Below, piece after piece: positions 1-64,000 of a stretch of 64,000 nt of DNA. The notes under the pieces were generated by a model that was given only the letters and a program-made list of their open reading frames with translations, had not been told where the DNA came from and did no database searches. The DNA comes from Acidihalobacter aeolianus. GTDB taxonomy: Bacteria; Pseudomonadota; Gammaproteobacteria; DSM-5130; Acidihalobacteraceae. The translations under genes were made by a program, and so were the position numbers. The stretch's first letter is position 1. The number at the start of each line of letters is the position of its first letter. The DNA lies in NCBI RefSeq assembly GCF_001753165.1, contig NZ_CP017448.1, positions 1,692,462 to 1,756,461 of the forward strand, read 5' to 3'.

Positions 1-615
1 GTTCCGGCAGAGATTTTCGGCCTCTTCCAGGTAGTGTGTGGTCAGGATGATGGTAGTGCCCTGGGCGTTGACCTCGCGCAGGAAGGACCACATCGAACGG
101 CGGATCTCTATGTCCACGCCGGCGGTCGGTTCGTCCAGAATCAGCAGCCTGGGTTCGTGCACCAGTGCACGGGCGATCATCAGCCGGCGCTTCTGCCCCC
201 CGGAAAGGCTGCGGGCGATCTGGCGGCGCTTCTCCCACAAGCCGAGCTGCCGGAGATAGCGTTCCGCCCGAGCGCGGGCGGTCGCGCGATTGATTCCGTA
301 ATAACCGGCCTGGTTGATCAGCACTTCCTCGACCGGTTCGAACTGATTGAAGTTGAATTCCTGCGGTACCAGACCGATGAAGGTCTTCGCCTTCGATTTC
401 TGCGTATCGAGATCGCAACCGAAAATCCGCACCTCGCCGGATGTCTTGTTCACCAGCGAGCTGATGATGCCGATGGTGGTCGATTTCCCCGCCCCGTTGG
501 GCCCGAGGAGGGCGAAGAAATCCCCTTGTTCGACATCGAGATCGATACCCTTGAGGGCGACAAGGTTTTGGCCGTAAACCTTGCGTAAATTGCGGATAGA
601 TAGTGCCTTTGTCAT
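1..615 (-). CDS. ABC transporter ATP-binding protein (partial, YadG-like)
   Basis: This is the N-terminal 205 residues of an ABC ATPase that leaves the window at its C-terminus. Visible in order are a Walker A motif (GPNGAGKST) near residue 40, a Q-loop (VPQEF), the signature LSGGQ, a Walker B (LLILDEPTAGVD) and the H-loop region (LTTHYLEEAE). The close spacing and the TAGVD after Walker B resemble the YadG/CcmA/NodI-type export ATPases that pair with an ABC-2 membrane permease. The permease would lie beyond position 1. The start ATG at 613-615 gives the usual N-terminus. It is divergent from the peptidase gene 88 bp away. The substrate cannot be told from the sequence. Confidence 0.9.
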   Translation of the reverse strand, partial: MTKALSIRNLRKVYGQNLVALKGIDLDVEQGDFFALLGPNGAGKSTTIGIISSLVNKTSGEVRIFGCDLDTQKSKAKTFIGLVPQEFNFNQFEPVEEVLINQAGYYGINRATARARAERYLRQLGLWEKRRQIARSLSGGQKRRLMIARALVHEPRLLILDEPTAGVDIEIRRSMWSFLREVNAQGTTIILTTHYLEEAENLCRN

Positions 616-703
616 GCGCCGGCGGTTCTCTGGAGCAGGTGAAACAGAAGGGCGGGGAGTCTAACATAGACGCCTTTCGCCGACAGATTCCCGAGGAATG
701 CGC

Positions 704-2107
704 ATGGAAATTGGCCTGCCCGGCCTGACAGCCGGACCGATACCCGAGGATAGCCGGGTCACGGCAATCGAACCCGTATTGATCAAGAACTATCCGGCAT
801 GGCTGGAGGCCCAGCCCGAGCCCCTGGTCCGTTGGCTGCAGGACAGCGGCTTCAAACCCACGCACCGGGCGCATTGCCTGCTGCCACCCTATGCGGACGA
901 GGTATCCCGCGTCCTGGTCACCCTGGAAGATGCCGACGACATCTGGGGCCTGGGCGACCTTCCGTATCGTCTGCCGGAGGGGGACTACCTGCTCAAAGAC
1001 ATGCAGGGCGCCACGTTGGCCAGGCTGTCGACCGGCTGGGGACTGGGCGCCTACCGCTTCCAGCGCTACAAGGCGGCCAAGCGCGTACCCGCGTGCCTGC
1101 GGATCGAACAGACCGCGGTCTACGAGGCCGTCGCACGGGAGATCGCCGCCTGCTCGCTGGTTCGCGATCTCATCAACACCCCGGCGGAGGATATGGGACC
1201 GACACAGCTCGCTGCGGCCGCGCGTGAACTCGCCGACGAATTCAAGGCCGGTTGCGAGGTCATCGTCGGCGACCAGCTGCTCAGCCGCGGTTACCCCGCC
1301 ATCCATGCGGTCGGGCGGGCCAGCGTACACCCTCCGCGCCTGATCGACCTGCGCTGGGGCAGCACCGAACACCCGACCCTCGTGCTGGTCGGCAAGGGCG
1401 TGTGCTTCGACAGCGGCGGACTCGATCTGAAAAACGCGAGCGGCATGCGCCATATGAAAAAGGACATGGGCGGTGCCGCTCACGTGCTCGGCCTCGCGCG
1501 CATGGTCATGGCCCACCGGCTACCGGTGAATCTGCGCGTGCTGGTTCCGGCGGTCGAGAACGCCGTCTCCGGAGATGCCTTCCGCCCCGGGGACATCATC
1601 AGGACGCGCAAGGGCCTGACCGTGGAAATCGAGAACACCGACGCCGAAGGCCGCCTGGTGCTGTGCGACGCGCTGGCCGAGGCCGCACAGGACAAGCCCG
1701 CGCTGATCGTCGACTTCGCCACTCTGACCGGCGCCGCACGGGTCGCGCTGGGGACCGAATTGCCCGGATTTTTCACCCGCAGCGAGGCCCTCGCCAAGGG
1801 CGTGAGCGGTGCCGGCGAACGCACCCAGGACCCGCTCTGGCGCCTGCCGCTGTTCGACGACTACCGCTATCAGCTCGAAAGCCCGGTCGCCGATCTGCTC
1901 AACTGCAGCACGTCGCCGTTCGGCGGCGCCATCAACGCCGCGCTGTTCCTGGAAGCCTTCGTGCCCCCCGAAATCGAATGGCTGCACGTCGACCTGATGG
2001 CCTGGAACCTGCGCGCACGCCCCGGTCGGCCGCGCGGCGGCGAGGCCATGGGCCTGCGGGCGCTGTTCGCCTACCTCAACATGCGCTTCGGCGACGGCGA
2101 TGCCTGA
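704..2107 (+). CDS. M17 leucyl aminopeptidase family protein
   Basis: About 467 residues, a cytosolic metallo-aminopeptidase of family M17 that removes N-terminal residues from peptides. The C-terminal catalytic half carries the family metal and active-site signatures: GKGVCFDSGGLDLK followed by MKKDMGGA, and the M17 signature NTDAEGRLVL. The N-terminal domain is shorter and diverged, like the PepB-type relatives of PepA. Two in-frame ATGs occur, at 698 and 704. The GAGGA at 693-697 runs straight into the first, so 704 is the better start. It overlaps dusA by 8 bp, which suggests co-transcription. Peptide preference is unknown. Confidence 0.9.
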   Translation: MEIGLPGLTAGPIPEDSRVTAIEPVLIKNYPAWLEAQPEPLVRWLQDSGFKPTHRAHCLLPPYADEVSRVLVTLEDADDIWGLGDLPYRLPEGDYLLKDMQGATLARLSTGWGLGAYRFQRYKAAKRVPACLRIEQTAVYEAVAREIAACSLVRDLINTPAEDMGPTQLAAAARELADEFKAGCEVIVGDQLLSRGYPAIHAVGRASVHPPRLIDLRWGSTEHPTLVLVGKGVCFDSGGLDLKNASGMRHMKKDMGGAAHVLGLARMVMAHRLPVNLRVLVPAVENAVSGDAFRPGDIIRTRKGLTVEIENTDAEGRLVLCDALAEAAQDKPALIVDFATLTGAARVALGTELPGFFTRSEALAKGVSGAGERTQDPLWRLPLFDDYRYQLESPVADLLNCSTSPFGGAINAALFLEAFVPPEIEWLHVDLMAWNLRARPGRPRGGEAMGLRALFAYLNMRFGDGDA

Positions 2108-3110
2108 GTCCCGGCCAGATCTGAGCCGTCGACTCAGCGTGGCGCCGATGATGGACTACACGGACCGTCATGCGCGCTATCTGCTGCGACTGATCACCCG
2201 GCGCACCTTGCTGTACACCGAAATGGTCACCAGCGCCGCACTGACCCACGGCGATGCCGAGCGCCTGCTGGCCTTCAACGCAGAGGAACACCCCGTCGCG
2301 CTGCAGCTCGGCGGCAGCGACCCCGCTGAACTGGCAGCCGCGGCGCGACTGGGCGAGCACTTCGGCTACGACGAGATCAATCTCAACGTCGGCTGTCCGA
2401 GCGACCGCGTGCAAGCCGGGCGCTTCGGCGCCTGCCTGCTGGCGGAGCCCGACACCGTTGCCGACTGCATTGCCGCGATGCGCGACGTGACCGCACGTCC
2501 GGTCACGGTGAAAACCCGCATCGGGGTCGACGACCTGGACAGTTACGAGCACCTTTGCGCCTTCGTCGAGCGTGTCGCCGCGGCCGGCTGTGCGAGCTTC
2601 ATCCTGCATGCGCGCAAGGCCTGGCTGAAAGGGCTGAGCCCGCGCGAGAACCGCGACATACCGCCGCTCGACTACGCACGGGTCTATCGCCTGAAACGGG
2701 ATTTTCCGGATTTCGAGATCGCGATCAACGGCGGCATCGCCGACCTCGATGAGGCCCTGCTGCATCTGCGTCACGTCGACGGCGCGATGATCGGCCGCGC
2801 GGCCTACCACAACCCCTGGATGCTTGCCGAAGCGGATGCGCGGATTTTCGGTGAAACGCGGTCTATGACACCGACGCGCGCGTCCGTGCTGGCCGACTAC
2901 CGGGACTACTGCGAGCGCGAACTGGCGCGGGGCACGCCGCTGTCGCACATGACGCGCCACCTGATGGGACTGGTACAAGGCCTGCCCGGCGCACGCCGTT
3001 TCAGACGCATTCTCAGCGAGCAGGTACGCGGCAGCGGGGTCACGCCCCGTCTGATCGATACGGCCTGGGCCGCAATCGGCGAAATAGGCGAGGTCAGGAA
3101 CGCCGGCTGA
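2100..3110 (+). CDS. dusA: tRNA-dihydrouridine(20/20a) synthase DusA
   Basis: This 336-residue flavoenzyme reduces uridines 20 and 20a in the tRNA D-loop. It opens with the family signature LSVAPMMDYTDRH and contains LQLGGSDP, NLNVGCPSDRVQ (with the catalytic Cys in the GCPS motif), VKTRIGVDD, the HARKAWLKGLSP loop typical of the DusA class, and INGGI and MIGRAAYHNPW in the FMN phosphate-binding part. The length matches E. coli DusA. It starts inside the end of the peptidase gene and converges on the phosphatase gene with a 17-bp overlap. Confidence 0.95.
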   Translation: MPESRPDLSRRLSVAPMMDYTDRHARYLLRLITRRTLLYTEMVTSAALTHGDAERLLAFNAEEHPVALQLGGSDPAELAAAARLGEHFGYDEINLNVGCPSDRVQAGRFGACLLAEPDTVADCIAAMRDVTARPVTVKTRIGVDDLDSYEHLCAFVERVAAAGCASFILHARKAWLKGLSPRENRDIPPLDYARVYRLKRDFPDFEIAINGGIADLDEALLHLRHVDGAMIGRAAYHNPWMLAEADARIFGETRSMTPTRASVLADYRDYCERELARGTPLSHMTRHLMGLVQGLPGARRFRRILSEQVRGSGVTPRLIDTAWAAIGEIGEVRNAG

Positions 3111-3888
3111 CGGGGCCGTTGCTGCCCAGTCCGGGCGGGGCACCGGCGGGGAAGCGGTGTACGACCACCTCCGGCTGAACCTGCAGCAAGGTCAGGCTGG
3201 CCTGCTGGAAGCGCGTCGCGTAGACCGCACCGGTATCGATGAAATAGACATTGCCTGCCTGCCGCGGTTCGCCGATGGGCGTGTGTCCGCACACAAGCAG
3301 TTCCAGGCCGTCCACCGGCAACACCGCTTCGCCGCGGCGCACGCAGCCTATTCGGCTGCGCGCCCAAAGCGCGTGGTCGCGCAGCGCCGGATCCACGGCC
3401 AGATCCGCCACGAAATCAGCCCAAGGCAAATCCTCGGGGACATCGGCATGCACGACGCCGACCAGACCGCACTCGGTCTCGATTTCCAGGGCGTAGGGCA
3501 GGGCGGCGATCGCCTCGCGGCAGCGCTCGCGCCAGGATTCGGGCAACGCCAGCCACCATTCCCCACCGCAGCCGCCAACCCAGTCCGCGGCCAGGGCTGA
3601 ATCTTCTCCGCTGTCGAGCAGCATCTGCTCATGATTACCCCGGACCGCATATACCCAGGGGTGTGCAAGGAACTCAGCCACCCGAGGCGACTCGGGACCC
3701 CGGTCGATCAGGTCGCCTACCGATATCAGTCTGTCCCGGCTCGGATCGAAGTCCAGCGACTCGAGCGACTGTTCCAGCAGCGGAAACATGCCATGCAGGT
3801 CGCCCATACAAAAATCGCGGCCGGATGCGTTGCGCGGCAGGCGCGTGAACGTGGCCGGTTTGTCCGAATTGACTGATATCGATCCCAT
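3094..3888 (-). CDS. PrpA/ApaH-like metallophosphoesterase
   Basis: About 264 residues, a calcineurin-type phosphoesterase. The metal-binding motifs appear in order: GDLHG, GDLIDRGP, RGNHE, a histidine in VVHAD and CGHTPIG. This is the bacteriophage-lambda/PrpA subgroup, which includes Ser/Thr protein phosphatases and symmetrical Ap4A hydrolases. Motifs alone do not separate the two activities. The ORF could start at 3960, but the conserved domain begins close after the ATG at 3886-3888, so that start is preferred. It overlaps the 3' end of dusA on the opposite strand. Confidence 0.85.
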   Translation of the reverse strand: MGSISVNSDKPATFTRLPRNASGRDFCMGDLHGMFPLLEQSLESLDFDPSRDRLISVGDLIDRGPESPRVAEFLAHPWVYAVRGNHEQMLLDSGEDSALAADWVGGCGGEWWLALPESWRERCREAIAALPYALEIETECGLVGVVHADVPEDLPWADFVADLAVDPALRDHALWARSRIGCVRRGEAVLPVDGLELLVCGHTPIGEPRQAGNVYFIDTGAVYATRFQQASLTLLQVQPEVVVHRFPAGAPPGLGSNGPVSRRS

Positions 3889-4003
3889 CGTGCGACCAGA
3901 CTCCTGAATATCCAAGCGACGCACGGCCTTTGCAAACGATAAGCCGTACAAAGAAGGCATGTTACATCGCGGTGACCACGAATGGGTGCAAGTACTGTGC
4001 TAT

Positions 4004-4150
4004 GGCCTGTTCACACGATGCGGCGGGGCGCTTTTTTGCGTCTCAAGGTGTCGCCGTTCGCTCATGTGGCCGGCCATACCGCGCTCACGGCGCTTGGCGA
4101 GTCACGAAAAGTGGCTCCGGCAGCGCCCCGCCGCATCGTGTGAACAGGCC
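4004..4150. repeat. 147-bp element with perfect 29-bp inverted terminal repeats
   Basis: Positions 4004-4032 and 4122-4150 are exact reverse complements (29 of 29 bases), separated by 89 bp. The outer end is GGCCTGTTCACACGATGCGG. The interior contains a smaller stem (cgccgt/acggcg) around the palindrome TGGCCGGCCA, so the whole unit can fold into a branched cruciform. It ends one base before the cyaY stop codon and carries no ORF. It could be a miniature transposable element, a REP-like palindrome or an unusual terminator; no flanking target duplication is evident. Confidence 0.75.
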
Positions 4151-4486
4151 CTAGAGAGGCCCCTTGAGATGTACCTGCGTCCCGGTTTGCTGCGAAAACA
4201 CGCGGCTCAGCACCTCGGTCAATACCTCGCCGCTGCGGTCGTCGACCCAGGCATCCCGGGTCGCATCGTAGGAGAAATGTGCGGGGCCCTCGGGTGAGGC
4301 GACCCACAGCTGCTGCACCGGCTCCTGGCGGTTGATGATCAGCACCGCTCCGCTGTCGAAATCGACGCGCAGCACACCATCGATCAGGTCTGCATCGAGA
4401 TCCGCAAGTGCGTCCTCGTCGCCGAGTCGTTCGAGCAGGGATTCAAGCACCCGTTCGGCACGCAATGCGAAGGATATTTCGCTCAT
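4151..4486 (-). CDS. cyaY: Iron donor protein CyaY (bacterial frataxin)
   Basis: This 111-residue frataxin homologue regulates iron delivery to the IscS/IscU iron-sulfur assembly machinery. The N-terminal helix is rich in Glu and Asp (LGDEDALADLDADLIDGVL), the acidic iron-binding ridge of the family. The beta-sheet holds the conserved NRQEPVQQLWVASP stretch, and the length is normal. The ORF extends upstream to 4534, but alignment to the family and the ATG at 4484-4486 favour the shorter form. It lies 28 bp downstream of the DUF423 gene on the same strand. Its stop codon directly abuts the 29-bp inverted repeat. Confidence 0.93.
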   Translation of the reverse strand: MSEISFALRAERVLESLLERLGDEDALADLDADLIDGVLRVDFDSGAVLIINRQEPVQQLWVASPEGPAHFSYDATRDAWVDDRSGEVLTEVLSRVFSQQTGTQVHLKGPL

Positions 4487-4514
4487 AAGATCAGTCTCGC
4501 TCCAATGGGGTTGC

Positions 4515-4901
4515 TCAGTGCAACTTCGGCGCACCCTTGATCGCCGCCACCGTGAACAGCAGCCACGACAGGATCAGGGAACTGCCGCCGAAGGGTGTGA
4601 CGATGGCCACGCCGTGCAGCCCAGCGAGCACCAGGATGTACAAGCTGCCGCTGAACATCAGCGTGCCGGCAAACATCAGCCAGCCAGCAGCCAGCAGCCA
4701 GCGGCTGCGGCCGAGATGGGCCGCAGCCAACCCGATCAGGATCAGGCCCAGGGCATGGTACATCTCGAAGCGCAGCGCGATGTTGAAGATGCGGAACAAG
4801 TGCGCATCCACCTCGGCATGCACAACATGGTCGCTAAGCGCACCCATCATGATATCGATCATGCCGAGTGCGGCGCCCAGCGCAACGAAGGTTCGGTTCA
4901 T
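4515..4901 (-). CDS. DUF423 family small membrane protein
   Basis: This 128-residue integral membrane protein of the YgdD/DUF423 family has four hydrophobic segments and the family ending GVAIVTPFGGSSLILSW. The usual N-terminal GAFGAHGL motif is altered to GALSDHVV, so this is a diverged member. The function is unknown. It precedes cyaY by 28 bp on the same strand and probably shares a transcript with it. Confidence 0.85.
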   Translation of the reverse strand: MNRTFVALGAALGMIDIMMGALSDHVVHAEVDAHLFRIFNIALRFEMYHALGLILIGLAAAHLGRSRWLLAAGWLMFAGTLMFSGSLYILVLAGLHGVAIVTPFGGSSLILSWLLFTVAAIKGAPKLH

Positions 4902-4960
4902 TGTGGAAACTCCTGGCGGTTTTCTATAGTACGTTTTTCGACAAACTCAGGTGATTCGAT

Positions 4961-5446
4961 ATGCCCAGCTTCGACGTAGTTTCAGAGGTCGACCAGCACG
5001 AACTGGCCAACGCACTCGATCAGGCCAACCGCGAGATCGACACCCGCTACGACTTCAAAGGCGCCGAGGCGCGGATCGAAAAGAGCGGCGAGCAAGGTCT
5101 CCAGCTCGAGGCGCAGAGCGAGTTCCAGATCGAGCAGATGATGGACATTCTGCTCAAGAAAATCGCCAAGCGCGGTATCGACGTACGCTGTATCGAACGC
5201 GGCAAGCTGACCGAAACCGGCCGGCGCGCAATGCTCGACATCGACGTCAAGCAGGGTATCGACAGCGACACCGCCAAACGCATGGTCAAGGCGGTCAAGG
5301 ACAGCAAGCTCAAGGTCCAGGCGGCCATCCAGGGCGACAAACTGCGAGTCACCGGCAAGAGCCGGGACGATCTGCAGCAGATCATCGCACTGCTGCGCGG
5401 GGGCGACTGGGGAAGACCGCTGCAGTTCGAAAACCTGCGCGACTGA
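4961..5446 (+). CDS. yajQ: YajQ family nucleotide-binding protein
   Basis: This 161-residue protein matches YajQ/UPF0234 over its full length, from MPSFDVVSEVDQHE through RYDFKG to the C-terminal RDDLQQIIALLR. Members have two ferredoxin-like domains and some bind cyclic di-GMP and act with LysR regulators; others have been linked to RNA binding. It starts 59 bp from the divergent DUF423 gene and ends 3 bp before the stop of the convergent gene at 5450. There are no unusual features. Confidence 0.93.
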   Translation: MPSFDVVSEVDQHELANALDQANREIDTRYDFKGAEARIEKSGEQGLQLEAQSEFQIEQMMDILLKKIAKRGIDVRCIERGKLTETGRRAMLDIDVKQGIDSDTAKRMVKAVKDSKLKVQAAIQGDKLRVTGKSRDDLQQIIALLRGGDWGRPLQFENLRD

Positions 5447-5449
5447 CCC

Positions 5450-5776
5450 TCAGGACTCCTCCTCGATCATCGAATCCGGCTCCCAGCCCAGTGCGCGGGC
5501 GCGTTCCATGGCTTCGCGATGGATGCGCTCGTGGCGCGCGCGGATATCCTCAGGCAGCGCTTCGACCCGGTAATGATGCTGCGCCCACAACTCGCTGGTC
5601 TTGTCGTACAGCATCTGCATGCGGCCGGCATCCCAGCCCGCGCAGGTTTCTGTTTCCGGCAGCAGGCCAAAAATCCAGGCATCCTTGACGATGGCACCGG
5701 TGGGAGTCATGCCACCGAAGTCGTCCTTGTCGATGCCGACGTAAGTACGTTTCTGCGGGTGTCCTGGCATCTTCAT
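5450..5776 (-). CDS. Conserved hypothetical protein
   Basis: A 108-residue soluble protein that I do not recognise by name. The N-terminal half is basic (KMPGHPQKRTYVGIDK) and then shows the phrase DDFGGMTPTGAIVKDAWIFGLLPE. The C-terminal third is a highly charged helix (RARHERIHREAMERARALGW). It has no signal peptide or membrane segment. Two ATGs are possible (5776 or 5770). Longer readings upstream to 6025 run into the rsmJ end and look spurious. It is convergent with yajQ with only 3 bp between stop codons. Confidence 0.7.
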   Translation of the reverse strand: MKMPGHPQKRTYVGIDKDDFGGMTPTGAIVKDAWIFGLLPETETCAGWDAGRMQMLYDKTSELWAQHHYRVEALPEDIRARHERIHREAMERARALGWEPDSMIEEES

Positions 5777-5855
5777 GTATTCCGTCTGATGTATGAATGG
5801 CTGCGATGCTACACCAAACGCCACCATCGCTTGAATCGCGTGAGTAAGGCTGCCC

Positions 5856-6686
5856 TTAGCTTGAGGGCTGATCTGCCTGCGGTGCATAAAGGTCGTAACG
5901 GGTATTCGGCCCTTCCACACACCCCAGCGGTGCAGGCCCAGGCAGGGCGGGGGCACCACCGGGGCGCTTGACCGCCACTCGGCGCATGCCGCTGGCGAGC
6001 GCAGCCGCCAGCAGATCGCCCGCATCCGGATCGTCGCCCACCAGATCGCGCACCATGCGCATTTCCTTCTTCACCAGGGCGGACTTGCTGCGATGCGGAT
6101 ACATCGGATCGAGATAGATCACGTCGGCGTCACGGGCAAGCTGCGCCAACTCGTGGCGCGCATCGCCCTGCAGCACGCTGACCCGCTCGGCGACCGGTGC
6201 CGGCGCAGTGCGTAACAGGCCGTCGCGCAGCAGCAGCGCCATCACCGCCGAACGCTCGATCATCAGCACCTCGCAACCCAGCTGCGCGAGTACCGCTCCG
6301 TCGCGTCCCAGCCCCGCAGTGGCGTCGACGACCTTCGGTGCGTGTCCGGGTTTCAGACCCACCGCACGCGCCAGCGGCTGTTTCCTTCCGGCCTGACGCA
6401 GACGCGTAGCCGTCGCGCCCAGGGAAAAATCCAGGCGCAGCGGGGTAAATCCCGCTGCCGCCGGGGCACGGAGCTCCCACCCCGCAGCACCCAGCCAGAG
6501 CCCGTAGAAATCGGCGGACGGCGCGTCGACCGGAGGCAGGCCAAAGCCCTCGGCCACAACGCCGATGTCGTCCCAACCGGCCTGCCTGTCGCCACCGACC
6601 CAGAAACCCGGCGGCAGCGAAGTCGCCGCACGTGGCGCAGATGCGAGCATAAAATCGGCGAGGTTCAGTGACTTGTCAGCGTTCAT
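5856..6686 (-). CDS. rsmJ: 16S rRNA (guanine1516-N2)-methyltransferase RsmJ
   Basis: A 276-residue class I SAM-dependent methyltransferase that modifies G1516 of 16S rRNA. The family blocks are clear: FSLGATATRLRQAG, KVVDATAGLGRDGAVLAQLG (SAM-binding motif I), the catalytic-loop motif LDPMYPHR followed by KSALVKKEMR, and VAVKRPG near the C-terminus. The length is slightly above the E. coli protein because of an extra N-terminal segment. It is divergent from tRNA-Ser. Confidence 0.92.
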   Translation of the reverse strand: MNADKSLNLADFMLASAPRAATSLPPGFWVGGDRQAGWDDIGVVAEGFGLPPVDAPSADFYGLWLGAAGWELRAPAAAGFTPLRLDFSLGATATRLRQAGRKQPLARAVGLKPGHAPKVVDATAGLGRDGAVLAQLGCEVLMIERSAVMALLLRDGLLRTAPAPVAERVSVLQGDARHELAQLARDADVIYLDPMYPHRSKSALVKKEMRMVRDLVGDDPDAGDLLAAALASGMRRVAVKRPGGAPALPGPAPLGCVEGPNTRYDLYAPQADQPSS

Positions 6687-6813
6687 CGTCGGCCATGGCT
6701 GTGTGCCCCGCAGGATAACCCTACTGTGACTTACAGACTACTTCGGTTATCCTTGCCCCGCCTTGAGGGCGCTACGGGTGGCATAACCGCACCCGCAACC
6801 TTGTCGGGCATCC

Positions 6814-6901
6814 GGAAGAGTGGCCGAGTGGTTGAAGGCACCGGTCTTGAAAACCGGCAACGGGCAACCGTTCGTGGGTTCGAATCCCACCTCTTCCGCC
6901 A
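6814..6901 (+). tRNA. tRNA-Ser (anticodon TGA)
   Basis: An 88-nt tRNA with acceptor stem GGAAGAG/CTCTTCC, D-loop region TGGCCGAGTGGTTGAAGGC and anticodon stem CCGGT/ACCGG with loop CTTGAAA, giving anticodon TGA at 6848-6850. A long variable arm typical of class II serine tRNAs and the T-loop GTTCGAATC are present. Discriminator G and an encoded CCA end at 6901. It reads UCA and related serine codons. Confidence 0.98.
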
Positions 6902-6996
6902 TCATCCTGCCGCCGCGGCAGCCCTCAACGCTGTGCTACCATCCCGCGCGATGCCGTACGCGCCCGCCATCCTTCTGCCCATACGCTCCGCTCCTC

Positions 6997-7911
6997 ATGC
7001 CTGAGGCGGGCAAGCCGCCGCTTGCGGCCAGATACTGGGCGGGATGGATACTCGTCGGGCTGATCTGGACGACGCATCTGCTGCTGCCGCGAGCCTTGCG
7101 TCGTCGCCTCGGCCGCGGCATCGGCACGCTGGCGTGGCATTTCAATCGCACGCCGCGCCGCGTGGCGCTGGTCAACCTGAGCCGATGCCTGCCCGAACTG
7201 GACGAAGCCGCCCGCGAGGCCCTGCTGCGCGAGCATTTCAGACTGATGGGGCAGGGCGTATGGGACTATCCGCTCCCCTGGTTCGGCAGCCGTGTCAGGC
7301 TAGCCCGCGAGATCGCCATCGACGGACTGGAGCATCTGAATGCCGCACGTGCGCAGGGACGTTCCGTGATCCTGATGGTGGCGCACACCGCCGCCCTGGA
7401 CATCGCACCGCCACGACTGGCCATGGAGGTGACCATGGCCGGCCCTTACAACCCCTTCGGCAATGTGCTGGCCGACTGGCTGATCGGCCACGGCCGCAGC
7501 CGCTTTGGCAACACCCCGATCTCGCGGGAATCCGGCTTGCGTGGGCTGCTGCGCGCGCTGCGCGGCGGCGGCGTGCTGTATTACCTGGCGGACGAGGATT
7601 ACGGCCGCGAACGCTCCGAGTTCGTGTCATTCTTCGGCCAGACCAAGGCAACGCTGCCCATCATCGGCCGGCTCGCCGGGGCGAGCGGCGCCGTGGCGCT
7701 GCCGACGATGACGGTGTACGACGAGACAGCCGGACGCTATCGGGTGATCATCGACCCGCCGCTCGCCGATTTTCCGACCGGGGACCCTGCACAGGATGCC
7801 CGGCGCATGAACGAGGCGCTGGAGCATCAGATCCGGCGCTACCCGGCACATTACCTGTGGACGCTGAAACTGTTCCGCACGCGTCCCGAGGGCGAGGAAA
7901 GCTGGTACTGA
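6997..7911 (+). CDS. LpxL/HtrB-type lipid A acyltransferase family protein
   Basis: About 304 residues, a LPLAT-superfamily acyltransferase. A membrane anchor lies near residues 12-32. The catalytic HX4D-type motif reads HTAALD, followed by the substrate-binding block MAGPYNPFGN and the YLADEDYGRER segment where LpxL has its conserved aspartates. Family members transfer secondary acyl chains to Kdo2-lipid IVA at the inner membrane. The ORF runs upstream through the tRNA, but that reading is an artefact. The ATG at 6997 begins a normal N-terminus. A paralogue making other acyl lipids is possible. Confidence 0.85.
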   Translation: MPEAGKPPLAARYWAGWILVGLIWTTHLLLPRALRRRLGRGIGTLAWHFNRTPRRVALVNLSRCLPELDEAAREALLREHFRLMGQGVWDYPLPWFGSRVRLAREIAIDGLEHLNAARAQGRSVILMVAHTAALDIAPPRLAMEVTMAGPYNPFGNVLADWLIGHGRSRFGNTPISRESGLRGLLRALRGGGVLYYLADEDYGRERSEFVSFFGQTKATLPIIGRLAGASGAVALPTMTVYDETAGRYRVIIDPPLADFPTGDPAQDARRMNEALEHQIRRYPAHYLWTLKLFRTRPEGEESWY

Positions 7912-7915
7912 TGGG

Positions 7916-8590
7916 TTATTCGCGACGCAGCACGCGGTCGACCAGAACATTGAACCAGCGGTTGCTGCGGAAACTCGAACGAATGTCGTCCTGGCTGTAT
8001 TCGGTGCGAATCCAGTCCTCTAGACTGATGGCGGACTTACACCGGGCAGCGAGATAGCGTTCGAAGAAATGATCGAGTATGCCGGTGCGCGCGTGCCGAT
8101 AGTGCCAGAATGGCCATAGGCGAAGCTGGCGGGTGTCTTCCAGGGGAATATTTTCCATCCAGTGGAGATACAAGGTCGCCATGAATCCCGCGCGGTCAGC
8201 GCCCGACATACAGTGAAACAGGGCGGGATATTCGATCTCGGCGAGCAGGCGCCTGGCCTCCAGCAACACCTCGGGGCGGTGTGTGTCGCGCGAGAAAAAG
8301 CGCAGGTCGATGTGTTTCACCCCCTCCCGCGCGCACAGCTCGCGTTCGAGGGCCAGGGTAGGGGTATCGACCGGTCCGCGCAGGTTGACCACGGTGCGCA
8401 GACCGTCACGGCGGATGTGCTTCACCAGGGTCCAGGGCGGCAGCTGCCCGGAGCGAAAGGCATGCTGCCCCACGCGGTGGTAATTGGTAGTCAGCAGAAT
8501 GCGCACCCAGCCGTGCTCGTGGATCAGCGCGTGCCAATAGGCCCAGAGACGTTGCCGCGGGCTGAGCTTGGGTGGATGCGGGTCCGGCAT
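7916..8590 (-). CDS. Dual-specificity/tyrosine phosphatase-like protein
   Basis: A 224-residue protein with the cysteine phosphatase signature CX5R in HCMSGADRAG and an upstream VVNLRG motif typical of DSP-like phosphatases. The probable general-acid aspartate lies in the LRFFSRDTHRPE region. There is no signal peptide. It ends 4 bp from the stop of the acyltransferase gene, convergently. Related enzymes dephosphorylate proteins or phospho-sugars; one plausible link is to lipopolysaccharide modification, but the substrate is unknown. Confidence 0.8.
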   Translation of the reverse strand: MPDPHPPKLSPRQRLWAYWHALIHEHGWVRILLTTNYHRVGQHAFRSGQLPPWTLVKHIRRDGLRTVVNLRGPVDTPTLALERELCAREGVKHIDLRFFSRDTHRPEVLLEARRLLAEIEYPALFHCMSGADRAGFMATLYLHWMENIPLEDTRQLRLWPFWHYRHARTGILDHFFERYLAARCKSAISLEDWIRTEYSQDDIRSSFRSNRWFNVLVDRVLRRE

Positions 8591-8688
8591 GATGTGGTGC
8601 GAAGATGCAATGCGTGACGGGCCGCATAGTTTACGTGAACTCGCCTGCTGGCGGGCTCCAGATTTACTGACGACAAGGCTATCCGGCG

Positions 8689-9279
8689 ATGAAGTGGGAA
8701 ATTCTCGACAAGGAACAGTGTTTCAAGGGGTTTTACGAGCTGCTGCGCTACCGCCTTCGGCATGCGCTGTTTGCCGGCGGCATGGGGCAACCGATCACCC
8801 GCGAGCTGATGATTCGCGGACACGCGGCGGCCGTGTTGCCCTACGACCCGGTCACCGATCAGGTACTGCTGGTCGAGCAGTTCCGGATCGGCGCCCTGGA
8901 TTCGCCGCGCGGCCCGTGGCTGATCGAGGTCATCGCCGGCCTGGTGGAGCCGGGAGAGCAACCGGAGGAGGTGGCCCGACGGGAAGCCATCGAGGAAGCC
9001 GGCTGCGAACTGCAGGAGATGCTGCCGATCTGCGAATACTATTCGAGTCCCGGCGGAACGACGGAACGCATCAGCCTGTTCGCGGCACGGATGCACAGCG
9101 CCGGTCTGGGCGGGATACACGGGCTTGCCGGGGAGGGCGAGGACATCCGCGCCTTTCTGCTCCCCGCCGACGAGGCGATCGAACAGATGCAGCGCGGACT
9201 GATCGACAACGCCATGAGCATCATCGCCCTGCAGTGGCTGGCCGCCAATCGTACCGGCCTGCGCGAAAGCTGGACCTAG
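8689..9279 (+). CDS. nudF: ADP-ribose pyrophosphatase (Nudix hydrolase)
   Basis: A 196-residue Nudix protein that hydrolyses ADP-ribose to AMP and ribose-5-phosphate. The Nudix box GX5EX7REUXEEXGU is present from GLVEPGEQPEEV through REAIEEAGCEL, and the ADPRase-specific ESSPGG-like element appears as YYSSPGGTTER. The N-terminal dimerisation sheet holds LLVEQFRIGAL. The length is typical. Its last 146 bp are part of a perfect 184-bp tandem duplication; this copy remains full length. Its stop codon originally overlapped that of the convergent gene at 9460. Confidence 0.92.
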   Translation: MKWEILDKEQCFKGFYELLRYRLRHALFAGGMGQPITRELMIRGHAAAVLPYDPVTDQVLLVEQFRIGALDSPRGPWLIEVIAGLVEPGEQPEEVARREAIEEAGCELQEMLPICEYYSSPGGTTERISLFAARMHSAGLGGIHGLAGEGEDIRAFLLPADEAIEQMQRGLIDNAMSIIALQWLAANRTGLRESWT

Positions 9280-9501
9280 TGCGTACTGGTGGCCGGATCG
9301 CTGTCCTCACGCTGGGCAGGGCGAGGACATCCGCGCCTTTCTGCTCCCCGCCGACGAGGCGATCGAACAGATGCAGCGCGGACTGATCGACAACGCCATG
9401 AGCATCATCGCCCTGCAGTGGCTGGCCGCCAATCGTACCGGCCTGCGCGAAAGCTGGACCTAGTGCGTACTGGTGGCCGGATCGCTGTCCTCACGCTGGG
9501 C
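9134..9501. repeat. Perfect 184-bp tandem duplication across convergent gene ends
   Basis: Positions 9134-9317 and 9318-9501 are identical over all 184 bases. Each unit contains the last 146 bp of nudF, stop codon included, plus 38 bp of the 3' end of the convergent gene at 9460-9765. The first unit completes nudF and the second completes the opposite gene, so the duplication broke neither. It left a dead nudF tail (9318-9463) and a dead tail of the other gene (9280-9317). Lack of any mismatch points to a recent event or an assembly duplication. Confidence 0.97.
9318..9463 (+). pseudogene. Duplicated 3' fragment of nudF
   Basis: This is an exact second copy of the last 146 bp of nudF, made by the 184-bp tandem duplication. 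It encodes the C-terminal 48 residues and stop but has no start or upstream domain. The in-frame ORF reaching back to 9289 is only read-through from the junction. It overlaps the stop codon of the convergent gene at 9460. Confidence 0.9.
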
Positions 9502-9765
9502 GCGGAAGGCCACCTGGTTAGCGGCGTTGATGTTGTGCAGGATGTAGGTCTTGATGTTGCCGAGAAATTCGTCCATCTCGGCATCCTTGCCCAAATTCCC
9601 GTCGATGGTCGCGACGACGTCGCCGAGGGTCTTGCTCAGATGGTCCGCCCGTGCCAGTTCCCGGGCCGCGTACCGCGCGAGCCGCTCCTCACGCTCGGCT
9701 GGCGAGACCGCATTGCGCGTATGGTTCTCGATGATCGTCTGCCAGCGCGGCTTGTCCATGCTCAT
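9460..9765 (-). CDS. Conserved hypothetical protein, charged alpha-helical
   Basis: A 101-residue soluble protein, not recognised by name. Its N-terminus reads MSMDKPRWQTIIENHTRN and the body is strongly helical and charged (AEREERLARYAARELARADHL), ending in a hydrophilic tail. There are no cysteines and no membrane segment. A GGAG lies about 8 nt before the ATG at 9763-9765, which decides that start over a longer one at 9813. Its final 38 bp lie in the second unit of the tandem duplication. Confidence 0.7.
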   Translation of the reverse strand: MSMDKPRWQTIIENHTRNAVSPAEREERLARYAARELARADHLSKTLGDVVATIDGNLGKDAEMDEFLGNIKTYILHNINAANQVAFRAQREDSDPATSTH

Positions 9766-9941
9766 GTTTTCAGCTCCCGCGGCGTAGTGCGAAGGGGCAG
9801 TGTAGCAGCACAATCGACGCGTTGCCTCAGGGCCCGGGGCCGTCCGTCCCCCACACCCGACGCCTCGGCGTATAATCAGCGGCCCTCAGCACACTGCCCA
9901 ACGCCAGACAGGGCACGTCCTTAGACAGGAGAACCGAGCGC

Positions 9942-10499
9942 ATGAGCCTGACTGAACTGGAGGCCAGTTACCGGCGGATTCTCGCCACCACCGGCGAACC
10001 GCTGGAGCGCGACGGACTGCGCGACACCCCGCTGCGCGCGGCCAAGGCCTTCGAGTTTATCACCCGCGGCTATCGCCAGAACCTGGACGAAGTGGTCAAC
10101 GGCGCCCTGTTCGACTCCGACATGGACGAGATGGTGGTGGTGCGCGACGTGGAGCTGTATTCGCTGTGCGAGCACCACGTGCTGCCGTTCATCGGCAAGG
10201 CCCACGTCGCCTATCTGCCGCAGGGCAAGGTGCTCGGCCTGTCCAAGATCGCCCGCATCGTCGACATGTACGCGCGCCGGCTGCAGATCCAGGAAGGGCT
10301 GACCCGACAGATCGCCGAAGCCGTACAGGAGGTCACCGGGGCCACCGGCGTCGGCGTGGTCGTCGAGGCGCGCCACCTGTGCATGATGATGCGCGGCGTG
10401 GAGAAACAGAACTCCAGCATGACCACCTCGGTAATGCTCGGCCAATTCCGCAGCAACCCGGACACCCGCGAGGAATTCCTGCGCCTGATCCGCAGCTAG
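9942..10499 (+). CDS. folE: GTP cyclohydrolase I
   Basis: This 185-residue type I GTP cyclohydrolase converts GTP to 7,8-dihydroneopterin triphosphate, the first step of folate synthesis. The zinc and active-site residues are in [11 protein letters not shown] and in [14 protein letters not shown]. The substrate-binding [18 protein letters not shown] block and QERLT-like QEGLTRQI are also present. An AGGAG precedes the ATG by about 10 nt. Length and motifs are canonical. The next gene starts 12 bp downstream, so an operon is likely. Confidence 0.96.
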
Positions 10500-10511
10500 A
10501 GCTGGCAGGGC

Positions 10512-11459
10512 GTGACGGCACCGGCGACGTCCGCACGTCCTCGCATCGGCATCAGCAGCTGCCTGCTCGGCCGACCTGTACGCCACGACGGCGGTCACAA
10601 GCGCGACGCCTATCTCTGCGAGGTTCTGGGCTCGGTTTTCGAGTGGGTGCCCGGCTGTCCCGAAACGGCCATCGGCCTGGGTATACCGCGCAAGCCGATC
10701 CATCTGCGCCGATTCGGCGAGCGCATCCGCGTGGTCGAGGTCGACGATCCGGCACACGATGTCACCGATGCGCTCGCTGACGAGGCCGCACGCAGCCTGC
10801 AGACCGTGGTCCCACTGGCCGGTTATGTGCTCAAACAGGGCTCTCCGAGCTGCGGCCTGCACGGCGTCCGCGTGCACGACCGCGAAGGCACCCATCCGGC
10901 ACGCGAGGGCAGGGGCGGATTCGCCGCCGAACTCGCGCGGCTCGCCCCTTTGCTGCCTCTGGCCGAGGAAACGCAATTGCATGACCCACGCCAGCGCCAG
11001 CACTTCATCTGGCGCGCATTGGCCTACCACCGCTGGCAGCAGCTGGCGGAAGATGGGATGCGGCCACGCGATCTCGTCGACTTTCATACACGGCACAAGT
11101 ACCTGCTGATGGCACACGATCAAGAGGCCTACCGACGCCTGGGCCCGCTGGTTTCCCAGGCCGGAAACTCGGGTTCGTTTAAAGAATTATCAAATAATTA
11201 TATAGCATTGTTCATGTCGACTATGAGAAATGTTGCCAGCCCGGGACAGCATGCGAACGCCCTGCAGCACATGGCGGGCTACTTCAGCGACAGTATCGAG
11301 GCTCACGACCGAACCGAACTGGGTGAGGCTATCGAGGCCTACCGCCTCGCGCAATTGCCGTTGGCCATGCCCGTCGCCCTGCTGCGCCACCACCTGCGAC
11401 GCCATCCCCAGACGCACCTGGAACAGCAGCTCTACCTCGACCCGACCGCCTTCATTTAG
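10512..11459 (+). CDS. DUF523-DUF1722 (YbbK/YbgA-type) fusion protein
   Basis: A 315-residue protein starting at GTG. Residues 1-150 are a DUF523 domain (ISSCLLGRPVRHDGGHKR, with GSPSCGLHGV later). Residues about 180-305 are a DUF1722/YbgA domain (RDLVDFHTRHKYLLMAH, then LQHMAGYF). Such fusions are common near photolyase or folate genes, and a thiouracil-desulfidase activity has been reported for DUF523 members. Codons around 11160-11235 are strikingly AT-rich compared with the rest of the gene (FKELSNNYIALF), but the reading frame and domain are kept. It follows folE by 12 bp. Confidence 0.85.
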   Translation: MTAPATSARPRIGISSCLLGRPVRHDGGHKRDAYLCEVLGSVFEWVPGCPETAIGLGIPRKPIHLRRFGERIRVVEVDDPAHDVTDALADEAARSLQTVVPLAGYVLKQGSPSCGLHGVRVHDREGTHPAREGRGGFAAELARLAPLLPLAEETQLHDPRQRQHFIWRALAYHRWQQLAEDGMRPRDLVDFHTRHKYLLMAHDQEAYRRLGPLVSQAGNSGSFKELSNNYIALFMSTMRNVASPGQHANALQHMAGYFSDSIEAHDRTELGEAIEAYRLAQLPLAMPVALLRHHLRRHPQTHLEQQLYLDPTAFI

Positions 11460-11509
11460 GGCCATTCACACGATGGGACGGCGGCTCGCACCGCAGTAAA
11501 CCCAAGGGA

Positions 11510-12421
11510 TCAGACGTCAGAAAACGCGGGCCGGCGCGCTGCGCGCAGTTTGCGACGATCCGCATACCCGAGATAGAGTGCCAGCGTGCCGACCACGACG
11601 GCACCGCCGATGAACATGGCATCCGTGGGTCTTTGCCCGGTACCCAGCCAGACCCAGCCGGGACCGAGCACGGTCTCGACGAGCATGACCAGGCTCACGT
11701 TTGCGGTGGTCGTATGGCGCGTGGCCATGGAGAGCAGGAAGAACGAGATCGGCAGGATGAGCACGCCGGTAAAGACAATGGCCCAGACGTCGCCATGCCA
11801 CACTGCAACGGGCCCGACGATACCCAGGGAAACCGCACCGGCCAGCAACGCACCACCGCCATTGGCAAGGAGTATCGGCACGCCCGGATTGCGCCGCAGC
11901 GACACGAAGTTGAGCGCGACGAACAAGGCGACGGCAAGTCCCGCAACGGCGCCGAGCAGCGCCTCCCGGCTGCCCATCGTCGAGCCCGAAGTGCCGCCGA
12001 ACACCGCGATGCCGATCCCGCCGATCACCATCACCATCGCCAGCCAGGTCGAGGCATGGGTCTCCTCGCCCAGCAGCAGATAGGCGAGGATGGCGGAGAA
12101 CACCGGGACGGTCGCGACACCGAACAGGACGACCGAAACCGGCGCCTCGGCAATGGCGTAGCTGAACAGCACGGCGCCGGCGAACTGGCACAGGATCACG
12201 GTGATGCCGCTGCTGGAAACGAGTCCGCGCAGATCGTTGTGCCATACATGGCGGCGAAACACGACCCAGGCCCCGATGAAGACGGCACCCATCAACAGAC
12301 CACGCCAGGCAATCATCTCCAGCGCTCCCATCCCGGACCAGCGCATGAACAGGGTGTCCGGCGTGAGCACCAGCGCGCCGCAGAGGGCGAGGAAGAGTCC
12401 GAAGCTCGGATGGCGGGTCAT
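11510..12421 (-). CDS. EamA/DMT-superfamily permease
   Basis: A 303-residue inner-membrane protein with about ten hydrophobic segments arranged as two EamA repeats (residues about 8-140 and 150-290), the layout of drug/metabolite exporters such as RhaT or YdcZ relatives. The ATG at 12419-12421 places the first helix at residues 6-25; the longer ORF from 12529 adds an unlikely hydrophilic leader. The substrate is unknown. It is convergent with the DUF523-DUF1722 gene. Confidence 0.85.
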   Translation of the reverse strand: MTRHPSFGLFLALCGALVLTPDTLFMRWSGMGALEMIAWRGLLMGAVFIGAWVVFRRHVWHNDLRGLVSSSGITVILCQFAGAVLFSYAIAEAPVSVVLFGVATVPVFSAILAYLLLGEETHASTWLAMVMVIGGIGIAVFGGTSGSTMGSREALLGAVAGLAVALFVALNFVSLRRNPGVPILLANGGGALLAGAVSLGIVGPVAVWHGDVWAIVFTGVLILPISFFLLSMATRHTTTANVSLVMLVETVLGPGWVWLGTGQRPTDAMFIGGAVVVGTLALYLGYADRRKLRAARRPAFSDV

Positions 12422-12496
12422 GGGAAGCCTGCAATGCCTTGAATGACAGGCTACCCAGCGTACCCTTTCGGTCACCGCTTCGCCAGCCGTCCATGC

Positions 12497-12537
12497 GCGT
12501 CCGTAGCCGCCGTCAGGCCAGGGCGGCATACGGACGC
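12497..12537 (-). terminator. GC-rich stem-loop downstream of the thioredoxin-NHL gene
   Basis: Positions 12497-12511 pair with 12522-12537 to form a 15-bp stem with one bulged A and a 10-nt loop. It sits 40 bp beyond the stop of the thioredoxin-NHL gene. There is no U-run on either side, so it may end transcription only weakly or act as a processing hairpin. Confidence 0.5.
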
Positions 12538-12577
12538 ATGCGCATCATCATGTGGCGGCTCGACAGGCTCGGCCGTA

Positions 12578-14101
12578 TCAGGGCGCAGTCGGCGCGGCCA
12601 GGCCCTGGATCGGCCAGGGTTTCATCCTGCCGTTGCGCGTATCGATCTCGACCAGCCGATTGGCGTTGGTATCGGCCACGAGCAGGCGTTGCGGCCCGAA
12701 CACCGCGAGCCCGCCGGGCTGCGCGAGCCCGTGGGCAAGGGTGGTCACACGCTGGGTTTTCAGGTCGAAGCGGCGGATGGCGTCGTTGAAGGTGTCGGCG
12801 ATGTAGAGGTTGCCGTCCTGGTAGGCGAGGCCCTGATCGTGCTGCAACAGAGCCTTGGCTGCAGGCCCGTCGCGCAGACCGAAGTCGAACAGACCGTGGC
12901 CGATGAGCGTGCGCACGTTCCGGTCGGCAATCTGCACGACACGCACGGCGGAGGATTCGGGATCGGCGACATACAGTCGACCCTCGTGATAGGCGAGGCC
13001 GCTGCTCTGCGCGAAGCTTGCCGACGCAGCCGGGCCGTCAGCGATGCCCTCCATGCCGCTGCCGGCAAACGGCCCGATGCGTCCGCTCCGCAAATCCATG
13101 CGCCAGACCTGATGATCGCCGGCCATGGCGACGTACAGGCTGTCGCCGACCACTTCCAGCCCCCACGGCGAATTCAGCGGCGCCTCAAGGGCAGGCTGCA
13201 TACCGGTTACGCCATAGGCCTGTCGGCCGTTGCCGGCGACGGTCGTCACCGTGAAATCGCGCAGATCGATGCGCCGGATCAGCTGGTTGCCGGTATCGGC
13301 CACGTACAGCTCATTGCCGGAGAAGGCCAGACCCTGCGGGCCGTCGAAGCTGGCCTCGGCCGCTGCCCCATTGGCGGCACCCACGCTACCGCTGCCGATC
13401 ACGTGCAGCACGCGCCCCTCGCGATTCAGCACGACGATGCGGTTGTGTCCGGTGTCGGCAACCGCCACATAACCGCCGTCCACCGCCACCTTGCCCGGCT
13501 GCAGCAGCGGCGTATCCGGCATCTGCATGGGTTTGAGCGGGAGATGCGTCGAGGTCTGTAGCGTTCCCTCGCGTCGCGCGGCCCGAACTTCCTTGAGTAC
13601 GGCGGCCCGGATGCTGGCGTACTGACCTTCGCCGATGAATCGCCCAACGACCTGGCCGTCCGGCCCGAGCAGCACGAAGGTCGGCCAGGCGAAGACGCCG
13701 TAGCGGCGCCACAGGCGCATGCCCTTGTCGGTGACGATGGGATGATGGATGTCGTAGCGACGGATGAATCCATCGATCGCACCCACACCCTGCGAGGCCT
13801 CGAATTTCGGGGAATTCACGCCGACGACCACCAGATCGCGGCCGAATTCGCGCGACAGCTTGGCCGTATCCGGCAGCGTATGGATGCAGTTGATGCACCC
13901 CGGCGTGAAGAAATCGAGCAGCACGAGACGGCCCTTCAGATCGCCCGCGGTCAGCGGTCGGCTGACGTTGAACCAGGGTGCTCCGGTCGGAAATGTCAGA
14001 CTCGGCGCGGCAACGACCGGAATGGTCATGCTGGTCAGCATCAAGGCCGCCAGCCAACGCAGCAGTCGTCGGTGTGTTCCGGCCAGTGAAATCGCGCTCA
14101 T
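12578..14101 (-). CDS. Exported thioredoxin-like/NHL-repeat protein
   Basis: About 507 residues. A signal peptide (residues about 12-34, ending VVAAP) is followed by a TlpA/AhpC-type thioredoxin domain with the redox motif PGCINCIHTLPD near residue 75, then five to six NHL beta-propeller repeats of the form LYVADTGNQLIRRID. This is the periplasmic architecture of NHL-repeat thioredoxins, similar to NHLRC2. The start is set by GAGGAGG about 8 nt before the ATG at 14099-14101; that ATG overlaps the stop of the preceding doxX pseudogene. Its position after doxX suggests it was the last gene of a bufferin operon. Confidence 0.85.
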   Translation of the reverse strand: MSAISLAGTHRRLLRWLAALMLTSMTIPVVAAPSLTFPTGAPWFNVSRPLTAGDLKGRLVLLDFFTPGCINCIHTLPDTAKLSREFGRDLVVVGVNSPKFEASQGVGAIDGFIRRYDIHHPIVTDKGMRLWRRYGVFAWPTFVLLGPDGQVVGRFIGEGQYASIRAAVLKEVRAARREGTLQTSTHLPLKPMQMPDTPLLQPGKVAVDGGYVAVADTGHNRIVVLNREGRVLHVIGSGSVGAANGAAAEASFDGPQGLAFSGNELYVADTGNQLIRRIDLRDFTVTTVAGNGRQAYGVTGMQPALEAPLNSPWGLEVVGDSLYVAMAGDHQVWRMDLRSGRIGPFAGSGMEGIADGPAASASFAQSSGLAYHEGRLYVADPESSAVRVVQIADRNVRTLIGHGLFDFGLRDGPAAKALLQHDQGLAYQDGNLYIADTFNDAIRRFDLKTQRVTTLAHGLAQPGGLAVFGPQRLLVADTNANRLVEIDTRNGRMKPWPIQGLAAPTAP

Positions 14102-14581
14102 TGCATGGACCTCCTCGCCGAATGAAATTGCCGGCCGCCTGTCCGCCAACGTCGCAAGAGGGCGTCGAGCGACAGAACGCCAGGGCCGTGCAGCAGGGTG
14201 ACCAGCAACATCAATCCCCGCACTTTGTGATCGGTGAAACCGGTCGGCCACAGCGCCGGATAGGACACCACGACGATGATGTTGTAGACAAACAGGAAGC
14301 CGGCCGCAAACCGCGTACCGAGGCCCAGGACCAACAGCACGGGGAACGCCAGTTCGATGCCGGTGGCGAAATAGGCCGCAAACACCGGGGGGGAGCAGGG
14401 GTACGTGGTACAGGTACTCGAACAGATATACGGTCGAATACATGCTTTGGATTTTGACCATGCCGGCCCGCCAGAATACTTCGGCGACCCACAGCCTCAG
14501 CAGCAGGTCCGCCAGCGGGGACGCCTTGTTGAGGATCGCGGAAATGCGCGCATAAACGTCGACGGATTTATCGAGGATCAT
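14098..14581 (-). pseudogene. doxX copy 1, frameshifted
   Basis: A DoxX-family four-helix membrane protein read in two frames. Residues MILDKSVDVYAR through YHVPLLPP are in one frame and VFAAYFATGIELAFP to the end in another. The shift falls in a run of seven G at 14387-14393 (seven C on the coding strand), where six would keep the frame. The other copy at 31632 is intact. The cause is a one-base insertion, a homopolymer sequencing error or, less likely, programmed slippage. It overlaps the start codon of the thioredoxin-NHL gene. Confidence 0.85.
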
Positions 14582-14927
14582 GATCTTCTCCTGTTTGGGG
14601 CACGCATAAGACCCCGTACGCCAGCATCTGCGACAGGCTTTGCGCGAAATCGAAATCGGGATGTAACGCGAGCGTTTCATCCAGCGCATCCGCGAGGGAC
14701 GCGCCTTGGTCGACGAGAACCAGCCAGCGATAGTCGGGTTCGCCCAGCGACAGCACGAATACCTCTTCGCCTGGACGCGTCACGAGCAACGGCGCCGCTT
14801 CGAGCGTGTCGAGGTCGAGCCCTTCTGGGTGACGTTGCAGGTCGAGCGCAAACGACCAGATCTCGGCTGCGGCAAATCGCGGACTCAGCAGTCGGGCGGC
14901 CGGTATAAGGGCCAGCCCAGGGTCGAC
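14433..14927. repeat. 495-bp direct repeat, left copy (bufC end to doxX start)
   Basis: This segment matches 31954-32448 in the same orientation at 490 of 495 positions by eye (offset 17,521). It covers the 3' part of bufC and the 5' part of doxX. Outside it, the left copy continues into diverged doxX sequence on one side and stops abruptly at the Tn3-family remnant on the other. Confidence 0.95.
14568..14927 (-). pseudogene. 3' fragment of bufC (DUF2063), truncated
   Basis: The C-terminal about 120 residues of a HvfC/BufC-type protein (FDLERH-type region to QTGEDHDPR) without its N-terminal half. Homology to the intact gene at 32089-32874 ends at GTCGAC (14922-14927), where Tn3-family transposase sequence begins. 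One ORF through the fragment starts at an internal ATG at 14789, but no promoter or domain supports its use. Confidence 0.85.
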
Positions 14928-17026
14928 TTACCGTGCTTCAGGCTCACCTGGCCGGCCGCTTGGCCACGGCCACCGGCCTTGAAATTCTGGCCGTCCGATG
15001 ACGACGTTGTGCCGTCGCCCCAGTAGGCGGCGAAGGGTTGGCGGAACTGGGCGTTGACCAATTCGGCCAGACCCGCCGAATAGATTTCGTTTCGGATGTG
15101 CCACGCCTGCAACCACGTCAGCTTGGCGTAGGTCACTCCGGGGCAGGACTCGGCCATCTTGGAGAGGCCCAGATTGATGACGTCGGCCAGGATGGCCCTT
15201 AGCAGCAGATGCTGGTCTTCGGCTGCCGTGCCACTCTTGAGGTGCTTGAAGTGGCGGCTGAAGCCGGTCCAGCCATCGACTTCCAGCAGCAGTTCAGTGA
15301 TCTTCAGGTGCGGCAGCAAGCTGTATGCCTGCTGTATCAGCACCTCGGCCTCGCCGGGCACGGCATTGTCCAACGGAGAAATCTTGATTCGCCCGGTGCT
15401 GGTGATGGCCGCATCGGGCAGTTCGTTGGCGGCGGCCAGCCGCTCGACTGTCGCCAGTTGCTCTTGCAGCACCGCAAGCAGGGCTTCCAGAAAGCGTTCG
15501 CAGCCGGTATCGACGGCCAGGCCCAATTCACGCTGGTCGCGTTGCGCCGCGAATCGCGGCGGCGGCAACAGGTAGTCCTCGAAGTCCTTGAACTGGCGCG
15601 AGCCCTGCACCCAGATGTCGCCGGAGCGCAGTGAGTTCTTCAGTTCGGACAGCACGCACAGTTCATAGAAGCGCCGATCCAGCCCATCCTCCGTGCGTAC
15701 CAGATTTTCCCAGCGCTTGCGCACGAACGACGTGGGTACGTCGTCCGGCACCTTGCGCGCCTGACGTTCGTTCATCCCTTTGAGCACTTCGACGCCGGCC
15801 AGCAGCTCACGCGCGGCCGGCGCGGCCTCCATGATCAGCGCCTCCAGCAAAGTTGGTGTATAGCGCCGGAGCTGGGGAAACCGTCACCAACCAAGGCCAG
15901 GAAATCGAAGTCTTCAGGCCGGGCCAGCGTCTCCGCTTCGGTAATGCTTTCACTGAATGCATCCCAGGGGATGATCGCCTCGATGGCGGCGAACGGATCG
16001 CCGCCCGATTGCTTGGCTTCCAGCAGAGCGCGGCCGATGCGCGAGTACAGCCGCACCTTGTCGTTGATCGCTTTGCCGGATTGCTGGAAGCGGTCAGCAT
16101 GGTTGCGTTTGGCCTTGCTAAACAGTGAACCCATGAAACGGTCGTGGAGATCGATGATTTTGTCGATCAGCGTGGCGCGGGTGTCGAGGATCACCGCGAC
16201 CAAGGTTGCATAGCGACGGTTCGACTCCAGATCGCGCAGGTGCTGGGCTGTCATCTGTCCGCCTTCGCGGGCGAGCTTCAGCAGACGGGCGTGTTCCAGG
16301 CTGTCCGGCAGCGCCAGGTCGCGAACGGTTTTTAGTCGTTCCAGGTGGGCCAGCACATGCTTGGGCTTCGGCGGGCCGGGCGGCTGGCGTAGCCAGATCA
16401 GTCCGCTGCTCTTGGTGCCCTCGCGGATCGCCAGCAGGTCATCGAGCGCGCGGCGGTGGAAATCGGCGAGTGGCGCGGTGAGTGCTTCATAAACCTGGCG
16501 CGTGCCCCGTGTCAGCGCCTCGCTGCACACGCGCTCGATGACATCGACGGTCGGAAGGATGATGCGTTGCTGACGCAGTAACTCGACCAGCCCTTCAGCC
16601 AGCACGATACCCCGGTCGGTCTGCTGGACCAGCTCGGCGAGTTGGTGGACGAAGTGCCGATAGTCGGCGACAGCGAACGGCGTCAGCTTCAGCCACGCCT
16701 GCAACTCCAACAGGTGCTCGCGCCTCGTTTCCGGCCGCTGCGCATACTGCAGCCAGATGTCCGGTTCGATACGCAACTGGCGACCGGCGATGTTCAGCAG
16801 GGAGGGAGGCGGGTGGCTTCGCGTCAGTCGGCAGGGCAAAGCCTGGATAGCGCAGGTAGCACAACTGCAACGCGAAGCCGAGACGGTTGTGGCTGCCGCG
16901 CCGCTGACGGATCACCGACAGGTCGGGTTCGGCGACGGTGTAATGTTGGATGAGTTCGTCGTCGGTGGCCGGGAAGGCCAGCAGGCCGGTACGCTCGGTG
17001 GGCGTCAGCAAATTGCGGCGCGGCAT
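14928..17026 (-). pseudogene. Tn3-family transposase (TnpA), truncated and frameshifted
   Basis: Three frames together encode about 700 residues of a Tn3-family transposase of roughly 990. The N-terminal DUF4158 part begins [17 protein letters not shown] tandem duplication near 16800-16807 shifts the frame, and a missing base near 15874-15877 shifts it again. The catalytic-domain aspartate motif [12 protein letters not shown] is present near 15000, but the gene stops before the final catalytic Glu where it joins the bufC fragment. It cannot make an active enzyme. A resolvase fragment lies directly upstream in the same orientation, as in Tn3-type modules. Confidence 0.9.
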
Positions 17027-17028
17027 GG

Positions 17029-17325
17029 TCAGTCATCCGTCTTCAGGTATTGATACAGAGTTTCCCGGCTGATGCCAAACTCGCGGGCAAGCTGCGTCTT
17101 CTTCTCGCCAGCCGCAGCGCGACGCCGCAACTCATCCACCCGCTCCGGCGCGAGTGCCTTCTTGCGGCCCGGTAGGCCCCGCGCTGCTTGGCGAGCGCAA
17201 TGCCTTCGCGTTGCCGCTCGCGGATCAAGGCCCGTTCGAATTCGACGAACGCGCCCATCACCGACAGCATCAGGTTCGCCATCGGCGAATCCTCGCCGGT
17301 GAAGGTCAGACTCTCCAGGATAGGG
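17029..17325 (-). pseudogene. Serine resolvase C-terminal fragment, frameshifted
   Basis: Coding-strand translation gives ESLTFTGEDSPMANLMLSV and FVEFERALIRERQREGI, the C-terminal end of the catalytic domain of a serine recombinase. After KQRGAYR the frame is lost by one missing G in a GGGG-like run. The shifted frame then gives the helix-turn-helix ending ([18 protein letters not shown]) up to the stop at 17029-17031. The N-terminal catalytic serine is missing. It belongs with the Tn3-family transposase remnant next to it. Confidence 0.85.
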
Positions 17326-17410
17326 GGTGCCTTATCTTGACATGCCCGTTTCAAAGTATCGGCCCATAATATGAGTTGCGATTTATATGTATAGATACTA
17401 ATATACTGCT

Positions 17411-17782
17411 ATGAAATTTCCCGATCATAACCAAGAGCAGATCATTCCCGCACTCAAGGTGCTCGGTGAGCCGAACCGCCTGCGTATCCTGTACGGGCTC
17501 GGCCTCGAATGCCGTCCGGTGACGGACATCATCAACGCAACGGGCCTGGCGCAAACCAATGTCTCGTTCCACTTGCGCGTGCTGCGCGAGGCGGGATTCG
17601 TTCGCGCCGAGCGGCGCGGAGCGTTCATCTATTATTGCCTCGCCGACCCGGAACTGCTGCGCATCCTGCATGACCTGATACGTTGGCTGGACGCGCGTCA
17701 GACGCCAGTCGCGGGACTGTCCGATCAATCCAGCCACCCAGCCGACCCCAAATCGGCGTTGGCAGAAGCCGAGGAGGTGTAA
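17411..17782 (+). CDS. ArsR-family transcriptional regulator
   Basis: A 123-residue winged-helix repressor. The recognition region reads TGLAQTNVSFHLRVLREAG, followed by the wing AERRGAFIYYCLAD. Cysteines occur at about positions 34 and 76, one in the GLECRPV segment and one in the wing end YYC; they could bind a thiophilic metal or arsenite, but this is not the canonical ELCVCD site. It is the first gene of a five-gene run, and the SHOCT gene follows 2 bp after its stop. It probably controls that run in response to a metal(loid). Confidence 0.88.
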   Translation: MKFPDHNQEQIIPALKVLGEPNRLRILYGLGLECRPVTDIINATGLAQTNVSFHLRVLREAGFVRAERRGAFIYYCLADPELLRILHDLIRWLDARQTPVAGLSDQSSHPADPKSALAEAEEV

Positions 17783-17784
17783 TC

Positions 17785-18054
17785 ATGTGGCCTTATGGAC
17801 CGTGGGGAGGGTTTCCTTTCATGTGGATATTTCCGCTGATCTTCCTGGTCGTGATGTTGATCTTCCTCTTCCTCTTCATCTTCCGCGGCGGCCGCGGAGG
17901 CGGGAATGGGCCTATGTGCGGCGGATGGGGAATACGTGATGAAGGAATGCGTGATAAAAAAGAAGCAAGCGCAAAAGAGATTCTCGACCGGCGTTACGCC
18001 CGTGGGGAAATCAGCCGGGAGGAGTATCGGCAAATGAAGAAGGAACTCGAATGA
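17785..18054 (+). CDS. Small SHOCT-domain membrane protein
   Basis: An 89-residue protein with one strong N-terminal transmembrane segment (residues about 12-33, IFPLIFLVVMLIFLFL), a Gly-rich linker with one Cys, and a C-terminal SHOCT motif (AKEILDRRYARGEISREEYRQMK). GAGGAGGT ends about 7 nt before the ATG. Its stop overlaps the methyltransferase start by 4 bp. Proteins of this design are frequent beside metal-efflux genes, where the SHOCT end may mediate oligomerisation. The exact role is unknown. Confidence 0.85.
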   Translation: MWPYGPWGGFPFMWIFPLIFLVVMLIFLFLFIFRGGRGGGNGPMCGGWGIRDEGMRDKKEASAKEILDRRYARGEISREEYRQMKKELE

Positions 18055-18653
18055 TGATTCAGGATCGATTGTTTCCGGCCACGGGGATGCCCGACAGGAA
18101 CTGGTGGCATGCCTTATGGCCAGACCCCGATGGCGTCGTCAGAGCCTTGCGCATCGAGTCTGGAATGACGGTCGTTGACCTGGGCTGTGGATATGGTTAT
18201 TTCACCGCCGCCATTGCCCGGCAGGTCGGGCCGGGGCGAGTTGTCGGATTCGACCTTGACTCTGAGATGCTTGAGCAGGCGCAAGCGGCTTGCGAAGGAA
18301 TGGCGAACTGCGACTGGCTGCTTGGGGACGCCATGGAGTTGAGTCAACTGCTTGGCGCGTCGGTGGACTATGTATTGATCGCCAACACCTTCCACGGCGC
18401 GCCGGACAAGGCGGCGCTGGCTCGTGAGGTCGCTGCGGCCTTAAGGCCAAACGGCCGCTTTGCCATTGTCAATTGGTATCCGCTGCCACGCGAAGAGACC
18501 ACCGTCCTAGCCCAGCCGCGAGGGCCGAGTACCGAACTGCGCATGTCGCCGGAACAGACCCGTGAGGTGGTCGAGCCGGCCGGTTTCACGTTGGAAACAG
18601 TGATCGAGTTGCCGCCCTTCCATTACGGGGCAATCTTCGTCCGCGCGAACTGA
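18051..18653 (+). CDS. Class I SAM-dependent methyltransferase
   Basis: A 200-residue Rossmann-fold methyltransferase. Motif I is VVDLGCGYGYFTAAIA, the acidic loop is VVGFDLDSEML and motif IV/post-motif is DYVLIANTFHG. The ArsM-like cysteine set is absent, although Cys occurs in the SAM-binding and following helices. It is translationally coupled to the SHOCT gene. Its substrate could be a metal(loid), a thiol or a lipid; the metal-responsive context is the only hint. Confidence 0.85.
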   Translation: MMIQDRLFPATGMPDRNWWHALWPDPDGVVRALRIESGMTVVDLGCGYGYFTAAIARQVGPGRVVGFDLDSEMLEQAQAACEGMANCDWLLGDAMELSQLLGASVDYVLIANTFHGAPDKAALAREVAAALRPNGRFAIVNWYPLPREETTVLAQPRGPSTELRMSPEQTREVVEPAGFTLETVIELPPFHYGAIFVRAN

Positions 18654-18665
18654 TTCAGAACAGGA

Positions 18666-18950
18666 GTGAACCATGGCCACAATCACGACGAAATCATCGA
18701 ACACTACAACCGCTTTCACGCAGCCGTCTACGGTCCCGAGGGCGCATTGGACCGGAAGACCCGTCACCTGATCTGTCTCGGCGCGACACTGGGTGCAGGA
18801 TGCGAATTCTGCACGAAATACGCCCTCGGTGTGCTCAAGGAACTCCAGGCCAGCGATGCCGAGATCGACGAGGCGATCAGTGTCGCCATGACCGTGGGCG
18901 CGAGCAACGCGAGGTTGCTAGCCAAGAAAGTTCGGGGTGAAAACCCATAG
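18666..18950 (+). CDS. Carboxymuconolactone decarboxylase/AhpD-like protein
   Basis: A 94-residue CMD-family protein with the redox pair in GCEFCTKYAL near residues 45-48, as in AhpD-type disulfide reductases. The annotated GTG start lies on top of the AGGAG sequence, which is too close. The well-spaced ATG at 18673 is out of frame by one base. One more G after that ATG would give MGHNHDEI, so a base seems to be missing right after the true start. The gene may be translated poorly from GTG or be freshly broken. Confidence 0.7.
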   Translation: MNHGHNHDEIIEHYNRFHAAVYGPEGALDRKTRHLICLGATLGAGCEFCTKYALGVLKELQASDAEIDEAISVAMTVGASNARLLAKKVRGENP

Positions 18951-18993
18951 AACCCGCAGGAACAACTGAATCATTCACCACAGGAGACTCAAC

Positions 18994-19386
18994 ATGGAAC
19001 CGAAAGACCAGGACACCAAAGCAGGCAGCGAATCGCAGCCAGGGCAAGGCGGCGGGTTCAATCCGATGGGCATGATGAAAAAGAAGATGGAGAAAATGAT
19101 GTCCGGCATGATGACGCCGGAGGATATGCCGCGCATGATGCAAACCATGATGGACAGCATGTTCAAGGAGATGAGGACTGAGGATCGAGTGGACTTCATG
19201 CAGAACATGATGCCGCGCTGCATGTCCATGATGTTCTCGGAACTGGAGCCCGATGCGCGTCGGACACTGGCCGAGGCGATGCTTCAGCGCATGATGGACG
19301 AGTTGAAAGGGCAACGCGATGCGGCGGCTCCAGGTGCGGGCACCGCCGAAGGCACTGCTGCCGCCGCCGGGCCTACCAAGGAGTAA
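18994..19386 (+). CDS. Methionine-rich protein of unknown function
   Basis: A 130-residue soluble protein with 25 methionines (19 %), clustered between residues 25 and 105 in MM pairs such as GMMKKKMEKMMSGMM and PRMMQTMMDSMF. One Cys sits in PRCMSMMF. The tail is Ala/Gly-rich and disordered. It has no signal peptide. Such Met clusters resemble Cu(I)/Ag(I)-binding sequences, which would suit its place at the end of an ArsR-led cassette, but it matches no family I can name. ATG is preceded by a CAGGAG about 8 nt upstream. Confidence 0.75.
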   Translation: MEPKDQDTKAGSESQPGQGGGFNPMGMMKKKMEKMMSGMMTPEDMPRMMQTMMDSMFKEMRTEDRVDFMQNMMPRCMSMMFSELEPDARRTLAEAMLQRMMDELKGQRDAAAPGAGTAEGTAAAAGPTKE

Positions 19387-19444
19387 TTACCTGAGCACGG
19401 ATGTAGCAGGTAGCACCAGACTTTTCTCTGGCATCATTGACAGG

Positions 19445-19468
19445 ACAGCCTGCCCTTGGGTGGGCTGT
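19445..19468 (+). terminator. Stem-loop after the Met-rich gene
   Basis: ACAGCC (19445-19450) pairs with GGCTGT (19463-19468), with an inner CCC/GGG pairing, followed by three T. It lies 58 bp after the Met-rich gene stop and before the convergent merR stop. The T-run is short, so strength is uncertain. The 19387-19600 gap otherwise holds no gene. Confidence 0.5.
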
Positions 19469-19600
19469 TTGCAGCATGGGGCTGAGGAAGGATAGCTTAA
19501 CTTACGATTTTTTCCGTTTCGTGAGCTGACCCCATCAAGCTTGCGTCCGTTTAATGTCTCCATTCCTAAATCATATTATGTCGGGATATCAATGTACTGC

Positions 19601-20026
19601 TTAGTAAGGCGCGCCCACCTCGTCTTCGTGTAGCGCCGCGATCAACGGACAGGCGACTTTCTCATCACCCTGCCGGCACTGTTCGAGCAATTTTGCAAGC
19701 GTTGCCTCGATCCGGTGCAGATCCTGTAGCCGCGTCCGCACATCGTTTAAGTGCTGGGCCGCCAATTCGGCCGCCGCATCGCATTGCATCCCCTCATCGA
19801 GTCGCAGCAGATGGTGGATTTCGTCAAGGCTGAATCCCATCCGTTGCGCCGACTTGATGAATTTCACCCGCGCAACATCCTCGGCTGAGTAGTGCCGAAT
19901 ACCCCCTGGCGGGCGAGGCGGTTCGCGCAACAAGCCCCTGCGTTGGTAGAACCGGATCGTCTCCACGTTGACGCCGACCCCTGCGGCCAGTTGTCCGATG
20001 GTCAATGCGGTAGCTATAGGTTCCAT
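19601..20026 (-). CDS. merR: Mercury-responsive regulator MerR
   Basis: A 141-residue MerR activator-repressor. The N-terminal helix-turn-helix (LTIGQLAAGVGVNVETIRFY) precedes the dimer helix. The three mercury ligands are at Cys82, Cys117 and Cys126, the same numbering as Tn501 MerR. It is transcribed away from merC across a 90-bp intergenic space holding the mer operator. It represses and, with Hg(II), activates the mer promoter by underwinding the long spacer. Confidence 0.95.
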   Translation of the reverse strand: MEPIATALTIGQLAAGVGVNVETIRFYQRRGLLREPPRPPGGIRHYSAEDVARVKFIKSAQRMGFSLDEIHHLLRLDEGMQCDAAAELAAQHLNDVRTRLQDLHRIEATLAKLLEQCRQGDEKVACPLIAALHEDEVGAPY

Positions 20027-20031
20027 TGGCC

Positions 20032-20062
20032 TTGACTCCGTACATTAGTACGGCAGTAAGTT
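20032..20062 (+). promoter_or_regulatory. mer operator-promoter
   Basis: TTGACT (-35, 20032-20037) and TAAGTT (-10, 20057-20062) are separated by 19 bp, the abnormally long spacer of MerR-controlled promoters. The spacer holds the dyad CCGTACATTAGTACGG, the MerR binding site. It drives merC and following genes and also lies against the divergent merR start. Confidence 0.92.
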
Positions 20063-20116
20063 TAGCCTACCGGAGTCCACCAAGCACTTACGAATCGTCA
20101 CCCAGGAGGTTCTGCC

Positions 20117-22220
<2,104 letters not shown>

Positions 22221-22255
22221 ACCACAGCGTCCGTTGGAGTGAGGATGTATAAGGC

Positions 22256-22936
22256 ATGATCCGACATCAAGACGACGAAAGCCGGCTGCACAGTAGGCAG
22301 AAGGTGGAAGCGGCCGCTGCCCGCTTGCGTGATCGCTTTCCTCTGGAAAGTGGGGTGATGGCCTTGTCGAGTCACGCCCTTGAGGATTATCGCCGTCTGA
22401 TCGATCACTGGTGCGATACCGCAAGCCCGCTAGCAACCGATGTGCTTAGCCCGGAGAGTCTGTATGCCTTACTGGCCATCGACGCCGTAGTTGATCAATC
22501 CGGGCAACTCGGCTGTTACCCCTTCAGCGTCTTGCCGACAGGCATACAGGTCCAACTTGGTGACCGTTCGGTTCATGCCATGTGTGCGATCGACGCCTTG
22601 GCGGTTTCGCGCGTCAGTGGCCAAGCGAGCCAGATTGTTGCCCCATGCGCCTTGTGCGATACGCAGTTGGCTCTCGGGATGCACGCCAACGGTAGCTTAC
22701 ACGAGGTGATGATGTATGAGGCGGCGGTCCTCTGGACCGACGAAACACAGGGAAGTTGCGGTACGAACGCGTGCTGCAACACCTTATGCCCGAGTATTCG
22801 TTTCGTCTGCCGCAGTTGCGCCGAAATAGAAAGCAAAAAGCATGAGAGTGACATTTTTACAGTTCCCCAGGCTGCTGTGGTTGCCAACGCTTTTTTCGGA
22901 TTTCAGGCAAGGCTGCGTGGTCTGGAGATTGGATAG
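22256..22936 (+). CDS. merB: Organomercurial lyase-like protein (MerB variant)
   Basis: A 226-residue protein related to MerB, which breaks carbon-mercury bonds. The catalytic core CYPFSV and HAMCAIDAL places Cys110 and Asp113 with the same spacing as Cys96 and Asp99 of MerB. The third catalytic Cys is probably Cys173 or Cys174 in SCGTNACCNTLCPS, but this region is unusually Cys-rich, with further Cys at FVCRSC. The C-terminus is otherwise unlike classical MerB. It follows merA by 35 bp. It may be a true lyase with altered range or a mercury-binding relative. Confidence 0.8.
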   Translation: MIRHQDDESRLHSRQKVEAAAARLRDRFPLESGVMALSSHALEDYRRLIDHWCDTASPLATDVLSPESLYALLAIDAVVDQSGQLGCYPFSVLPTGIQVQLGDRSVHAMCAIDALAVSRVSGQASQIVAPCALCDTQLALGMHANGSLHEVMMYEAAVLWTDETQGSCGTNACCNTLCPSIRFVCRSCAEIESKKHESDIFTVPQAAVVANAFFGFQARLRGLEIG

Positions 22937-22943
22937 GGTGGAC

Positions 22944-23369
22944 ATGCGGATGAACACGGGCGAGAAGCATCCCACGTGGACGATCGGACGGCTGGCCGCT
23001 GCTGCCGGCGTGCACGTGGAAACCGTCCGCTATTACCAGCGGCGTGCTTTACTGCCCATCCCGTCACGCGTTTATGGCAGCATCCGTCGATATCACCAGG
23101 AAGATCTGGACCGTCTGAATTTTATCCGCCACGCACAGCAGGCCGGGTTCAGTCTGGATGAAATTGCCGAGCTGCTTGCCCTGGGAGAAAAGCGTTGTCA
23201 CGAAATTCAAATGATCGCAGAAAGGCGTTTGCACGAGGTGGGTACGCGGATCGAATCTCTGCATCGAGTAAAACACCAGCTGTCCGGGTTGATCGACGCG
23301 TGCAAGCGAGGAGAAGAAATGGATGCGCCGATCGATTGCCCGCTGTACCTGAGAATCAGGGAGGACTGA
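22944..23369 (+). CDS. Second MerR-family regulator
   Basis: A 141-residue MerR-type protein 7 bp after the merB-like gene. The DNA-binding part (WTIGRLAAAAGVHVETVRYY) is close to MerR. Cysteines at 85, 120 and 132 match the three-ligand layout, but the last spacing is 12 instead of 9 residues, so metal choice or geometry may differ. The upstream reading back to 22842 only reflects overlap with merB. Being inside the operon, it could provide feedback like MerD, or regulate a second promoter. Confidence 0.85.
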   Translation: MRMNTGEKHPTWTIGRLAAAAGVHVETVRYYQRRALLPIPSRVYGSIRRYHQEDLDRLNFIRHAQQAGFSLDEIAELLALGEKRCHEIQMIAERRLHEVGTRIESLHRVKHQLSGLIDACKRGEEMDAPIDCPLYLRIRED

Positions 23370-23435
23370 ACCAATGTTGACAAACTGGCAGGCCAGTCAC
23401 GGCGGTTTGAATGATGTTTCGCTGCGAGCAGGTTA

Positions 23436-23687
23436 ATGAGACGACGGTCAGCGATAAACAAACTGTCGACCATTTGTTTAACGCCCGCACGCACAATCTG
23501 TCGGCCCGCCCATCTAAAACGAACACTCTGGATCACTGCAATCGTGGGTTCCTGGCTCACGCTGTTTAATTTGGGCGGTCGGCTGATGATCGGCGATATC
23601 AGTGCCTGGATCTGGTTGAAAATCATACTGAATTATCTTACACCCTTTGTCGTATCTAATTTAGGGCTGCTGAGCCACCGAGCCTGA
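23436..23687 (+). CDS. NrtS-like small membrane protein
   Basis: An 83-residue protein with two transmembrane segments (residues about 31-48 and 58-78). The sequence LFNLGGRLMIGD then LKIILNYLTPFVVSN resembles NrtS, a small protein reported to act in nitrate/nitrite transport in some bacteria. Nothing around it concerns nitrogen, so the substrate here is open. Two short ORF-less gaps (23370-23435 and 23688-23769) flank it. The ribosome-binding site is weak. Confidence 0.6.
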   Translation: MRRRSAINKLSTICLTPARTICRPAHLKRTLWITAIVGSWLTLFNLGGRLMIGDISAWIWLKIILNYLTPFVVSNLGLLSHRA

Positions 23688-23769
23688 CGTCAATGAATCC
23701 GGACCGGTTCTCGAAAACGAATAGCATTCTGGCCAAACGAGCTATTGATCCACGGAGCAGACAATAAGC

Positions 23770-24351
23770 ATGCGTAAGAAATCCATCATGATTTTATTAG
23801 GGTTGTCGATCTTGATCGGGGTGTCGGGGTGGGTCAGTTGGAAATTCTCGGGAGCACCATCGACCGTGCGCTCTCAGACATCAACACGCACTCAAACATC
23901 GATGCAATTCCATCCCGTGCCCGCCCCGGATGTTTCATTTGAAGTGGCGGGGAAGAAAACATCGATCAGCCAGTACGCGGGACACAAAATCATGCTCTGG
24001 TTGTTTTCGACATGGTGTGGCAGTTGCGAGGCTGGACTCAAGGCGCTGGCCAAACATCGCCAGGAGTTGGCGCAGGATGGCGTGACTTTGATCGTATTGG
24101 ATAATTACAAGAACGATGGATATCCGGGTCTGACAACCGATGAATTTGTGCAAAAGGTCGCGCCTGAGTTGGAAAACGCATCTGGCTGGATATTCGGGAC
24201 AGCGAGCAAAACGCTTGCCGAAACGTACAATCCGAAAAGGTTTCCTGACATCTACTTTCTGATCGACAGCAAAGGGCTGATCCAGGCGATCAGCGGTTCT
24301 CCAAACGTCACTATGCAGAAAATACTTAGGTTTGCGAAAACAGGTCAATAG
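23770..24351 (+). CDS. TlpA-like periplasmic thioredoxin
   Basis: A 193-residue membrane-anchored protein. Residues 6-25 form an uncleaved or cleaved signal anchor; the thioredoxin-fold domain holds the redox motif FSTWCGSCEAGL with Cys83 and Cys86, followed by the later cis-Pro region RFPDIYFLID. Only a polar stretch of Thr and Ser lies between anchor and domain. It probably reduces disulfides or a metal site in the periplasm. The next gene, 111 bp downstream, is a membrane protein with a Cys pair. Confidence 0.85.
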   Translation: MRKKSIMILLGLSILIGVSGWVSWKFSGAPSTVRSQTSTRTQTSMQFHPVPAPDVSFEVAGKKTSISQYAGHKIMLWLFSTWCGSCEAGLKALAKHRQELAQDGVTLIVLDNYKNDGYPGLTTDEFVQKVAPELENASGWIFGTASKTLAETYNPKRFPDIYFLIDSKGLIQAISGSPNVTMQKILRFAKTGQ

Positions 24352-24462
24352 CGCGAAGGTATGAGGTTTGTATAAGGAGTTAAAAAATCGCAGACGGGAT
24401 GAAGTGCGGTCATAGGTTATCCCTTGATTCGATCTATATGTTCTTGCCTGGAGAATGCGCGC

Positions 24463-24984
24463 ATGTTGTATGAACTTGCTACTACGCTCAAACGCCTCTG
24501 GACGGAACCTGTTGGGCGATGGACTGTTCTCATGGCCTTCATCGTCCTGTTCCCGCTCTATGCCGTCACCTTGCCAGCCTCCCTGACCGGTGGACATATC
24601 GGCTGGGACAGTCTGCGCCTGCTCGCACCAGGGCAAGCGGTATTTGCCTTTTGCCTGGCGGTCTTGCTCGCACTCACGCTGGCCACGATGGTGCTATTGA
24701 TACGCCATGGGCAACGTGCCAGCAAGAGTACTGGGATAGGTGGCGCCCTGGTCGCATTCTTCGCGCCACTGCTGTGCTGTAGCCCCCTAATTCCCTTGGG
24801 CTTGGGAGCCTTGGCCGTCGTTTTCCCGGCCGTGGCGGGATTTGCCCCGGGGATCATCCAAGGGTTTATCGCGACCCACGAATTCGAAATCGAACTGTTT
24901 GCGGTGGCATTGAGCTTCATCGCCTTCTGGCAAAACGCCAGGAAGCTTGCGCGTGGCCCGGTTTGTACTGCTCCACACACCTGA
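24463..24984 (+). CDS. Multi-pass membrane protein with vicinal CCSP motif
   Basis: A 173-residue protein with about four hydrophobic helices. A vicinal pair Cys105-Cys106 sits at the end of a helix in FFAPLLCCSPLIPLG, recalling the CCLGP pair in the first helix of MerT. The last cysteine is in the soluble C-terminal GPVCTAPHT. No family name fits. The ATG at 24463 is preferred over an upstream start at 24424. Together with the TlpA-like gene this could be a mercury or other soft-metal handling module. Confidence 0.65.
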   Translation: MLYELATTLKRLWTEPVGRWTVLMAFIVLFPLYAVTLPASLTGGHIGWDSLRLLAPGQAVFAFCLAVLLALTLATMVLLIRHGQRASKSTGIGGALVAFFAPLLCCSPLIPLGLGALAVVFPAVAGFAPGIIQGFIATHEFEIELFAVALSFIAFWQNARKLARGPVCTAPHT

Positions 24985-25233
24985 GCGAAGCGTAACAGTC
25001 TCATCACGAGTTCTTAAGTTGTGCAAAATTAATCGGGTATCCAGAAGATCGTGTTGATTTGAAATGACGCTGCGGGCTGTCTCTCGACTCTATAAACCGG
25101 AATATTGTGTGTATTGGATTATCCAAAAGATAATTGGACACCTCATATCTAAAAACAATTACACCTTGCACGATGGGCCCGGAGTCTGGTCTTGCAATCA
25201 GGCGGAGAGCTGACACCGTTTCGTTTGAGCCCA

Positions 25234-25923
25234 TCAGATGTCTCTGGCGATAATTGCTCGGGCAATCGCCAGCAAGTCCTTTTCGACTACATCCGGCTGT
25301 CCGCCAACCCATAGGGCAGCGTTGCCCGGGCGTGTCACCAAGGCAGCCTTCCAACCCGCGGCCAAAGCTCCCTGAGTGTCCCAAGTATGGGCGGCGACGA
25401 GCCGCAAGGCTGAGGCCTCGGTACGCAATGCCGATGCGACGTAGCTGTAGGTTTCGCCAGCAGGCTTGAAGCGCTTCACGCCATCGACAGAGAACTGCGC
25501 CTCGAAATAATACGACAACCCGGCTTTGGCTAGTACCGCCTTGCCCGCCTCGGGGGGCGAGTTGGTCAACGTGACCATGCGGAACCCCGCCTCGCGAAGC
25601 ATGTCTAGCGCAGGCGCCGCGTCCTGGTGCGCGGGAAGACGGGCCATGTGGTCCTTGAACTCATCGACGCCGGGTTCCGAAAGCTCGACGCCCCGGATCG
25701 TCCCGACCATGCGCAGTACCGCCACGGCAAGCTGGCCAAACGGCACGTAACCACCCGTCAAGGTCAGTGACTGGGCATAGAGGATCAATTCTGCAAACCA
25801 TTGGCGCATGACCTGCGCATCGCCAAAGGTACGCGCGAAGAACGGGCTGAGGGTTTCAATGTCCAGCAGGGTTTCGTTGACGTCGAAGACGATCACTTGC
25901 TGGCGATGTTGCGATGGATTCAT
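25234..25923 (-). CDS. Haloacid dehalogenase type II
   Basis: A 229-residue HAD-superfamily enzyme of the L-2-haloacid dehalogenase class. The nucleophile motif is VFDVNETLLDI, the second motif is VTLTNSPPEAG, the Lys motif falls near GVKRFKPA, and the final acid motif is AAHTWDTQGALAAG. This enzyme hydrolyses L-2-haloacids, although many relatives have other phosphatase-like roles. The start at 25921-25923 fits; longer ORFs upstream are not supported. It is downstream of the CMD gene on the same strand with a 306-bp gap that contains a hairpin at 26175. Confidence 0.88.
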   Translation of the reverse strand: MNPSQHRQQVIVFDVNETLLDIETLSPFFARTFGDAQVMRQWFAELILYAQSLTLTGGYVPFGQLAVAVLRMVGTIRGVELSEPGVDEFKDHMARLPAHQDAAPALDMLREAGFRMVTLTNSPPEAGKAVLAKAGLSYYFEAQFSVDGVKRFKPAGETYSYVASALRTEASALRLVAAHTWDTQGALAAGWKAALVTRPGNAALWVGGQPDVVEKDLLAIARAIIARDI

Positions 25924-26229
25924 GGCGCTTTCCCCGATGGGCGAGATGATGCCTGCCGGTGCCTGCCTGGTGCCGGACACGTACATGGGAACCTGCGTTC
26001 TTCCATCTGCGCTCCCGCAGACGGGCCGCGGTTTGACGGACAATCTAGGGTTTGTGAAAACTGTGCAATCCGCCCATGAGCATGAACGTGCCGATGAGTC
26101 ACCAACGGATATGTCATCGACGTCCATGGTGCGCCCATCGTGCGGCTGATTGATCAATATGGCCGCCACGCCGCCAGACACGGGTGTCTGACGGCGAGCG
26201 CTTCGGACAGTTGATTATTCTCGGCCGCT
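25924..26229 (-). other. Intergenic stretch with hairpin, no gene
   Basis: The 306 bp between the dehalogenase start and the CMD stop hold no credible gene. A perfect 7-bp stem CAGACAC/GTGTCTG with a GG loop lies at 26175-26190, 40 bp beyond the CMD stop; it has no T-run but may end or stabilise the CMD transcript. No confident promoter was seen. Confidence 0.5.
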
Positions 26230-26784
26230 TCAGGCCTTCTTCTGCCAGGCGAACTTGCGGAACGGTGGATCGACCGGCGTATTTGCCAGGTGATTGGTGT
26301 AATTGGACATCACCTTCTGGGAAACGCCGAGCACCACCTCGAGAATCTGACGCTTGGTGAAGCCGGCGTCCAAAAAGGCCTGCACCGCGCTTTCGTCCAC
26401 GTTGCCACGGCCACGCACCACGTTCAACGTAAAGGTGCGCAGGGCTTCCAGATGAGCATTGGGCAACGCCGTTTCATTGCGCAGCGCCTGGGTGATGGCG
26501 TCGTCCACACCCATGCTCATGGCGATCCCGGTATGCGCCGGTACGCAGTAGTGGCAGCCGTGCTCGACATTGACGGTTTGCCAGACGACCGTCAGTTCGT
26601 CCTTGTCGAAGCTGGAATTTGCGAACAGCTCGTGGACGGTCTGGTACGCCTCCAGCAGGCCCGGCGCTTCAGCCATGACGGCGTGCAGGCTCGGGACCAT
26701 GCCATAGGCAGCTTTCGACTTGGCAAGCAGCTCCTTGCTGCCTTCGGGTGCGTTGGTTTCGTCGTACAGCGTGAAATCGGTCAT
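26230..26784 (-). CDS. Carboxymuconolactone decarboxylase family peroxidase-like protein
   Basis: About 184 residues of the AhpD/CMD-like group. The redox and proton-relay motif is EHGCHYCVPAHTGIAMSMG, with the CXXC-type pair HYCVPAH and Cys spacing of four. A typical helical core follows. Two ATGs are possible at 26790 and 26784; the AGGAAA spacing favours the second. It lies downstream of the TetR gene and upstream of the dehalogenase on the same strand. It may be an alkylhydroperoxidase. Confidence 0.85.
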   Translation of the reverse strand: MTDFTLYDETNAPEGSKELLAKSKAAYGMVPSLHAVMAEAPGLLEAYQTVHELFANSSFDKDELTVVWQTVNVEHGCHYCVPAHTGIAMSMGVDDAITQALRNETALPNAHLEALRTFTLNVVRGRGNVDESAVQAFLDAGFTKRQILEVVLGVSQKVMSNYTNHLANTPVDPPFRKFAWQKKA

Positions 26785-27032
26785 GGTCATTTCCTGTTGC
26801 AGTTCGGGTGGTGTTCATCCACGGCAGTGGATGGGTGATGGTTTCCTGCGGGCGGGGCGGTCGCTTTTTCCAGCAGGCGGTTGTTTGAGGCTTCTTGCGC
26901 GGCGGCGATGGGTTGCAGAATCGGTGCCTGTTTAGACCGTGCAGTTAAAATATAGATAGTTTAAACTGATCGGTCAACACCGGGGCTGGCCTGGACCCGG
27001 GGGTTCACATGGGAAGATGATGGCGACGGGTG

Positions 27033-27614
27033 TCAGTGCAGCAGGCGCTGTGCCTGGGCGGCAATGGCCTTGAGTGTCGATGCGTCGTAGACGCCGCGGC
27101 CAAGCAGGCGGATGGCGACGACCATTGCAAGCAGTCCCTTGGCGGTGGTCACCGGATCGAGGGAACCGGGGACTTGCCCACGCGCCTGCGCGACCTCGAT
27201 GCTGCGTCGGAAGAACGCCTCGAATTCGCCCATACCGTGCTTCACGATGCGCTTGACTTGATCGTCATGCATGGCCAGATCAAGGGAGGTATTGACGAGA
27301 AAACAGCCCTTCCTGTCCATATCGGCAACAGTTTCCGACACAATGAAATCAAACAGTGTGGCAATGGCTCGCGTCGGATCATCCAGCGCCTCCATGTCGG
27401 CTAGGATCGTGCGCCGGTTCTCCCGGTCGTATTTTTCCAGCGCCTTGACGAACAGTTGACGCTTGCCTCCAAAGGCATTGTAGAGGCTGCCACGCGCTAT
27501 GCCCGTGCCGGCGATGAGATCGGCCATGGAGGCCGTCTCAAAACCCTTGGCCCAAAAAATATTCATCGCCTTGCCGACGATCTTGTCTTCGTCGAATGAC
27601 TTTTCCCAGGGCAT
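27033..27614 (-). CDS. TetR/AcrR-family transcriptional regulator
   Basis: A 193-residue regulator. The N-terminal helix-turn-helix reads ASMADLIAGTGIARGSLYNAFGGKRQLF, and the C-terminal ligand domain holds GCFLVNTSLDLAMHD, typical of the TetR_C_16-like group. The gene is first in a minus-strand set with the CMD and dehalogenase genes. A palindromic AGTTTAAACT lies between it and the CMD gene near 26955 and could be its operator. The ligand is unknown. Confidence 0.88.
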   Translation of the reverse strand: MPWEKSFDEDKIVGKAMNIFWAKGFETASMADLIAGTGIARGSLYNAFGGKRQLFVKALEKYDRENRRTILADMEALDDPTRAIATLFDFIVSETVADMDRKGCFLVNTSLDLAMHDDQVKRIVKHGMGEFEAFFRRSIEVAQARGQVPGSLDPVTTAKGLLAMVVAIRLLGRGVYDASTLKAIAAQAQRLLH

Positions 27615-28045
27615 GACGCATCACCTTCGTCTACTTGGATCGTTGAGGAGACTAGTATGTCTGGAACGATCGATTCAACCCAGCGGGGGATGGAAGTGGC
27701 ACCATAACTCGGCCCCCGTCCAGCGGATCATGAGCGTCTGTCTTCCCGTTGCCGGGGACGTCGTTGTGGGCACAGGCGTCAGGGATGCATTCGGCGCTCT
27801 CTGGCTGGCCCCGCCACAAAATGCACGTCGACACGAAGCTTAGTTTAGCAAGCATGCATGATTGAAAGACCAGACCTCGTGTCGTTAGCAATATACATGC
27901 TTGATTGCAGGACCCCATTATTCTTCCGCGGTGAGATACAAATTGGCAGAAGAATCGTGCCAATCAAGAAACGGAAGTTTGTGTGTATTGGGCTATCAAA
28001 AAATATGATTTCTTATATTTCAACTAATGGTGTAATATTGAATAC
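27615..28045. other. Intergenic region without recognisable gene
   Basis: 431 bp between divergent TetR and ArsR genes. ORFs on both strands are short, overlap each other and lack motifs. The last 80 bp are AT-rich (promoter-like for the ArsR gene) and include a degenerate copy of a sequence near 25095-25131. Confidence 0.5.
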
Positions 28046-28396
28046 ATGGATGAAGACGCTTACGTTTCTCAGAAGCTCGCAGCACTTGGCCATCCAGCTC
28101 GACTGAAGATGATCAGGCTGTTGGTGCAGGCCGGGCCTGATGGCATCGCGGCTGGGAAATTGGGCGAGGCCTGCGGCCTTGCCGCCAACGCAGTGACATT
28201 TCATCTGCAGAAATTAACCCATGCAGGGTTGATCAAGAGTCGACGCGAGGGACAGTTCATCCTGTACAGCGCCCAGTTCGACACCCTACTGGATATGACC
28301 CAGGCGCTGACCGGAGCTTGCTGTGCTGATTCCCAAGACAAATGTGGCGAACGCTGTCCCACCACGAAAGCAGCGAGCCGAGCTATCGAGTACTGA
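28046..28396 (+). CDS. ArsR-family regulator with C-terminal Cys cluster
   Basis: A 116-residue winged-helix repressor. The HTH reads ACGLAANAVTFHLQKLTHAG. Metal-sensing Cys are probably C-terminal: Cys92-Cys93 in LTGACCADS, with Cys100 and Cys104 after it, a layout seen in arsenite- or thiol-sensing ArsR proteins. The start ATG at 28046 is preceded by an AT-rich leader. It heads a plus-strand run with membrane, rhodanese and YnfA genes. Confidence 0.9.
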   Translation: MDEDAYVSQKLAALGHPARLKMIRLLVQAGPDGIAAGKLGEACGLAANAVTFHLQKLTHAGLIKSRREGQFILYSAQFDTLLDMTQALTGACCADSQDKCGERCPTTKAASRAIEY

Positions 28397-28475
28397 TTGA
28401 GAGGTGGTGTCACCGGCTTTTGGGAACCACAGACTCGCACGCCTCATGCCAGAGGCATTCACCGAGAGAGCTAAC

Positions 28476-28946
28476 ATGGAATCACCGCGCACGATGGCCT
28501 CCAGGGACTGGGGCAAAGCAATTGCCGTCGGTCTGATCAACGGGATCGCCCTGGCTGCCATCCTCATAGCGACCCTGAAAAGCGGCATTTCGCCGATGCC
28601 AGCCCCGTTGGGCCTGCTCTTCGCCGACACGCTCTTTGGCCGGCATCTCCCGGTCCCTGTCGGCATCGCGTTCCATCTGGCCTATGTCACCTTCTGGTCT
28701 GTCGTATTCATTGTGTTTTTCAGACCCAGGCTGGCGTTCTCCAGTGTGGTGCTCTTGGCCGCTGGATTGTGGATTTTCGCACTCCTCGTTTTCGTGCCAT
28801 TCGTCGGCTGGGGGTTCTTTGGCATGGCCGTCGGACCCCGCATCGCTATTGGGCTTCTGATCAATCATGCCCTGTTTGCGTTATTCCTTTGGGGCTTGAG
28901 CAAAGCCTTCTTTCGAGATGAGCGCCGTCCTGCCGAAAATGTTTGA
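28476..28946 (+). CDS. Unknown four-helix membrane protein
   Basis: A 156-residue integral membrane protein with about four helices (IAVGLINGIALAAILIA, YVTFWSVVFIVFF, VVLLAAGLWIFALLVF, LLINHALFALFLWG). It contains no cysteines and I recognise no family. The ATG at 28476 follows GAGAG; a longer ORF from 28404 is less convincing. It lies between an ArsR regulator and a rhodanese, implying a role in metal or sulfur handling. Confidence 0.7.
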   Translation: MESPRTMASRDWGKAIAVGLINGIALAAILIATLKSGISPMPAPLGLLFADTLFGRHLPVPVGIAFHLAYVTFWSVVFIVFFRPRLAFSSVVLLAAGLWIFALLVFVPFVGWGFFGMAVGPRIAIGLLINHALFALFLWGLSKAFFRDERRPAENV

Positions 28947-28966
28947 AGCCTGTTATGGAGGGTGTC

Positions 28967-29296
28967 ATGACTAAAAAGATATCGCCTGATGAACTCGCTG
29001 AGCTTATCGATAACGCCCAGAATTTTGTCTTGATTGATACGTTACCGCGTACGGCCTACGATGAAGGTCATTTGCCGGGCGCCATTAGCATCGTATCGGA
29101 TGAGATCCTGACACGGGCGCCACGTGAAGTTCCGGACCGCGGTAAGATGATTGTGGTCTATTGCGCGAGCGCGGTCTGCCAGCGTGCCGGCTTGGCGGCC
29201 GAGCGGCTGGAGTCACTGGGGTATATGAACGTCCTCCATTACGTCGATGGCAAGCGCGGCTGGCTCGACAGCGGGCGAGAGCTGGAGGCTTCCTGA
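28967..29296 (+). CDS. Rhodanese-like protein
   Basis: A 109-residue single-domain rhodanese. The domain shows [18 protein letters not shown] and the active-site loop [11 protein letters not shown], where the first Cys is the sulfur carrier, followed by [10 protein letters not shown]. It is cytoplasmic because it has no signal peptide. GGAGGGTG precedes the ATG. The YnfA gene starts 2 bp after its stop, so these are co-expressed. It probably transfers sulfane sulfur. Confidence 0.88.
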
Positions 29297-29298
29297 TA

Positions 29299-29673
29299 GT
29301 GCCTCTCGTAGAAAGTGGCGGACTCACCGTCGTTGGTTCGGCTCTGGCCTTGCTGCGCATCGTGCTCCTGTTTGTCGTCACGGCGGTGGCCGAGATCGTC
29401 GGCTGCTATCTGCCCTGGCTCGTGATCAAGCAGGGCAAGCCGCTTTGGCTGCTGTTGCCCGCGGCGGTTTCGCTGGCCGCATTCGCGTGGTTATTGACCC
29501 TGCATCCCACCGCGGCTGGGCGAACATATGCCGCGTATGGTGGCGTATATATCGCCGTGGCAATCGGCTGGCTATGGATGGTCGAAGGGATACGTCCCAG
29601 TCTGCGGGATGTTATCGGCGCTCTCGTCGCTCTCACCGGGATGGCCATTATCATGTTTGCGCCCAGGCAGTAG
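29299..29673 (+). CDS. ynfA: YnfA family membrane protein (UPF0060)
   Basis: About 124 residues, a four-helix small multidrug-resistance-like membrane protein. Family motifs are present: [34 protein letters not shown], and [12 protein letters not shown]. The proposed GTG start at 29299 follows the rhodanese stop and a GGAGG at 29284-29288; it gives an N-terminal extension of about 16 residues over the usual 108. YnfA proteins are SMR-type transporters of uncertain substrate. Confidence 0.85.
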
Positions 29674-30290
29674 GCTCGTTTGGGTCAAATGGCAGCCTTC
29701 ATCTGTCGGTTGCATGCCGCAACTGAAGATGAAGGCTCGAACGGAATGGTCTAGATGGGCTTGTTGAATCTGAAGTATTTGCAAGACTCCGTTCAAGAAT
29801 GCGAACACGATTATCACAAGGAGTATTGAAGTATCGAAATCGAACGAGAAACCAACTACGGCACTCGGATATCAACATTGACCTCTTTGTTCGAAAACGG
29901 CGATCTCTAGACCAGTATCAACACGATCTCCGGGATACCCAGTTAATCTGATGATGTGCCTGATAGTGAATGCTAACCAGATGCCGCTGAAATTCAGCAT
30001 GCTGGCTCGCGTACCGATCGCCAGTTAGAACCATCCTGTCACAGTGTTTGTGGTTAGACCAGGCGCCGGAGGGTGTCCCGAAGGTAGCTGCCATAGAGGT
30101 CGTGGACTTTGACTTTATATTACATGCCGATACGCAGCTTCATGATCTCGCTGATGGTTGGTTGGAATAATTGGCCTTGGTGATGGCAAGATCATTGAGG
30201 AATGCCGCCGGTTCAGCATAAGATTGGATCATTCGGGCTAGTCGGATAAGCATCAACGCATACGTCAGTCCTCGGCCTTGATAGTCGGAT
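29674..30290. other. Non-coding stretch with decayed coding traces
   Basis: 617 bp between ynfA and the sigma factor, lower in GC than the island's left part. No intact gene was found. On the minus strand around 30056-30170 a short frame reads ISEIMKLRIGM, a stop, then YKVKVHDLYGSYLRD, which looks like a degraded gene. The rest holds nothing recognisable. Confidence 0.5.
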
Positions 30291-30800
30291 TTAATCGTCG
30301 AGATACTCCTGAATCATTTGACGCCCACGATGGATGCGGCTTTTAACCGCTTCTCGCGTGAGTGCAAGTTGATTTGCAATCTCTGAAATCGAGTATTCCT
30401 CGACATCTCTCAAAATGATTACTGCCCGGTATTTATCAGGAAGAGACTGAATGGCCGAGATCAAGTCATATTGTAATCCTGGATTCTCGGTATAAATAAA
30501 TACAATATTATCCGGCTCAGGCAGAGTCGTAAGTCCGCGCATGGATCGTAATAGTCTGGAACACTCCCTTCGCACAATCGAAAAAATCCATGCAGGAAAT
30601 GAAACCAGTGTCCGAAGCGTGCCTAGTCTCCGATAAATTTGCATCATGGACTCCTGCACGGCATCGTCTGGGTCCACGCTGCTCGAGCATTGGGATTTGG
30701 CGATCCTTTGCAGATCTGGACGACACGAAATCAGTAATTTCTCGACAGCTTCCTGATCGCCCATTTTGGCCGATTCAAGAAGTTCGTGGTCATGCTGCAT
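30291..30800 (-). CDS. ECF-type RNA polymerase sigma factor
   Basis: A 169-residue extracytoplasmic-function sigma factor. Region 2 reads DPDDAVQESMMQIYRRL with the -10 recognising helix following; region 4 reads YSISEIANQLALTREAVKSRIHRGR. Its ATG lies 2 bp after the Sel1 gene stop, which in turn follows doxX by 1 bp, so it is the sixth gene of the bufferin operon. In Cupriavidus the related gig operon is controlled by the ECF factor RpoQ. No anti-sigma gene is recognised nearby. Confidence 0.9.
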   Translation of the reverse strand: MQHDHELLESAKMGDQEAVEKLLISCRPDLQRIAKSQCSSSVDPDDAVQESMMQIYRRLGTLRTLVSFPAWIFSIVRRECSRLLRSMRGLTTLPEPDNIVFIYTENPGLQYDLISAIQSLPDKYRAVIILRDVEEYSISEIANQLALTREAVKSRIHRGRQMIQEYLDD

Positions 30801-30802
30801 GC

Positions 30803-31630
30803 TCAGTTACCTCTCGTATTCTTGTTTTCTTTCTTGTTGTGATAAGCAACGGTTGTTTTTTCTTTCGCAATATATTTGATGTGCCTTAATGCTGATTTCG
30901 CAGAATAATCTCCTTGCGCCGCTGATTTGTTTAGCCAGTAGTCAGCGAGGCGCATATTTTTCGAGACCCCTAATCCTCGAAAATACATGCTTCCCAGATT
31001 GTATTGGGCACGTGCATCACCCTTCGATGCGGCCAAAGAAAACCAATGTATCGCTTTATTGTAATTGCGATGAACGCCTCGGCCGAGTTCATAAGCAATA
31101 CCGAGATTGTTTTCAGCCATGATATTGGATTGTAATGCAGCTTTTCTAAACCAATAAACAACCCTGTGCGGGTCGGAGTGCACATCAATACCATTGGCAT
31201 ATGCAATAGCCATATTGACTTCTGCGATTGGGTTGCCCTGATCGGCTGAACGACGATACCAGTAGATGGCTTTTGTCGCGCTGGCGGGGAACCCAAGACC
31301 TCTTGCATAATCTCTAGCCAATCGGCACTGTGCTTTTGCGCTTCCATTTGCAGCAGACTTTCGATACCAATAGTTCGCCTGTTTCCATGACTTTTGGTTT
31401 TTGTTGCCGATTTTCGTTTGCATCGGATCAAACCAAGCGCCACGTCTATATTGGGTATTGGCAATCTCTCGAGCTGTCATTTTTTTGAGTTCGGTTAATT
31501 TTTTTGCGAATTCGCTGTGTTTTAAGCTCAATCTATCTTGGTATGCGACAGCAACCGTTTCATTGGTTATCAACGCGTAGATTGGTAACATGTTATCAGC
31601 GCTCAGATGGCAATAAGATATCGGAATCAT
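30803..31630 (-). CDS. Sel1-repeat protein
   Basis: About 275 residues, with five or six Sel1/TPR-like repeats of the type AIYWYRRSADQGNPIAEVNMAIAYANG between residues about 75 and 260. A short hydrophobic stretch near the N-terminus might be a signal peptide. The ATG at 31628-31630 starts 1 bp after the doxX stop; the longer ORF from 31711 would overlap doxX. The base composition is AT-rich compared with bufB and bufC. It lies between the DoxX and sigma genes and may relay a signal to the sigma factor. Confidence 0.8.
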   Translation of the reverse strand: MIPISYCHLSADNMLPIYALITNETVAVAYQDRLSLKHSEFAKKLTELKKMTAREIANTQYRRGAWFDPMQTKIGNKNQKSWKQANYWYRKSAANGSAKAQCRLARDYARGLGFPASATKAIYWYRRSADQGNPIAEVNMAIAYANGIDVHSDPHRVVYWFRKAALQSNIMAENNLGIAYELGRGVHRNYNKAIHWFSLAASKGDARAQYNLGSMYFRGLGVSKNMRLADYWLNKSAAQGDYSAKSALRHIKYIAKEKTTVAYHNKKENKNTRGN

Positions 31631-31631
31631 T

Positions 31632-32102
31632 TTACGCAAGTTTTGCCCCGCTACGTGTTCTACGCCACCATAGCCGAATTGCGGCGTCAAATGATAAAAT
31701 TCCGGGGCCATGTAGTAGTGTCGTCAACAACATCAATCCCCACACCTTGTGGTCGGTGAAGCCGGTCGACCACAGTGCCGGAAATGAAATCACGGCGATG
31801 ATGTTGTAGACAAACAGGAAGCCGGCCGCAAACCGCGTGAACAGACCCAATGCAAGCAATATCGGGAAGCCAAGCTCGATACCTGTCGCCATGTAGGCCG
31901 CCACATCCGGCGGCAATAGCGGAACGTGGTATACATGCTGAAACATGTACATCGTCGAATACATGCTTTGGATTTTGACCATGCCGGCCCGCCAGAATAC
32001 TTCGGCGACCCACAGCCTCAGCAGCAGGTCCGCCAGCGGGGACGCCTTGTTGAGGATCGCGGAAACGCGCGCATAAACGTCGACGGATTTATCGAGGATC
32101 AT
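31632..32102 (-). CDS. DoxX-family membrane protein (bufferin operon)
   Basis: A 156-residue four-helix membrane protein, intact copy of the doxX family. Motifs are LLRLWVAEVFWRAG, YMATGIELGFPILLALG and FTDHKVWGLMLLTT. DUF2282-DUF692-DUF2063 operons normally contain such a DoxX gene (gigT in Cupriavidus). The start overlaps the bufC end by 14 bp, so translation is coupled. The first 150 bp belong to the 495-bp direct repeat; the rest is only about 75 % similar to copy 1. The C-terminal tail RTRSGAKLA is specific to this copy. Confidence 0.88.
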   Translation of the reverse strand: MILDKSVDVYARVSAILNKASPLADLLLRLWVAEVFWRAGMVKIQSMYSTMYMFQHVYHVPLLPPDVAAYMATGIELGFPILLALGLFTRFAAGFLFVYNIIAVISFPALWSTGFTDHKVWGLMLLTTLLHGPGILSFDAAIRLWWRRTRSGAKLA

Positions 32103-32448
32103 GATCTTCTCCTGTTTGGGGCACGCATAAGACCCCGTACGCCAGCATCTGCGACAGGCTTTGCGCGAAATCGAAATCGGGATGTAACGCGAGCGTTTCA
32201 TCCAGCGCATCCGCGAGGGACGCGCCTTGGTCGACGAGAACCAGCCAGCGATAGTCGGGTTCGCCCAGCGACAGCACGAATACCTCTTCGCCTGGACGCG
32301 CCACGAGCAACGGCGCCGCTTCGAGCGTGTCGAGGTCGAGCCCTTCTGGGTGACGTTCCAGGTCGAGCGCAAACGACCAGATCTCGGCTGCGGCAAATCG
32401 CGGACTCAGCAGTCGGGCGGCCGGTATGAGGGCCAGCCCGGGGTCGAC
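31954..32448. repeat. 495-bp direct repeat, right copy
   Basis: Matches 14433-14927 with five mismatches, in the same orientation. It is internal to intact bufC and doxX. The two copies bracket 17.0 kb of resistance genes. Confidence 0.95.
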
Positions 32449-32874
32449 CGCGTCCGCCAGCACAGCCAGGTCCGGCACGCCCAGAGGCGTGACTTCCGCG
32501 GCATGGAAGCAGGTGTGCCAGGCCCATTCGAGGCGGGCGACGTCCGGAAGATAAGACAGAGCGGCAAGTTTCGGCTGCCCGGCGAGGTGGTCGGGGAATG
32601 TCTCGCCGTAGGCGCGCAGGTCGCCACTGACCGAGGGTGTCTGCCACGCATAATCCTCTGCAACGATCTCGAAAAACGCCTCACCTACCAGTGCGCACAC
32701 GGCGGGGTAGATCCCGGCAAGCGCATCTCGGCGACTGATGCGCACGTTGTTCCGATAGATCGCGATGCGGCGGGAAGCAGAGAGATTACCGTCGGCTATC
32801 TCGAGCGGCGCGGTGCATTCCGGGTCATCCAACACCGCCGCGAATGCACCTTGCAGCTCAGACAATGTCGACAT
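32089..32874 (-). CDS. bufC: BufC/HvfC-type DUF2063 protein
   Basis: About 261 residues of the DUF2063 family, the partner protein that binds the precursor and delivers it to the MNIO enzyme. N-terminal motif: LQGAFAAVLDD, then SRRIAIYRNNVRISRRDALAGIYPAV; later LEWAWHTCFHA and a C-terminal small domain with GEPDYRWL. The ATG at 32872-32874 falls inside the bufB 3' end (17-bp overlap). A 3' fragment of a second copy lies at 14568-14927. Confidence 0.88.
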   Translation of the reverse strand: MSTLSELQGAFAAVLDDPECTAPLEIADGNLSASRRIAIYRNNVRISRRDALAGIYPAVCALVGEAFFEIVAEDYAWQTPSVSGDLRAYGETFPDHLAGQPKLAALSYLPDVARLEWAWHTCFHAAEVTPLGVPDLAVLADAVDPGLALIPAARLLSPRFAAAEIWSFALDLERHPEGLDLDTLEAAPLLVARPGEEVFVLSLGEPDYRWLVLVDQGASLADALDETLALHPDFDFAQSLSQMLAYGVLCVPQTGEDHDPR

Positions 32875-33733
32875 CCTGAACCTCTCCCAGTAGCCCTTCC
32901 GCGGTTGCCGCTTCCGTCTCAAGCACCGCAAGCGGGGGCAGGGCGGCATCCCATTCGATCAGGGTAGGGCGCGGGCCGACCAGCTCCAGAGTTTCTCGAT
33001 AGAGCGCCCAAACCTCGGCGCAGACGGGTTGATCGTGCGTATCGATGCGCAGCACCGTACCGTCCTCGAATTCACGTCGCGTATGCCCGGCCAGATGGAT
33101 CTCCCGCACGCGCCGCCGGTCAAGCGCACAAATGAAATCCAGCGCTGCATAGCCGTGATTGCAGGCATTCACGTAGACGTTGTTGACGTCGAGAAGAATG
33201 CCGCAGTCGGCCGATTCGGCCACGGCGCTCACGAATTCCCACTCGCGCAGCGTCGAGGCATCGAACTCCAGATAGCTGGAGACGTTCTCCAGCAGGATCT
33301 GCCGTCCGAGCGTGTCCTGCACCCGACCGATACGCTCCGCGACATGCGCGACCGCTTCCTCGGTATAGGGCAGCGGCAGCAGGTCGTTGAAGTGCCTGCC
33401 GCCCCGTGCGTTCCAACACAGGTGTTCGGATATCAGCGCCGGTTGCACCTGATCGGCCAGCATGCGCAGCCGCCGCAGGTGTCCGTCGTCCATGGGATCC
33501 GTATTGCCCAGCCCCATGCCGACGCCATGCAGGCTTAGCGGGTAACGCTCGGCCAGCATACGCAGATTGCGCAACGGCCGGCCTCCCGGACCGAAATAGT
33601 TTTCGCTATGGGCCTCGAGCCAGGCGGCTGCAGTGCCGCCCAGCAGGATTTCCCGTTCGTATTCGGCACGTAGCCCGATCCCGGCCTGTGCCGGGATCGG
33701 AGCAACATCGCCTTGGCGGTCAGGCGCGTTCAT
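32858..33733 (-). CDS. bufB: BufB/HvfB-type MNIO (DUF692) oxidative enzyme
   Basis: A 291-residue DUF692 multinuclear non-heme iron oxidative enzyme, which converts cysteines in the bufferin precursor to thiooxazole-type heterocycles. Metal-ligand regions are visible: SENYFGPGG, LHGVGMGLG, ISEHLCWN, LENVSSYL, LLDVNNVYVNACNHG, IHLAGH, DTHDQPV and LIEWD. The ATG at 33731-33733 lies 7 bp after the precursor stop. It has no signal peptide, so modification happens in the cytoplasm before export. Confidence 0.92.
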   Translation of the reverse strand: MNAPDRQGDVAPIPAQAGIGLRAEYEREILLGGTAAAWLEAHSENYFGPGGRPLRNLRMLAERYPLSLHGVGMGLGNTDPMDDGHLRRLRMLADQVQPALISEHLCWNARGGRHFNDLLPLPYTEEAVAHVAERIGRVQDTLGRQILLENVSSYLEFDASTLREWEFVSAVAESADCGILLDVNNVYVNACNHGYAALDFICALDRRRVREIHLAGHTRREFEDGTVLRIDTHDQPVCAEVWALYRETLELVGPRPTLIEWDAALPPLAVLETEAATAEGLLGEVQDVDIV

Positions 33734-33740
33734 GCGTCGA

Positions 33741-34133
33741 TCAGGAACCGCTCTCATCAAGCAGTTTTTCGCGCTTCATTTCGAGCATTTTCTTGACCAT
33801 CTCGCGTTTCTCCGGCGACATCTCCATCAGCTTGTGGTGGAACATCTGCTCGCGTTTGAGGGCAACATCGCTGGGATGCGTTGTGCCGCCCGCGATCATG
33901 CCGCATACGCCCTGCGGCACCATGATGAAGGCGTTCGGATCGCGCGCTTTCGGATCGGTGCCGGCGCAGGAACCGGTGGCGGTTTTGCAGTCGTTGCGAT
34001 AGGCCGCATTGACGCCGAAGCACTTGACCATTTTCGGGCCAGAGGCTGCGTTGGCTGCAGTACCTGCAGCCAGGGCTGCAGAAGCGACAACGCTGGCAAG
34101 AGCGACTTTAAGTACTTTATGGTGCGATCTCAT
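33741..34133 (-). CDS. bufA: Bufferin-type precursor peptide (DUF2282) with C-terminal extension
   Basis: A 130-residue exported precursor. The Sec signal peptide is residues 1-29 ([15 protein letters not shown]). The core [14 protein letters not shown] then [13 protein letters not shown] and VPQGVCG has Cys38, Cys49, Cys56 and Cys77, matching the four-Cys bufferin pattern that is turned into copper-binding thiooxazoles. After residue 83 an unusual charged helix ([20 protein letters not shown]) continues for about 47 residues, whereas bufferins usually end near this point. GAGAGG precedes the ATG. It is the first gene of the operon. Confidence 0.9.
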
Positions 34134-34351
34134 ATAGACCTCTCAATGAAGGATGGATAACGACAACTTCAACAGGCACTGACAATCTAGTGAATCAAGA
34201 TCGTTTTCAAGCAAGTTACCAATGCGGCGACTTACCCTTTATAGAGGCGCCAAACTGGTAAAAGGATTCACGGTATCGTAAAAAATTGGATCGAATGCCA
34301 AACATCGATCCGGAACGATATATGATCTGCCAAACAAATTAGGAGCAGCAG

Positions 34352-34644
34352 TGGCGATGTCCGGGCTGATTCGGCCTACCGCGACCAGACCCGCGAGCAC
34401 GCGCTCGCGCGGGCCGGCTACCGTAGCCACATCCATCGCAAGGGCAGCCGCAAGCGTGCCTTGTAATGAACGCGAGCAGGCCGCCAACCGTCAACGCTCG
34501 AAGATACGGGCGCAGGTCGAGCACATCTTTGCCCAGCAGGCCAATCGATTGATACGCACCATCGGCAAGGCGCGGGCTGAGGTTAAGATCGGGATGATGA
34601 ACCTGGTCTACAACATGCGACGCCTGGTGTGGCTGGCCGGATGA
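34352..34644 (+). pseudogene. IS5-family transposase 3' remnant
   Basis: Two frames join to the C-terminal end of an IS5-type transposase. The first gives DSAYRDQTREHALARAGY and HIHRKGSRKRAL, then after a shift EREQAANRQRSKIRAQVEHIF and MMNLVYNMRRLVWLAG. It has no N-terminus or inverted repeats. Its sequence differs from the IS5-family elements at 34801 and 57809. The surrounding gaps (34134-34351 and 34645-34800) hold no gene. Confidence 0.8.
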
Positions 34645-34800
34645 TGAGGGGGCATTGCAGCAGGATAGCCCTCACTCAAGGTATTCTGACTGAATGAAGT
34701 CCGGATGCAGAATCTGAACATTAACTAAAATCGTCAACCATCAGGATTTCTACAAACCCCTTTTACCCCTGAATTCAATTCGGCGTTTTTAGAGGTGCCC

Positions 34801-36106
34801 TTAACAGGCTGTTGAAAATTCCCCCGATTTAGCGGTTATCATGTTGATCAGGGTCCATTGGCGACGTGCCCCTTCGGATCTGGGGCCTGATTTTTCCCGA
34901 AAACAGCCCAAATCCCGATCTCTGGGCGCACCGATCCCTTGATGTGTGCCTTCAACATGCTGCCAGTCCCAGATTGCGCATCCGCACCAGGTTGTAGGCC
35001 GCCGCGCTGAGCACAAACTGGAAATCCAGTTTCTCGCGTCCGACAAACCGACTTTTGCGCAGACCCGCAATGGTCTTGAGCCAACCGAAGCATTCTTCGA
35101 TCCGCTTGCGGATCGTCAGGCTGGTTCGGTAACCGGGATGGCCGATGGTGCGCCCGTCGATGGCCGAGCGGCGCCCGGCCGTGTTCTGAGCCACATGCGG
35201 CGTGACGTTTCGTCCACGCATCGCCGCCACAAAGCCTTGCGTGTCATAGTTCTTGTCCGCGCCCAGCGTGATCCGGTGGCTCCCGCCGAGCGCGTCGACA
35301 AGCTCGACACCGGCCTCGCGCTCGGCCGTGCCGGTGGCCTGGCTCGTCTGCGACTCGACGATCAGGCCGTGGCGGTTTTCCATCAGCAGGTGTCCGAGGT
35401 AGCTGAGCTTGGCGGTCGTGCCTTCGCTCTTGCGATACAGCAAGGCATCCGGGTCGGTCCTGGAGACGTGCGTTTCCCGACACCGCTTCTGCCCGCGAAA
35501 GTCCACCGTGGGATTGCGCCCGCCACCGCTCGGCGGCGCGTCCTCGTCCCGGGGCCGGTAGCTCTTGTGCGAGGCCAGCGCTTCGATCAACGTGCCATCG
35601 ACGCTGAAGTGTTCGCTAGACAGCAGATCGGCCGCACGGGCCTGATCCAGCACCCGGGCGAAGAAGGTGCGGGCCACATCGCCTGCAAGCAGGCGGTCAC
35701 GGTTCTTGGTAAACGTGGAGTGGTGCCAGACCGGATCGTCCATGGAAAAGCCCACAAACCAGCGAAACAGCAGGTTGTAGTCGATCTGTTCGACCAACAG
35801 GCGTTCGCTGCGGATGGTGTAGAACGCCATCAACAGTTGCGCGCGCAGCAGCTTCTCCGGCGGGATCGAGTCACGGCCCATATGGGCATACAGCGCATCG
35901 AAGTCAGCGTCGAGTTCTTTGAGCGCTTGATCGACCATCCGCCGGATCGGGCGCAGAGGATGGTCCTTCGGCACCCGTTGCTCCGGGCTGACCGTGCTGA
36001 ACAGCCCATCCTGATGTATGTCGGCACCGCGCATCGGCCACAACCCTCACTCAACAATACAAAACCAATCTTCCGGGTTTACAGGACTTTTTCAACAGCC
36101 TGTTAA
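34801..36106 (-). mobile_element. IS5-family insertion sequence, complete
   Basis: A 1.3-kb element with perfect 18-bp inverted repeats TTAACAGGCTGTTGAAAA (34801-34818 and 36089-36106). TTAA occurs at both outer edges, so the target duplication may be these four bases. It carries one transposase. Joining the flanks without the element gives GTGCCCTTAAAATAGGGCAC, a perfect stem-loop, so it appears to have inserted into a hairpin loop. A decayed relative lies at 57809-58761. Confidence 0.9.
34952..36043 (-). CDS. IS5-family transposase
   Basis: A 363-residue DDE transposase. N-terminal DUF772-like domain (FSTVSPEQRVPKDHPLRPIR), then SSEHFSVDGTLIEA with the first catalytic Asp, ITLGADKNYDTQGF with the second, and RKRIEECFGWLKTIAG with the Glu. 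The ORF is complete with no stops. A second Met at 36034 could be the real start (MRGADIHQDGLF). All motifs needed for activity look intact. Confidence 0.93.
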   Translation of the reverse strand: MWPMRGADIHQDGLFSTVSPEQRVPKDHPLRPIRRMVDQALKELDADFDALYAHMGRDSIPPEKLLRAQLLMAFYTIRSERLLVEQIDYNLLFRWFVGFSMDDPVWHHSTFTKNRDRLLAGDVARTFFARVLDQARAADLLSSEHFSVDGTLIEALASHKSYRPRDEDAPPSGGGRNPTVDFRGQKRCRETHVSRTDPDALLYRKSEGTTAKLSYLGHLLMENRHGLIVESQTSQATGTAEREAGVELVDALGGSHRITLGADKNYDTQGFVAAMRGRNVTPHVAQNTAGRRSAIDGRTIGHPGYRTSLTIRKRIEECFGWLKTIAGLRKSRFVGREKLDFQFVLSAAAYNLVRMRNLGLAAC

Positions 36107-36340
36107 AATAGGGCACGAGTCGCCTCCATCCGAGTGAGCCAGATGAAGGGTTTCTGTTTCTTGTTGTGGCAGTCAATATAATCGGCAGATAGCCTACCCC
36201 TACCCCAGCAGAAAAAATTCCTGCCCGGAGTCAAGCTCCGAAGATACTTGATTGACCCGTTCCTGTATATATTTTATTATTTGCGTAAATGTCGAAGCGA
36301 TGCGTCCGTGAAAACATCAGGTAAATTCCCCGTCGGTCCA

Positions 36341-36691
36341 ATGTGCAACGTGACCTGCTTCGAACAGGAGAAGGTTGCTCGCGTGAAAGCGGGACTTGTG
36401 GCTGAGCAAAAATTACTGCCTCAATTGGCCGAATTTTATAAGTTGCTCGGCAACACAACGCGGCTGAAGATACTCTTTGCGTTAACCCAAGGTGAACTGT
36501 GCGTTTGTGATGTCGCTCACGTTCTGGAACTTACAGTGGCGGCGACATCTCACCAGCTTAAGCTCTTGCGCGACCAAGGTTGGCTCTCCATGCGTAACGA
36601 TGGAAAGATGGTTTATTACCGGGCGAACAGTGGCGAGTTGCTCAAGGCACTTCATGATGATTTGAAGATACTGGAAACACGATGGAGGTAA
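36341..36691 (+). CDS. CadC/SmtB-like metal-responsive repressor
   Basis: A 116-residue ArsR-family regulator with the CadC metal site layout: Cys2 and Cys6 near the N-terminus and Cys54/Cys56 in GELCVCDVAHV. This pattern binds Cd, Pb, Zn or related metals and releases DNA. The HTH is LTVAATSHQLKLLRDQG. The ATG at 36341 is chosen because it places the N-terminal Cys pair correctly. The RND trio starts 37 bp downstream, so it is the likely regulator. An AT-rich promoter region (36268-36300) precedes it. Confidence 0.9.
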   Translation: MCNVTCFEQEKVARVKAGLVAEQKLLPQLAEFYKLLGNTTRLKILFALTQGELCVCDVAHVLELTVAATSHQLKLLRDQGWLSMRNDGKMVYYRANSGELLKALHDDLKILETRWR

Positions 36692-36728
36692 GAGATTTTT
36701 CGGCCACAACGTTTAGACAATATCGATA

Positions 36729-38150
36729 ATGAGAAGATATATATACAGTATGACATGTGTCTTGTCTCTATCTGGCTGCGCCACGTTTCATGCGCACCCA
36801 CTCACTGCGGGGACAAGTGCCGCGACCCTGCAACAACGTTCGTTGCAGTCCTCTGACCTGAGAGATTACCTTGCTCGGCACGATATCAATGTCACGCGTT
36901 GGCCCTTACAGCAATGGTCTGTAGCCTCGCTTGTGCTAGTGGCGCACTACTATGATCCGAACCTCGCAATCGCCCGTGATCGCTGGTTCAAAGCCATTGC
37001 CGCCGAACGAACAGCGGCTGCTTACCCGAATCCGCCCCTCAGTCTCACGCCTCTGTACACAACAAATGCGCCGGTCAACATATCCCCCTGGACTGTGGAT
37101 ATCGGCGCCGCTTTGAGGCTGATCACAGCCGGTAAACACGGCGACCGTATCGCTGTGGCGCGAGCACACGTCGAAGCTGCACGCTACACCTTTATGCAGG
37201 CGGAATGGGCCATTGATGCTCAAGTGAAGAATGCCTGGCTTGACCTCGTGACAGCGCGCCGCCGTCAGCTCCTGCTCGAGGCCCGAGTGGAAGATACTCG
37301 TGCACTTTTTGACGCTGACACTGCGGCTGTGAACGCCGGCCAGAGCCCTCCGTTCGACGCGTTTGCCACAAAACGGCTATGGAACAAGGCAATGAATGCG
37401 GTGGTCACTGGCCGCGCCGCAACAGCACGCGCGCAACAAGCTCTGGCTAATGCCATCGGTATTCCCGATGGCCGGCTGGCTAAGATCCGCATCAGTGCCA
37501 CTGACAGAATATCGAGACCCAGGAGCCTACCGCCGGAGAGCCAATTACAAACTTTCGTATTGACTCAGCGCGCTGATGTGCGGGCAGATGTACTCCGTTA
37601 TGCGGCAAGTCAGTTCCGGTTGAAGCTCGCGATCGCTCAGCAATACCCTAGTATCACCGTTGGACCTGGCTATCGGTGGGATCAAGGTGCTCATCGTTGG
37701 TCGCTTGGGTTCTCACTGATATTGCCCGTATTCAACCAGAACCAAGGGCCTATCGCCGAAGCACGCGCGCAACGGACGCTGAGAGCGGACCAGTTACGCG
37801 CCCTCCAGCTGGAGTTGATCAGCCAGCTAAAAAATGCAGTCACCACATACCGTACCGCACAGCGAATGCTGGAGTTGGCGCTACAGCGTTTGCGGGATGA
37901 CCAGAAGCAGGTGCGAGACGACCATACTGCGCTGACCCACGGTCAGATTGCTCGCACTACTTGGCTGCGAGCTCGCATAGCATTAGTGCAGGGCGAACTC
38001 GATGTTATCGATGCACACGCGCAACTGTTACATGCACGCCTGCGTATCGCCACCCTGATCGAACACCCGCTGGGGTCGGACACGGCGCCGAATTCCAAGC
38101 GGCTTCACGCGATGTCGTGGTCCTGTCGGTTCCCTAGCGCAACAACGTGA
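36729..38150 (+). CDS. RND-system outer-membrane factor (CzcC/TolC family)
   Basis: A 473-residue lipoprotein: signal peptide ending in the lipobox LSGCA (Cys17), then two OEP (outer membrane efflux) repeats rich in long helices such as ALRLITAGKHGDRIAVARAHVEAARY and GDRWSLGF-type strands. It forms the outer-membrane channel for the CzcB/CzcA-like proteins downstream. Nearest family is CzcC/CusC. The 3' end lies 9 bp from the next gene. Confidence 0.85.
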   Translation: MRRYIYSMTCVLSLSGCATFHAHPLTAGTSAATLQQRSLQSSDLRDYLARHDINVTRWPLQQWSVASLVLVAHYYDPNLAIARDRWFKAIAAERTAAAYPNPPLSLTPLYTTNAPVNISPWTVDIGAALRLITAGKHGDRIAVARAHVEAARYTFMQAEWAIDAQVKNAWLDLVTARRRQLLLEARVEDTRALFDADTAAVNAGQSPPFDAFATKRLWNKAMNAVVTGRAATARAQQALANAIGIPDGRLAKIRISATDRISRPRSLPPESQLQTFVLTQRADVRADVLRYAASQFRLKLAIAQQYPSITVGPGYRWDQGAHRWSLGFSLILPVFNQNQGPIAEARAQRTLRADQLRALQLELISQLKNAVTTYRTAQRMLELALQRLRDDQKQVRDDHTALTHGQIARTTWLRARIALVQGELDVIDAHAQLLHARLRIATLIEHPLGSDTAPNSKRLHAMSWSCRFPSATT

Positions 38151-38159
38151 GCACTTTCC

Positions 38160-39149
38160 ATGATGCGGACCTTTTACTCAGTTCTGTTCATTGCTGTACT
38201 GATACTGCCGCTGCCGGTCTATGCCACTCTTCAGGGTGTGGCATCGCTGTCGGTGGTAGTGACGCCACGGATGTCCCGGACCATAAGCTTGCGCACCGAG
38301 AAATTGCGCCGACAGTCTTGGCGACCATCGTGGACCGCTTACGGCCGCGTGATCTCGGGGGCGAGCCTGATAGCCACTGCGCGCACTGTAATCGACGCAC
38401 GACAGACCCTTGTGGCGATGCGTGTTACTACTGCGGCGGCCGATGCAGAGTACCGGCGTTTGCGGAGGTTGTATGCTCTGCATGCAAATGTCGCGTATCA
38501 CCAAGTGCAAAGCGCACAAGCACGTTGGCAAGCCGATCATGCCGCACTGCAGAAGGCAAAGATGGGTCTCATGGTGGTGCGCGCATCTGCGAGTGCCGAG
38601 TGGGGATCGGTGATCAGCAATTGGCTAACCCCGGGCTCGCGACACCTGAGGCAGTTAGCTGCAGGTGAGGCACGTCTTATACGACTTACACTGCCAGGGC
38701 GCACGCGGATCACTTCACCTAAAAATAGCATTACTCTCGTCACGATTGATGGAGCCAGAATCCCGGCTACCTGGATTTCCGTTGCTCCGACCTTAGGGCA
38801 GGGGTTACAGGGAATTGCGTTTTACGCCTGGACGATTCAGGTCAAAGACCGACTTGCCTATGGCACCGGCGTGGTCGGTCTCATTCCTCATGGACCAAAG
38901 ATGGATGGCGTTATCGTGCCGCGGACAGCTGTGATCTGGTCCGGTTCTTCGGCCTGGATATTCATGCGCAGCGATACAAATACATATCGGCGCGAGCCTA
39001 TATCGACACGTTACCCGACCCGAGATGGCTGGTTCGAACCCAATACCCCTGGTCCGGGCGACGTTATTGTTACCGAGGGAGCACAAACGCTGTTTTCCAT
39101 CCAACAACAGCAGGGCGAGTCGTCGTCGCCACCTGGCGACGACGACTGA
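38160..39149 (+). CDS. RND-system membrane fusion protein (CzcB-like), diverged
   Basis: A 329-residue periplasmic adaptor with signal peptide (residues 1-22). A helical hairpin (ATARTVIDARQTLVAMRVTTAA to QSAQARWQADHAALQKAK) is followed by beta-barrel and membrane-proximal parts ending GDVIVTEGAQTLFS. The C-terminus is a short acid stretch GDDD. Its lipoyl-like half motifs are weak and the N-terminal metal-binding region of CzcB is missing, so metal choice cannot be deduced. It belongs to a three-gene operon with the pump. Confidence 0.75.
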   Translation: MMRTFYSVLFIAVLILPLPVYATLQGVASLSVVVTPRMSRTISLRTEKLRRQSWRPSWTAYGRVISGASLIATARTVIDARQTLVAMRVTTAAADAEYRRLRRLYALHANVAYHQVQSAQARWQADHAALQKAKMGLMVVRASASAEWGSVISNWLTPGSRHLRQLAAGEARLIRLTLPGRTRITSPKNSITLVTIDGARIPATWISVAPTLGQGLQGIAFYAWTIQVKDRLAYGTGVVGLIPHGPKMDGVIVPRTAVIWSGSSAWIFMRSDTNTYRREPISTRYPTRDGWFEPNTPGPGDVIVTEGAQTLFSIQQQQGESSSPPGDDD

Positions 39150-39163
39150 GGGGACGCTAAACG

Positions 39164-42100
39164 ATGCTGAAGCAGTTGGTTACATGGTCTCTGCATCATC
39201 GCGGGGTGGCAATCACGTTAGCTGCAATATTGGCGATCTATGGTGGTTTCAAGCTTACACATGCGCAATACAGCGTCTTCCCTGAGTTCGCGCCACCCCA
39301 AGTGGTTATTCAAACGCAGGCCCCGGGGTTCTCTCCCCGTCAGGTCGAGAAGTTGGTTACCACGCCGATCGAAAATGTGATCAATGGGGTGATCGGTATC
39401 GCCTCGATGCGCTCGGTTTCCACCGCTGGCATCTCAGTCATCAAAGTAACCTTCGGCCAGAACACGAACGTTTATCTTGACCGACAGTTCGTTGCCGAAC
39501 GGCTAGCTAATGTGGCCAACCAACTCCCATCAGGGGCTGAGACGCCCACAATGACACCGTTGACCTCGTCGACGGGGAAGGTGCTGATATTCGGGCTCAC
39601 TTCCAAGACACGATCATTGATGGACGTGCATACCGTCGCCCAGTGGACGGTGAGACGCCGGCTCCTGGCCATCAAGGGTGTGTCCGATGCAGTGGTCTTC
39701 GGTGGCCAAGTGCGCCAGTTACAGGTCCAACTCCATCCTGTCGCTTTAGAGCATTACGGGCTGTCAATCGCCCAGATCGCACATGCCACCAGCTTGGCCA
39801 CCGGAATTCGCGCCGCGGGTTTCATTGATACACCCAACCAACGTATCCAGATACAGGCCGAAGGCCAAGCCACAAACCCCGCCCGCTTAGCGACGGCAAT
39901 CGTTGCCATGCGGCACGGCGTTCCAGTCACACTGGGTGACGTAGCGACGGTCACATATGCCCCGGCACCTCCGGTAGGGGCTGCCTCGATTGACGGTCAC
40001 CCCGGTGTGCAAATTCTTGTCTGGGCACAATACGGCACTAACACGCTGGTGGTGACACGACGCGTGGACGCGGCCTTACACGCCCTCGAACCTGTGCTCG
40101 CTAAACAGCACATAAAGCTCTGGCCGGATCTTTTCAGGCCCGCAAGCTTCGTACATCGAGCCGTCGGCAATCTCGGAAGTGCGCTGACCATCGGTGGTGT
40201 GCTGGTGGCAATCATGTTGTTTCTATTCCTCTTTAACTGGCGGACCGCACTCATCTCTCTGGCCGCCATTCCTTTGTCGCTACTGACCGCAACTCTGCTT
40301 CTGCAGATGTTCGGTTACACCCTCAATACGATGACGTTAGGCGGATTGGCAATAGCAATCGGTCTGTTGGTAGACGACGCGGTAATCACGGTGGAGAACA
40401 TCTACCGCAGGTTGAGCGAAAATAATGCCCAGAGTGCACCACGTAGCACGTTGCGAGTCATTCGTGATGCAACTCTGGAGGTTCGTAGCGCCGTAGTCTA
40501 TGCGACCCTGGCCATCGCCATGGTGTTCGTGCCAGTGATGACATTGCCTGGAGTTGCCGGCCGTTTGTTTGCGCCGTTGGGGTATGCCTACGTGCTGGCC
40601 ACATTGGCTTCATTGCTCGTGGCGTTGACTGTAACACCGGTGCTGTGCATGTTTTGGTTAGCCCGTGGGTCTATCCCCAGCCGCGAACCGCCCCTCATAC
40701 GTTGGATCAAGCCAGGTTACCGCTATGTGCTTTTGCGGATAGATCGCCATTATCGGTGGGTCTTCGCGGCAGTGTTACTCATGGTTCTGCTGGGCGCCAG
40801 TGCTTTGCCTTTTTTCGGTGCCCGCTTTATCCCACAACTCAAGGAAGGTCACTACATCATCCATATGGTCATGACGGCGGGCACATCGCTTGGGCAGTCC
40901 CTACGTATGGGCAAGATCGTGTCCGCTCACCTTGAAGCATTACCGTTCGTAGAGTCTGTGACACAACACGTGGGACGGGCGCCGGAATCTCACGATGTCC
41001 TAGGCACCAATACCAGCGAGTTCGACGTTGCTCTCAAGCCGATGGGCGGTCCAGCAATCGTAACAGCACGACAAACTATACAGAATGTGGTCGACGCCAT
41101 CCCCGGTGCTACTTTCGCGGTTAAGACGTTCCTGTCTGCCCGCATCCAAGAGACCATTTCCGGCCAGAGAGCACCGGTGGTGGTACATGTGTTTGGCTTG
41201 AAGCTGAACCAGCTTGGCTCCATGGCACGTCAGGTCGCGGCTATTTTACGCACGATTCCGGGAGCCACGGGCGTGCAAATGCAGTCGCAACCGAATAGCC
41301 CTTCGCTTGTAATCCGTCTGGAGCCAAGCGCATTGGCACGCTGGGGACTGCACCCTGTGGACGTGCTGGACACGTTGCACACGGCCTACGGCGGTGATGT
41401 CGTTGGGCAGATCTATACCGGGGATCGTATCTTCGATGTCACAGTAAGTCTGCCATCCTCTCAGCGACGAGATCCATCGATTATCGGGAATCTACTGCTA
41501 CGCGCCAGCGATGGTGTGACGGTGCCACTTCGTGATGTGGCGATGATCTATGCCACGAGCGGACCAAAGGCAATCCTTCACGAAGGCGGTCGACGCGTGA
41601 TTACGGTTACCTCTGGTGTGGCCGGGCGTGACATCGCCTCTTTCGTTAGGGCCGCAAAGGCCGCGCTCGACAGTAAGCTCGAGCTACCTCACGGGGCTTA
41701 CTTGGAGTTCGCAGGAAGCGCGCAGGAGCAAAAACGAGCAACCACTCGATTGCTTCTCACGTCCCTCATCGCAGCTGTTTTCATCGTGCTGCTGCTGTCC
41801 TTGGTGCTGACCAGCATGCGCAACCTTGCCCTGATCCTCGCCAATATCCCATTCGCCTTGATTGGTGGCGTTCTAGGTATATTTGTCGTATTTGGGGGCA
41901 CCCTATCGATGGGAGGCATGGTGGGCTTTGTTACCTTGTTTGGTATCACGCTGCGCAATGGGATGATGATGATTGCTCACTATGAACATCTGGTATATGT
42001 AGAAGGGGAACGCTGGAACAAAGCGTTGGCCATACGGGGGGCACAGGAACGGCTCGCCCCAATTTTGATGACTACTTTAGTAACAGCGTTCGGTCTTTTG

Positions 42101-42259
42101 CCGTTAGCTGTGGGCCGCCAGGCTCCAGGTAATGCAATTGATGGCCCCATGGCAATCGTCATCTTGAGCGGATTAATGACATCTGCGATATTGAATCTGT
42201 TGGTGTTGCCCAGCACGGTACTGCGCTTCGGACGATTTACTCATAAGTCGGTAGATTAG
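39164..42259 (+). CDS. RND-superfamily heavy-metal efflux pump (CzcA-like)
   Basis: A 1031-residue inner-membrane proton antiporter, the pump of the tripartite system. Twelve helices and two periplasmic loops are expected; the helix-4 proton-relay region reads GLAIAIGLLVDDAVITVEN, retaining paired Asp and a Glu. N-terminus has the signature FPEFAPPQVVIQTQAPGFSP. The motif differs from CzcA and CusA themselves, so the exact metal remains open. Upstream CadC-like regulator suggests divalent soft-metal efflux. Confidence 0.88.
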   Translation: MLKQLVTWSLHHRGVAITLAAILAIYGGFKLTHAQYSVFPEFAPPQVVIQTQAPGFSPRQVEKLVTTPIENVINGVIGIASMRSVSTAGISVIKVTFGQNTNVYLDRQFVAERLANVANQLPSGAETPTMTPLTSSTGKVLIFGLTSKTRSLMDVHTVAQWTVRRRLLAIKGVSDAVVFGGQVRQLQVQLHPVALEHYGLSIAQIAHATSLATGIRAAGFIDTPNQRIQIQAEGQATNPARLATAIVAMRHGVPVTLGDVATVTYAPAPPVGAASIDGHPGVQILVWAQYGTNTLVVTRRVDAALHALEPVLAKQHIKLWPDLFRPASFVHRAVGNLGSALTIGGVLVAIMLFLFLFNWRTALISLAAIPLSLLTATLLLQMFGYTLNTMTLGGLAIAIGLLVDDAVITVENIYRRLSENNAQSAPRSTLRVIRDATLEVRSAVVYATLAIAMVFVPVMTLPGVAGRLFAPLGYAYVLATLASLLVALTVTPVLCMFWLARGSIPSREPPLIRWIKPGYRYVLLRIDRHYRWVFAAVLLMVLLGASALPFFGARFIPQLKEGHYIIHMVMTAGTSLGQSLRMGKIVSAHLEALPFVESVTQHVGRAPESHDVLGTNTSEFDVALKPMGGPAIVTARQTIQNVVDAIPGATFAVKTFLSARIQETISGQRAPVVVHVFGLKLNQLGSMARQVAAILRTIPGATGVQMQSQPNSPSLVIRLEPSALARWGLHPVDVLDTLHTAYGGDVVGQIYTGDRIFDVTVSLPSSQRRDPSIIGNLLLRASDGVTVPLRDVAMIYATSGPKAILHEGGRRVITVTSGVAGRDIASFVRAAKAALDSKLELPHGAYLEFAGSAQEQKRATTRLLLTSLIAAVFIVLLLSLVLTSMRNLALILANIPFALIGGVLGIFVVFGGTLSMGGMVGFVTLFGITLRNGMMMIAHYEHLVYVEGERWNKALAIRGAQERLAPILMTTLVTAFGLLPLAVGRQAPGNAIDGPMAIVILSGLMTSAILNLLVLPSTVLRFGRFTHKSVD

Positions 42260-42295
42260 GGAACAAATGATGTCTTCATGCGGTCATAATTAGGT

Positions 42296-43324
42296 ATGAA
42301 GAACGATGGCCGGACATTGACTCGCGAGACGCTGGAAGCGATGCGCTTCATGGCGCTGGAGCGGATGGCGGAGGGCGAATCGCCGGCCGCGATCGCGGCC
42401 TCGTTCGGGATGCACCGGACGTGGGCGTACAAGGTACGGCTGAAGGCGCGCGGCCAAGGCAAGCGGGCCCTGCAGTTGCGGCGGGCACCCGGACGGCGCC
42501 GGAAGTTGAGCAATGCCCAGGAGCGGCAAGTGTTCCGGTGGGTCAACGGCAAGAACCCGCGGCAATATGGCTTCGACTTCGGTTTTTGGACCCGCCAGAT
42601 CGTGCGCGAACTGATCGCACAGCGATTGGGGGTTTCGCTGAGCCTGGCCTCAGTGGGCGCGTTGCTGGCGCGGGTCGGCTTGACCGCGCAAAAGCCACTC
42701 CAGCGCGCGTATCAGTGGGATCCTGACGCGATCGAGCGCTGGCAACGGGAAACCTATCCGGCGATTGCCCGCCAGGCCAAGCGGGACAAGGCCGACATCT
42801 ATTTTTGGGACGAGTCGGGTTTTCGTGCCGACTCGGTGCACGGCAAGACCTGGGGCGCCAAAGGATACACGCCGGTCGTCTCGGTGCCCGGACAACGGCA
42901 AGGGATCAGTGCCGCCTCGGCGGTCAGTGCCAAGGGGGCGTTCTGGTTCGCGACTTACAAGGGCGGCTTGAACGACGACCTGTTCGTGACCTTCCTACAG
43001 CGCCTGATGCGCGGCCGACGCAAGCCGCTGCATCTGATCCTCGATAATCTGCCTGCGCACAAGACCCGCGCCGTCAAAACCTATGTCGCCCAGTCAAAGG
43101 GCCAGTTGACGTTGCACTTCCTGCCCGACTATGCCCCCGAACTCAATCCCGACGAGCTGGTCTGGAGCCACGCCAAGCGCACGGGCAATGCCCGCCGGCC
43201 GTTGCGTGCCGGATAACGTCTGGAAGATCGCATCCAGTTTCAACTCGCCAACATGGCCGCACAGCCGAATCTGATCCGCTCGTTCTTCAGGCATCCAAGT
43301 GTTGCCTATATTACTGACTGCTGA
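42296..43324 (+). pseudogene. IS630-family transposase with premature stop
   Basis: A DDE transposase of 342 codons interrupted by an in-frame TAA at 43214-43216 (codon 307). Motifs: HTH-type IAASFGMHRTWAYK, then ADIYFWDESGFRAD (catalytic D), LHLILDNLPAHKT (second D) and LPDYAPELNPDELVW (final E). Beyond the stop the same frame continues as LEDRIQFQLANMAAQPNLIRS to TGA at 43322-43324, as intact relatives do. A single base change GAA to TAA explains it. The shorter protein keeps the DDE triad and may still be active. Confidence 0.88.
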
Positions 43325-43348
43325 GTAAGTTTCTGATTTCAGTGATCG

Positions 43349-44533
43349 TCATAAATGCCGAAGATAAAATAGGAATATCCGCTCGAACGACCCTTTAACG
43401 CGAATCAGTATTTTTGAGCGTCTAGGAAAAATATTCCAGAATGGTGGTTTGCCGTCTTCAGAGACGTGCATCCATAGCGCATCATTCTCCATATCCAGTA
43501 TGCACGAAAGTTCGTGGCGATAGCGATTGGTTGCGCCCTTTCCGGCTAGTACGGCCTTCGTGTTTCGCGCCGCCGCTTTGGCACGTAGCTGTGCCATATG
43601 GGCCTGATGCGGCACCCATGGAGGAGGGGTTTCATGACTGGCGCAATCGCCTGCGGCAAACACATTATGTAATCCCCTGGCTTGCCCATATCGATCGACA
43701 TCAAGGTGGCCTCCCACAGAAATGGGAAGGCAGGACTGTTTCGCGAATTTTGGGCCAGTCATTTCCGGCGAATAGAGCACCAGATCAGCTTTACGGAAAG
43801 TGCCGTCCGGATTGACCATGCCCCCCTCGACGAATTCAACAGGAGCATACCCGTCGTCAAGGATGATCTCCCGCTCTCGGAGCCGGTCGGTGAGCACACC
43901 TTTTTCTCCTGGATTTCGATTGGGAGAAAAAAAATGAATCTCGAACTGATCACGAACTCCTCTCTTTCTCAAGGCATAATCCAGAAGACAGACGCACTCA
44001 TACATCGGCCCGGTGCGTCCGGCGACAAAACCGTCAGTCTTGTTAATTTTGAATCCGACATAGACGATCCCGCCGTCTAGCGTCGCTAGCTTAGCCATGA
44101 AACGCTCCATGTCATCGGGTCCATAACAAGGAGAATAGGTGTGCTCCTCCGTTCCTGGGATATCATCTTTCCTGAAAGATGGACCCGTACCGAGAAAGAG
44201 GACGTCATTCGTGTACGTTCCCCGGTCCGTGATCACCGTTCTTCCATCATCCCGCACATCAGTCACCTGGCCTTCGACAAACCGAATGTTTCTCCGCTGC
44301 AGGAAGGGACGAATGTCGACCGTAATGCCTGCTTTGTTCCGTTTTCCAGTCAGAAATCCAGGGATTGCCGGACTGTATACGAATACTCCGTTTCCGATCA
44401 CGGTGATATCATAGCGGGAATGGATTCTCCGAATGAACCAGGCAAAGAAGGGGAAGACGGGACTAGCAAGAAAGTACATGATGAAAAACAGAGAAGCGAA
44501 TCCATTGCCTGCAATGACGACCTTTTTTTTCAT
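43349..44533 (-). CDS. FAD-dependent oxidoreductase, sulfide:quinone reductase-like
   Basis: A 394-residue flavoprotein of the SQR/NDH-2 group. FAD-binding GNGFASLFF near the N-terminus has an unusual long hydrophobic insert before the acidic strand DITVIGNG. The later motif NVFAAGDCASHETPPPW is a classic C-terminal FAD motif. Cysteines at SPCYG, KQSCLPI and ECVCLLDY could be the sulfide-handling redox pair of SQR. It probably oxidises sulfide and passes electrons to quinone. It is divergent in composition (lower GC) from its neighbours and lies 126 bp from the MFS gene. Confidence 0.8.
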   Translation of the reverse strand: MKKKVVIAGNGFASLFFIMYFLASPVFPFFAWFIRRIHSRYDITVIGNGVFVYSPAIPGFLTGKRNKAGITVDIRPFLQRRNIRFVEGQVTDVRDDGRTVITDRGTYTNDVLFLGTGPSFRKDDIPGTEEHTYSPCYGPDDMERFMAKLATLDGGIVYVGFKINKTDGFVAGRTGPMYECVCLLDYALRKRGVRDQFEIHFFSPNRNPGEKGVLTDRLREREIILDDGYAPVEFVEGGMVNPDGTFRKADLVLYSPEMTGPKFAKQSCLPISVGGHLDVDRYGQARGLHNVFAAGDCASHETPPPWVPHQAHMAQLRAKAAARNTKAVLAGKGATNRYRHELSCILDMENDALWMHVSEDGKPPFWNIFPRRSKILIRVKGSFERIFLFYLRHL

Positions 44534-44659
44534 ATAACCCCCGAGTAAAAAACCGGCGATTGCACTTTACTTCCTGGCCGCCGATGAGTGCTCGAAAAGT
44601 TATTATCCATTTCAGCTAAGCCCTGGCAGGGCGCGTTTCTTATTCCACAGGAATACCCT

Positions 44660-45988
44660 TTACAACACATCGTTCGGTGTTGCCGCTGGGTTGATCCGCG
44701 GATGAGTTTCCACGCTGCCGAAAGCTACCCAGGCGCCGGACAGCAGCAACAGCACCAGGGTGACCCAGAATGCGGGCGTGACATGGTCGGTGAGCTGGGC
44801 GACCCCGCCAAGAATCAGTCCGCCGATGGCATAACCCGTGTCACGCCAGTAGCGATAGGCACCCAGGGACGCACCGCGCCATCTGGGGTCTGAGATGTCG
44901 TTGACCGCTGCGATGATGTTGGGATAGAGCATGGCCATCCCGATACCCATGACCACGGCGCTGGCGAGCCACAGAGCAAGCCCGTCGAGCAGTAACACAC
45001 CCAGAACGCCCAGCGCTACAAGCCACAGGCCCCAGGCGATCAGCCACTTGCGACCGATGCGGTCGGACAGCGGCCCACTCCACAATTGCGAAGCGCCCCA
45101 TACTGCTGCGTAGACGCCGGTCACCCAGCCGATGCCCACCAGGCCAAGACCACGCTGATGCAGATAGAGCGGAAACAGAATCCATACCAGCGTATCGGCC
45201 ACCTTGTTGGTCACGCCTGCCTGGCTGAGCGCGCGCAGGGTGGGGTGGCGGAATGACACCAGCAGGAAGATCTCCCAAGCTCCGGGTTCTTCGGTGCGGG
45301 TTTGCGGAATCCGCGCTTTCGGGCCGTCGTGGCGTCCTTCCCGGTGAGCGCGGCTCTCGGCATGGGCGAATCCCCGCGTCTCGCGCACAAACCAGAGGGT
45401 AGTCAGAGCGGCGAGCAGAATCACCCCCAGTGAAAACCCGAACAGTGCGACTCGCGGACCGTAAGTGGCCGCCAGGATACCTGTCGCCAGCCCGGCTACG
45501 CCCATGGCGGCATACCCACCGAACTCATTGATCCCCACCGCGAGACCTCTTTGATCTGTACGCGCCAGATCCACCATGCTGATCACGGTGACGGACCAGG
45601 CCAGTCCCTGGCTGATGCCGAGGAAGACGTTCGCGATGACAACCCAGCCCCAGTTCTGCGCGTACAGCAACAGGAATGGGATAGGTAAGGCCGCCAGCCA
45701 GCCGAGCAGCAGCACCCTTTTGCGGCCGATGCGATCAGCCATGGCACCGGCAGCGAAATTCACTAGGCCCTTGACGAAACCGAAGGCGATGACGAAGGAG
45801 GCCAGCCACAGAAAGGCTCCTTTGGTAACACCGAAATCGGCAGATAATGTTGGCAGCACAGTACGCTCGGTGCCCAGGGTCAGACCGACGAACACCACCT
45901 GCAGGGTCTGCATGAGAAATTGCGGGGCATTGAGACGTATGCCGCGCCGGTGGGCTTCGTCCTGACTCGAGGCGGAATCGAAATTCAT
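44660..45988 (-). CDS. MFS-superfamily transporter
   Basis: A 442-residue twelve-helix permease. The loop-2/3 motif ADRIGRKRVLLLG and the second half SDRIGRKWLIAWG are the standard MFS signatures. The gene starts 9 bp after the persulfide-dioxygenase-like gene stop. Its substrate may be a sulfur compound such as sulfite or thiosulfate, based on location only; some SQR-PDO clusters contain such an exporter. Confidence 0.85.
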   Translation of the reverse strand: MNFDSASSQDEAHRRGIRLNAPQFLMQTLQVVFVGLTLGTERTVLPTLSADFGVTKGAFLWLASFVIAFGFVKGLVNFAAGAMADRIGRKRVLLLGWLAALPIPFLLLYAQNWGWVVIANVFLGISQGLAWSVTVISMVDLARTDQRGLAVGINEFGGYAAMGVAGLATGILAATYGPRVALFGFSLGVILLAALTTLWFVRETRGFAHAESRAHREGRHDGPKARIPQTRTEEPGAWEIFLLVSFRHPTLRALSQAGVTNKVADTLVWILFPLYLHQRGLGLVGIGWVTGVYAAVWGASQLWSGPLSDRIGRKWLIAWGLWLVALGVLGVLLLDGLALWLASAVVMGIGMAMLYPNIIAAVNDISDPRWRGASLGAYRYWRDTGYAIGGLILGGVAQLTDHVTPAFWVTLVLLLLSGAWVAFGSVETHPRINPAATPNDVL

Positions 45989-45997
45989 CGTAATGCC

Positions 45998-46753
45998 TCA
46001 AGCTGTTACGGAGGGGGCCGGTTTGAGTCCCAGATTGACCTCGACCATGCGATCCATTTCGGCGGGACGTGGCGGGATTTCCTGGGTCAAGGCTTCGATA
46101 AAGGCATCTCGGGACAAGCTCAACAATGGGTTCCAGCGCTTCTCGAAACCGAGCGTCGAGCCGGGTTTGCCCGAAATGCCGGCGCCGCACACGCTACCCG
46201 CCACATGTCCTGCATAGATTTCCGTTTCATCGGGTAGATCCAGTAATTTTCCATGCAGGCTGTCCCAGAGTTGGCCGGCCATTTCAACTTCTCTGCCCGC
46301 AAGATCGGGGCGACCCACTGCACCCACGAACAGCGTGTCTCCGGTCAACACAAACCAGGGTTGATCGCCACGGCGCTTGTCGGTGACCAGAAGGCATACC
46401 GAATCTGGGGTATGACCTGGTGTGTGCAGCACGTCAATGGCGACGTTGCCTACCTCGATGCGCTGTTTATCCGCCAACGGCTCGAAACCGAATTGCACGT
46501 TGCCTAGGTTCGCCTCATGCAGGCAATACGTGCCGCCGCTGCGTTCGGCCAGCGGGCGGCCGCCGGAGTAATGGTCGGCATGAATATGCGTATCGATAAC
46601 ATGCGTGATACGAACATCCTGCTTGCGGGCTTCCTCAATGAACCAATCTTCGTCTCCCAGCACGGGGTCGATGGCCACGGCCACGTGGCAGGAACCGCAG
46701 CCGAACAGGTAGGACAGGGTGGCATCCTTGGTGGGTAGTTGTCTGAAAAACAT
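45998..46753 (-). CDS. Persulfide dioxygenase-like metallo-beta-lactamase-fold protein
   Basis: A 251-residue metal hydrolase-fold protein. The metal motif is THIHADHYSG, followed by HTPGHTPDSV and LTGDTLFVGAVGRPDL, with a final YAGHVAG histidine. These are the ETHE1/persulfide dioxygenase features, where an Fe(II) centre oxidises glutathione persulfide to sulfite. It is preceded by the ArsR-rhodanese regulator on the same strand. Together with the SQR-like gene it forms a sulfide-oxidation pathway. Confidence 0.88.
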   Translation of the reverse strand: MFFRQLPTKDATLSYLFGCGSCHVAVAIDPVLGDEDWFIEEARKQDVRITHVIDTHIHADHYSGGRPLAERSGGTYCLHEANLGNVQFGFEPLADKQRIEVGNVAIDVLHTPGHTPDSVCLLVTDKRRGDQPWFVLTGDTLFVGAVGRPDLAGREVEMAGQLWDSLHGKLLDLPDETEIYAGHVAGSVCGAGISGKPGSTLGFEKRWNPLLSLSRDAFIEALTQEIPPRPAEMDRMVEVNLGLKPAPSVTA

Positions 46754-46813
46754 GATCCATCCTCCTCAATGAGATAGTTTTGCGGCCGGCTGTCAATGGT
46801 TGGTTTGCCCGCA

Positions 46814-47497
46814 TTAGTCATCGAACACAGGGCACAGCCTTGCCTCGACCGGTAGACCTTGCGCCCGCCACTCCGCTACGCCGTCTTCCAGGCGCGAGGC
46901 CCGGTAACCTTCCCGGCTTAATAAGGTCACGGCCTCCTTGGCCATCACGCAGAATGGCCCGCGGCAATACGCCACGATGGGCTTGTCGTGCGGCAGTTCC
47001 GCCAGGCGTTTGCGTACTTCGGCAAGTGGCATGGAGAGCGCATACGGCAGGTGACCTGCAGCGAATTCCGTCTCGGGACGCACGTCCAGTACGACAACCT
47101 CGCCCCGCCTGGCTAGCTCAAGCATCTGCGCACGGTTGATCGGGGTCAGTTCTGCCGTCTGTTCCGACATCCTGGCGAGCGCATTCTTCAGTTCCAGTAA
47201 ATGCGCCTCGGCCAGTGATCGGATACTCACCCAGAAATCCGCCACACTACGATCAGCGAGACGATAAAACACGCGCTTGCCTTCCCGCCGTGTCTCGACC
47301 AAACGGGCCTGGCGTAGTTCCTTGAGGTGCGCGCTGGCCAGCTTGACAGAAATCTCCGCCTCGGCTGCCAGTTGATCGACGGATTTCTCCGCCTGGGCAA
47401 GCAGTTCGATTAGTTCCAGACGCTTGGGGCTGGCAACCGCCTTGCCAATGCGGGCCACCTGTGCATAAAGCAAATCTTTGATTTCACGCTCAGTCAT
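46814..47497 (-). CDS. ArsR-rhodanese fusion regulator (BigR-like)
   Basis: A 227-residue fusion: winged-helix ArsR domain (residues 1-100, SVDQLAAEAEISVKLASAHLKELRQAR) and a C-terminal rhodanese domain (residues about 115-220, VVLDVRPETEFAAGHLPYA, PIVAYCRGPFC). The rhodanese Cys in YCRGPFC may sense persulfide, and the domain couples sulfur status to DNA binding. An AT-rich region at 47505-47530 (cattctaatattctttgg on the minus strand) resembles a BigR operator. It is first gene of the sulfide module. Confidence 0.87.
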   Translation of the reverse strand: MTEREIKDLLYAQVARIGKAVASPKRLELIELLAQAEKSVDQLAAEAEISVKLASAHLKELRQARLVETRREGKRVFYRLADRSVADFWVSIRSLAEAHLLELKNALARMSEQTAELTPINRAQMLELARRGEVVVLDVRPETEFAAGHLPYALSMPLAEVRKRLAELPHDKPIVAYCRGPFCVMAKEAVTLLSREGYRASRLEDGVAEWRAQGLPVEARLCPVFDD

Positions 47498-47617
47498 GCG
47501 AGGATAATAATCCAAAGAATATTAGAATGAAAGAGGCGAATGCATGGCACTTCGAAATGATTGACTGCAGCAAGCGCCTTCGAGCGGGCTACCCGGGCGA
47601 CGCTGATACGGACGGGC

Positions 47618-48994
47618 TCATCGGATCTGATCGTTCCTGTTCAGCCCCAGTGTCGTCCATAGCCAGCGGGTATCGTAAGGCGTCTGACCGTCGCGTGCGC
47701 TGCGCCGGTCTTCATGGTTTTCCAGGGCCTTGAGCCATTCAAGGGCGCGCTTGCGGGTATGGAGATCGATAGCCGCCTGGCGCGGCGTCAGGCCGTCGAG
47801 CATGGGAACGGGCTGGTCGATCACCGCGCGGTAATGCCGATCCAGCATCTCTTGGATGAGTGACGCGTCGATTTCGGGCGGGACGGTATCGTCTTTCGGC
47901 GAGATGTCAACGGGCTCGGCGTGTTTGCGCGCCTGGGTATCCTGCAGGTTGTCGTATTTGACCAGGGCTTCGCCTAGTGCAGCGCCGAGCAACGCGCGCA
48001 GTCGCGTCAGTCCGCGCTCCATGCGCGCAGCGGACAGAGCGGTGAAGATCAGGCGGTTGGCCTGCAATTCGGCTCCGCCGCGCACCGGTGCGTTTGAATC
48101 GGTATAGCTCTGAAAGATCAGTCCCGTATCCTGCTCGGGCGGGGGAGCAGCTGGCACGTCGGGCGCACCTCCCAGCCAGTTCCAGAATGGCGGGTCATCG
48201 CCGGCGCGCACCCAGTCGGCGGCGGCGTCCAGCACCGCGGCGACCGAGTCGGCCGGGGTGCGAAGTGGCAGCTGCGCTGTGCCTGGCAGGATCGGCTCGC
48301 CATCGTAATTGCGCAATTCCGGCAACGGCACCTGGGCCTGTTCGATGGCGTCGACCAGCCACAGGCTGGCGCTGATGGCCGGCAGGCTGCGAAAGAATTC
48401 GGCCCGTGCTTCGAGTTCGTCGCGTGATTCCTCCCATTCCGGCCGCAACACGCGCAAATAAGTTTCGCGCCGGATTGGCAGCAAGCCGCCGCTGAACTGG
48501 CGGCGTTTGAGCACCGGCAGCACGCGAGCGGCAACGATGTCCCAGCGGGCCAGGTGATGCGTGGCGCTGCGCTCGTCCACGAACTGAGGTTCAGCGTCGG
48601 AATCCAGTAGATCGCGCAGCAGAAAGCCCTTGTCGCGATGTACTTCGAGAATCTCATACAGGCCGAGGGTACTGTCGCGCAGCGTCTGGATATACTGCCG
48701 CGCCGGAGCGGACTCGCGCCAGCCGACCCGCTTGAGATAGTCCGCGAGGAACGAGCAGCTGATTTTGTCGCGGTGGGTGGCGAAAGCCTCGAATATCATG
48801 CCGAACGCTATTCCTTGCAGTCCGAGCGCGTCGAGTTCGTCGGCCACGTCCTCCGGTTCCCAATCCAGCAATTCGGCCGCAAGCGCGATGTAGGCATGCC
48901 AATGACCGCGCAACGACTGCGCCCATGGTGGGCGTTCGGCGAACTTCATCAGGCGCGAGGCGACGGTGGCAATGCTGTTCTTGGGTTGTTTCAC
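47618..48994 (-). CDS. Large uncharacterised protein with C-terminal SEC-C-associated-like region
   Basis: A 458-residue soluble protein. The start is taken as GTG at 48994 because AGGAAATC precedes it; ATG alternatives upstream to 49108 lack a ribosome-binding site. The C-terminal part HYRAVIDQPVPMLDGLTPRQAA then RKRALEWLKALEN resembles the tail found in SEC-C and plasmid-partition-type proteins. The N-terminal 300 residues are helical and carry no recognised catalytic motif. It lies 75 bp downstream of the DedA-PAP2 gene on the same strand. Confidence 0.6.
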   Translation of the reverse strand: MKQPKNSIATVASRLMKFAERPPWAQSLRGHWHAYIALAAELLDWEPEDVADELDALGLQGIAFGMIFEAFATHRDKISCSFLADYLKRVGWRESAPARQYIQTLRDSTLGLYEILEVHRDKGFLLRDLLDSDAEPQFVDERSATHHLARWDIVAARVLPVLKRRQFSGGLLPIRRETYLRVLRPEWEESRDELEARAEFFRSLPAISASLWLVDAIEQAQVPLPELRNYDGEPILPGTAQLPLRTPADSVAAVLDAAADWVRAGDDPPFWNWLGGAPDVPAAPPPEQDTGLIFQSYTDSNAPVRGGAELQANRLIFTALSAARMERGLTRLRALLGAALGEALVKYDNLQDTQARKHAEPVDISPKDDTVPPEIDASLIQEMLDRHYRAVIDQPVPMLDGLTPRQAAIDLHTRKRALEWLKALENHEDRRSARDGQTPYDTRWLWTTLGLNRNDQIR

Positions 48995-49068
48995 GAAGAT
49001 TTCCTGTGTGTGATGGCGGTGGCCGAAGCGGTCAGCTTGATTTGTGTAGTCCCGGCTACGACCGTCGG

Positions 49069-51198
49069 TCAAGGCCCGGCTGGCACGCGGCATGTTGCAT
49101 TCAGCCATGACAGTATCAATCGACCATCGGTGAAAAACGGGTCGCCGATCAAAGAGTATCCGATCTGCGGTGCCACCCAGGGAAATGACCGGCTGTTGCT
49201 CAGACAGCCGTGGTTGCGTAGTGTCCGCAACGCGCGCATCCGGGCCGCGTCAAGGCTCGGCGCGAGGCGCCGGGCCGGATACCAGTGCATCCCGTCATAG
49301 GCGCGAACCACGCCGACCCACAGCCATTGCCCAGCTTGGGTGCGATACGGCGTGCGCCACAGCACGAGGACCAGCGTCAGCCGAGCCTTGCCCTGCTTTG
49401 CCCCATGATTGAACGCCAGCGCGTAAAGTTCTCCCCGCCAAAACAGCGGGGAAGGCGATGCGCGCAGATCGTCCAAGCCCTGACGCCAAAGCCGCCATAG
49501 CGCACCGACACTCGACCCATCGGCCGCTCGCCACCCACTTGCCGCAAGCTGGACGCTCAGTTGTGTTTCGTTACCGGCCAGCAGCGCCAGCGAGAGCGGC
49601 TGGGCCGGCGTACCCAGTGCCGTGCGCACTTCGCGCGGTAGGTGGGCGGTGAGAAAGGGTTCGATGGCTTGCGGCAAGGTTTGCACGACCTGCTCCACCG
49701 GTGCCGGCTGCGACGGGTGTGGCGGATACATCACTGTCGACACTGCATAAACCACGCTGATCAGTAGCAGACCGACCAAGACAGGCAGGGTGCCCACGCG
49801 GGCAGGCGCCAGTGGGCAACGCGTGCGCAGCCACTCGGTCCAGCCGCTGGCAGCCAGCAGCCACATGCCGCCGACCAGATAGCCGCCGAGAATGTCGCTC
49901 AGGTAATGCACGTCCAGCACCACGCGGCTCGCGCCGATCAGCAACGCCAGCACCATCCAAGCGAAGAACAGATTAACCCGCGCCGGCCAGCGGCGCAGCT
50001 CGCGCAGACCGATGTAGGCAAGAAAACCGAACAGGCTCACCGCCACCGTGGCATGACCGCTGGGGAAGGCGTAGCTCGCTACATGCACGGCGGCGTCTAA
50101 CGGACGCGGCCGGTGCAGCGCTAGCTTGCCGGCAAAGGTGAAGGCCGTGCTACCGCCGACCGACATCAGCAATGGCAGCAGATAGGTGCGCCGCTGCGAG
50201 CGCCACAACCAGAGTCCGGCCGCCAGCAGAATCGCCAGTACCACCGGCCAGACGCCGAGCCCGCTGACCCAGACCGCCGCCGTGATCGAGGCCGGCGTGC
50301 GCAGGGCAGCGACGAGTTCGGCGACGCTGTGGTCTAGAGCAACGATCGGATCCGAGGCGAGCACGTCCTCGACCAAGCCGCTGAACAACAATGCCAGATA
50401 GATGAAAGCCGCGCTTATCAGGGTCAGCGGCAGGCCCTCGAAACGGCGCCGGTCGAGACGCGCGGCGAGCAGACCGAACAGGCGCGGATGCCTGCCGCGC
50501 AAGGCCTCGATCTGCGGGTTGTCGCGCAGTACCTGGGCGAAAGCTTGCACGGTCGCGACGACTGCAGCCCACCAAGCCGGGCCGTGGCGCAGCATGGTCC
50601 GGCGTAGATACCACAGCAGCAGCACGAACAGAGCGAGCAGTGCGATGGCGATGGCGCTGCGCGACAGCCATTGCTGGGCCAGATTGAGGGAACGGGCGAA
50701 CACATAGCCGGCGCCGACCCACTGCAGACCCCAGCCGAGCGCGCCGAGCAAGTTCCACAGCAAGAACCAGCGGGGCGACATGCCGGCCGTTCCGGCCACA
50801 AAGGGTGCAACTTCCTTGAGGCTGGGGATGAAACGCGACAGAAACACGCTCTTGCCGCCATGCCGTGCGAAGAATGTGTGTGTTTTTTCAATGTGTTCGC
50901 GACGCAGCAGCCACAAACCCTCGCGCGTCCAGCGTTGTCCGTAGCGGCGTCCCAGCCAGTAGTTGACGTTATCACCCAAGGTTGCCCCGACGACGGCGAA
51001 GAGCAGAATACCGATAAAGCTCGGACCGCCCGGGCTGGCCGAAAGTGCTCCCAACAACAGCAACAGGGTCGATCCTGGCAAGAACAGACCAACGACAAGC
51101 ACTGTCTCGGCCAGCGCCGCGAGTAGCGCGATCCAGTAAATCCAGCCGTGCAGCGCCTGAATCGCCGGCATTATGGACATTAACCAATGATCGAGCAT
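49069..51198 (-). CDS. DedA-PAP2-LssY fusion membrane protein
   Basis: A 709-residue multi-domain membrane protein. Residues about 10-180 are a DedA/SNARE-associated domain (GLFLPGSTLLLLLGAL, FFARHGGKSVFLSRFIPSLK). Residues about 280-450 are a PAP2 phosphatase with KLALHRPRP, FPSGHATV and SRVVLDVHYLSD motifs. The C-terminal about 180 residues match the LssY-type soluble domain (LAGNETQLSVQLAASGWR). Likely acts on lipid phosphates, for example undecaprenyl pyrophosphate recycling or lipid A modification. The start at 51198 fits. Confidence 0.88.
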   Translation of the reverse strand: MLDHWLMSIMPAIQALHGWIYWIALLAALAETVLVVGLFLPGSTLLLLLGALSASPGGPSFIGILLFAVVGATLGDNVNYWLGRRYGQRWTREGLWLLRREHIEKTHTFFARHGGKSVFLSRFIPSLKEVAPFVAGTAGMSPRWFLLWNLLGALGWGLQWVGAGYVFARSLNLAQQWLSRSAIAIALLALFVLLLWYLRRTMLRHGPAWWAAVVATVQAFAQVLRDNPQIEALRGRHPRLFGLLAARLDRRRFEGLPLTLISAAFIYLALLFSGLVEDVLASDPIVALDHSVAELVAALRTPASITAAVWVSGLGVWPVVLAILLAAGLWLWRSQRRTYLLPLLMSVGGSTAFTFAGKLALHRPRPLDAAVHVASYAFPSGHATVAVSLFGFLAYIGLRELRRWPARVNLFFAWMVLALLIGASRVVLDVHYLSDILGGYLVGGMWLLAASGWTEWLRTRCPLAPARVGTLPVLVGLLLISVVYAVSTVMYPPHPSQPAPVEQVVQTLPQAIEPFLTAHLPREVRTALGTPAQPLSLALLAGNETQLSVQLAASGWRAADGSSVGALWRLWRQGLDDLRASPSPLFWRGELYALAFNHGAKQGKARLTLVLVLWRTPYRTQAGQWLWVGVVRAYDGMHWYPARRLAPSLDAARMRALRTLRNHGCLSNSRSFPWVAPQIGYSLIGDPFFTDGRLILSWLNATCRVPAGP

Positions 51199-51329
51199 GC
51201 GGGCCTCTTGTTACTCCGATGACGAGCAGGGTTACATTTCAGCTATTTGTTAGCAGGATTGGCGTGGGAACGCCTTCGGTGGCAGATGCAGCGTGCAATA
51301 TAGCGTCGGTACAGTGGGTCTGCCGAAAA

Positions 51330-51850
51330 GCGGCAGCGCCAATCGCGCTACCGGTCGATGCAGCAACTTGGCCAGGAAAGCTCGAGCCTGTCGAGCGGTA
51401 AATGCACGCCGACGTAAATCCGTGCCCAGGCCATAGCAAACCCGCCCAACGACAATATCAGCCCTCAGCGACGCAGAAGTCTCAATGCCATCAACGCGAA
51501 TCCTAGGCTCCACATGAAGGGTGCGTGGTCGCTGGGAAAGGCATTATGGGCCAGATACGGCAGGTCTTGATGACCGAGATCGTTCATGAACGACCTCGGA
51601 TGACAGTACAGCGGGCCGAGGACTCCGATCAGCATCACAGTCGTCGTGGTGATCAATGCGACGCATCAACTGGGATGTGTCAGCCGGATCCACAGCATCA
51701 CGAACAGTGCTGCCGTCAGCAGTGCCGGCTATTCGGCACAGAACAAACCGAAATCCAGCAGCCTGGGCGACGGGGCGCCCCTGCGTTGATCAGCAGGAAC
51801 AGGCGGTCATTGAGCGCGATCAACGGACAATCTCCAAGACTGACACAACG
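51330..51850 (-). pseudogene. PAP2-family phosphatase remnant
   Basis: Minus-strand fragments of a BcrC-like undecaprenyl-diphosphate phosphatase: LNDRLFLLINAG, then TTTVMLIGVLGPLYCHPR, HNAFPSDHAPFMWSLGFALMA, a TGA stop at ALRLLRR, and after it LILSLGGFAMAWARIYVGVHL. Several stops and shifts disable it. The active-site PSDH motif is kept, so decay is fairly recent. It lies beside the intact DedA-PAP2 protein. Confidence 0.75.
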
Positions 51851-52066
51851 AAACGCGAATCTTATCAAATGATGACGGTCGTACCGATTACGATCCGGCT
51901 AGGAAAGGCATCGGAGGAAATGCGTCGTGTCGCGCCAACGTCATGGGCACGAATCCGCCTGTTGAAAGATTCATTTCGTTCCCGCAGTCGCCATTGGAGA
52001 CTCACTGAACCGCGCAGATGCAAGTGTCTAATTGACATCTTACCGCCCAGGATATCGATCTTGACT

Positions 52067-52245
52067 TTAATGTGTTCCCTTGGAGAGCGACCTGACACCG
52101 TGCTGGGGGACTGCGAATAGCAAGCGGTCGCGTCCTGCGTCCTTGGCGGCATACAATGTTTGGTCAGCGGCCTGGTAGAGCGCTTCGATCATCACGTCCG
52201 CATCGCACAGGGTGTGCCACTCCGATGCTGGCGGTGATCGTTGAA
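52067..52245 (-). pseudogene. GGDEF-domain C-terminal remnant
   Basis: About 45 codons reading ADQTLYAAKDAGRDRLLFA, the usual end of a diguanylate cyclase GGDEF domain. An earlier part STITASIGVA lies in another frame. It has neither GGDEF motif nor start. The area 51851-52066 holds nothing further recognised. Confidence 0.65.
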
Positions 52246-52365
52246 ATTGATCAGTCAGCCGCGTGTTGAGCTTGGCGCAGCTGTTCGGCAAAGATCGCTG
52301 CCGCTCAAGGTTGCAATCGAACAACAATATATCGAATTCCCCATCACCGAGGCGCGTAGGAAAAT

Positions 52366-52480
52366 CGCAACGAAGTGGAGAGGCTGTTCCGTCGCCTCAA
52401 GGGATTCAGATGGATTTTCTCTCGTTTCGACAAACTCGCTGTCATCTTCATATTCTTCATTTACTTCCCACTGAGCGTTG
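52366..52480 (+). pseudogene. IS5-family (IS427/IS1031-like) transposase C-terminal remnant
   Basis: A plus-strand frame with RNEVERLFRRLKGFRWIFSRFDKLAV, the conserved catalytic-Glu helix and end of the IS5 small-transposase group. The frame is closed upstream by TAG at 52357. It is a third kind of IS5 trace in the window. Confidence 0.7.
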
Positions 52481-52602
52481 ACGTATTACTTAGTCCTGAA
52501 TCCGTAACTTAGCAGGCCATTATGATGTGATAAATAGCCGTAATTTATAGGCTATATTGCTAAAATAGACGCTCTCGAAAAGGTCACTCAGTCAGTGAAA
52601 AA

Positions 52603-53946
52603 ATGAAGCGCTTCAAAATTGAACAATCAGATGCAGATATCATCAGCCACAGTGGCCTGGCACTGATCGGTCAGGCCATAAAACGCCACACGAAGCTGAG
52701 TAGCCAGCTGGATGCAAGCATCCCGTTACGCCATGGCATCAAGCATTCTGATGTCATCAAGAGCTACCTGGCATTACTGAGTATCGGAAAAAGCGATTTT
52801 GAGGCCATCAATACCATTGAGAGTGAATTCTATTTCATGAGCGCGATGGATATCAATGACATCCCTTGCGAAGCGACACTGCGCCAACGCATGGATAAAC
52901 ATGCGGAACACTTTTTGCCCATCGTCGAGAGAGCCAGCCGGGATTTTCTGAGCAATATCCAACCTACGCTACGGCCCTTGCCCACCGGACATATTCCGAT
53001 CGATGCCGATGTGACCCCGATGGATAATTCGGGCAGCCACAAAGAAGGCGTATCGAGAACCTATAAGGGACATGACGGGTTTGCCCCCATGGCGGTATAC
53101 CTCGGCCAGGAAGGCTATTGTATCGGCTTTGACTTTCGTGAAGGCAAGCAGCATTGCCAGAAAGACACACCGGCCTTGCTGGCAAAGACCTTGCGACAGG
53201 CCCGGGAAATCACAACGCAGCCCCTTTTGCTCAGGCTCGATGGCGGCAACGATTCCATCGAGAACATCGACGTCATCCTCGAGCACAGCGAAGACCATAA
53301 AACCCAGTCCCCTGTTGATTTCCTCATCAAATGGAATCCCCGCAAACAGGATAAAGCCTATTGGCTTGAGCTTGCGGAACAAAAAGGACGATGGGAAGAG
53401 CCACGGGAAGGCAAGCGGATAGCCACTTTCAGTCTGCAGGTTTCGCGGCAATGGCAAGGTTATGAGTATTCGGTACGGCAGGTCATTCGTCTAACTGAAA
53501 GAACCATTGATAAACAGGGGCAGATATTGCTGGTTCCCGAGATTGATCTTGAAGGATGGTGGACAAGCCTGGACATCAGTGAAGGCGATATCATTCAGCT
53601 TTATGCGGATCATGGTACATCGGAACAGTTCCACAGCGAATTTAAAACTGACATGGATATCGAACGCTTGCCCTCCGGGAAATTCGCCACCAATGCGTTG
53701 GTATTGGGAGCCAGTGTGCTGGCCTACAATATCCTGCGCTGGATTGGGCAAAACGGCTTGTTGGGTCCAACGTCTCCGAAACGCAACAAAGCGAAAAGGC
53801 GACGGATCAAGACAGTGATGCAAGAGCTGATGTATGTTGCCGCACGCATCATCCGAACATCGCGCTACATCAAGATAGGCTTTGGCAAAGGTTGCCGTTC
53901 ACTTCAGGCCTTTGAAACGGTGTATCAGAAACTGGCCTATGGATAA
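52603..53946 (+). CDS. IS1380-family transposase
   Basis: A 447-residue DDE transposase, apparently complete. Motifs include IDADVTPMDNSGSHKEG (first Asp), LLLRLDGGNDS (second Asp), and YADHGTSEQFHSEFKTD (the Glu region typical of IS1380). C-terminal FATNALVLGASVLAYNILRW follows. Codon use is less GC-rich than neighbours. It ends 12 bp before the IS66 insertion, so the transposase itself was not disrupted. Confidence 0.92.
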   Translation: MKRFKIEQSDADIISHSGLALIGQAIKRHTKLSSQLDASIPLRHGIKHSDVIKSYLALLSIGKSDFEAINTIESEFYFMSAMDINDIPCEATLRQRMDKHAEHFLPIVERASRDFLSNIQPTLRPLPTGHIPIDADVTPMDNSGSHKEGVSRTYKGHDGFAPMAVYLGQEGYCIGFDFREGKQHCQKDTPALLAKTLRQAREITTQPLLLRLDGGNDSIENIDVILEHSEDHKTQSPVDFLIKWNPRKQDKAYWLELAEQKGRWEEPREGKRIATFSLQVSRQWQGYEYSVRQVIRLTERTIDKQGQILLVPEIDLEGWWTSLDISEGDIIQLYADHGTSEQFHSEFKTDMDIERLPSGKFATNALVLGASVLAYNILRWIGQNGLLGPTSPKRNKAKRRRIKTVMQELMYVAARIIRTSRYIKIGFGKGCRSLQAFETVYQKLAYG

Positions 53947-53958
53947 AGAAAGGCCGAT

Positions 53959-55662
53959 GTAACTACTCAGTGAAAATAATTACAAAAAGTACTTGACAGG
54001 GTTTTTGGTAGTTTTTTTGAAAATATGGCGGCGCTGTAACGAGTGCGATTATTGGTCTCCGAAAGCGACAGAGGCGTAGTCTTCCTTGCGACATCACGCG
54101 AGGCACTGCCCCACCGTCAGTCAATTATTTTACGCCGCCAGATCGCCTTACAAACGAGAAAATTGGCACTTCAAAACCCGTGAGATAATAGCTTCATTAC
54201 TTCTTTGGAGCAGTCTTGCGTGCGGATCGACGGCGTCGATATCGAGATCACCCTGGCACAGGTCAGGGCGCAACTGGAGCAGGAGAAAGACCTATCTCCG
54301 GCACTCCGCGCCAGTATCGAGATGATGCTCATGTTGTTCGTCGTGTTACTCAACCGTCTCGGGCTCAATAGCCGCAACAGCAGTCAGCCGCCGGCATCGG
54401 ATCCCAATCGGCCACGCAGCCAGCGTGTGCGCTCAAGCCGACCTTCCGGTGGCCAGCCGGGGCACGTGGGCAAGACCTTGCGCCCGGTCGAGCATCCCGA
54501 TGAGATCGAGGTCCTCAAGATCGATCGTCGTCGCTTGCCGAAAGGCTGCTATACCGAGGCGGGTTTCGAGACTCGCCAGGTTTTTGATATCGACATCAGC
54601 CGGATCGTGACCGAGTATCGGGCGCAGATCCTGGAGAATGAATCAGGCCAACGTTTTGTGGCTTCATTCCCGGAAGGGGTGGATAAGAAGGTGCAGTATG
54701 GTTCCGGCCTCAAGGCCCATGCCGTCTATCTGTCCCAATATCAGCTCTTGCCCTACAAGCGGATCCAGGATTACTTTGCCGATCAGTTGGGCATCCCTTT
54801 GAGCGATGGTTCACTGGTGAACTTCAATCGCGAGGCATTTACCCGCCTGGCGGCCTTTGAGGCGATCAGCAAAACGGCATTGGCCAAAGCCGTGTCCGCT
54901 CATGCCGACGAGACCGGGGTCAACATTGATGGCAAACGCCATTGGCTGCATGGTCTGTCCAATGCTGATTGGACGCATTATCAGGTCCACAGTAAGCGAG
55001 GCCAGGAGGCGATGGACGCGATCGGGATCCTGCCACGGTTCCGCGGTGTGCTGTGTCATGACCATTGGAAACCCTATTACCGTTATCGGGACTGCACCCA
55101 TGCCCTGTGCAATGCCCACCACCTGCGCGAACTGGAACGAGCATTCGAGCAGGACGGACAACAATGGGCGGAAGCGATGGGCAAGCTGCTCAGAGAGATT
55201 CATCAGGCCGTCGAGAACGCTGGCGGCATCCTGCCGCTGACCGAGGCCAATGCTTACCGGCAGCGCTACCGAGATGTGCTCGAGGCGGGGCAACTGGAAT
55301 GCCCTGAGCCGGAAAAACCACCCGACAACAAGCCTCGGGGGCGGATCAAGCGGAGCAAGGCCCGCAATCTGCTGGAGCGTCTGATGGCCTATGAAGACGA
55401 TGTGCTGCGTTTCATGGTGGACGTCAATGTGCCGTTCACGAACAATCAGGCGGAGAACGATATCCGTATGACCAAAGTGCAGCAGAAGATCTCCGGCTGC
55501 TTCCGCAGCCTGGAGGGTGCCGCGATGTTTTGCCGCATACGGGGATATCTATCGACCTGCCGAAAGCAGGGGGTCACGGCTTCGGAGGCGTTGCGCCTAG
55601 TATTCGATCGCAAGCTACCGGCTTTTGCTCTGGCGATCTCTGAGAATTAGCTGAGTAGTTAC
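53959..55662 (+). mobile_element. IS66-family element with 8-bp target duplication
   Basis: A 1704-bp element with 12-bp terminal inverted repeats GTAACTACTCAG (53959-53970 and 55651-55662). The 8-bp target duplication AGGCCGAT flanks it at 53951-53958 and 55663-55670, the length expected for IS66. It carries only a TnpC-type transposase without tnpA/tnpB, as in the ISBst12 subgroup. About 250 bp before the transposase are non-coding. Confidence 0.95.
54220..55650 (+). CDS. IS66-family transposase (ISBst12 type)
   Basis: About 476 residues. A leucine-zipper-like N-terminus (LNSRNSSQPPASDPN) and zinc-finger-like part precede the DDE domain: SAHADETGVNID (first Asp), LCHDHWKPYYRY (second Asp) and VPFTNNQAENDIRMTK (Glu). 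All are intact. Start is uncertain: TTG at 54205 or GTG at 54220, with no ATG close to the domain. It ends one base before the right terminal repeat. Confidence 0.9.
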   Translation: MRIDGVDIEITLAQVRAQLEQEKDLSPALRASIEMMLMLFVVLLNRLGLNSRNSSQPPASDPNRPRSQRVRSSRPSGGQPGHVGKTLRPVEHPDEIEVLKIDRRRLPKGCYTEAGFETRQVFDIDISRIVTEYRAQILENESGQRFVASFPEGVDKKVQYGSGLKAHAVYLSQYQLLPYKRIQDYFADQLGIPLSDGSLVNFNREAFTRLAAFEAISKTALAKAVSAHADETGVNIDGKRHWLHGLSNADWTHYQVHSKRGQEAMDAIGILPRFRGVLCHDHWKPYYRYRDCTHALCNAHHLRELERAFEQDGQQWAEAMGKLLREIHQAVENAGGILPLTEANAYRQRYRDVLEAGQLECPEPEKPPDNKPRGRIKRSKARNLLERLMAYEDDVLRFMVDVNVPFTNNQAENDIRMTKVQQKISGCFRSLEGAAMFCRIRGYLSTCRKQGVTASEALRLVFDRKLPAFALAISEN

Positions 55663-55896
55663 AGGCCGATAAGCGTGGCCAAACTGGCGTAGTTACAGGA
55701 TCAGTGTGCGCAGAATACGTTGAATCGACATCATTTCCGTCTGCCAACAATAATGATGTCAGTTTTTATTCAAAAAACACAACCGTTGCAGCTCATTCAT
55801 GTGGCGATACGAAATGTTAACGAATCATGTTGAAGGCTGCATGCGAAAATACGGATTCAGGTTAGTGTGAACAGGCCTTAACAGAGGTGGCAATTG

Positions 55897-57615
55897 ATGA
55901 ATCAACTCATAACTCCCTATGGTGGATCACTGAAGGATCTCTACGATCAGGACGCTAGCGGCCGAGCGGAGGCCGAAGCGCTGACTTTGCGGAGTTGGAC
56001 GCTAAACCACAGACAGCTCTGTGATGTGGAGTTACTTCTGTGTGGAGGGTTTTCACCGCTGGAAGGATTCATGTTGCAAAAGGATTATCTCCGTGTACTG
56101 ACCGAGATGCGGCTTGCTGATGGCACATTATGGCCGATCCCTGTGACATTGGATGTAAATGAGATCTTTGCGGAAAAGGTACACGAAGGCGAGCGCATAG
56201 CGCTGAGAACTACCGAAGGGATGCTGGTGGCTGTGATGGAGGTAGCCGAGCATTGGAGACCGGATAAGATTAGAGAATCCGAGGCGGTATTCGGGACGAT
56301 TGATCGTGCGCACCCCGGAGTTAGCTATCTGCACGAAAGGGTGGGAAATATTTATCTCGGTGGGCGGTTGATCGGGGTTTTTGAGCCAATTCATTTTGAT
56401 TTCAAAGCTCTGCGTTTCACGCCACGGCAGTTACGTGAGGAGTTCGCCAGGCGTGGATGGTCGCGCATAGTAGCTTTTCAGACGCGAAACCCAATGCACC
56501 GTGCGCATGTTGAACTTACTCTGCGGGCGGCACAACAGGTTGAGGCAAATCTGCTCCTGCACCCTGTAGTCGGCATGACCAAACCAGGCGATGTAGACCA
56601 TTACACGCGAGTCAGATGTTATCAACATGCCTTACGCCGATTGCCGATACAAACGAGCATGCTGTCGTTGCTGCCGTTGGCGATGCGAATGAGCGGACCA
56701 CGAGAAGCGCTGTGGCACGCTATTATTCGCCGAAATTACGGCTGTACGCATTTTATCGTTGGGCGTGATCATGCTAGTCCGGGCAAAGACAGCAAAGGTT
56801 GCGAATTCTATGGTCCATATGATGCTCACTCACTACTGCTGAAATATCGAGATGAGTTGGGAATAGAAATCGTTCCATTTCAGACATTGGTGTATGTTGA
56901 GGAACGTGCTGAATATGTGCCGGATACTGAAGTCGATGAAAAGGAGACGGTTAAGTCAATTTCCGGGACGGAATTGAGAAGACGTCTGCGTTGTGGCTTG
57001 GACATCCCTGAGTGGTTTACTTATCCTGAAATCAAAGACGAGTTATGTCGTACACATCCGCCAAGATACAAGCAAGGTTTCACAGTGTTTTTCACTGGTT
57101 TGTCAGGGGCTGGCAAGTCGGTTTTGGCCAATGCGCTGGTAGTAAAACTCATGGAAACGGGGGGGCGGCCTGTAACACTGCTTGATGGCGATGTCGTGCG
57201 CATACATTTGTCCAGCGAACTGGGTTATTCCAAGGAGCATCGTGATTTGAACGTGCGTCGCATTGGTTTCGTAGCCAGTGAAATTACCAAGAATGGAGGG
57301 ATTGCCGTCTGCGCATCTATCGCACCTTATGCAGCAACACGCCGGTACGTACGAGAGATTATCGAGACATACGGCGGGTTCGTCGAGGTTTATGTATCCA
57401 CAGCTCTTAGTATTTGTGAAGCTCGGGACCGTAAAGAGCTATATGTCAAGGCACGGGCGGGATTGATCAACGGTGTCACTGGTATCGACGATCCTTATGA
57501 GATTCCGGTCGATCCAGAGATGATTGTTGATGCGGCCGAATTGTCGCCCGAGCAGGCAATCCAGCAATTGCTGCTCAAGCTGGAATCTATGGGATTGGTA
57601 GGGCACATCAGCTAA
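55897..57615 (+). CDS. Bifunctional sulfate adenylyltransferase/APS kinase
   Basis: A 572-residue fusion. The ATP sulfurylase part (residues about 1-385) has QTRNPMHRAH and GRDHASPGKDSKG. The APS kinase part (about 390-572) has the P-loop FTGLSGAGKS near residue 400, DGDVVR and RDLNVRRIGFVA. In sulfur oxidisers it can run in reverse to make ATP from APS, or forward to PAPS. GAGGTGG precedes the ATG at 55897. The gap 55671-55896 before it has no gene. No partner aprAB is in the window. Confidence 0.93.
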   Translation: MNQLITPYGGSLKDLYDQDASGRAEAEALTLRSWTLNHRQLCDVELLLCGGFSPLEGFMLQKDYLRVLTEMRLADGTLWPIPVTLDVNEIFAEKVHEGERIALRTTEGMLVAVMEVAEHWRPDKIRESEAVFGTIDRAHPGVSYLHERVGNIYLGGRLIGVFEPIHFDFKALRFTPRQLREEFARRGWSRIVAFQTRNPMHRAHVELTLRAAQQVEANLLLHPVVGMTKPGDVDHYTRVRCYQHALRRLPIQTSMLSLLPLAMRMSGPREALWHAIIRRNYGCTHFIVGRDHASPGKDSKGCEFYGPYDAHSLLLKYRDELGIEIVPFQTLVYVEERAEYVPDTEVDEKETVKSISGTELRRRLRCGLDIPEWFTYPEIKDELCRTHPPRYKQGFTVFFTGLSGAGKSVLANALVVKLMETGGRPVTLLDGDVVRIHLSSELGYSKEHRDLNVRRIGFVASEITKNGGIAVCASIAPYAATRRYVREIIETYGGFVEVYVSTALSICEARDRKELYVKARAGLINGVTGIDDPYEIPVDPEMIVDAAELSPEQAIQQLLLKLESMGLVGHIS

Positions 57616-57808
57616 GATGAACTGCTCTCGAATTTTATGAATTTCAACAAAATAGGACGTTCATAATAGATAGCCCTTATGAGGCTTCATTGATGAGAGC
57701 GAGAAATATTATAATATCCGGAGCCTTATGCTGAAATTACCCTACAAAATGATTTTTAGATTAGCAATAAAGCTCTTCCATTACGTAGGCATAGCTGTTT
57801 CGAAAAAC
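57616..57808. other. AT-rich intergenic region
   Basis: 193 bp after the ATP sulfurylase gene with no gene. It contains an AT-rich palindrome AATATTATAATAT near 57708-57720. No terminator with a clear T-run was found. Confidence 0.4.
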
Positions 57809-58761
57809 ATCCAAAATCCGGATCTCTGGGCGCACCGATCTCTTGGCGCGAGCCTTCAACAGGCTACCAGTCCCAGATTGCGCATCCGTACCAGATTGTA
57901 AGCAGCCGTGCACAGCACGAACTGAAAGTCCAGTTTCTCACGACCAACAAAGCGACTCTTGCACCGTCCCGCAATGGTCTTGAGCCAACCAAAGCATTCT
58001 TCGATCCGCTTGCGTACCGTCAGGCTGGTTCGGTAACCGGGATGGCCGATGGTGCGCCCGTCGATGGCCGAGCGCCGCCCGGCCGTGTTCTGAGCCACAT
58101 GCGGCGTGACGTTTCGTCCCCGCATCGCCGCCACAAAGCAAAGCCTTGCGTGTCATAGTGCTTATCCGCGCCCAGCGTGATTCGGTGGCTCCCGCCGAGC
58201 GCGTCGACAAGCTCGACACCGGCCCCGCGCTCGGCCGTGCCGGTGGCCTGGCTCGTCTGGGACTCGACGATCAGGCCGTGGCGGTTTTCCATCAGCAGAT
58301 GTCCGAGGTAGCTGAGCTTAGCGGTGGTGCATTCGCTCTTGCGATACAGCAAGGCATCCGAGTCAGTCCGGGAGTGGAGTGGTGCCAGATCGGATCGTCC
58401 ATTGAAAAGCCCACAAACGAGCGAAACAGCAGATTGTAGTCAATCTGTTCGACCAACAGGCGTTCGCTGCCGATGGTGTAGAACGCCATCAATCGTTGCG
58501 CGCGCAGCAGTTTCTCCGGCGGAATCGAGTTACGACCCATCCGGGCATACAGCGCATCGAAGTCGGCGTCGAGCGCCTAAAGTGCCTCGTCCACCCTCCG
58601 CCGAATCGACCGCAGCGGATGATCCTTCGGCACCCGATGCTCGGGAGTGACCGTGCTGAACAGCGTATCTTGATGTATATCCGCACCGCGCATCGACCAC
58701 AACCCTCGCTCAATAATCCAAGAGCGATCTTCCAGATTTTCACGGCTTTTCAACGGCTAAT
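57809..58761 (-). pseudogene. Decayed IS5-family element with internal deletion
   Basis: A degenerate relative of the element at 34801-36106. Compared with that copy it lacks about 250 bp near 58370 (between TCCGGGA and GTGGAGTGG), carries a 5-bp CAAAG insertion near 58137, and contains stop codons such as CTAAAG near 58577. The left inverted repeat is gone and the right one is eroded (GGCTTTTCAACGGCTAA). The transposase is dead. Confidence 0.88.
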
Positions 58762-59044
58762 CGGTCAGCACGCTAGGTGTGAAGCTTACTGATCGCTTGG
58801 TGTGTGCGCCGGATCCCGGCAAGTCAGAAGATACTAATAACCACCGTAACGTTGCCAGCCTCAAGACCGTACAGACGGACGAGACTGCGCGCCACAGATC
58901 GACATTTCGTGTGACCACCAAGACTCTATCGAACTCAATACATTTATGTTTATAAATACATAACATTGATATAATTCATTTGTATCTATTCTTGTCCCAG
59001 CTCTACAGTCTGCCTCGGAAAAAATACTTCTGATGGAGGCAGCT
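58762..59044 (+). promoter_or_regulatory. Upstream region of dabBA with likely promoter
   Basis: 283 bp without a gene. A TATAAT lies at 58970-58975 within an AT-rich stretch, 17 bp after a weak -35 candidate TGTTTA (58947-58952). GGAGG at 59037-59041 is the ribosome-binding site of dabB. Near-palindromic ATGTTTATAAATACAT (58946-58961) might bind a regulator. Confidence 0.45.
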
Positions 59045-60736
59045 ATGAACGAAAGTATTAGTCAACCTTGGCTCACCAGCGCTTGGCTGGCCTTGATGCC
59101 ATTAGGGCTGTTCTTGGCCGCTTTGCCAAGGGTTCAGGCCACACGATACTCGGCATTGAACGCCCGAAATCGGGTACGCCTAGCGGCTATCTGGGCTCTC
59201 TTCGCTGCTCTGGCAGCTGATATTGGTTTTTTGATGGGCGCTCAGGCCAGTCCAGTTATAGAGCTCCCCCTGCCGGGGGTGAGTTTCGGTTTGCCGCTAT
59301 CTATTGATGTCAATGGACTGACAATGGTGTTAGCCACGCTAGTTGCTTTTGTGATTGCCATGATTGCTCACTACAGTGTGCAGTACCTGGATGGCGATCC
59401 TCAACAAGCCCGTTTCGTCCGCTTACTGGCCTTCACTGGAGGGTTTTTCTTATTGGTGGTTATGGCTGGAAACATCGGTCTATTTACTATTGCCATCATC
59501 GCCACAGGCTTCAGTCTGCACAAGCTCCTCAAATTTTATGTGGAGCGGCCCAAGGCCATTATGGCTGCGCACAAAAAGTCCATCTTCAGCCGGACAGCGG
59601 ATTTTTGTCTGATTGGTGCATCCATCCTCATCGGCCAAGGGGTAGGAAGCCTACAGTTCGAGGCTATTCGTCGGTTTGCGGAACGATCAGACAACCTACC
59701 TGCATCATTGCAGATAGCGGCGTGGCTGATCGTGATTGCGGTCATACTGAAAAGTGCTCACTTTCCCTTTCAGGGTTGGTTGGTTCAGGTCATGGAAGCA
59801 CCTACACCCGTTTCGGCGCTGATGCATGCGGGTGTGGTCTATAGCGGCGCCATTATCGCCTTACGGACGAGTTCGCTCTTGGTGCGCGTTCCTGATGCCC
59901 TGATCTTTTTGGCTGCCGCGGGACTCTTGACCGTCATCATCGCTTCATTGGTCATGACGACACAGACCGCCATCAAATCGATGTTGGCTTGGTCTACTAC
60001 TGCGCAGCTAGGCTTCATGTCTCTAGAGTTGGGACTCGGGCTCTTTCCTTTGGCCCTTCTCCATTTGATAGGACACTCTCTCTATAAAGCTCATGCCTTT
60101 CTGTCTTCGGGGAGTGTCACGGATCAGCTGCGGCAGGTGCCGCCCGGTGGGAAAAAAATTCCCAGCTTGGGACATTGGGCCTTGGCGGTGGCTCTAGGCG
60201 CACTGATCTCTGGCGGTGGCGCTTGGGCCTTCGGAGAGAACCCCCTGCTGAACCCTACTTGGATTGCATTAGTCGCCATCATAGCGGTAGCTGTATCCCA
60301 AATCTTGGTGAAGGGGTTCCAGTTCGACGCTCTGATCGACCGTCTTACGGCACTGGCTGTAGCTATGAGTATGGGGCTTATATATCTGCTGTTGCACACG
60401 CTGTTTGTGTGGGGTTTTTCTGCGGATACAGCAAGCCTGGTGGCAACCGGTAATCCCGCTCAGCTCAGCCTTGTTTGGGTGACCGTAGCCGGTTTCCTGT
60501 TGCTCAGCTGGATCCAGGGACCGGGGCGGACCTTGCTACCAAAGCGGATGCAACTGACCCTCTTTACCCATCTTTATAACGGTCTTTATGTCGATCTCTG
60601 GGTGGATCGGTTTTCCCATCGATTCTGGTCAGAAAGGGTTGGAGTGGAGCTGCCCCGTAAGAATCTGGCTTTGGAATCCATGGAATCAACGGCTCTCAAT
60701 CACGAAATTCTGAATAATTCAGGAGGTGCACAATGA
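59045..60736 (+). CDS. dabB: DabB, membrane subunit of inorganic-carbon accumulation complex
   Basis: A 563-residue proton-conducting transporter of the NuoL/Mrp family with about 13 helices. Family features: FPFQGWLVQVMEAPTPVSALMHAG and LLHLIGHSLYKAHAFLSSG, carrying the Lys and His used for proton movement. DabB couples ion flow to the zinc protein DabA to drive CO2 to bicarbonate. The ATG at 59045 follows GGAGG. It overlaps dabA by 4 bp. Confidence 0.92.
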   Translation: MNESISQPWLTSAWLALMPLGLFLAALPRVQATRYSALNARNRVRLAAIWALFAALAADIGFLMGAQASPVIELPLPGVSFGLPLSIDVNGLTMVLATLVAFVIAMIAHYSVQYLDGDPQQARFVRLLAFTGGFFLLVVMAGNIGLFTIAIIATGFSLHKLLKFYVERPKAIMAAHKKSIFSRTADFCLIGASILIGQGVGSLQFEAIRRFAERSDNLPASLQIAAWLIVIAVILKSAHFPFQGWLVQVMEAPTPVSALMHAGVVYSGAIIALRTSSLLVRVPDALIFLAAAGLLTVIIASLVMTTQTAIKSMLAWSTTAQLGFMSLELGLGLFPLALLHLIGHSLYKAHAFLSSGSVTDQLRQVPPGGKKIPSLGHWALAVALGALISGGGAWAFGENPLLNPTWIALVAIIAVAVSQILVKGFQFDALIDRLTALAVAMSMGLIYLLLHTLFVWGFSADTASLVATGNPAQLSLVWVTVAGFLLLSWIQGPGRTLLPKRMQLTLFTHLYNGLYVDLWVDRFSHRFWSERVGVELPRKNLALESMESTALNHEILNNSGGAQ

Positions 60737-63150
60737 GTGCAGGCAATGCAGCATCCACCGAGCAAGTTTTCGACCGGGTCACCCGTCGCATTGCCCCGGT
60801 ATGGCCTTTGGACAGCTTTGTCGCGGTTAATCCCTACTGGGGGTTTGCTGATAGGCCATTTGCCGAGGTGGCCGCGCAGCTTCAAGGGACAGCGGGTGAG
60901 CGGGTAATCATGGATCGGCGCTGGTATGCCGATCTGGTTCAGAAAGGCAAGCTCACCCTACCTGACATTCTCAAGGCAGCTGAGAGTCTGGATCTCAGTA
61001 CGAATGAGGAAGAATGGAGAGACTATCTACGGACTTCCCCTGAGTCGCCGATGCGGCTGCCAACCTTGCCGGAGCTGATGGACCGACACGGGCATGCTTC
61101 CATTGCCCAGTACGTGGTGGAACAAATCAGCCGTTTCCTGGCCGCTTACTATGATCGCGGGCAATCGCTCTGGTCTTATCCCAAAGACCCTAAGCTTGGA
61201 CTTTTCGGGTCTTGGCGTCAGTACACCATTGTGGATCGCAGTCTCGGGCCTATGGGACTCAAGGCCATCCGTCCGCAGTTGCTCGCTCTGTCTCCTGACG
61301 GCGCTGAAGCGAGACGTTGGGCGCAGCAAACGCTGGCGATTCCCAAGGTTGCGGAGGAGGCTTACTTTCTGGTGCTCCTAAAGTCCGTCGGTGGCTGGGC
61401 CAGCTGGTGTCGTTACCTTCTCTGGCAAGCAGAAATGCAGGGAGGAAGTCATCAGGATTTGGTTGATCTCCTGGCCATCCGCATGGTTTGGGAAACCCTT
61501 TTACACCAAACGGCTCGTCCTAAGGTGCTGGAGCGCTGGCAACAACAGATCCAGGGTTGGATCCGTGCCGACAAAAGCGCTGATTTAGAAGAGAGCAGGC
61601 GAGGCGAGGCATTACTGTGTGCTTCCGAGATTGCTTATCGTAGGCAGGTGGCGTCCGTGATTCGCCGCCAACCGGCCAGGCCTAAGACAGGTGTTGAAGC
61701 AACCCCGCTGGTGCAAGCCGCCTTTTGTATCGACGTACGTTCGGAGGTCTTTCGCCGCCATCTGGAAGGCGTGATGCCCACACTTGATACCATCGGTTTT
61801 GCGGGTTTCTTCGGCGTATTGCTGGATTATCGCCGTCAGGGGGACTTCGCACCGAGAACCCAAACGCCCGTCCTGCTAAACCCCGGGGTACACGTTGAGG
61901 AGCAGGGGCCGGGTCCCATCATTCAGCGGCGCTTCCGGCGGCTACGGCGGAGCGCGGAATGGAAGCACTTCAAACTCTCCGCGGCCTCTTGTTTCTCCTT
62001 TGTGGAGACAGCGGGTCTTTCTTACATCGGCCGACTTTTGGCGGATACCTTGGGTTGGCACCGACCCTCTTTGCCACCGGATGAGGCTGGGCTCTCGGCA
62101 GCAGAGCGGGCTAGCCTGCAGTGCGTCCTGCCAGCCTCGCTAAGCCTTCAGGAGCGAGTGAGCATGGCGGAATTCATTCTCACGGGTTTGGGGCTGAATC
62201 GTGGAGTCGCCCCTGTCGTACTTCTTATTGGTCATGGCAGCTCCACCACCAACAACCCTCACCGGGCTGGTCTGGATTGTGGGGCCTGCGCCGGACAGAC
62301 AGGGGAGGTGAATGCCAAGGCTGCGGCCAGCCTGCTTAATGATCCACGGGTGCGTGAGGGTCTCGTCGCCAAAGGTTGGAATCTCGACCCGAACTGCTGT
62401 TTTCTCCCCGCTCTTCATGACACCACCACTGACCGAGTAGAGATATTGGGGGGGCTGGATGAACCTCGTCTGAATATCGAGATTCTCACCGAGTTACGGG
62501 TAGCGTTGGAGAAGGCGGCCAATCTAACTCGCCTAGAGCGCATGTTGCGTCTGGAACCGGATCTACAGGATTCCCAAGTCGTCGCTCGTAACATGGGCTT
62601 CCGTGCCCGGGATTGGTCCCAGGTGCGTCCCGAGTGGGCGTTAGCGGGTAATGCGGCCTTCATAGCGGCGCCACGTTGGCGTACTCGGGAGATGAATCTT
62701 GCAGGGCGTGCTTTTCTACACGACTACGATGTGGGCAAAGACCCGGATTTTGCCGTCCTTACCTTGATCATGACGGCCCCCTTGGTGGTGGCCAATTGGA
62801 TCAACCTGCAGTACTACGGCTCAATCGTAGACAACCAACGGCAGGGGTGTGGCAATAAGGTTCTGCACAATGTCGTGGGCGGGACCATCGGTGTACTGGA
62901 AGGCAATGGCGGTGATCTACGCATTGGATTGTCAGAGCAGTCACTGCGCGATAGTAACAGTGGTTTGCAACACGAACCCCTGCGGTTATCGGCTTTCATT
63001 GAAGCGCCGAAGGAGCAAATGGATGAAATTATTGAGGGCAATGAAACGCTGCGGCAGCTCGTAGATAACCGATGGATCTGTATCCTGCAGATTTCTCCTG
63101 AAGGGACGATCTACCAACGGCAAGCAGTCGGGCAATGGAACCCGATTTAG
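60733..63150 (+). CDS. dabA: DabA, zinc-binding subunit of inorganic-carbon accumulation complex
   Basis: An 805-residue DUF2309/UPF0753 protein related to beta-carbonic anhydrases. The active-site residues are Cys332 and Asp334 (FCIDVRSE), His501 (GHGSSTTNNPH) and Cys516 (LDCGACAGQ), with the same spacing as Halothiobacillus DabA (351, 353, 524, 539). It works on the inner membrane with DabB. ATGA coupling links the two genes. Length and residues are complete. Confidence 0.95.
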   Translation: MSAGNAASTEQVFDRVTRRIAPVWPLDSFVAVNPYWGFADRPFAEVAAQLQGTAGERVIMDRRWYADLVQKGKLTLPDILKAAESLDLSTNEEEWRDYLRTSPESPMRLPTLPELMDRHGHASIAQYVVEQISRFLAAYYDRGQSLWSYPKDPKLGLFGSWRQYTIVDRSLGPMGLKAIRPQLLALSPDGAEARRWAQQTLAIPKVAEEAYFLVLLKSVGGWASWCRYLLWQAEMQGGSHQDLVDLLAIRMVWETLLHQTARPKVLERWQQQIQGWIRADKSADLEESRRGEALLCASEIAYRRQVASVIRRQPARPKTGVEATPLVQAAFCIDVRSEVFRRHLEGVMPTLDTIGFAGFFGVLLDYRRQGDFAPRTQTPVLLNPGVHVEEQGPGPIIQRRFRRLRRSAEWKHFKLSAASCFSFVETAGLSYIGRLLADTLGWHRPSLPPDEAGLSAAERASLQCVLPASLSLQERVSMAEFILTGLGLNRGVAPVVLLIGHGSSTTNNPHRAGLDCGACAGQTGEVNAKAAASLLNDPRVREGLVAKGWNLDPNCCFLPALHDTTTDRVEILGGLDEPRLNIEILTELRVALEKAANLTRLERMLRLEPDLQDSQVVARNMGFRARDWSQVRPEWALAGNAAFIAAPRWRTREMNLAGRAFLHDYDVGKDPDFAVLTLIMTAPLVVANWINLQYYGSIVDNQRQGCGNKVLHNVVGGTIGVLEGNGGDLRIGLSEQSLRDSNSGLQHEPLRLSAFIEAPKEQMDEIIEGNETLRQLVDNRWICILQISPEGTIYQRQAVGQWNPI

Positions 63151-63229
63151 GACGAAGTTATTCCTGCTGACTCCTGAAGGAGGCGGCGCCTATCTCTATT
63201 AATGGGAACACTTGGCGGAGGTTAACACC

Positions 63230-64000
63230 ATGACGACATTTCCTAACAATCCTAGTGAGGATCGATCTTGCTCATTTGAAACAGAGACGCACAGCGGCGC
63301 AGCTTCTCAAGAGGATCTGGGTGGCGCTATAACGCAGCAAAGGGATCGATTGATGAGCCTTCTCTACGGTCCTCTGCGTCGAATCGGTATGCAATGCGGC
63401 CAAGCAACAATCGATGGCGTCGAATTATGGAGTGAAAGATCTTTATTGGATAATCTGCTGCAGGATGCTTTCTCGTCGATTCCTCATTGCAAATATCTTT
63501 ATGCAATGAATAGAGAGGGCGTGCAAATTAGTTCGAGCATGAGTCGCGAAGGGTTGATTTCTAAACATTTTGAACGTGATCGATCAGACAGGCCTTATAT
63601 GCGTGAAGCGTTATCGTTGGCAGGATTTCTGGATAAGCAGCGTGAGACACACTACCAACAATGGCCATACACAGAAGGCGGTATGCAAACCGTGGATTTC
63701 TTGTTGTGCGATGCTTACATTAGCGAACACGCATTACGCCCATCAATGACGGCGGTTTACTTTGTGCGAGATGTGCGAGGTAATCATATCGGTTTTGTTG
63801 GAGCGGATTTTGCGTTACGCGATTTGCCGCAAAGTCGTCAAATATATCAAGAACCACGCCTCGGCAGACATTTTTCTGGCGATGCATATGGCTCAATTAC
63901 GTTGTCGAGCAATACGAGGCAGGACAGTAAACTGGACGTGAATATAGATACTGTGACCAGTGTCATAGAGGAACTTATACTTTTCCATGGTGTTCATCAT
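63230..64000 (+). CDS. Putative sensory protein (PDC/Cache-like), partial
   Basis: An open frame of 257 codons running off the window end. GGCGGAGG lies before the ATG at 63230. The N-terminal 30 residues are polar. Segments such as CKYLYAMNREGVQISS, RPYMREAL, YFVRDVRGNHIGFVGADFALRDLP fit an extracytoplasmic-like ligand-binding PAS/Cache fold of signalling proteins, though no signal peptide is visible. No output domain has been reached. Position 80 bp after dabA suggests a regulator of carbon acquisition. Confidence 0.55.
   Translation, partial: MTTFPNNPSEDRSCSFETETHSGAASQEDLGGAITQQRDRLMSLLYGPLRRIGMQCGQATIDGVELWSERSLLDNLLQDAFSSIPHCKYLYAMNREGVQISSSMSREGLISKHFERDRSDRPYMREALSLAGFLDKQRETHYQQWPYTEGGMQTVDFLLCDAYISEHALRPSMTAVYFVRDVRGNHIGFVGADFALRDLPQSRQIYQEPRLGRHFSGDAYGSITLSSNTRQDSKLDVNIDTVTSVIEELILFHGVHH

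Follow-up and report, generated by a model that had tools for sequence, protein, structure and literature searches.

The window analysed here is a stretch of 64,000 nucleotides from the Acidihalobacter aeolianus genome. Six of its genes lie on the minus strand in the order bufA-bufB-bufC-doxX-sel1-sigma, separated by gaps of 7, -17, -14, 1 and 2 bases (Table 1). A sequence-only reading had described them as a six-gene bufferin operon ending in its own ECF sigma factor, and the coordinates, gaps and Pfam families of that description are all confirmed. BufA matches Pfam DUF2282 (PF10048) at 2.6e-16, with 59.8 bits against a cut-off of 22.4, and its N-terminus looks by eye like a signal peptide; it scores under the NCBIfam BufA2 cut-off (27.4 vs 60). 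A DUF2282 precursor with a signal peptide and four conserved cysteines is the hallmark of Buf1 (PMC12452194; this and the other papers are cited from excerpts). BufB, the product of the sole MNIO gene found in the host genome, scores above the NCBIfam MNIO_BufB (NF050167) cut-off (365.2 vs 310 bits). BufC (PF09836, 72.5 vs 27.2 bits) and DoxX (PF07681, 66.7 vs 23.6 bits) exceed their Pfam cut-offs and score under those of NCBIfam HvfC and HvfX, respectively. Judged by its precursor, MNIO maturase, DUF2063 partner and DoxX protein, the locus is a predicted bufferin (Buf1) biosynthetic operon.

Table 1. Genes of the operon and the putative promoter, in window coordinates
Feature	Coordinates	Strand	Description
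putative ECF promoter	34243..34269	(-)	GAATCCTTTT-N12-CCTCT; 109 bases upstream of bufA ATG
bufA	33741..34133	(-)	DUF2282, Buf1-type bufferin precursor, 130 aa, four cysteines
bufB	32858..33733	(-)	MNIO maturase, Pfam MbnB_TglH_ChrH 1.1e-102
bufC	32089..32874	(-)	DUF2063 partner protein, Pfam 3.6e-20
doxX	31632..32102	(-)	membrane protein, Pfam DoxX (PF07681) 3e-18
sel1	30803..31630	(-)	Sel1-repeat protein, 275 aa, Pfam Sel1 7.6e-36 (4 stretches)
sigma	30291..30800	(-)	ECF sigma factor, 169 aa, last gene; Sigma70_r4_2 1e-15, Sigma70_r2 1.3e-11

The whole region contains three terminator-like sites (shuffle mean 4.7) and four promoter-like sites (shuffle mean 3.8). No such site was found at the doxX-sel1 junction, where a separating promoter and terminator would have spoken against the operon as first proposed. 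Inside sel1, on the operon strand, there are one terminator-like site (31175-31159) and one weak promoter-like site (31148-31119), and because of the latter sigma may have an internal start. The G+C content of sel1 (44%) and sigma (47%) is lower than that of the other four genes (55-64%), suggesting that these two genes have had a different history.

The putative promoter upstream of bufA is read as a -35 box GAATCC, a 16-base spacer and a -10 box CCTCT. It occurs as a single exact copy in the 3.5-Mb genome (at 34269-34243), and the bufA of a congener carries an exact copy as well. With up to 2 mismatches the genome has six sites compared with two for the reversed control, so the weaker sites are not readable as a regulon. 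When the 80 sigma-family loci retained after scanning genomes (901,103 bases) were searched at up to 2 mismatches, 51 matches were found on the sigma strand, one on the other strand and none for the reversed pattern. These loci comprise six bufABC-doxX-sigma operons, 46 DUF2892-sigma pairs, 16 loci with sigma before bufB and 12 unclassed loci. The first gene has the element (0-2 mismatches) at most 400 bases upstream in all six of the operons and in 24 of the 46 pairs, and the element is absent at up to 2 mismatches from all 29 fetched MNIO loci without this sigma. Its conservation with sigma-bearing operons and absence at sigma-less MNIO loci suggest that the sigma encoded at the operon's end drives the operon. 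Against this self-driven reading, 22 of the 46 DUF2892 pairs lack the element at the same threshold, and it stands upstream of the first gene in just 2 of the 16 sigma-before-bufB loci and 5 of the 12 unclassed ones. No unusual fold is predicted for the leader RNA (z -0.36). A TGTCA/CGTTA pair closer to bufA was also considered as the promoter and dropped, as by eye it is not seen in sigma-bearing operons outside the genus.

The six bufABC-doxX-sigma operons (L077, L078, L079, L082, L085 and L101, from Rhodanobacter, Burkholderiales and others) have the core genes and promoter element of the window but no sel1, and their sigmas are the closest relatives of the window sigma (55-69% identity). 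Their layout varies. In L078 doxX and sigma share 11 bases; the two genes are 1210 bases apart in L079, where a second copy of the element stands 208 bases before sigma, and 448 bases apart in L082, where the gap has a possible ORF of 136 aa. These gaps and the second element indicate that in some operons sigma is transcribed apart from the other genes. In the phylogenetic tree the window sigma falls among sigmas that frequently have a small YgaP-like membrane protein (DUF2892) as their partner. Two NrsF-linked sigmas, the only outside reference in a tree that holds no other ECF groups and has RpoQ as a long branch, branch apart with support of 100/99. By sequence, the window sigma is assigned to a GAATCC/DUF2892 ECF branch that is defined against these two NrsF-linked sigmas only. 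The window's own locus carries no DUF2892. Among the papers listed, none was recognised as describing this branch or its promoter, and none as describing the GAATCC motif.

The sequence-only reading had drawn a parallel to the gig operon of Cupriavidus and its ECF factor RpoQ. Target operons of the same kind occur in Caulobacter (PMC3511200) and Cupriavidus (PMC10304878), and the window sigma could accordingly be imagined as a regulator of the RpoQ/SigF type that lost its NrsF partner. As in the window, bufA-bufB-bufC-doxX lies beside an ECF sigma gene in gigPABT-rpoQ-rsqA of C. metallidurans (L176), but rpoQ is divergent from gig, its partner RsqA is an NrsF anti-sigma and RpoQ branches apart. 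Evidence that RpoQ drives gig is lacking according to the excerpt of PMC10304878. The promoters also differ: sites of the GTAACC type occur near gig, and a search of 4 kb around gig-rpoQ at up to 4 mismatches found no GAATCC element. Conversely, inspection by eye of the 230 bases ahead of bufA showed no GTAACC but one GTAACT, which reads GTGACT in the congener. Identity is 26% to the NrsF-linked sigma of L083, a locus that carries this sigma and a window-type sigma together, and 32% over 115 residues to RpoQ. The loss of an NrsF partner is thus a most improbable account, and by its sequence the window sigma is not of the RpoQ/SigF type with its NrsF anti-sigma and GTAACC promoter.

Comparison with the congeners shows which parts of the operon have been kept. 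sel1 is present in one of two congeners, and a sel1 between doxX and sigma was found only in that genome and in the window's. Congener G001 retains the element, bufA, doxX, sel1 and sigma in intact form but has broken copies of bufB and bufC. Over the 15 kb of G001 that were compared, the operon is similar at the DNA level from 34271, just two bases outside the element, to 30290, at the end of sigma. The sel1 start common to the window and the congener is an internal ATG at 31591, where translation probably starts; from there the doxX-sel1 gap is 40 bases, compared with 33 in the congener. Translational coupling of sel1 and sigma, as proposed earlier, agrees with the gap of 2 bases in the window, but the tight spacing is not conserved, as the congener has a gap of 25 with GAGGAG before sigma. 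Between the window and G001, dN/dS is 0.27 for sel1 and 0.07 for sigma (dN 0.213 vs 0.080), a sequence measure by which sel1 is under purifying selection.

Beyond the genus, sel1 is not associated with this kind of operon. No sel1 gene was found in the 80 sigma-family loci at E 1e-3 (best E 0.17), and 57 loci of Sel1-repeat relatives had no bufA, bufB, bufC, doxX or sigma at E 1e-3 in flanks of about 1.5 kb. The conserved doxX-sel1-sigma neighbourhood for which a search had been proposed is not supported by these loci. Among 369 genomes drawn from the class, 36 have a Sel1 match at E 1e-32; of the matches listed, only the window's own begins at residue 1, and the others begin at least at residue 36. 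In sequence terms sel1 looks like an accessory gene, a local addition and not a general part of the switch.

What, then, could hold sigma in check? NrsF (PF06532) has no match in the whole host genome (a Caulobacter control was positive), and no HxxxCxxC (ZAS) ORF lies within 900 bases after sigma, on the sigma strand, in the window, G001 or the 31 of the 80 loci tested. The earlier statement that no recognised anti-sigma accompanies the factor therefore stands. Its suggestion that the Sel1 protein is the relay or anti-sigma fares less well. Sel1 proteins such as ExoR regulate signalling, and a genus-specific anti-sigma or adaptor, a cytoplasmic solenoid that binds sigma and frees it on metal or redox stress, would fit several observations: in both genomes that carry it sel1 stands directly before sigma, it shares the low G+C of sigma, purifying selection still acts on it although bufB and bufC are decaying in G001, and its product has no clear N-terminal hydrophobic stretch. 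We nevertheless regard this role as unlikely, given that the closest sigma relatives keep the gene order without sel1, that Sel1 evolves faster than sigma, and that it matches no anti-sigma family in Pfam. In a weak predicted model (built from two sequences, mean pLDDT 66.9) residues 1-67 are below pLDDT 50 except residue 34, with no confident fold there.

The small membrane protein beside sigma, DoxX here and DUF2892 in other operons, is a possible if tentative anti-sigma or sensor. In addition to the missing classical inhibitors, 46 of the 80 loci are labelled DUF2892-sigma pairs, in four of the six bufABC-doxX-sigma operons doxX either overlaps sigma or stops at most 115 bases short of it, and CPAC was seen by eye in four DUF2892 proteins. 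The case is one of adjacency only, however: DoxX also occurs in sigma-less bufferin operons, doxX is farther downstream in the sigma-before-bufB loci, DUF2892 comes after sigma in Nostoc, and the DUF2892-like ORF of L087 is without the second cysteine of CPAC. It is about as possible, and as tentative, that sigma has no protein inhibitor and is controlled only by its own synthesis from the self-amplifying promoter, with metal sensing elsewhere. ORFs inspected at 12 loci revealed no recurring candidate beside sigma but DoxX/DUF2892, plus DUF6789 in two, which is in line with this idea; on the other hand, an unchecked positive loop is expected to stay on, and most studied ECF factors have an inhibitor. 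More speculatively, the sigma may represent an ECF branch not yet described, which lacks a classical anti-sigma and is gated by an adjoining small membrane protein (DUF2892/YgaP-like and in many loci, often with CPAC; DoxX in bufferin operons). Such a protein would be a novel type of sensor for thiols or soft metals in the periplasm, acting on a self-amplifying promoter.

Our preferred reading, which we consider probable from the sequence comparisons, is that the bufferin operon amplifies its own expression through its terminal ECF sigma, with sel1 as an accessory. Judging from conservation, the sigma would guide RNA polymerase to GAATCC-N16-CCTCT, the promoter ahead of bufA, and bufA, bufB, bufC, doxX, sel1 and sigma would be transcribed together. 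By analogy with published bufferin work, BufB and BufC would modify the secreted peptide BufA, and modified BufA would bind soft metal ions in the periplasm. A Buf1 peptide of this kind would be expected to bind copper and to help the cell grow in its presence. Sigma would be checked by the adjoining membrane protein (DoxX here, DUF2892 elsewhere) or have no anti-sigma, and Sel1, so far seen between doxX and sigma in this genus only, would play an accessory part. Published sigma solutions for bufferin-type operons are SigF-NrsF (PMC3511200), Neisseria sigmaE-MseR (PMC2893595) and Haemophilus RpoE2-HrsE (PMC7907618), and the window locus would expose another. Its sharply conserved promoter makes targets readable from sequence in many species. 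In relatives, more copies of the element stand before other genes: a cytochrome c-thioredoxin-DsbD set, a gene for an EF-hand/EGKCG peptide and a DoxX gene. Together these genes suggest thiol and soft-metal stress in the periplasm as a theme. The GAATCC promoter is a ready tool for finding the gate of the sigma.

Autoregulation by its own ECF sigma, suggested for the window by promoter conservation, would be shared with the six-gene Neisseria sigmaE operon NMB2140-NMB2145, one gene of which we take to be DUF2282. This operon is autoregulated and is co-transcribed when the sigma is overexpressed, and NMB2140 is DoxX/D-like (PMC2893595, PMC3240639); the gonococcal operon has a DUF2063 gene, and matching Haemophilus proteins appear in PMC7907618. 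The promoter boxes are 12-13 bases apart in Neisseria, as in the window, but their sequences, GTMAGBWTT and CGTCTAAH, are unlike the window's. The Neisseria operon has doxX first, no Sel1 and, after sigma (NMB2144), the zinc anti-sigma MseR, whereas no ZAS was found in the window. In Haemophilus influenzae a doxX cluster with COG3220/UPF0276 and DUF2063 genes needs an ECF sigma after hypochlorite; unlike the window's terminal sigma, RpoE2 is encoded elsewhere, beside msrAB, and its 67-aa anti-sigma HrsE is related to the Neisseria and Streptomyces ones (PMC7907618). Metal responses are known for gigPABT of C. metallidurans, induced by copper and gold (PMC10304878), and for Caulobacter, where SigF drives DUF2282-DUF692-DUF2063-DoxX genes (CC3254-CC3257 and CC2907-CC2905) under metal stress; unlike the window, Caulobacter has an NrsF anti-sigma, a GTAACC-N16-CGAA promoter and sigF in its own unit with CC3252 (PMC3511200). 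Since self-regulation of such an operon has a precedent in Neisseria, what is new in the window is the lack of a recognised anti-sigma, the extra gene and the promoter.

Coordinates and family matches bear out the six genes of the operon and the gaps that the sequence-only reading gave between them, and bufB is the only gene of the MNIO maturase family found in a search of the window's genome. Shuffled sequences contain promoter- and terminator-like sites as often as the operon region does. No such site lies at the doxX-sel1 junction, where a break had been allowed for, but sel1 itself contains one promoter-like and one terminator-like site on the operon strand. The one-base gap at that junction is uncertain because the sel1 start common to the window and a congener (G001) is at 31591. 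The proposed tight coupling of sel1 to the sigma gene is not conserved: the gap is two bases in the window but 25 in the congener. DNA similarity to G001 spans 34271 to 30290 and no farther (blastn, E 1e-10, 15 kb of G001), so the two species share the stretch from the promoter through the sigma stop codon but not what surrounds it.

Features of the window and of related loci
Feature	Locus	Coordinates	Strand	Remark
bufA, bufB, bufC, doxX, sel1, ECF sigma gene	window	34133 to 30291	minus	
Putative ECF promoter	window	34269-34243		GAATCC (-35), CCTCT (-10)
DDE transposase ORF	window	34952-36043		immediately upstream of operon
Damaged transposase copy	window	57804-58757		86-91% identical
Tandem repeat, 191 bases	window	9127-9317, 9311-9501		near-perfect (99%)
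Broken bufC-doxX remnant	window	14131-14927	minus	bufC end plus doxX with a frame shift; 90% identity to 31683-32448; flanked by Tn3-type transposase and NHL/thioredoxin-like gene
merR, merC, merA, merB-like gene	window	19601-22936		about 8 kb from operon
ArsR-type regulator, outer-membrane factor-like protein, CusA/CzcA-like RND pump	window	near 36308-42259		last two under family cut-offs
Broken bufB and bufC	L062 (G001)	8440-9400		deletions and a frame change
sel1 ORF	G001	7953-7186		zero stops
Possible 136-aa ORF	L082	2902-3312		in doxX-sigma gap
DUF6789 membrane protein gene	L081	6515-6973		after sigma
DUF6789 membrane protein gene	L084	6713-7132		after sigma
Sigma of the window's type plus a sigma-NrsF pair	L083 (Mesorhizobium)	7748-8967		near bufferin and MerA-like genes

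Scanning the sigma alignment against genome contigs revealed at least 427 stretches encoding relatives, of which the best 80 were kept. By script-assigned labels, these comprise 46 DUF2892-sigma pairs, 16 loci with the sigma before bufB, six bufABC-doxX-sigma operons (L077, L078, L079, L082, L085 and L101) and 12 of none of these classes. The sigma factors of the six operons are 55-69% identical to that of the window. At E 1e-18, the matches listed from a draw of 369 class genomes come from the window's genome and G210 alone; G001 carries the sigma, yet is missing from them.

Upstream regions of bufA, read by eye, have the element GAATCCTTTT-N12-CCTCT in common. A search of the best 80 loci (901,103 bases) that allowed up to two mismatches gave 51 matches on the sigma strand and one on the opposite strand, against none for the reversed pattern. 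All six bufABC-doxX-sigma operons have a match no more than 400 bases upstream of their first gene, as do 24 of 46 DUF2892 pairs, 2/16 sigma-first loci and 5/12 others. The window has a single exact copy, and the rest of its genome has no other; an exact copy also stands at bufA of the sigma-type operon in G001. At up to two mismatches, the element was not detected in any of 29 fetched MNIO loci of relatives without a sigma match (flanks up to about 1.5 kb, some shorter). Putative sites also precede a cytochrome c-thioredoxin-DsbD set (L145), EF-hand/EGKCG peptide and DoxX genes (L098), a DUF302 gene (L084), a radical-SAM/DUF3641 gene (L077) and, by 520 bases, a gene with a multicopper-oxidase match (23.1 vs 21 bits; L080).

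Sel1 is a repeat protein whose model has low confidence at the start and, beginning near residue 71, helices predicted with fair confidence. Its gene is under purifying selection, looser than that on its neighbours (Nei-Gojobori dN/dS between the window and G001 of 0.27 vs 0.07 for sigma, 0.09 for bufA and 0.09 for doxX; rough values because synonymous distances are 0.56-1.40). A conserved DoxX-Sel1-sigma neighbourhood did not emerge: sel1 is absent from all six related operons, and is therefore not needed by the sigma in general; a genus-specific role is possible. In L078 doxX overlaps the sigma gene by 11 bases, and the other gaps are 53, 55, 115, 448 and 1210 bases. The 448-base gap, that of L082, contains a possible ORF in the place taken by sel1 in the window, which suggests that other genes may enter that slot.

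The G001 copy is 90% (bufA), 81% (doxX), 67% (sel1) and 86% (sigma) identical to the window's. Its promoter element, bufA, doxX, sel1 and sigma are all intact; bufB and bufC are broken. Two stops were counted in its sel1 stretch; the ORF itself has none, so they lie beyond the ORF start and at its end. Both sel1 and sigma are absent from a second G001 bufABC-doxX locus, one G002 locus and two G004 bufferin loci (12 kb each). The window's broken remnant, its position assigned by similarity to the sigma-less bufferin locus of G001 and G002, is probably the genus's old sigma-less locus. Since intact bufB and bufC lie in different loci of the two species, different copies seem to have been kept in each.

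MerA relatives lie near the sigma in 6 of the best 80 loci, namely L083 and five of the six bufABC-doxX-sigma operons; the sequence of the sixth, L085, ends inside sigma. Identity is 46-71% in L078, L083 and L101, and 31-35% in L077, L079 and L082, whose proteins need not be mercuric reductases. Together with the mer and efflux genes of the window, this fits soft-metal stress as a candidate setting.

The parallel drawn with RpoQ of Cupriavidus was not sustained. RsqA of C. metallidurans is an NrsF anti-sigma (245 bits), and NrsF has no match in the whole genome of the window; the C. metallidurans rpoQ region has GTAACC-type sites but lacks the GAATCC element. RpoQ falls on a separate branch: in a tree of 30 sigmas, two NrsF-linked sigmas split from all others (support 100/99), the tree being read for this separation alone because the RpoQ branch is long and other ECF groups were left out. 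Mapped on this tree, the bufferin-operon sigmas require two changes, but a single change suffices in 76% of bootstrap trees, making a single origin likely. No ORF with the zinc anti-sigma motif HxxxCxxC follows the sigma in 31 tested loci of the best 80, the window or G001. Our literature search, covering few subscription papers, recognised no publication describing the GAATCC promoter or a Sel1 partner, and found none on an ECF sigma factor together with DUF2892; the one match for Sel1 reports a gene merely upregulated. Sigma and NrsF genes are reported for Buf1 clusters in PMC12452194, whose main text does not mention Sel1. For Neisseria, PMC2893595 describes a comparable operon of six genes that is autoregulated through the sigma it encodes, so the idea of a sigma-autoregulated operon is not new; the Acidihalobacter operon is worth testing for whatever gates its sigma.
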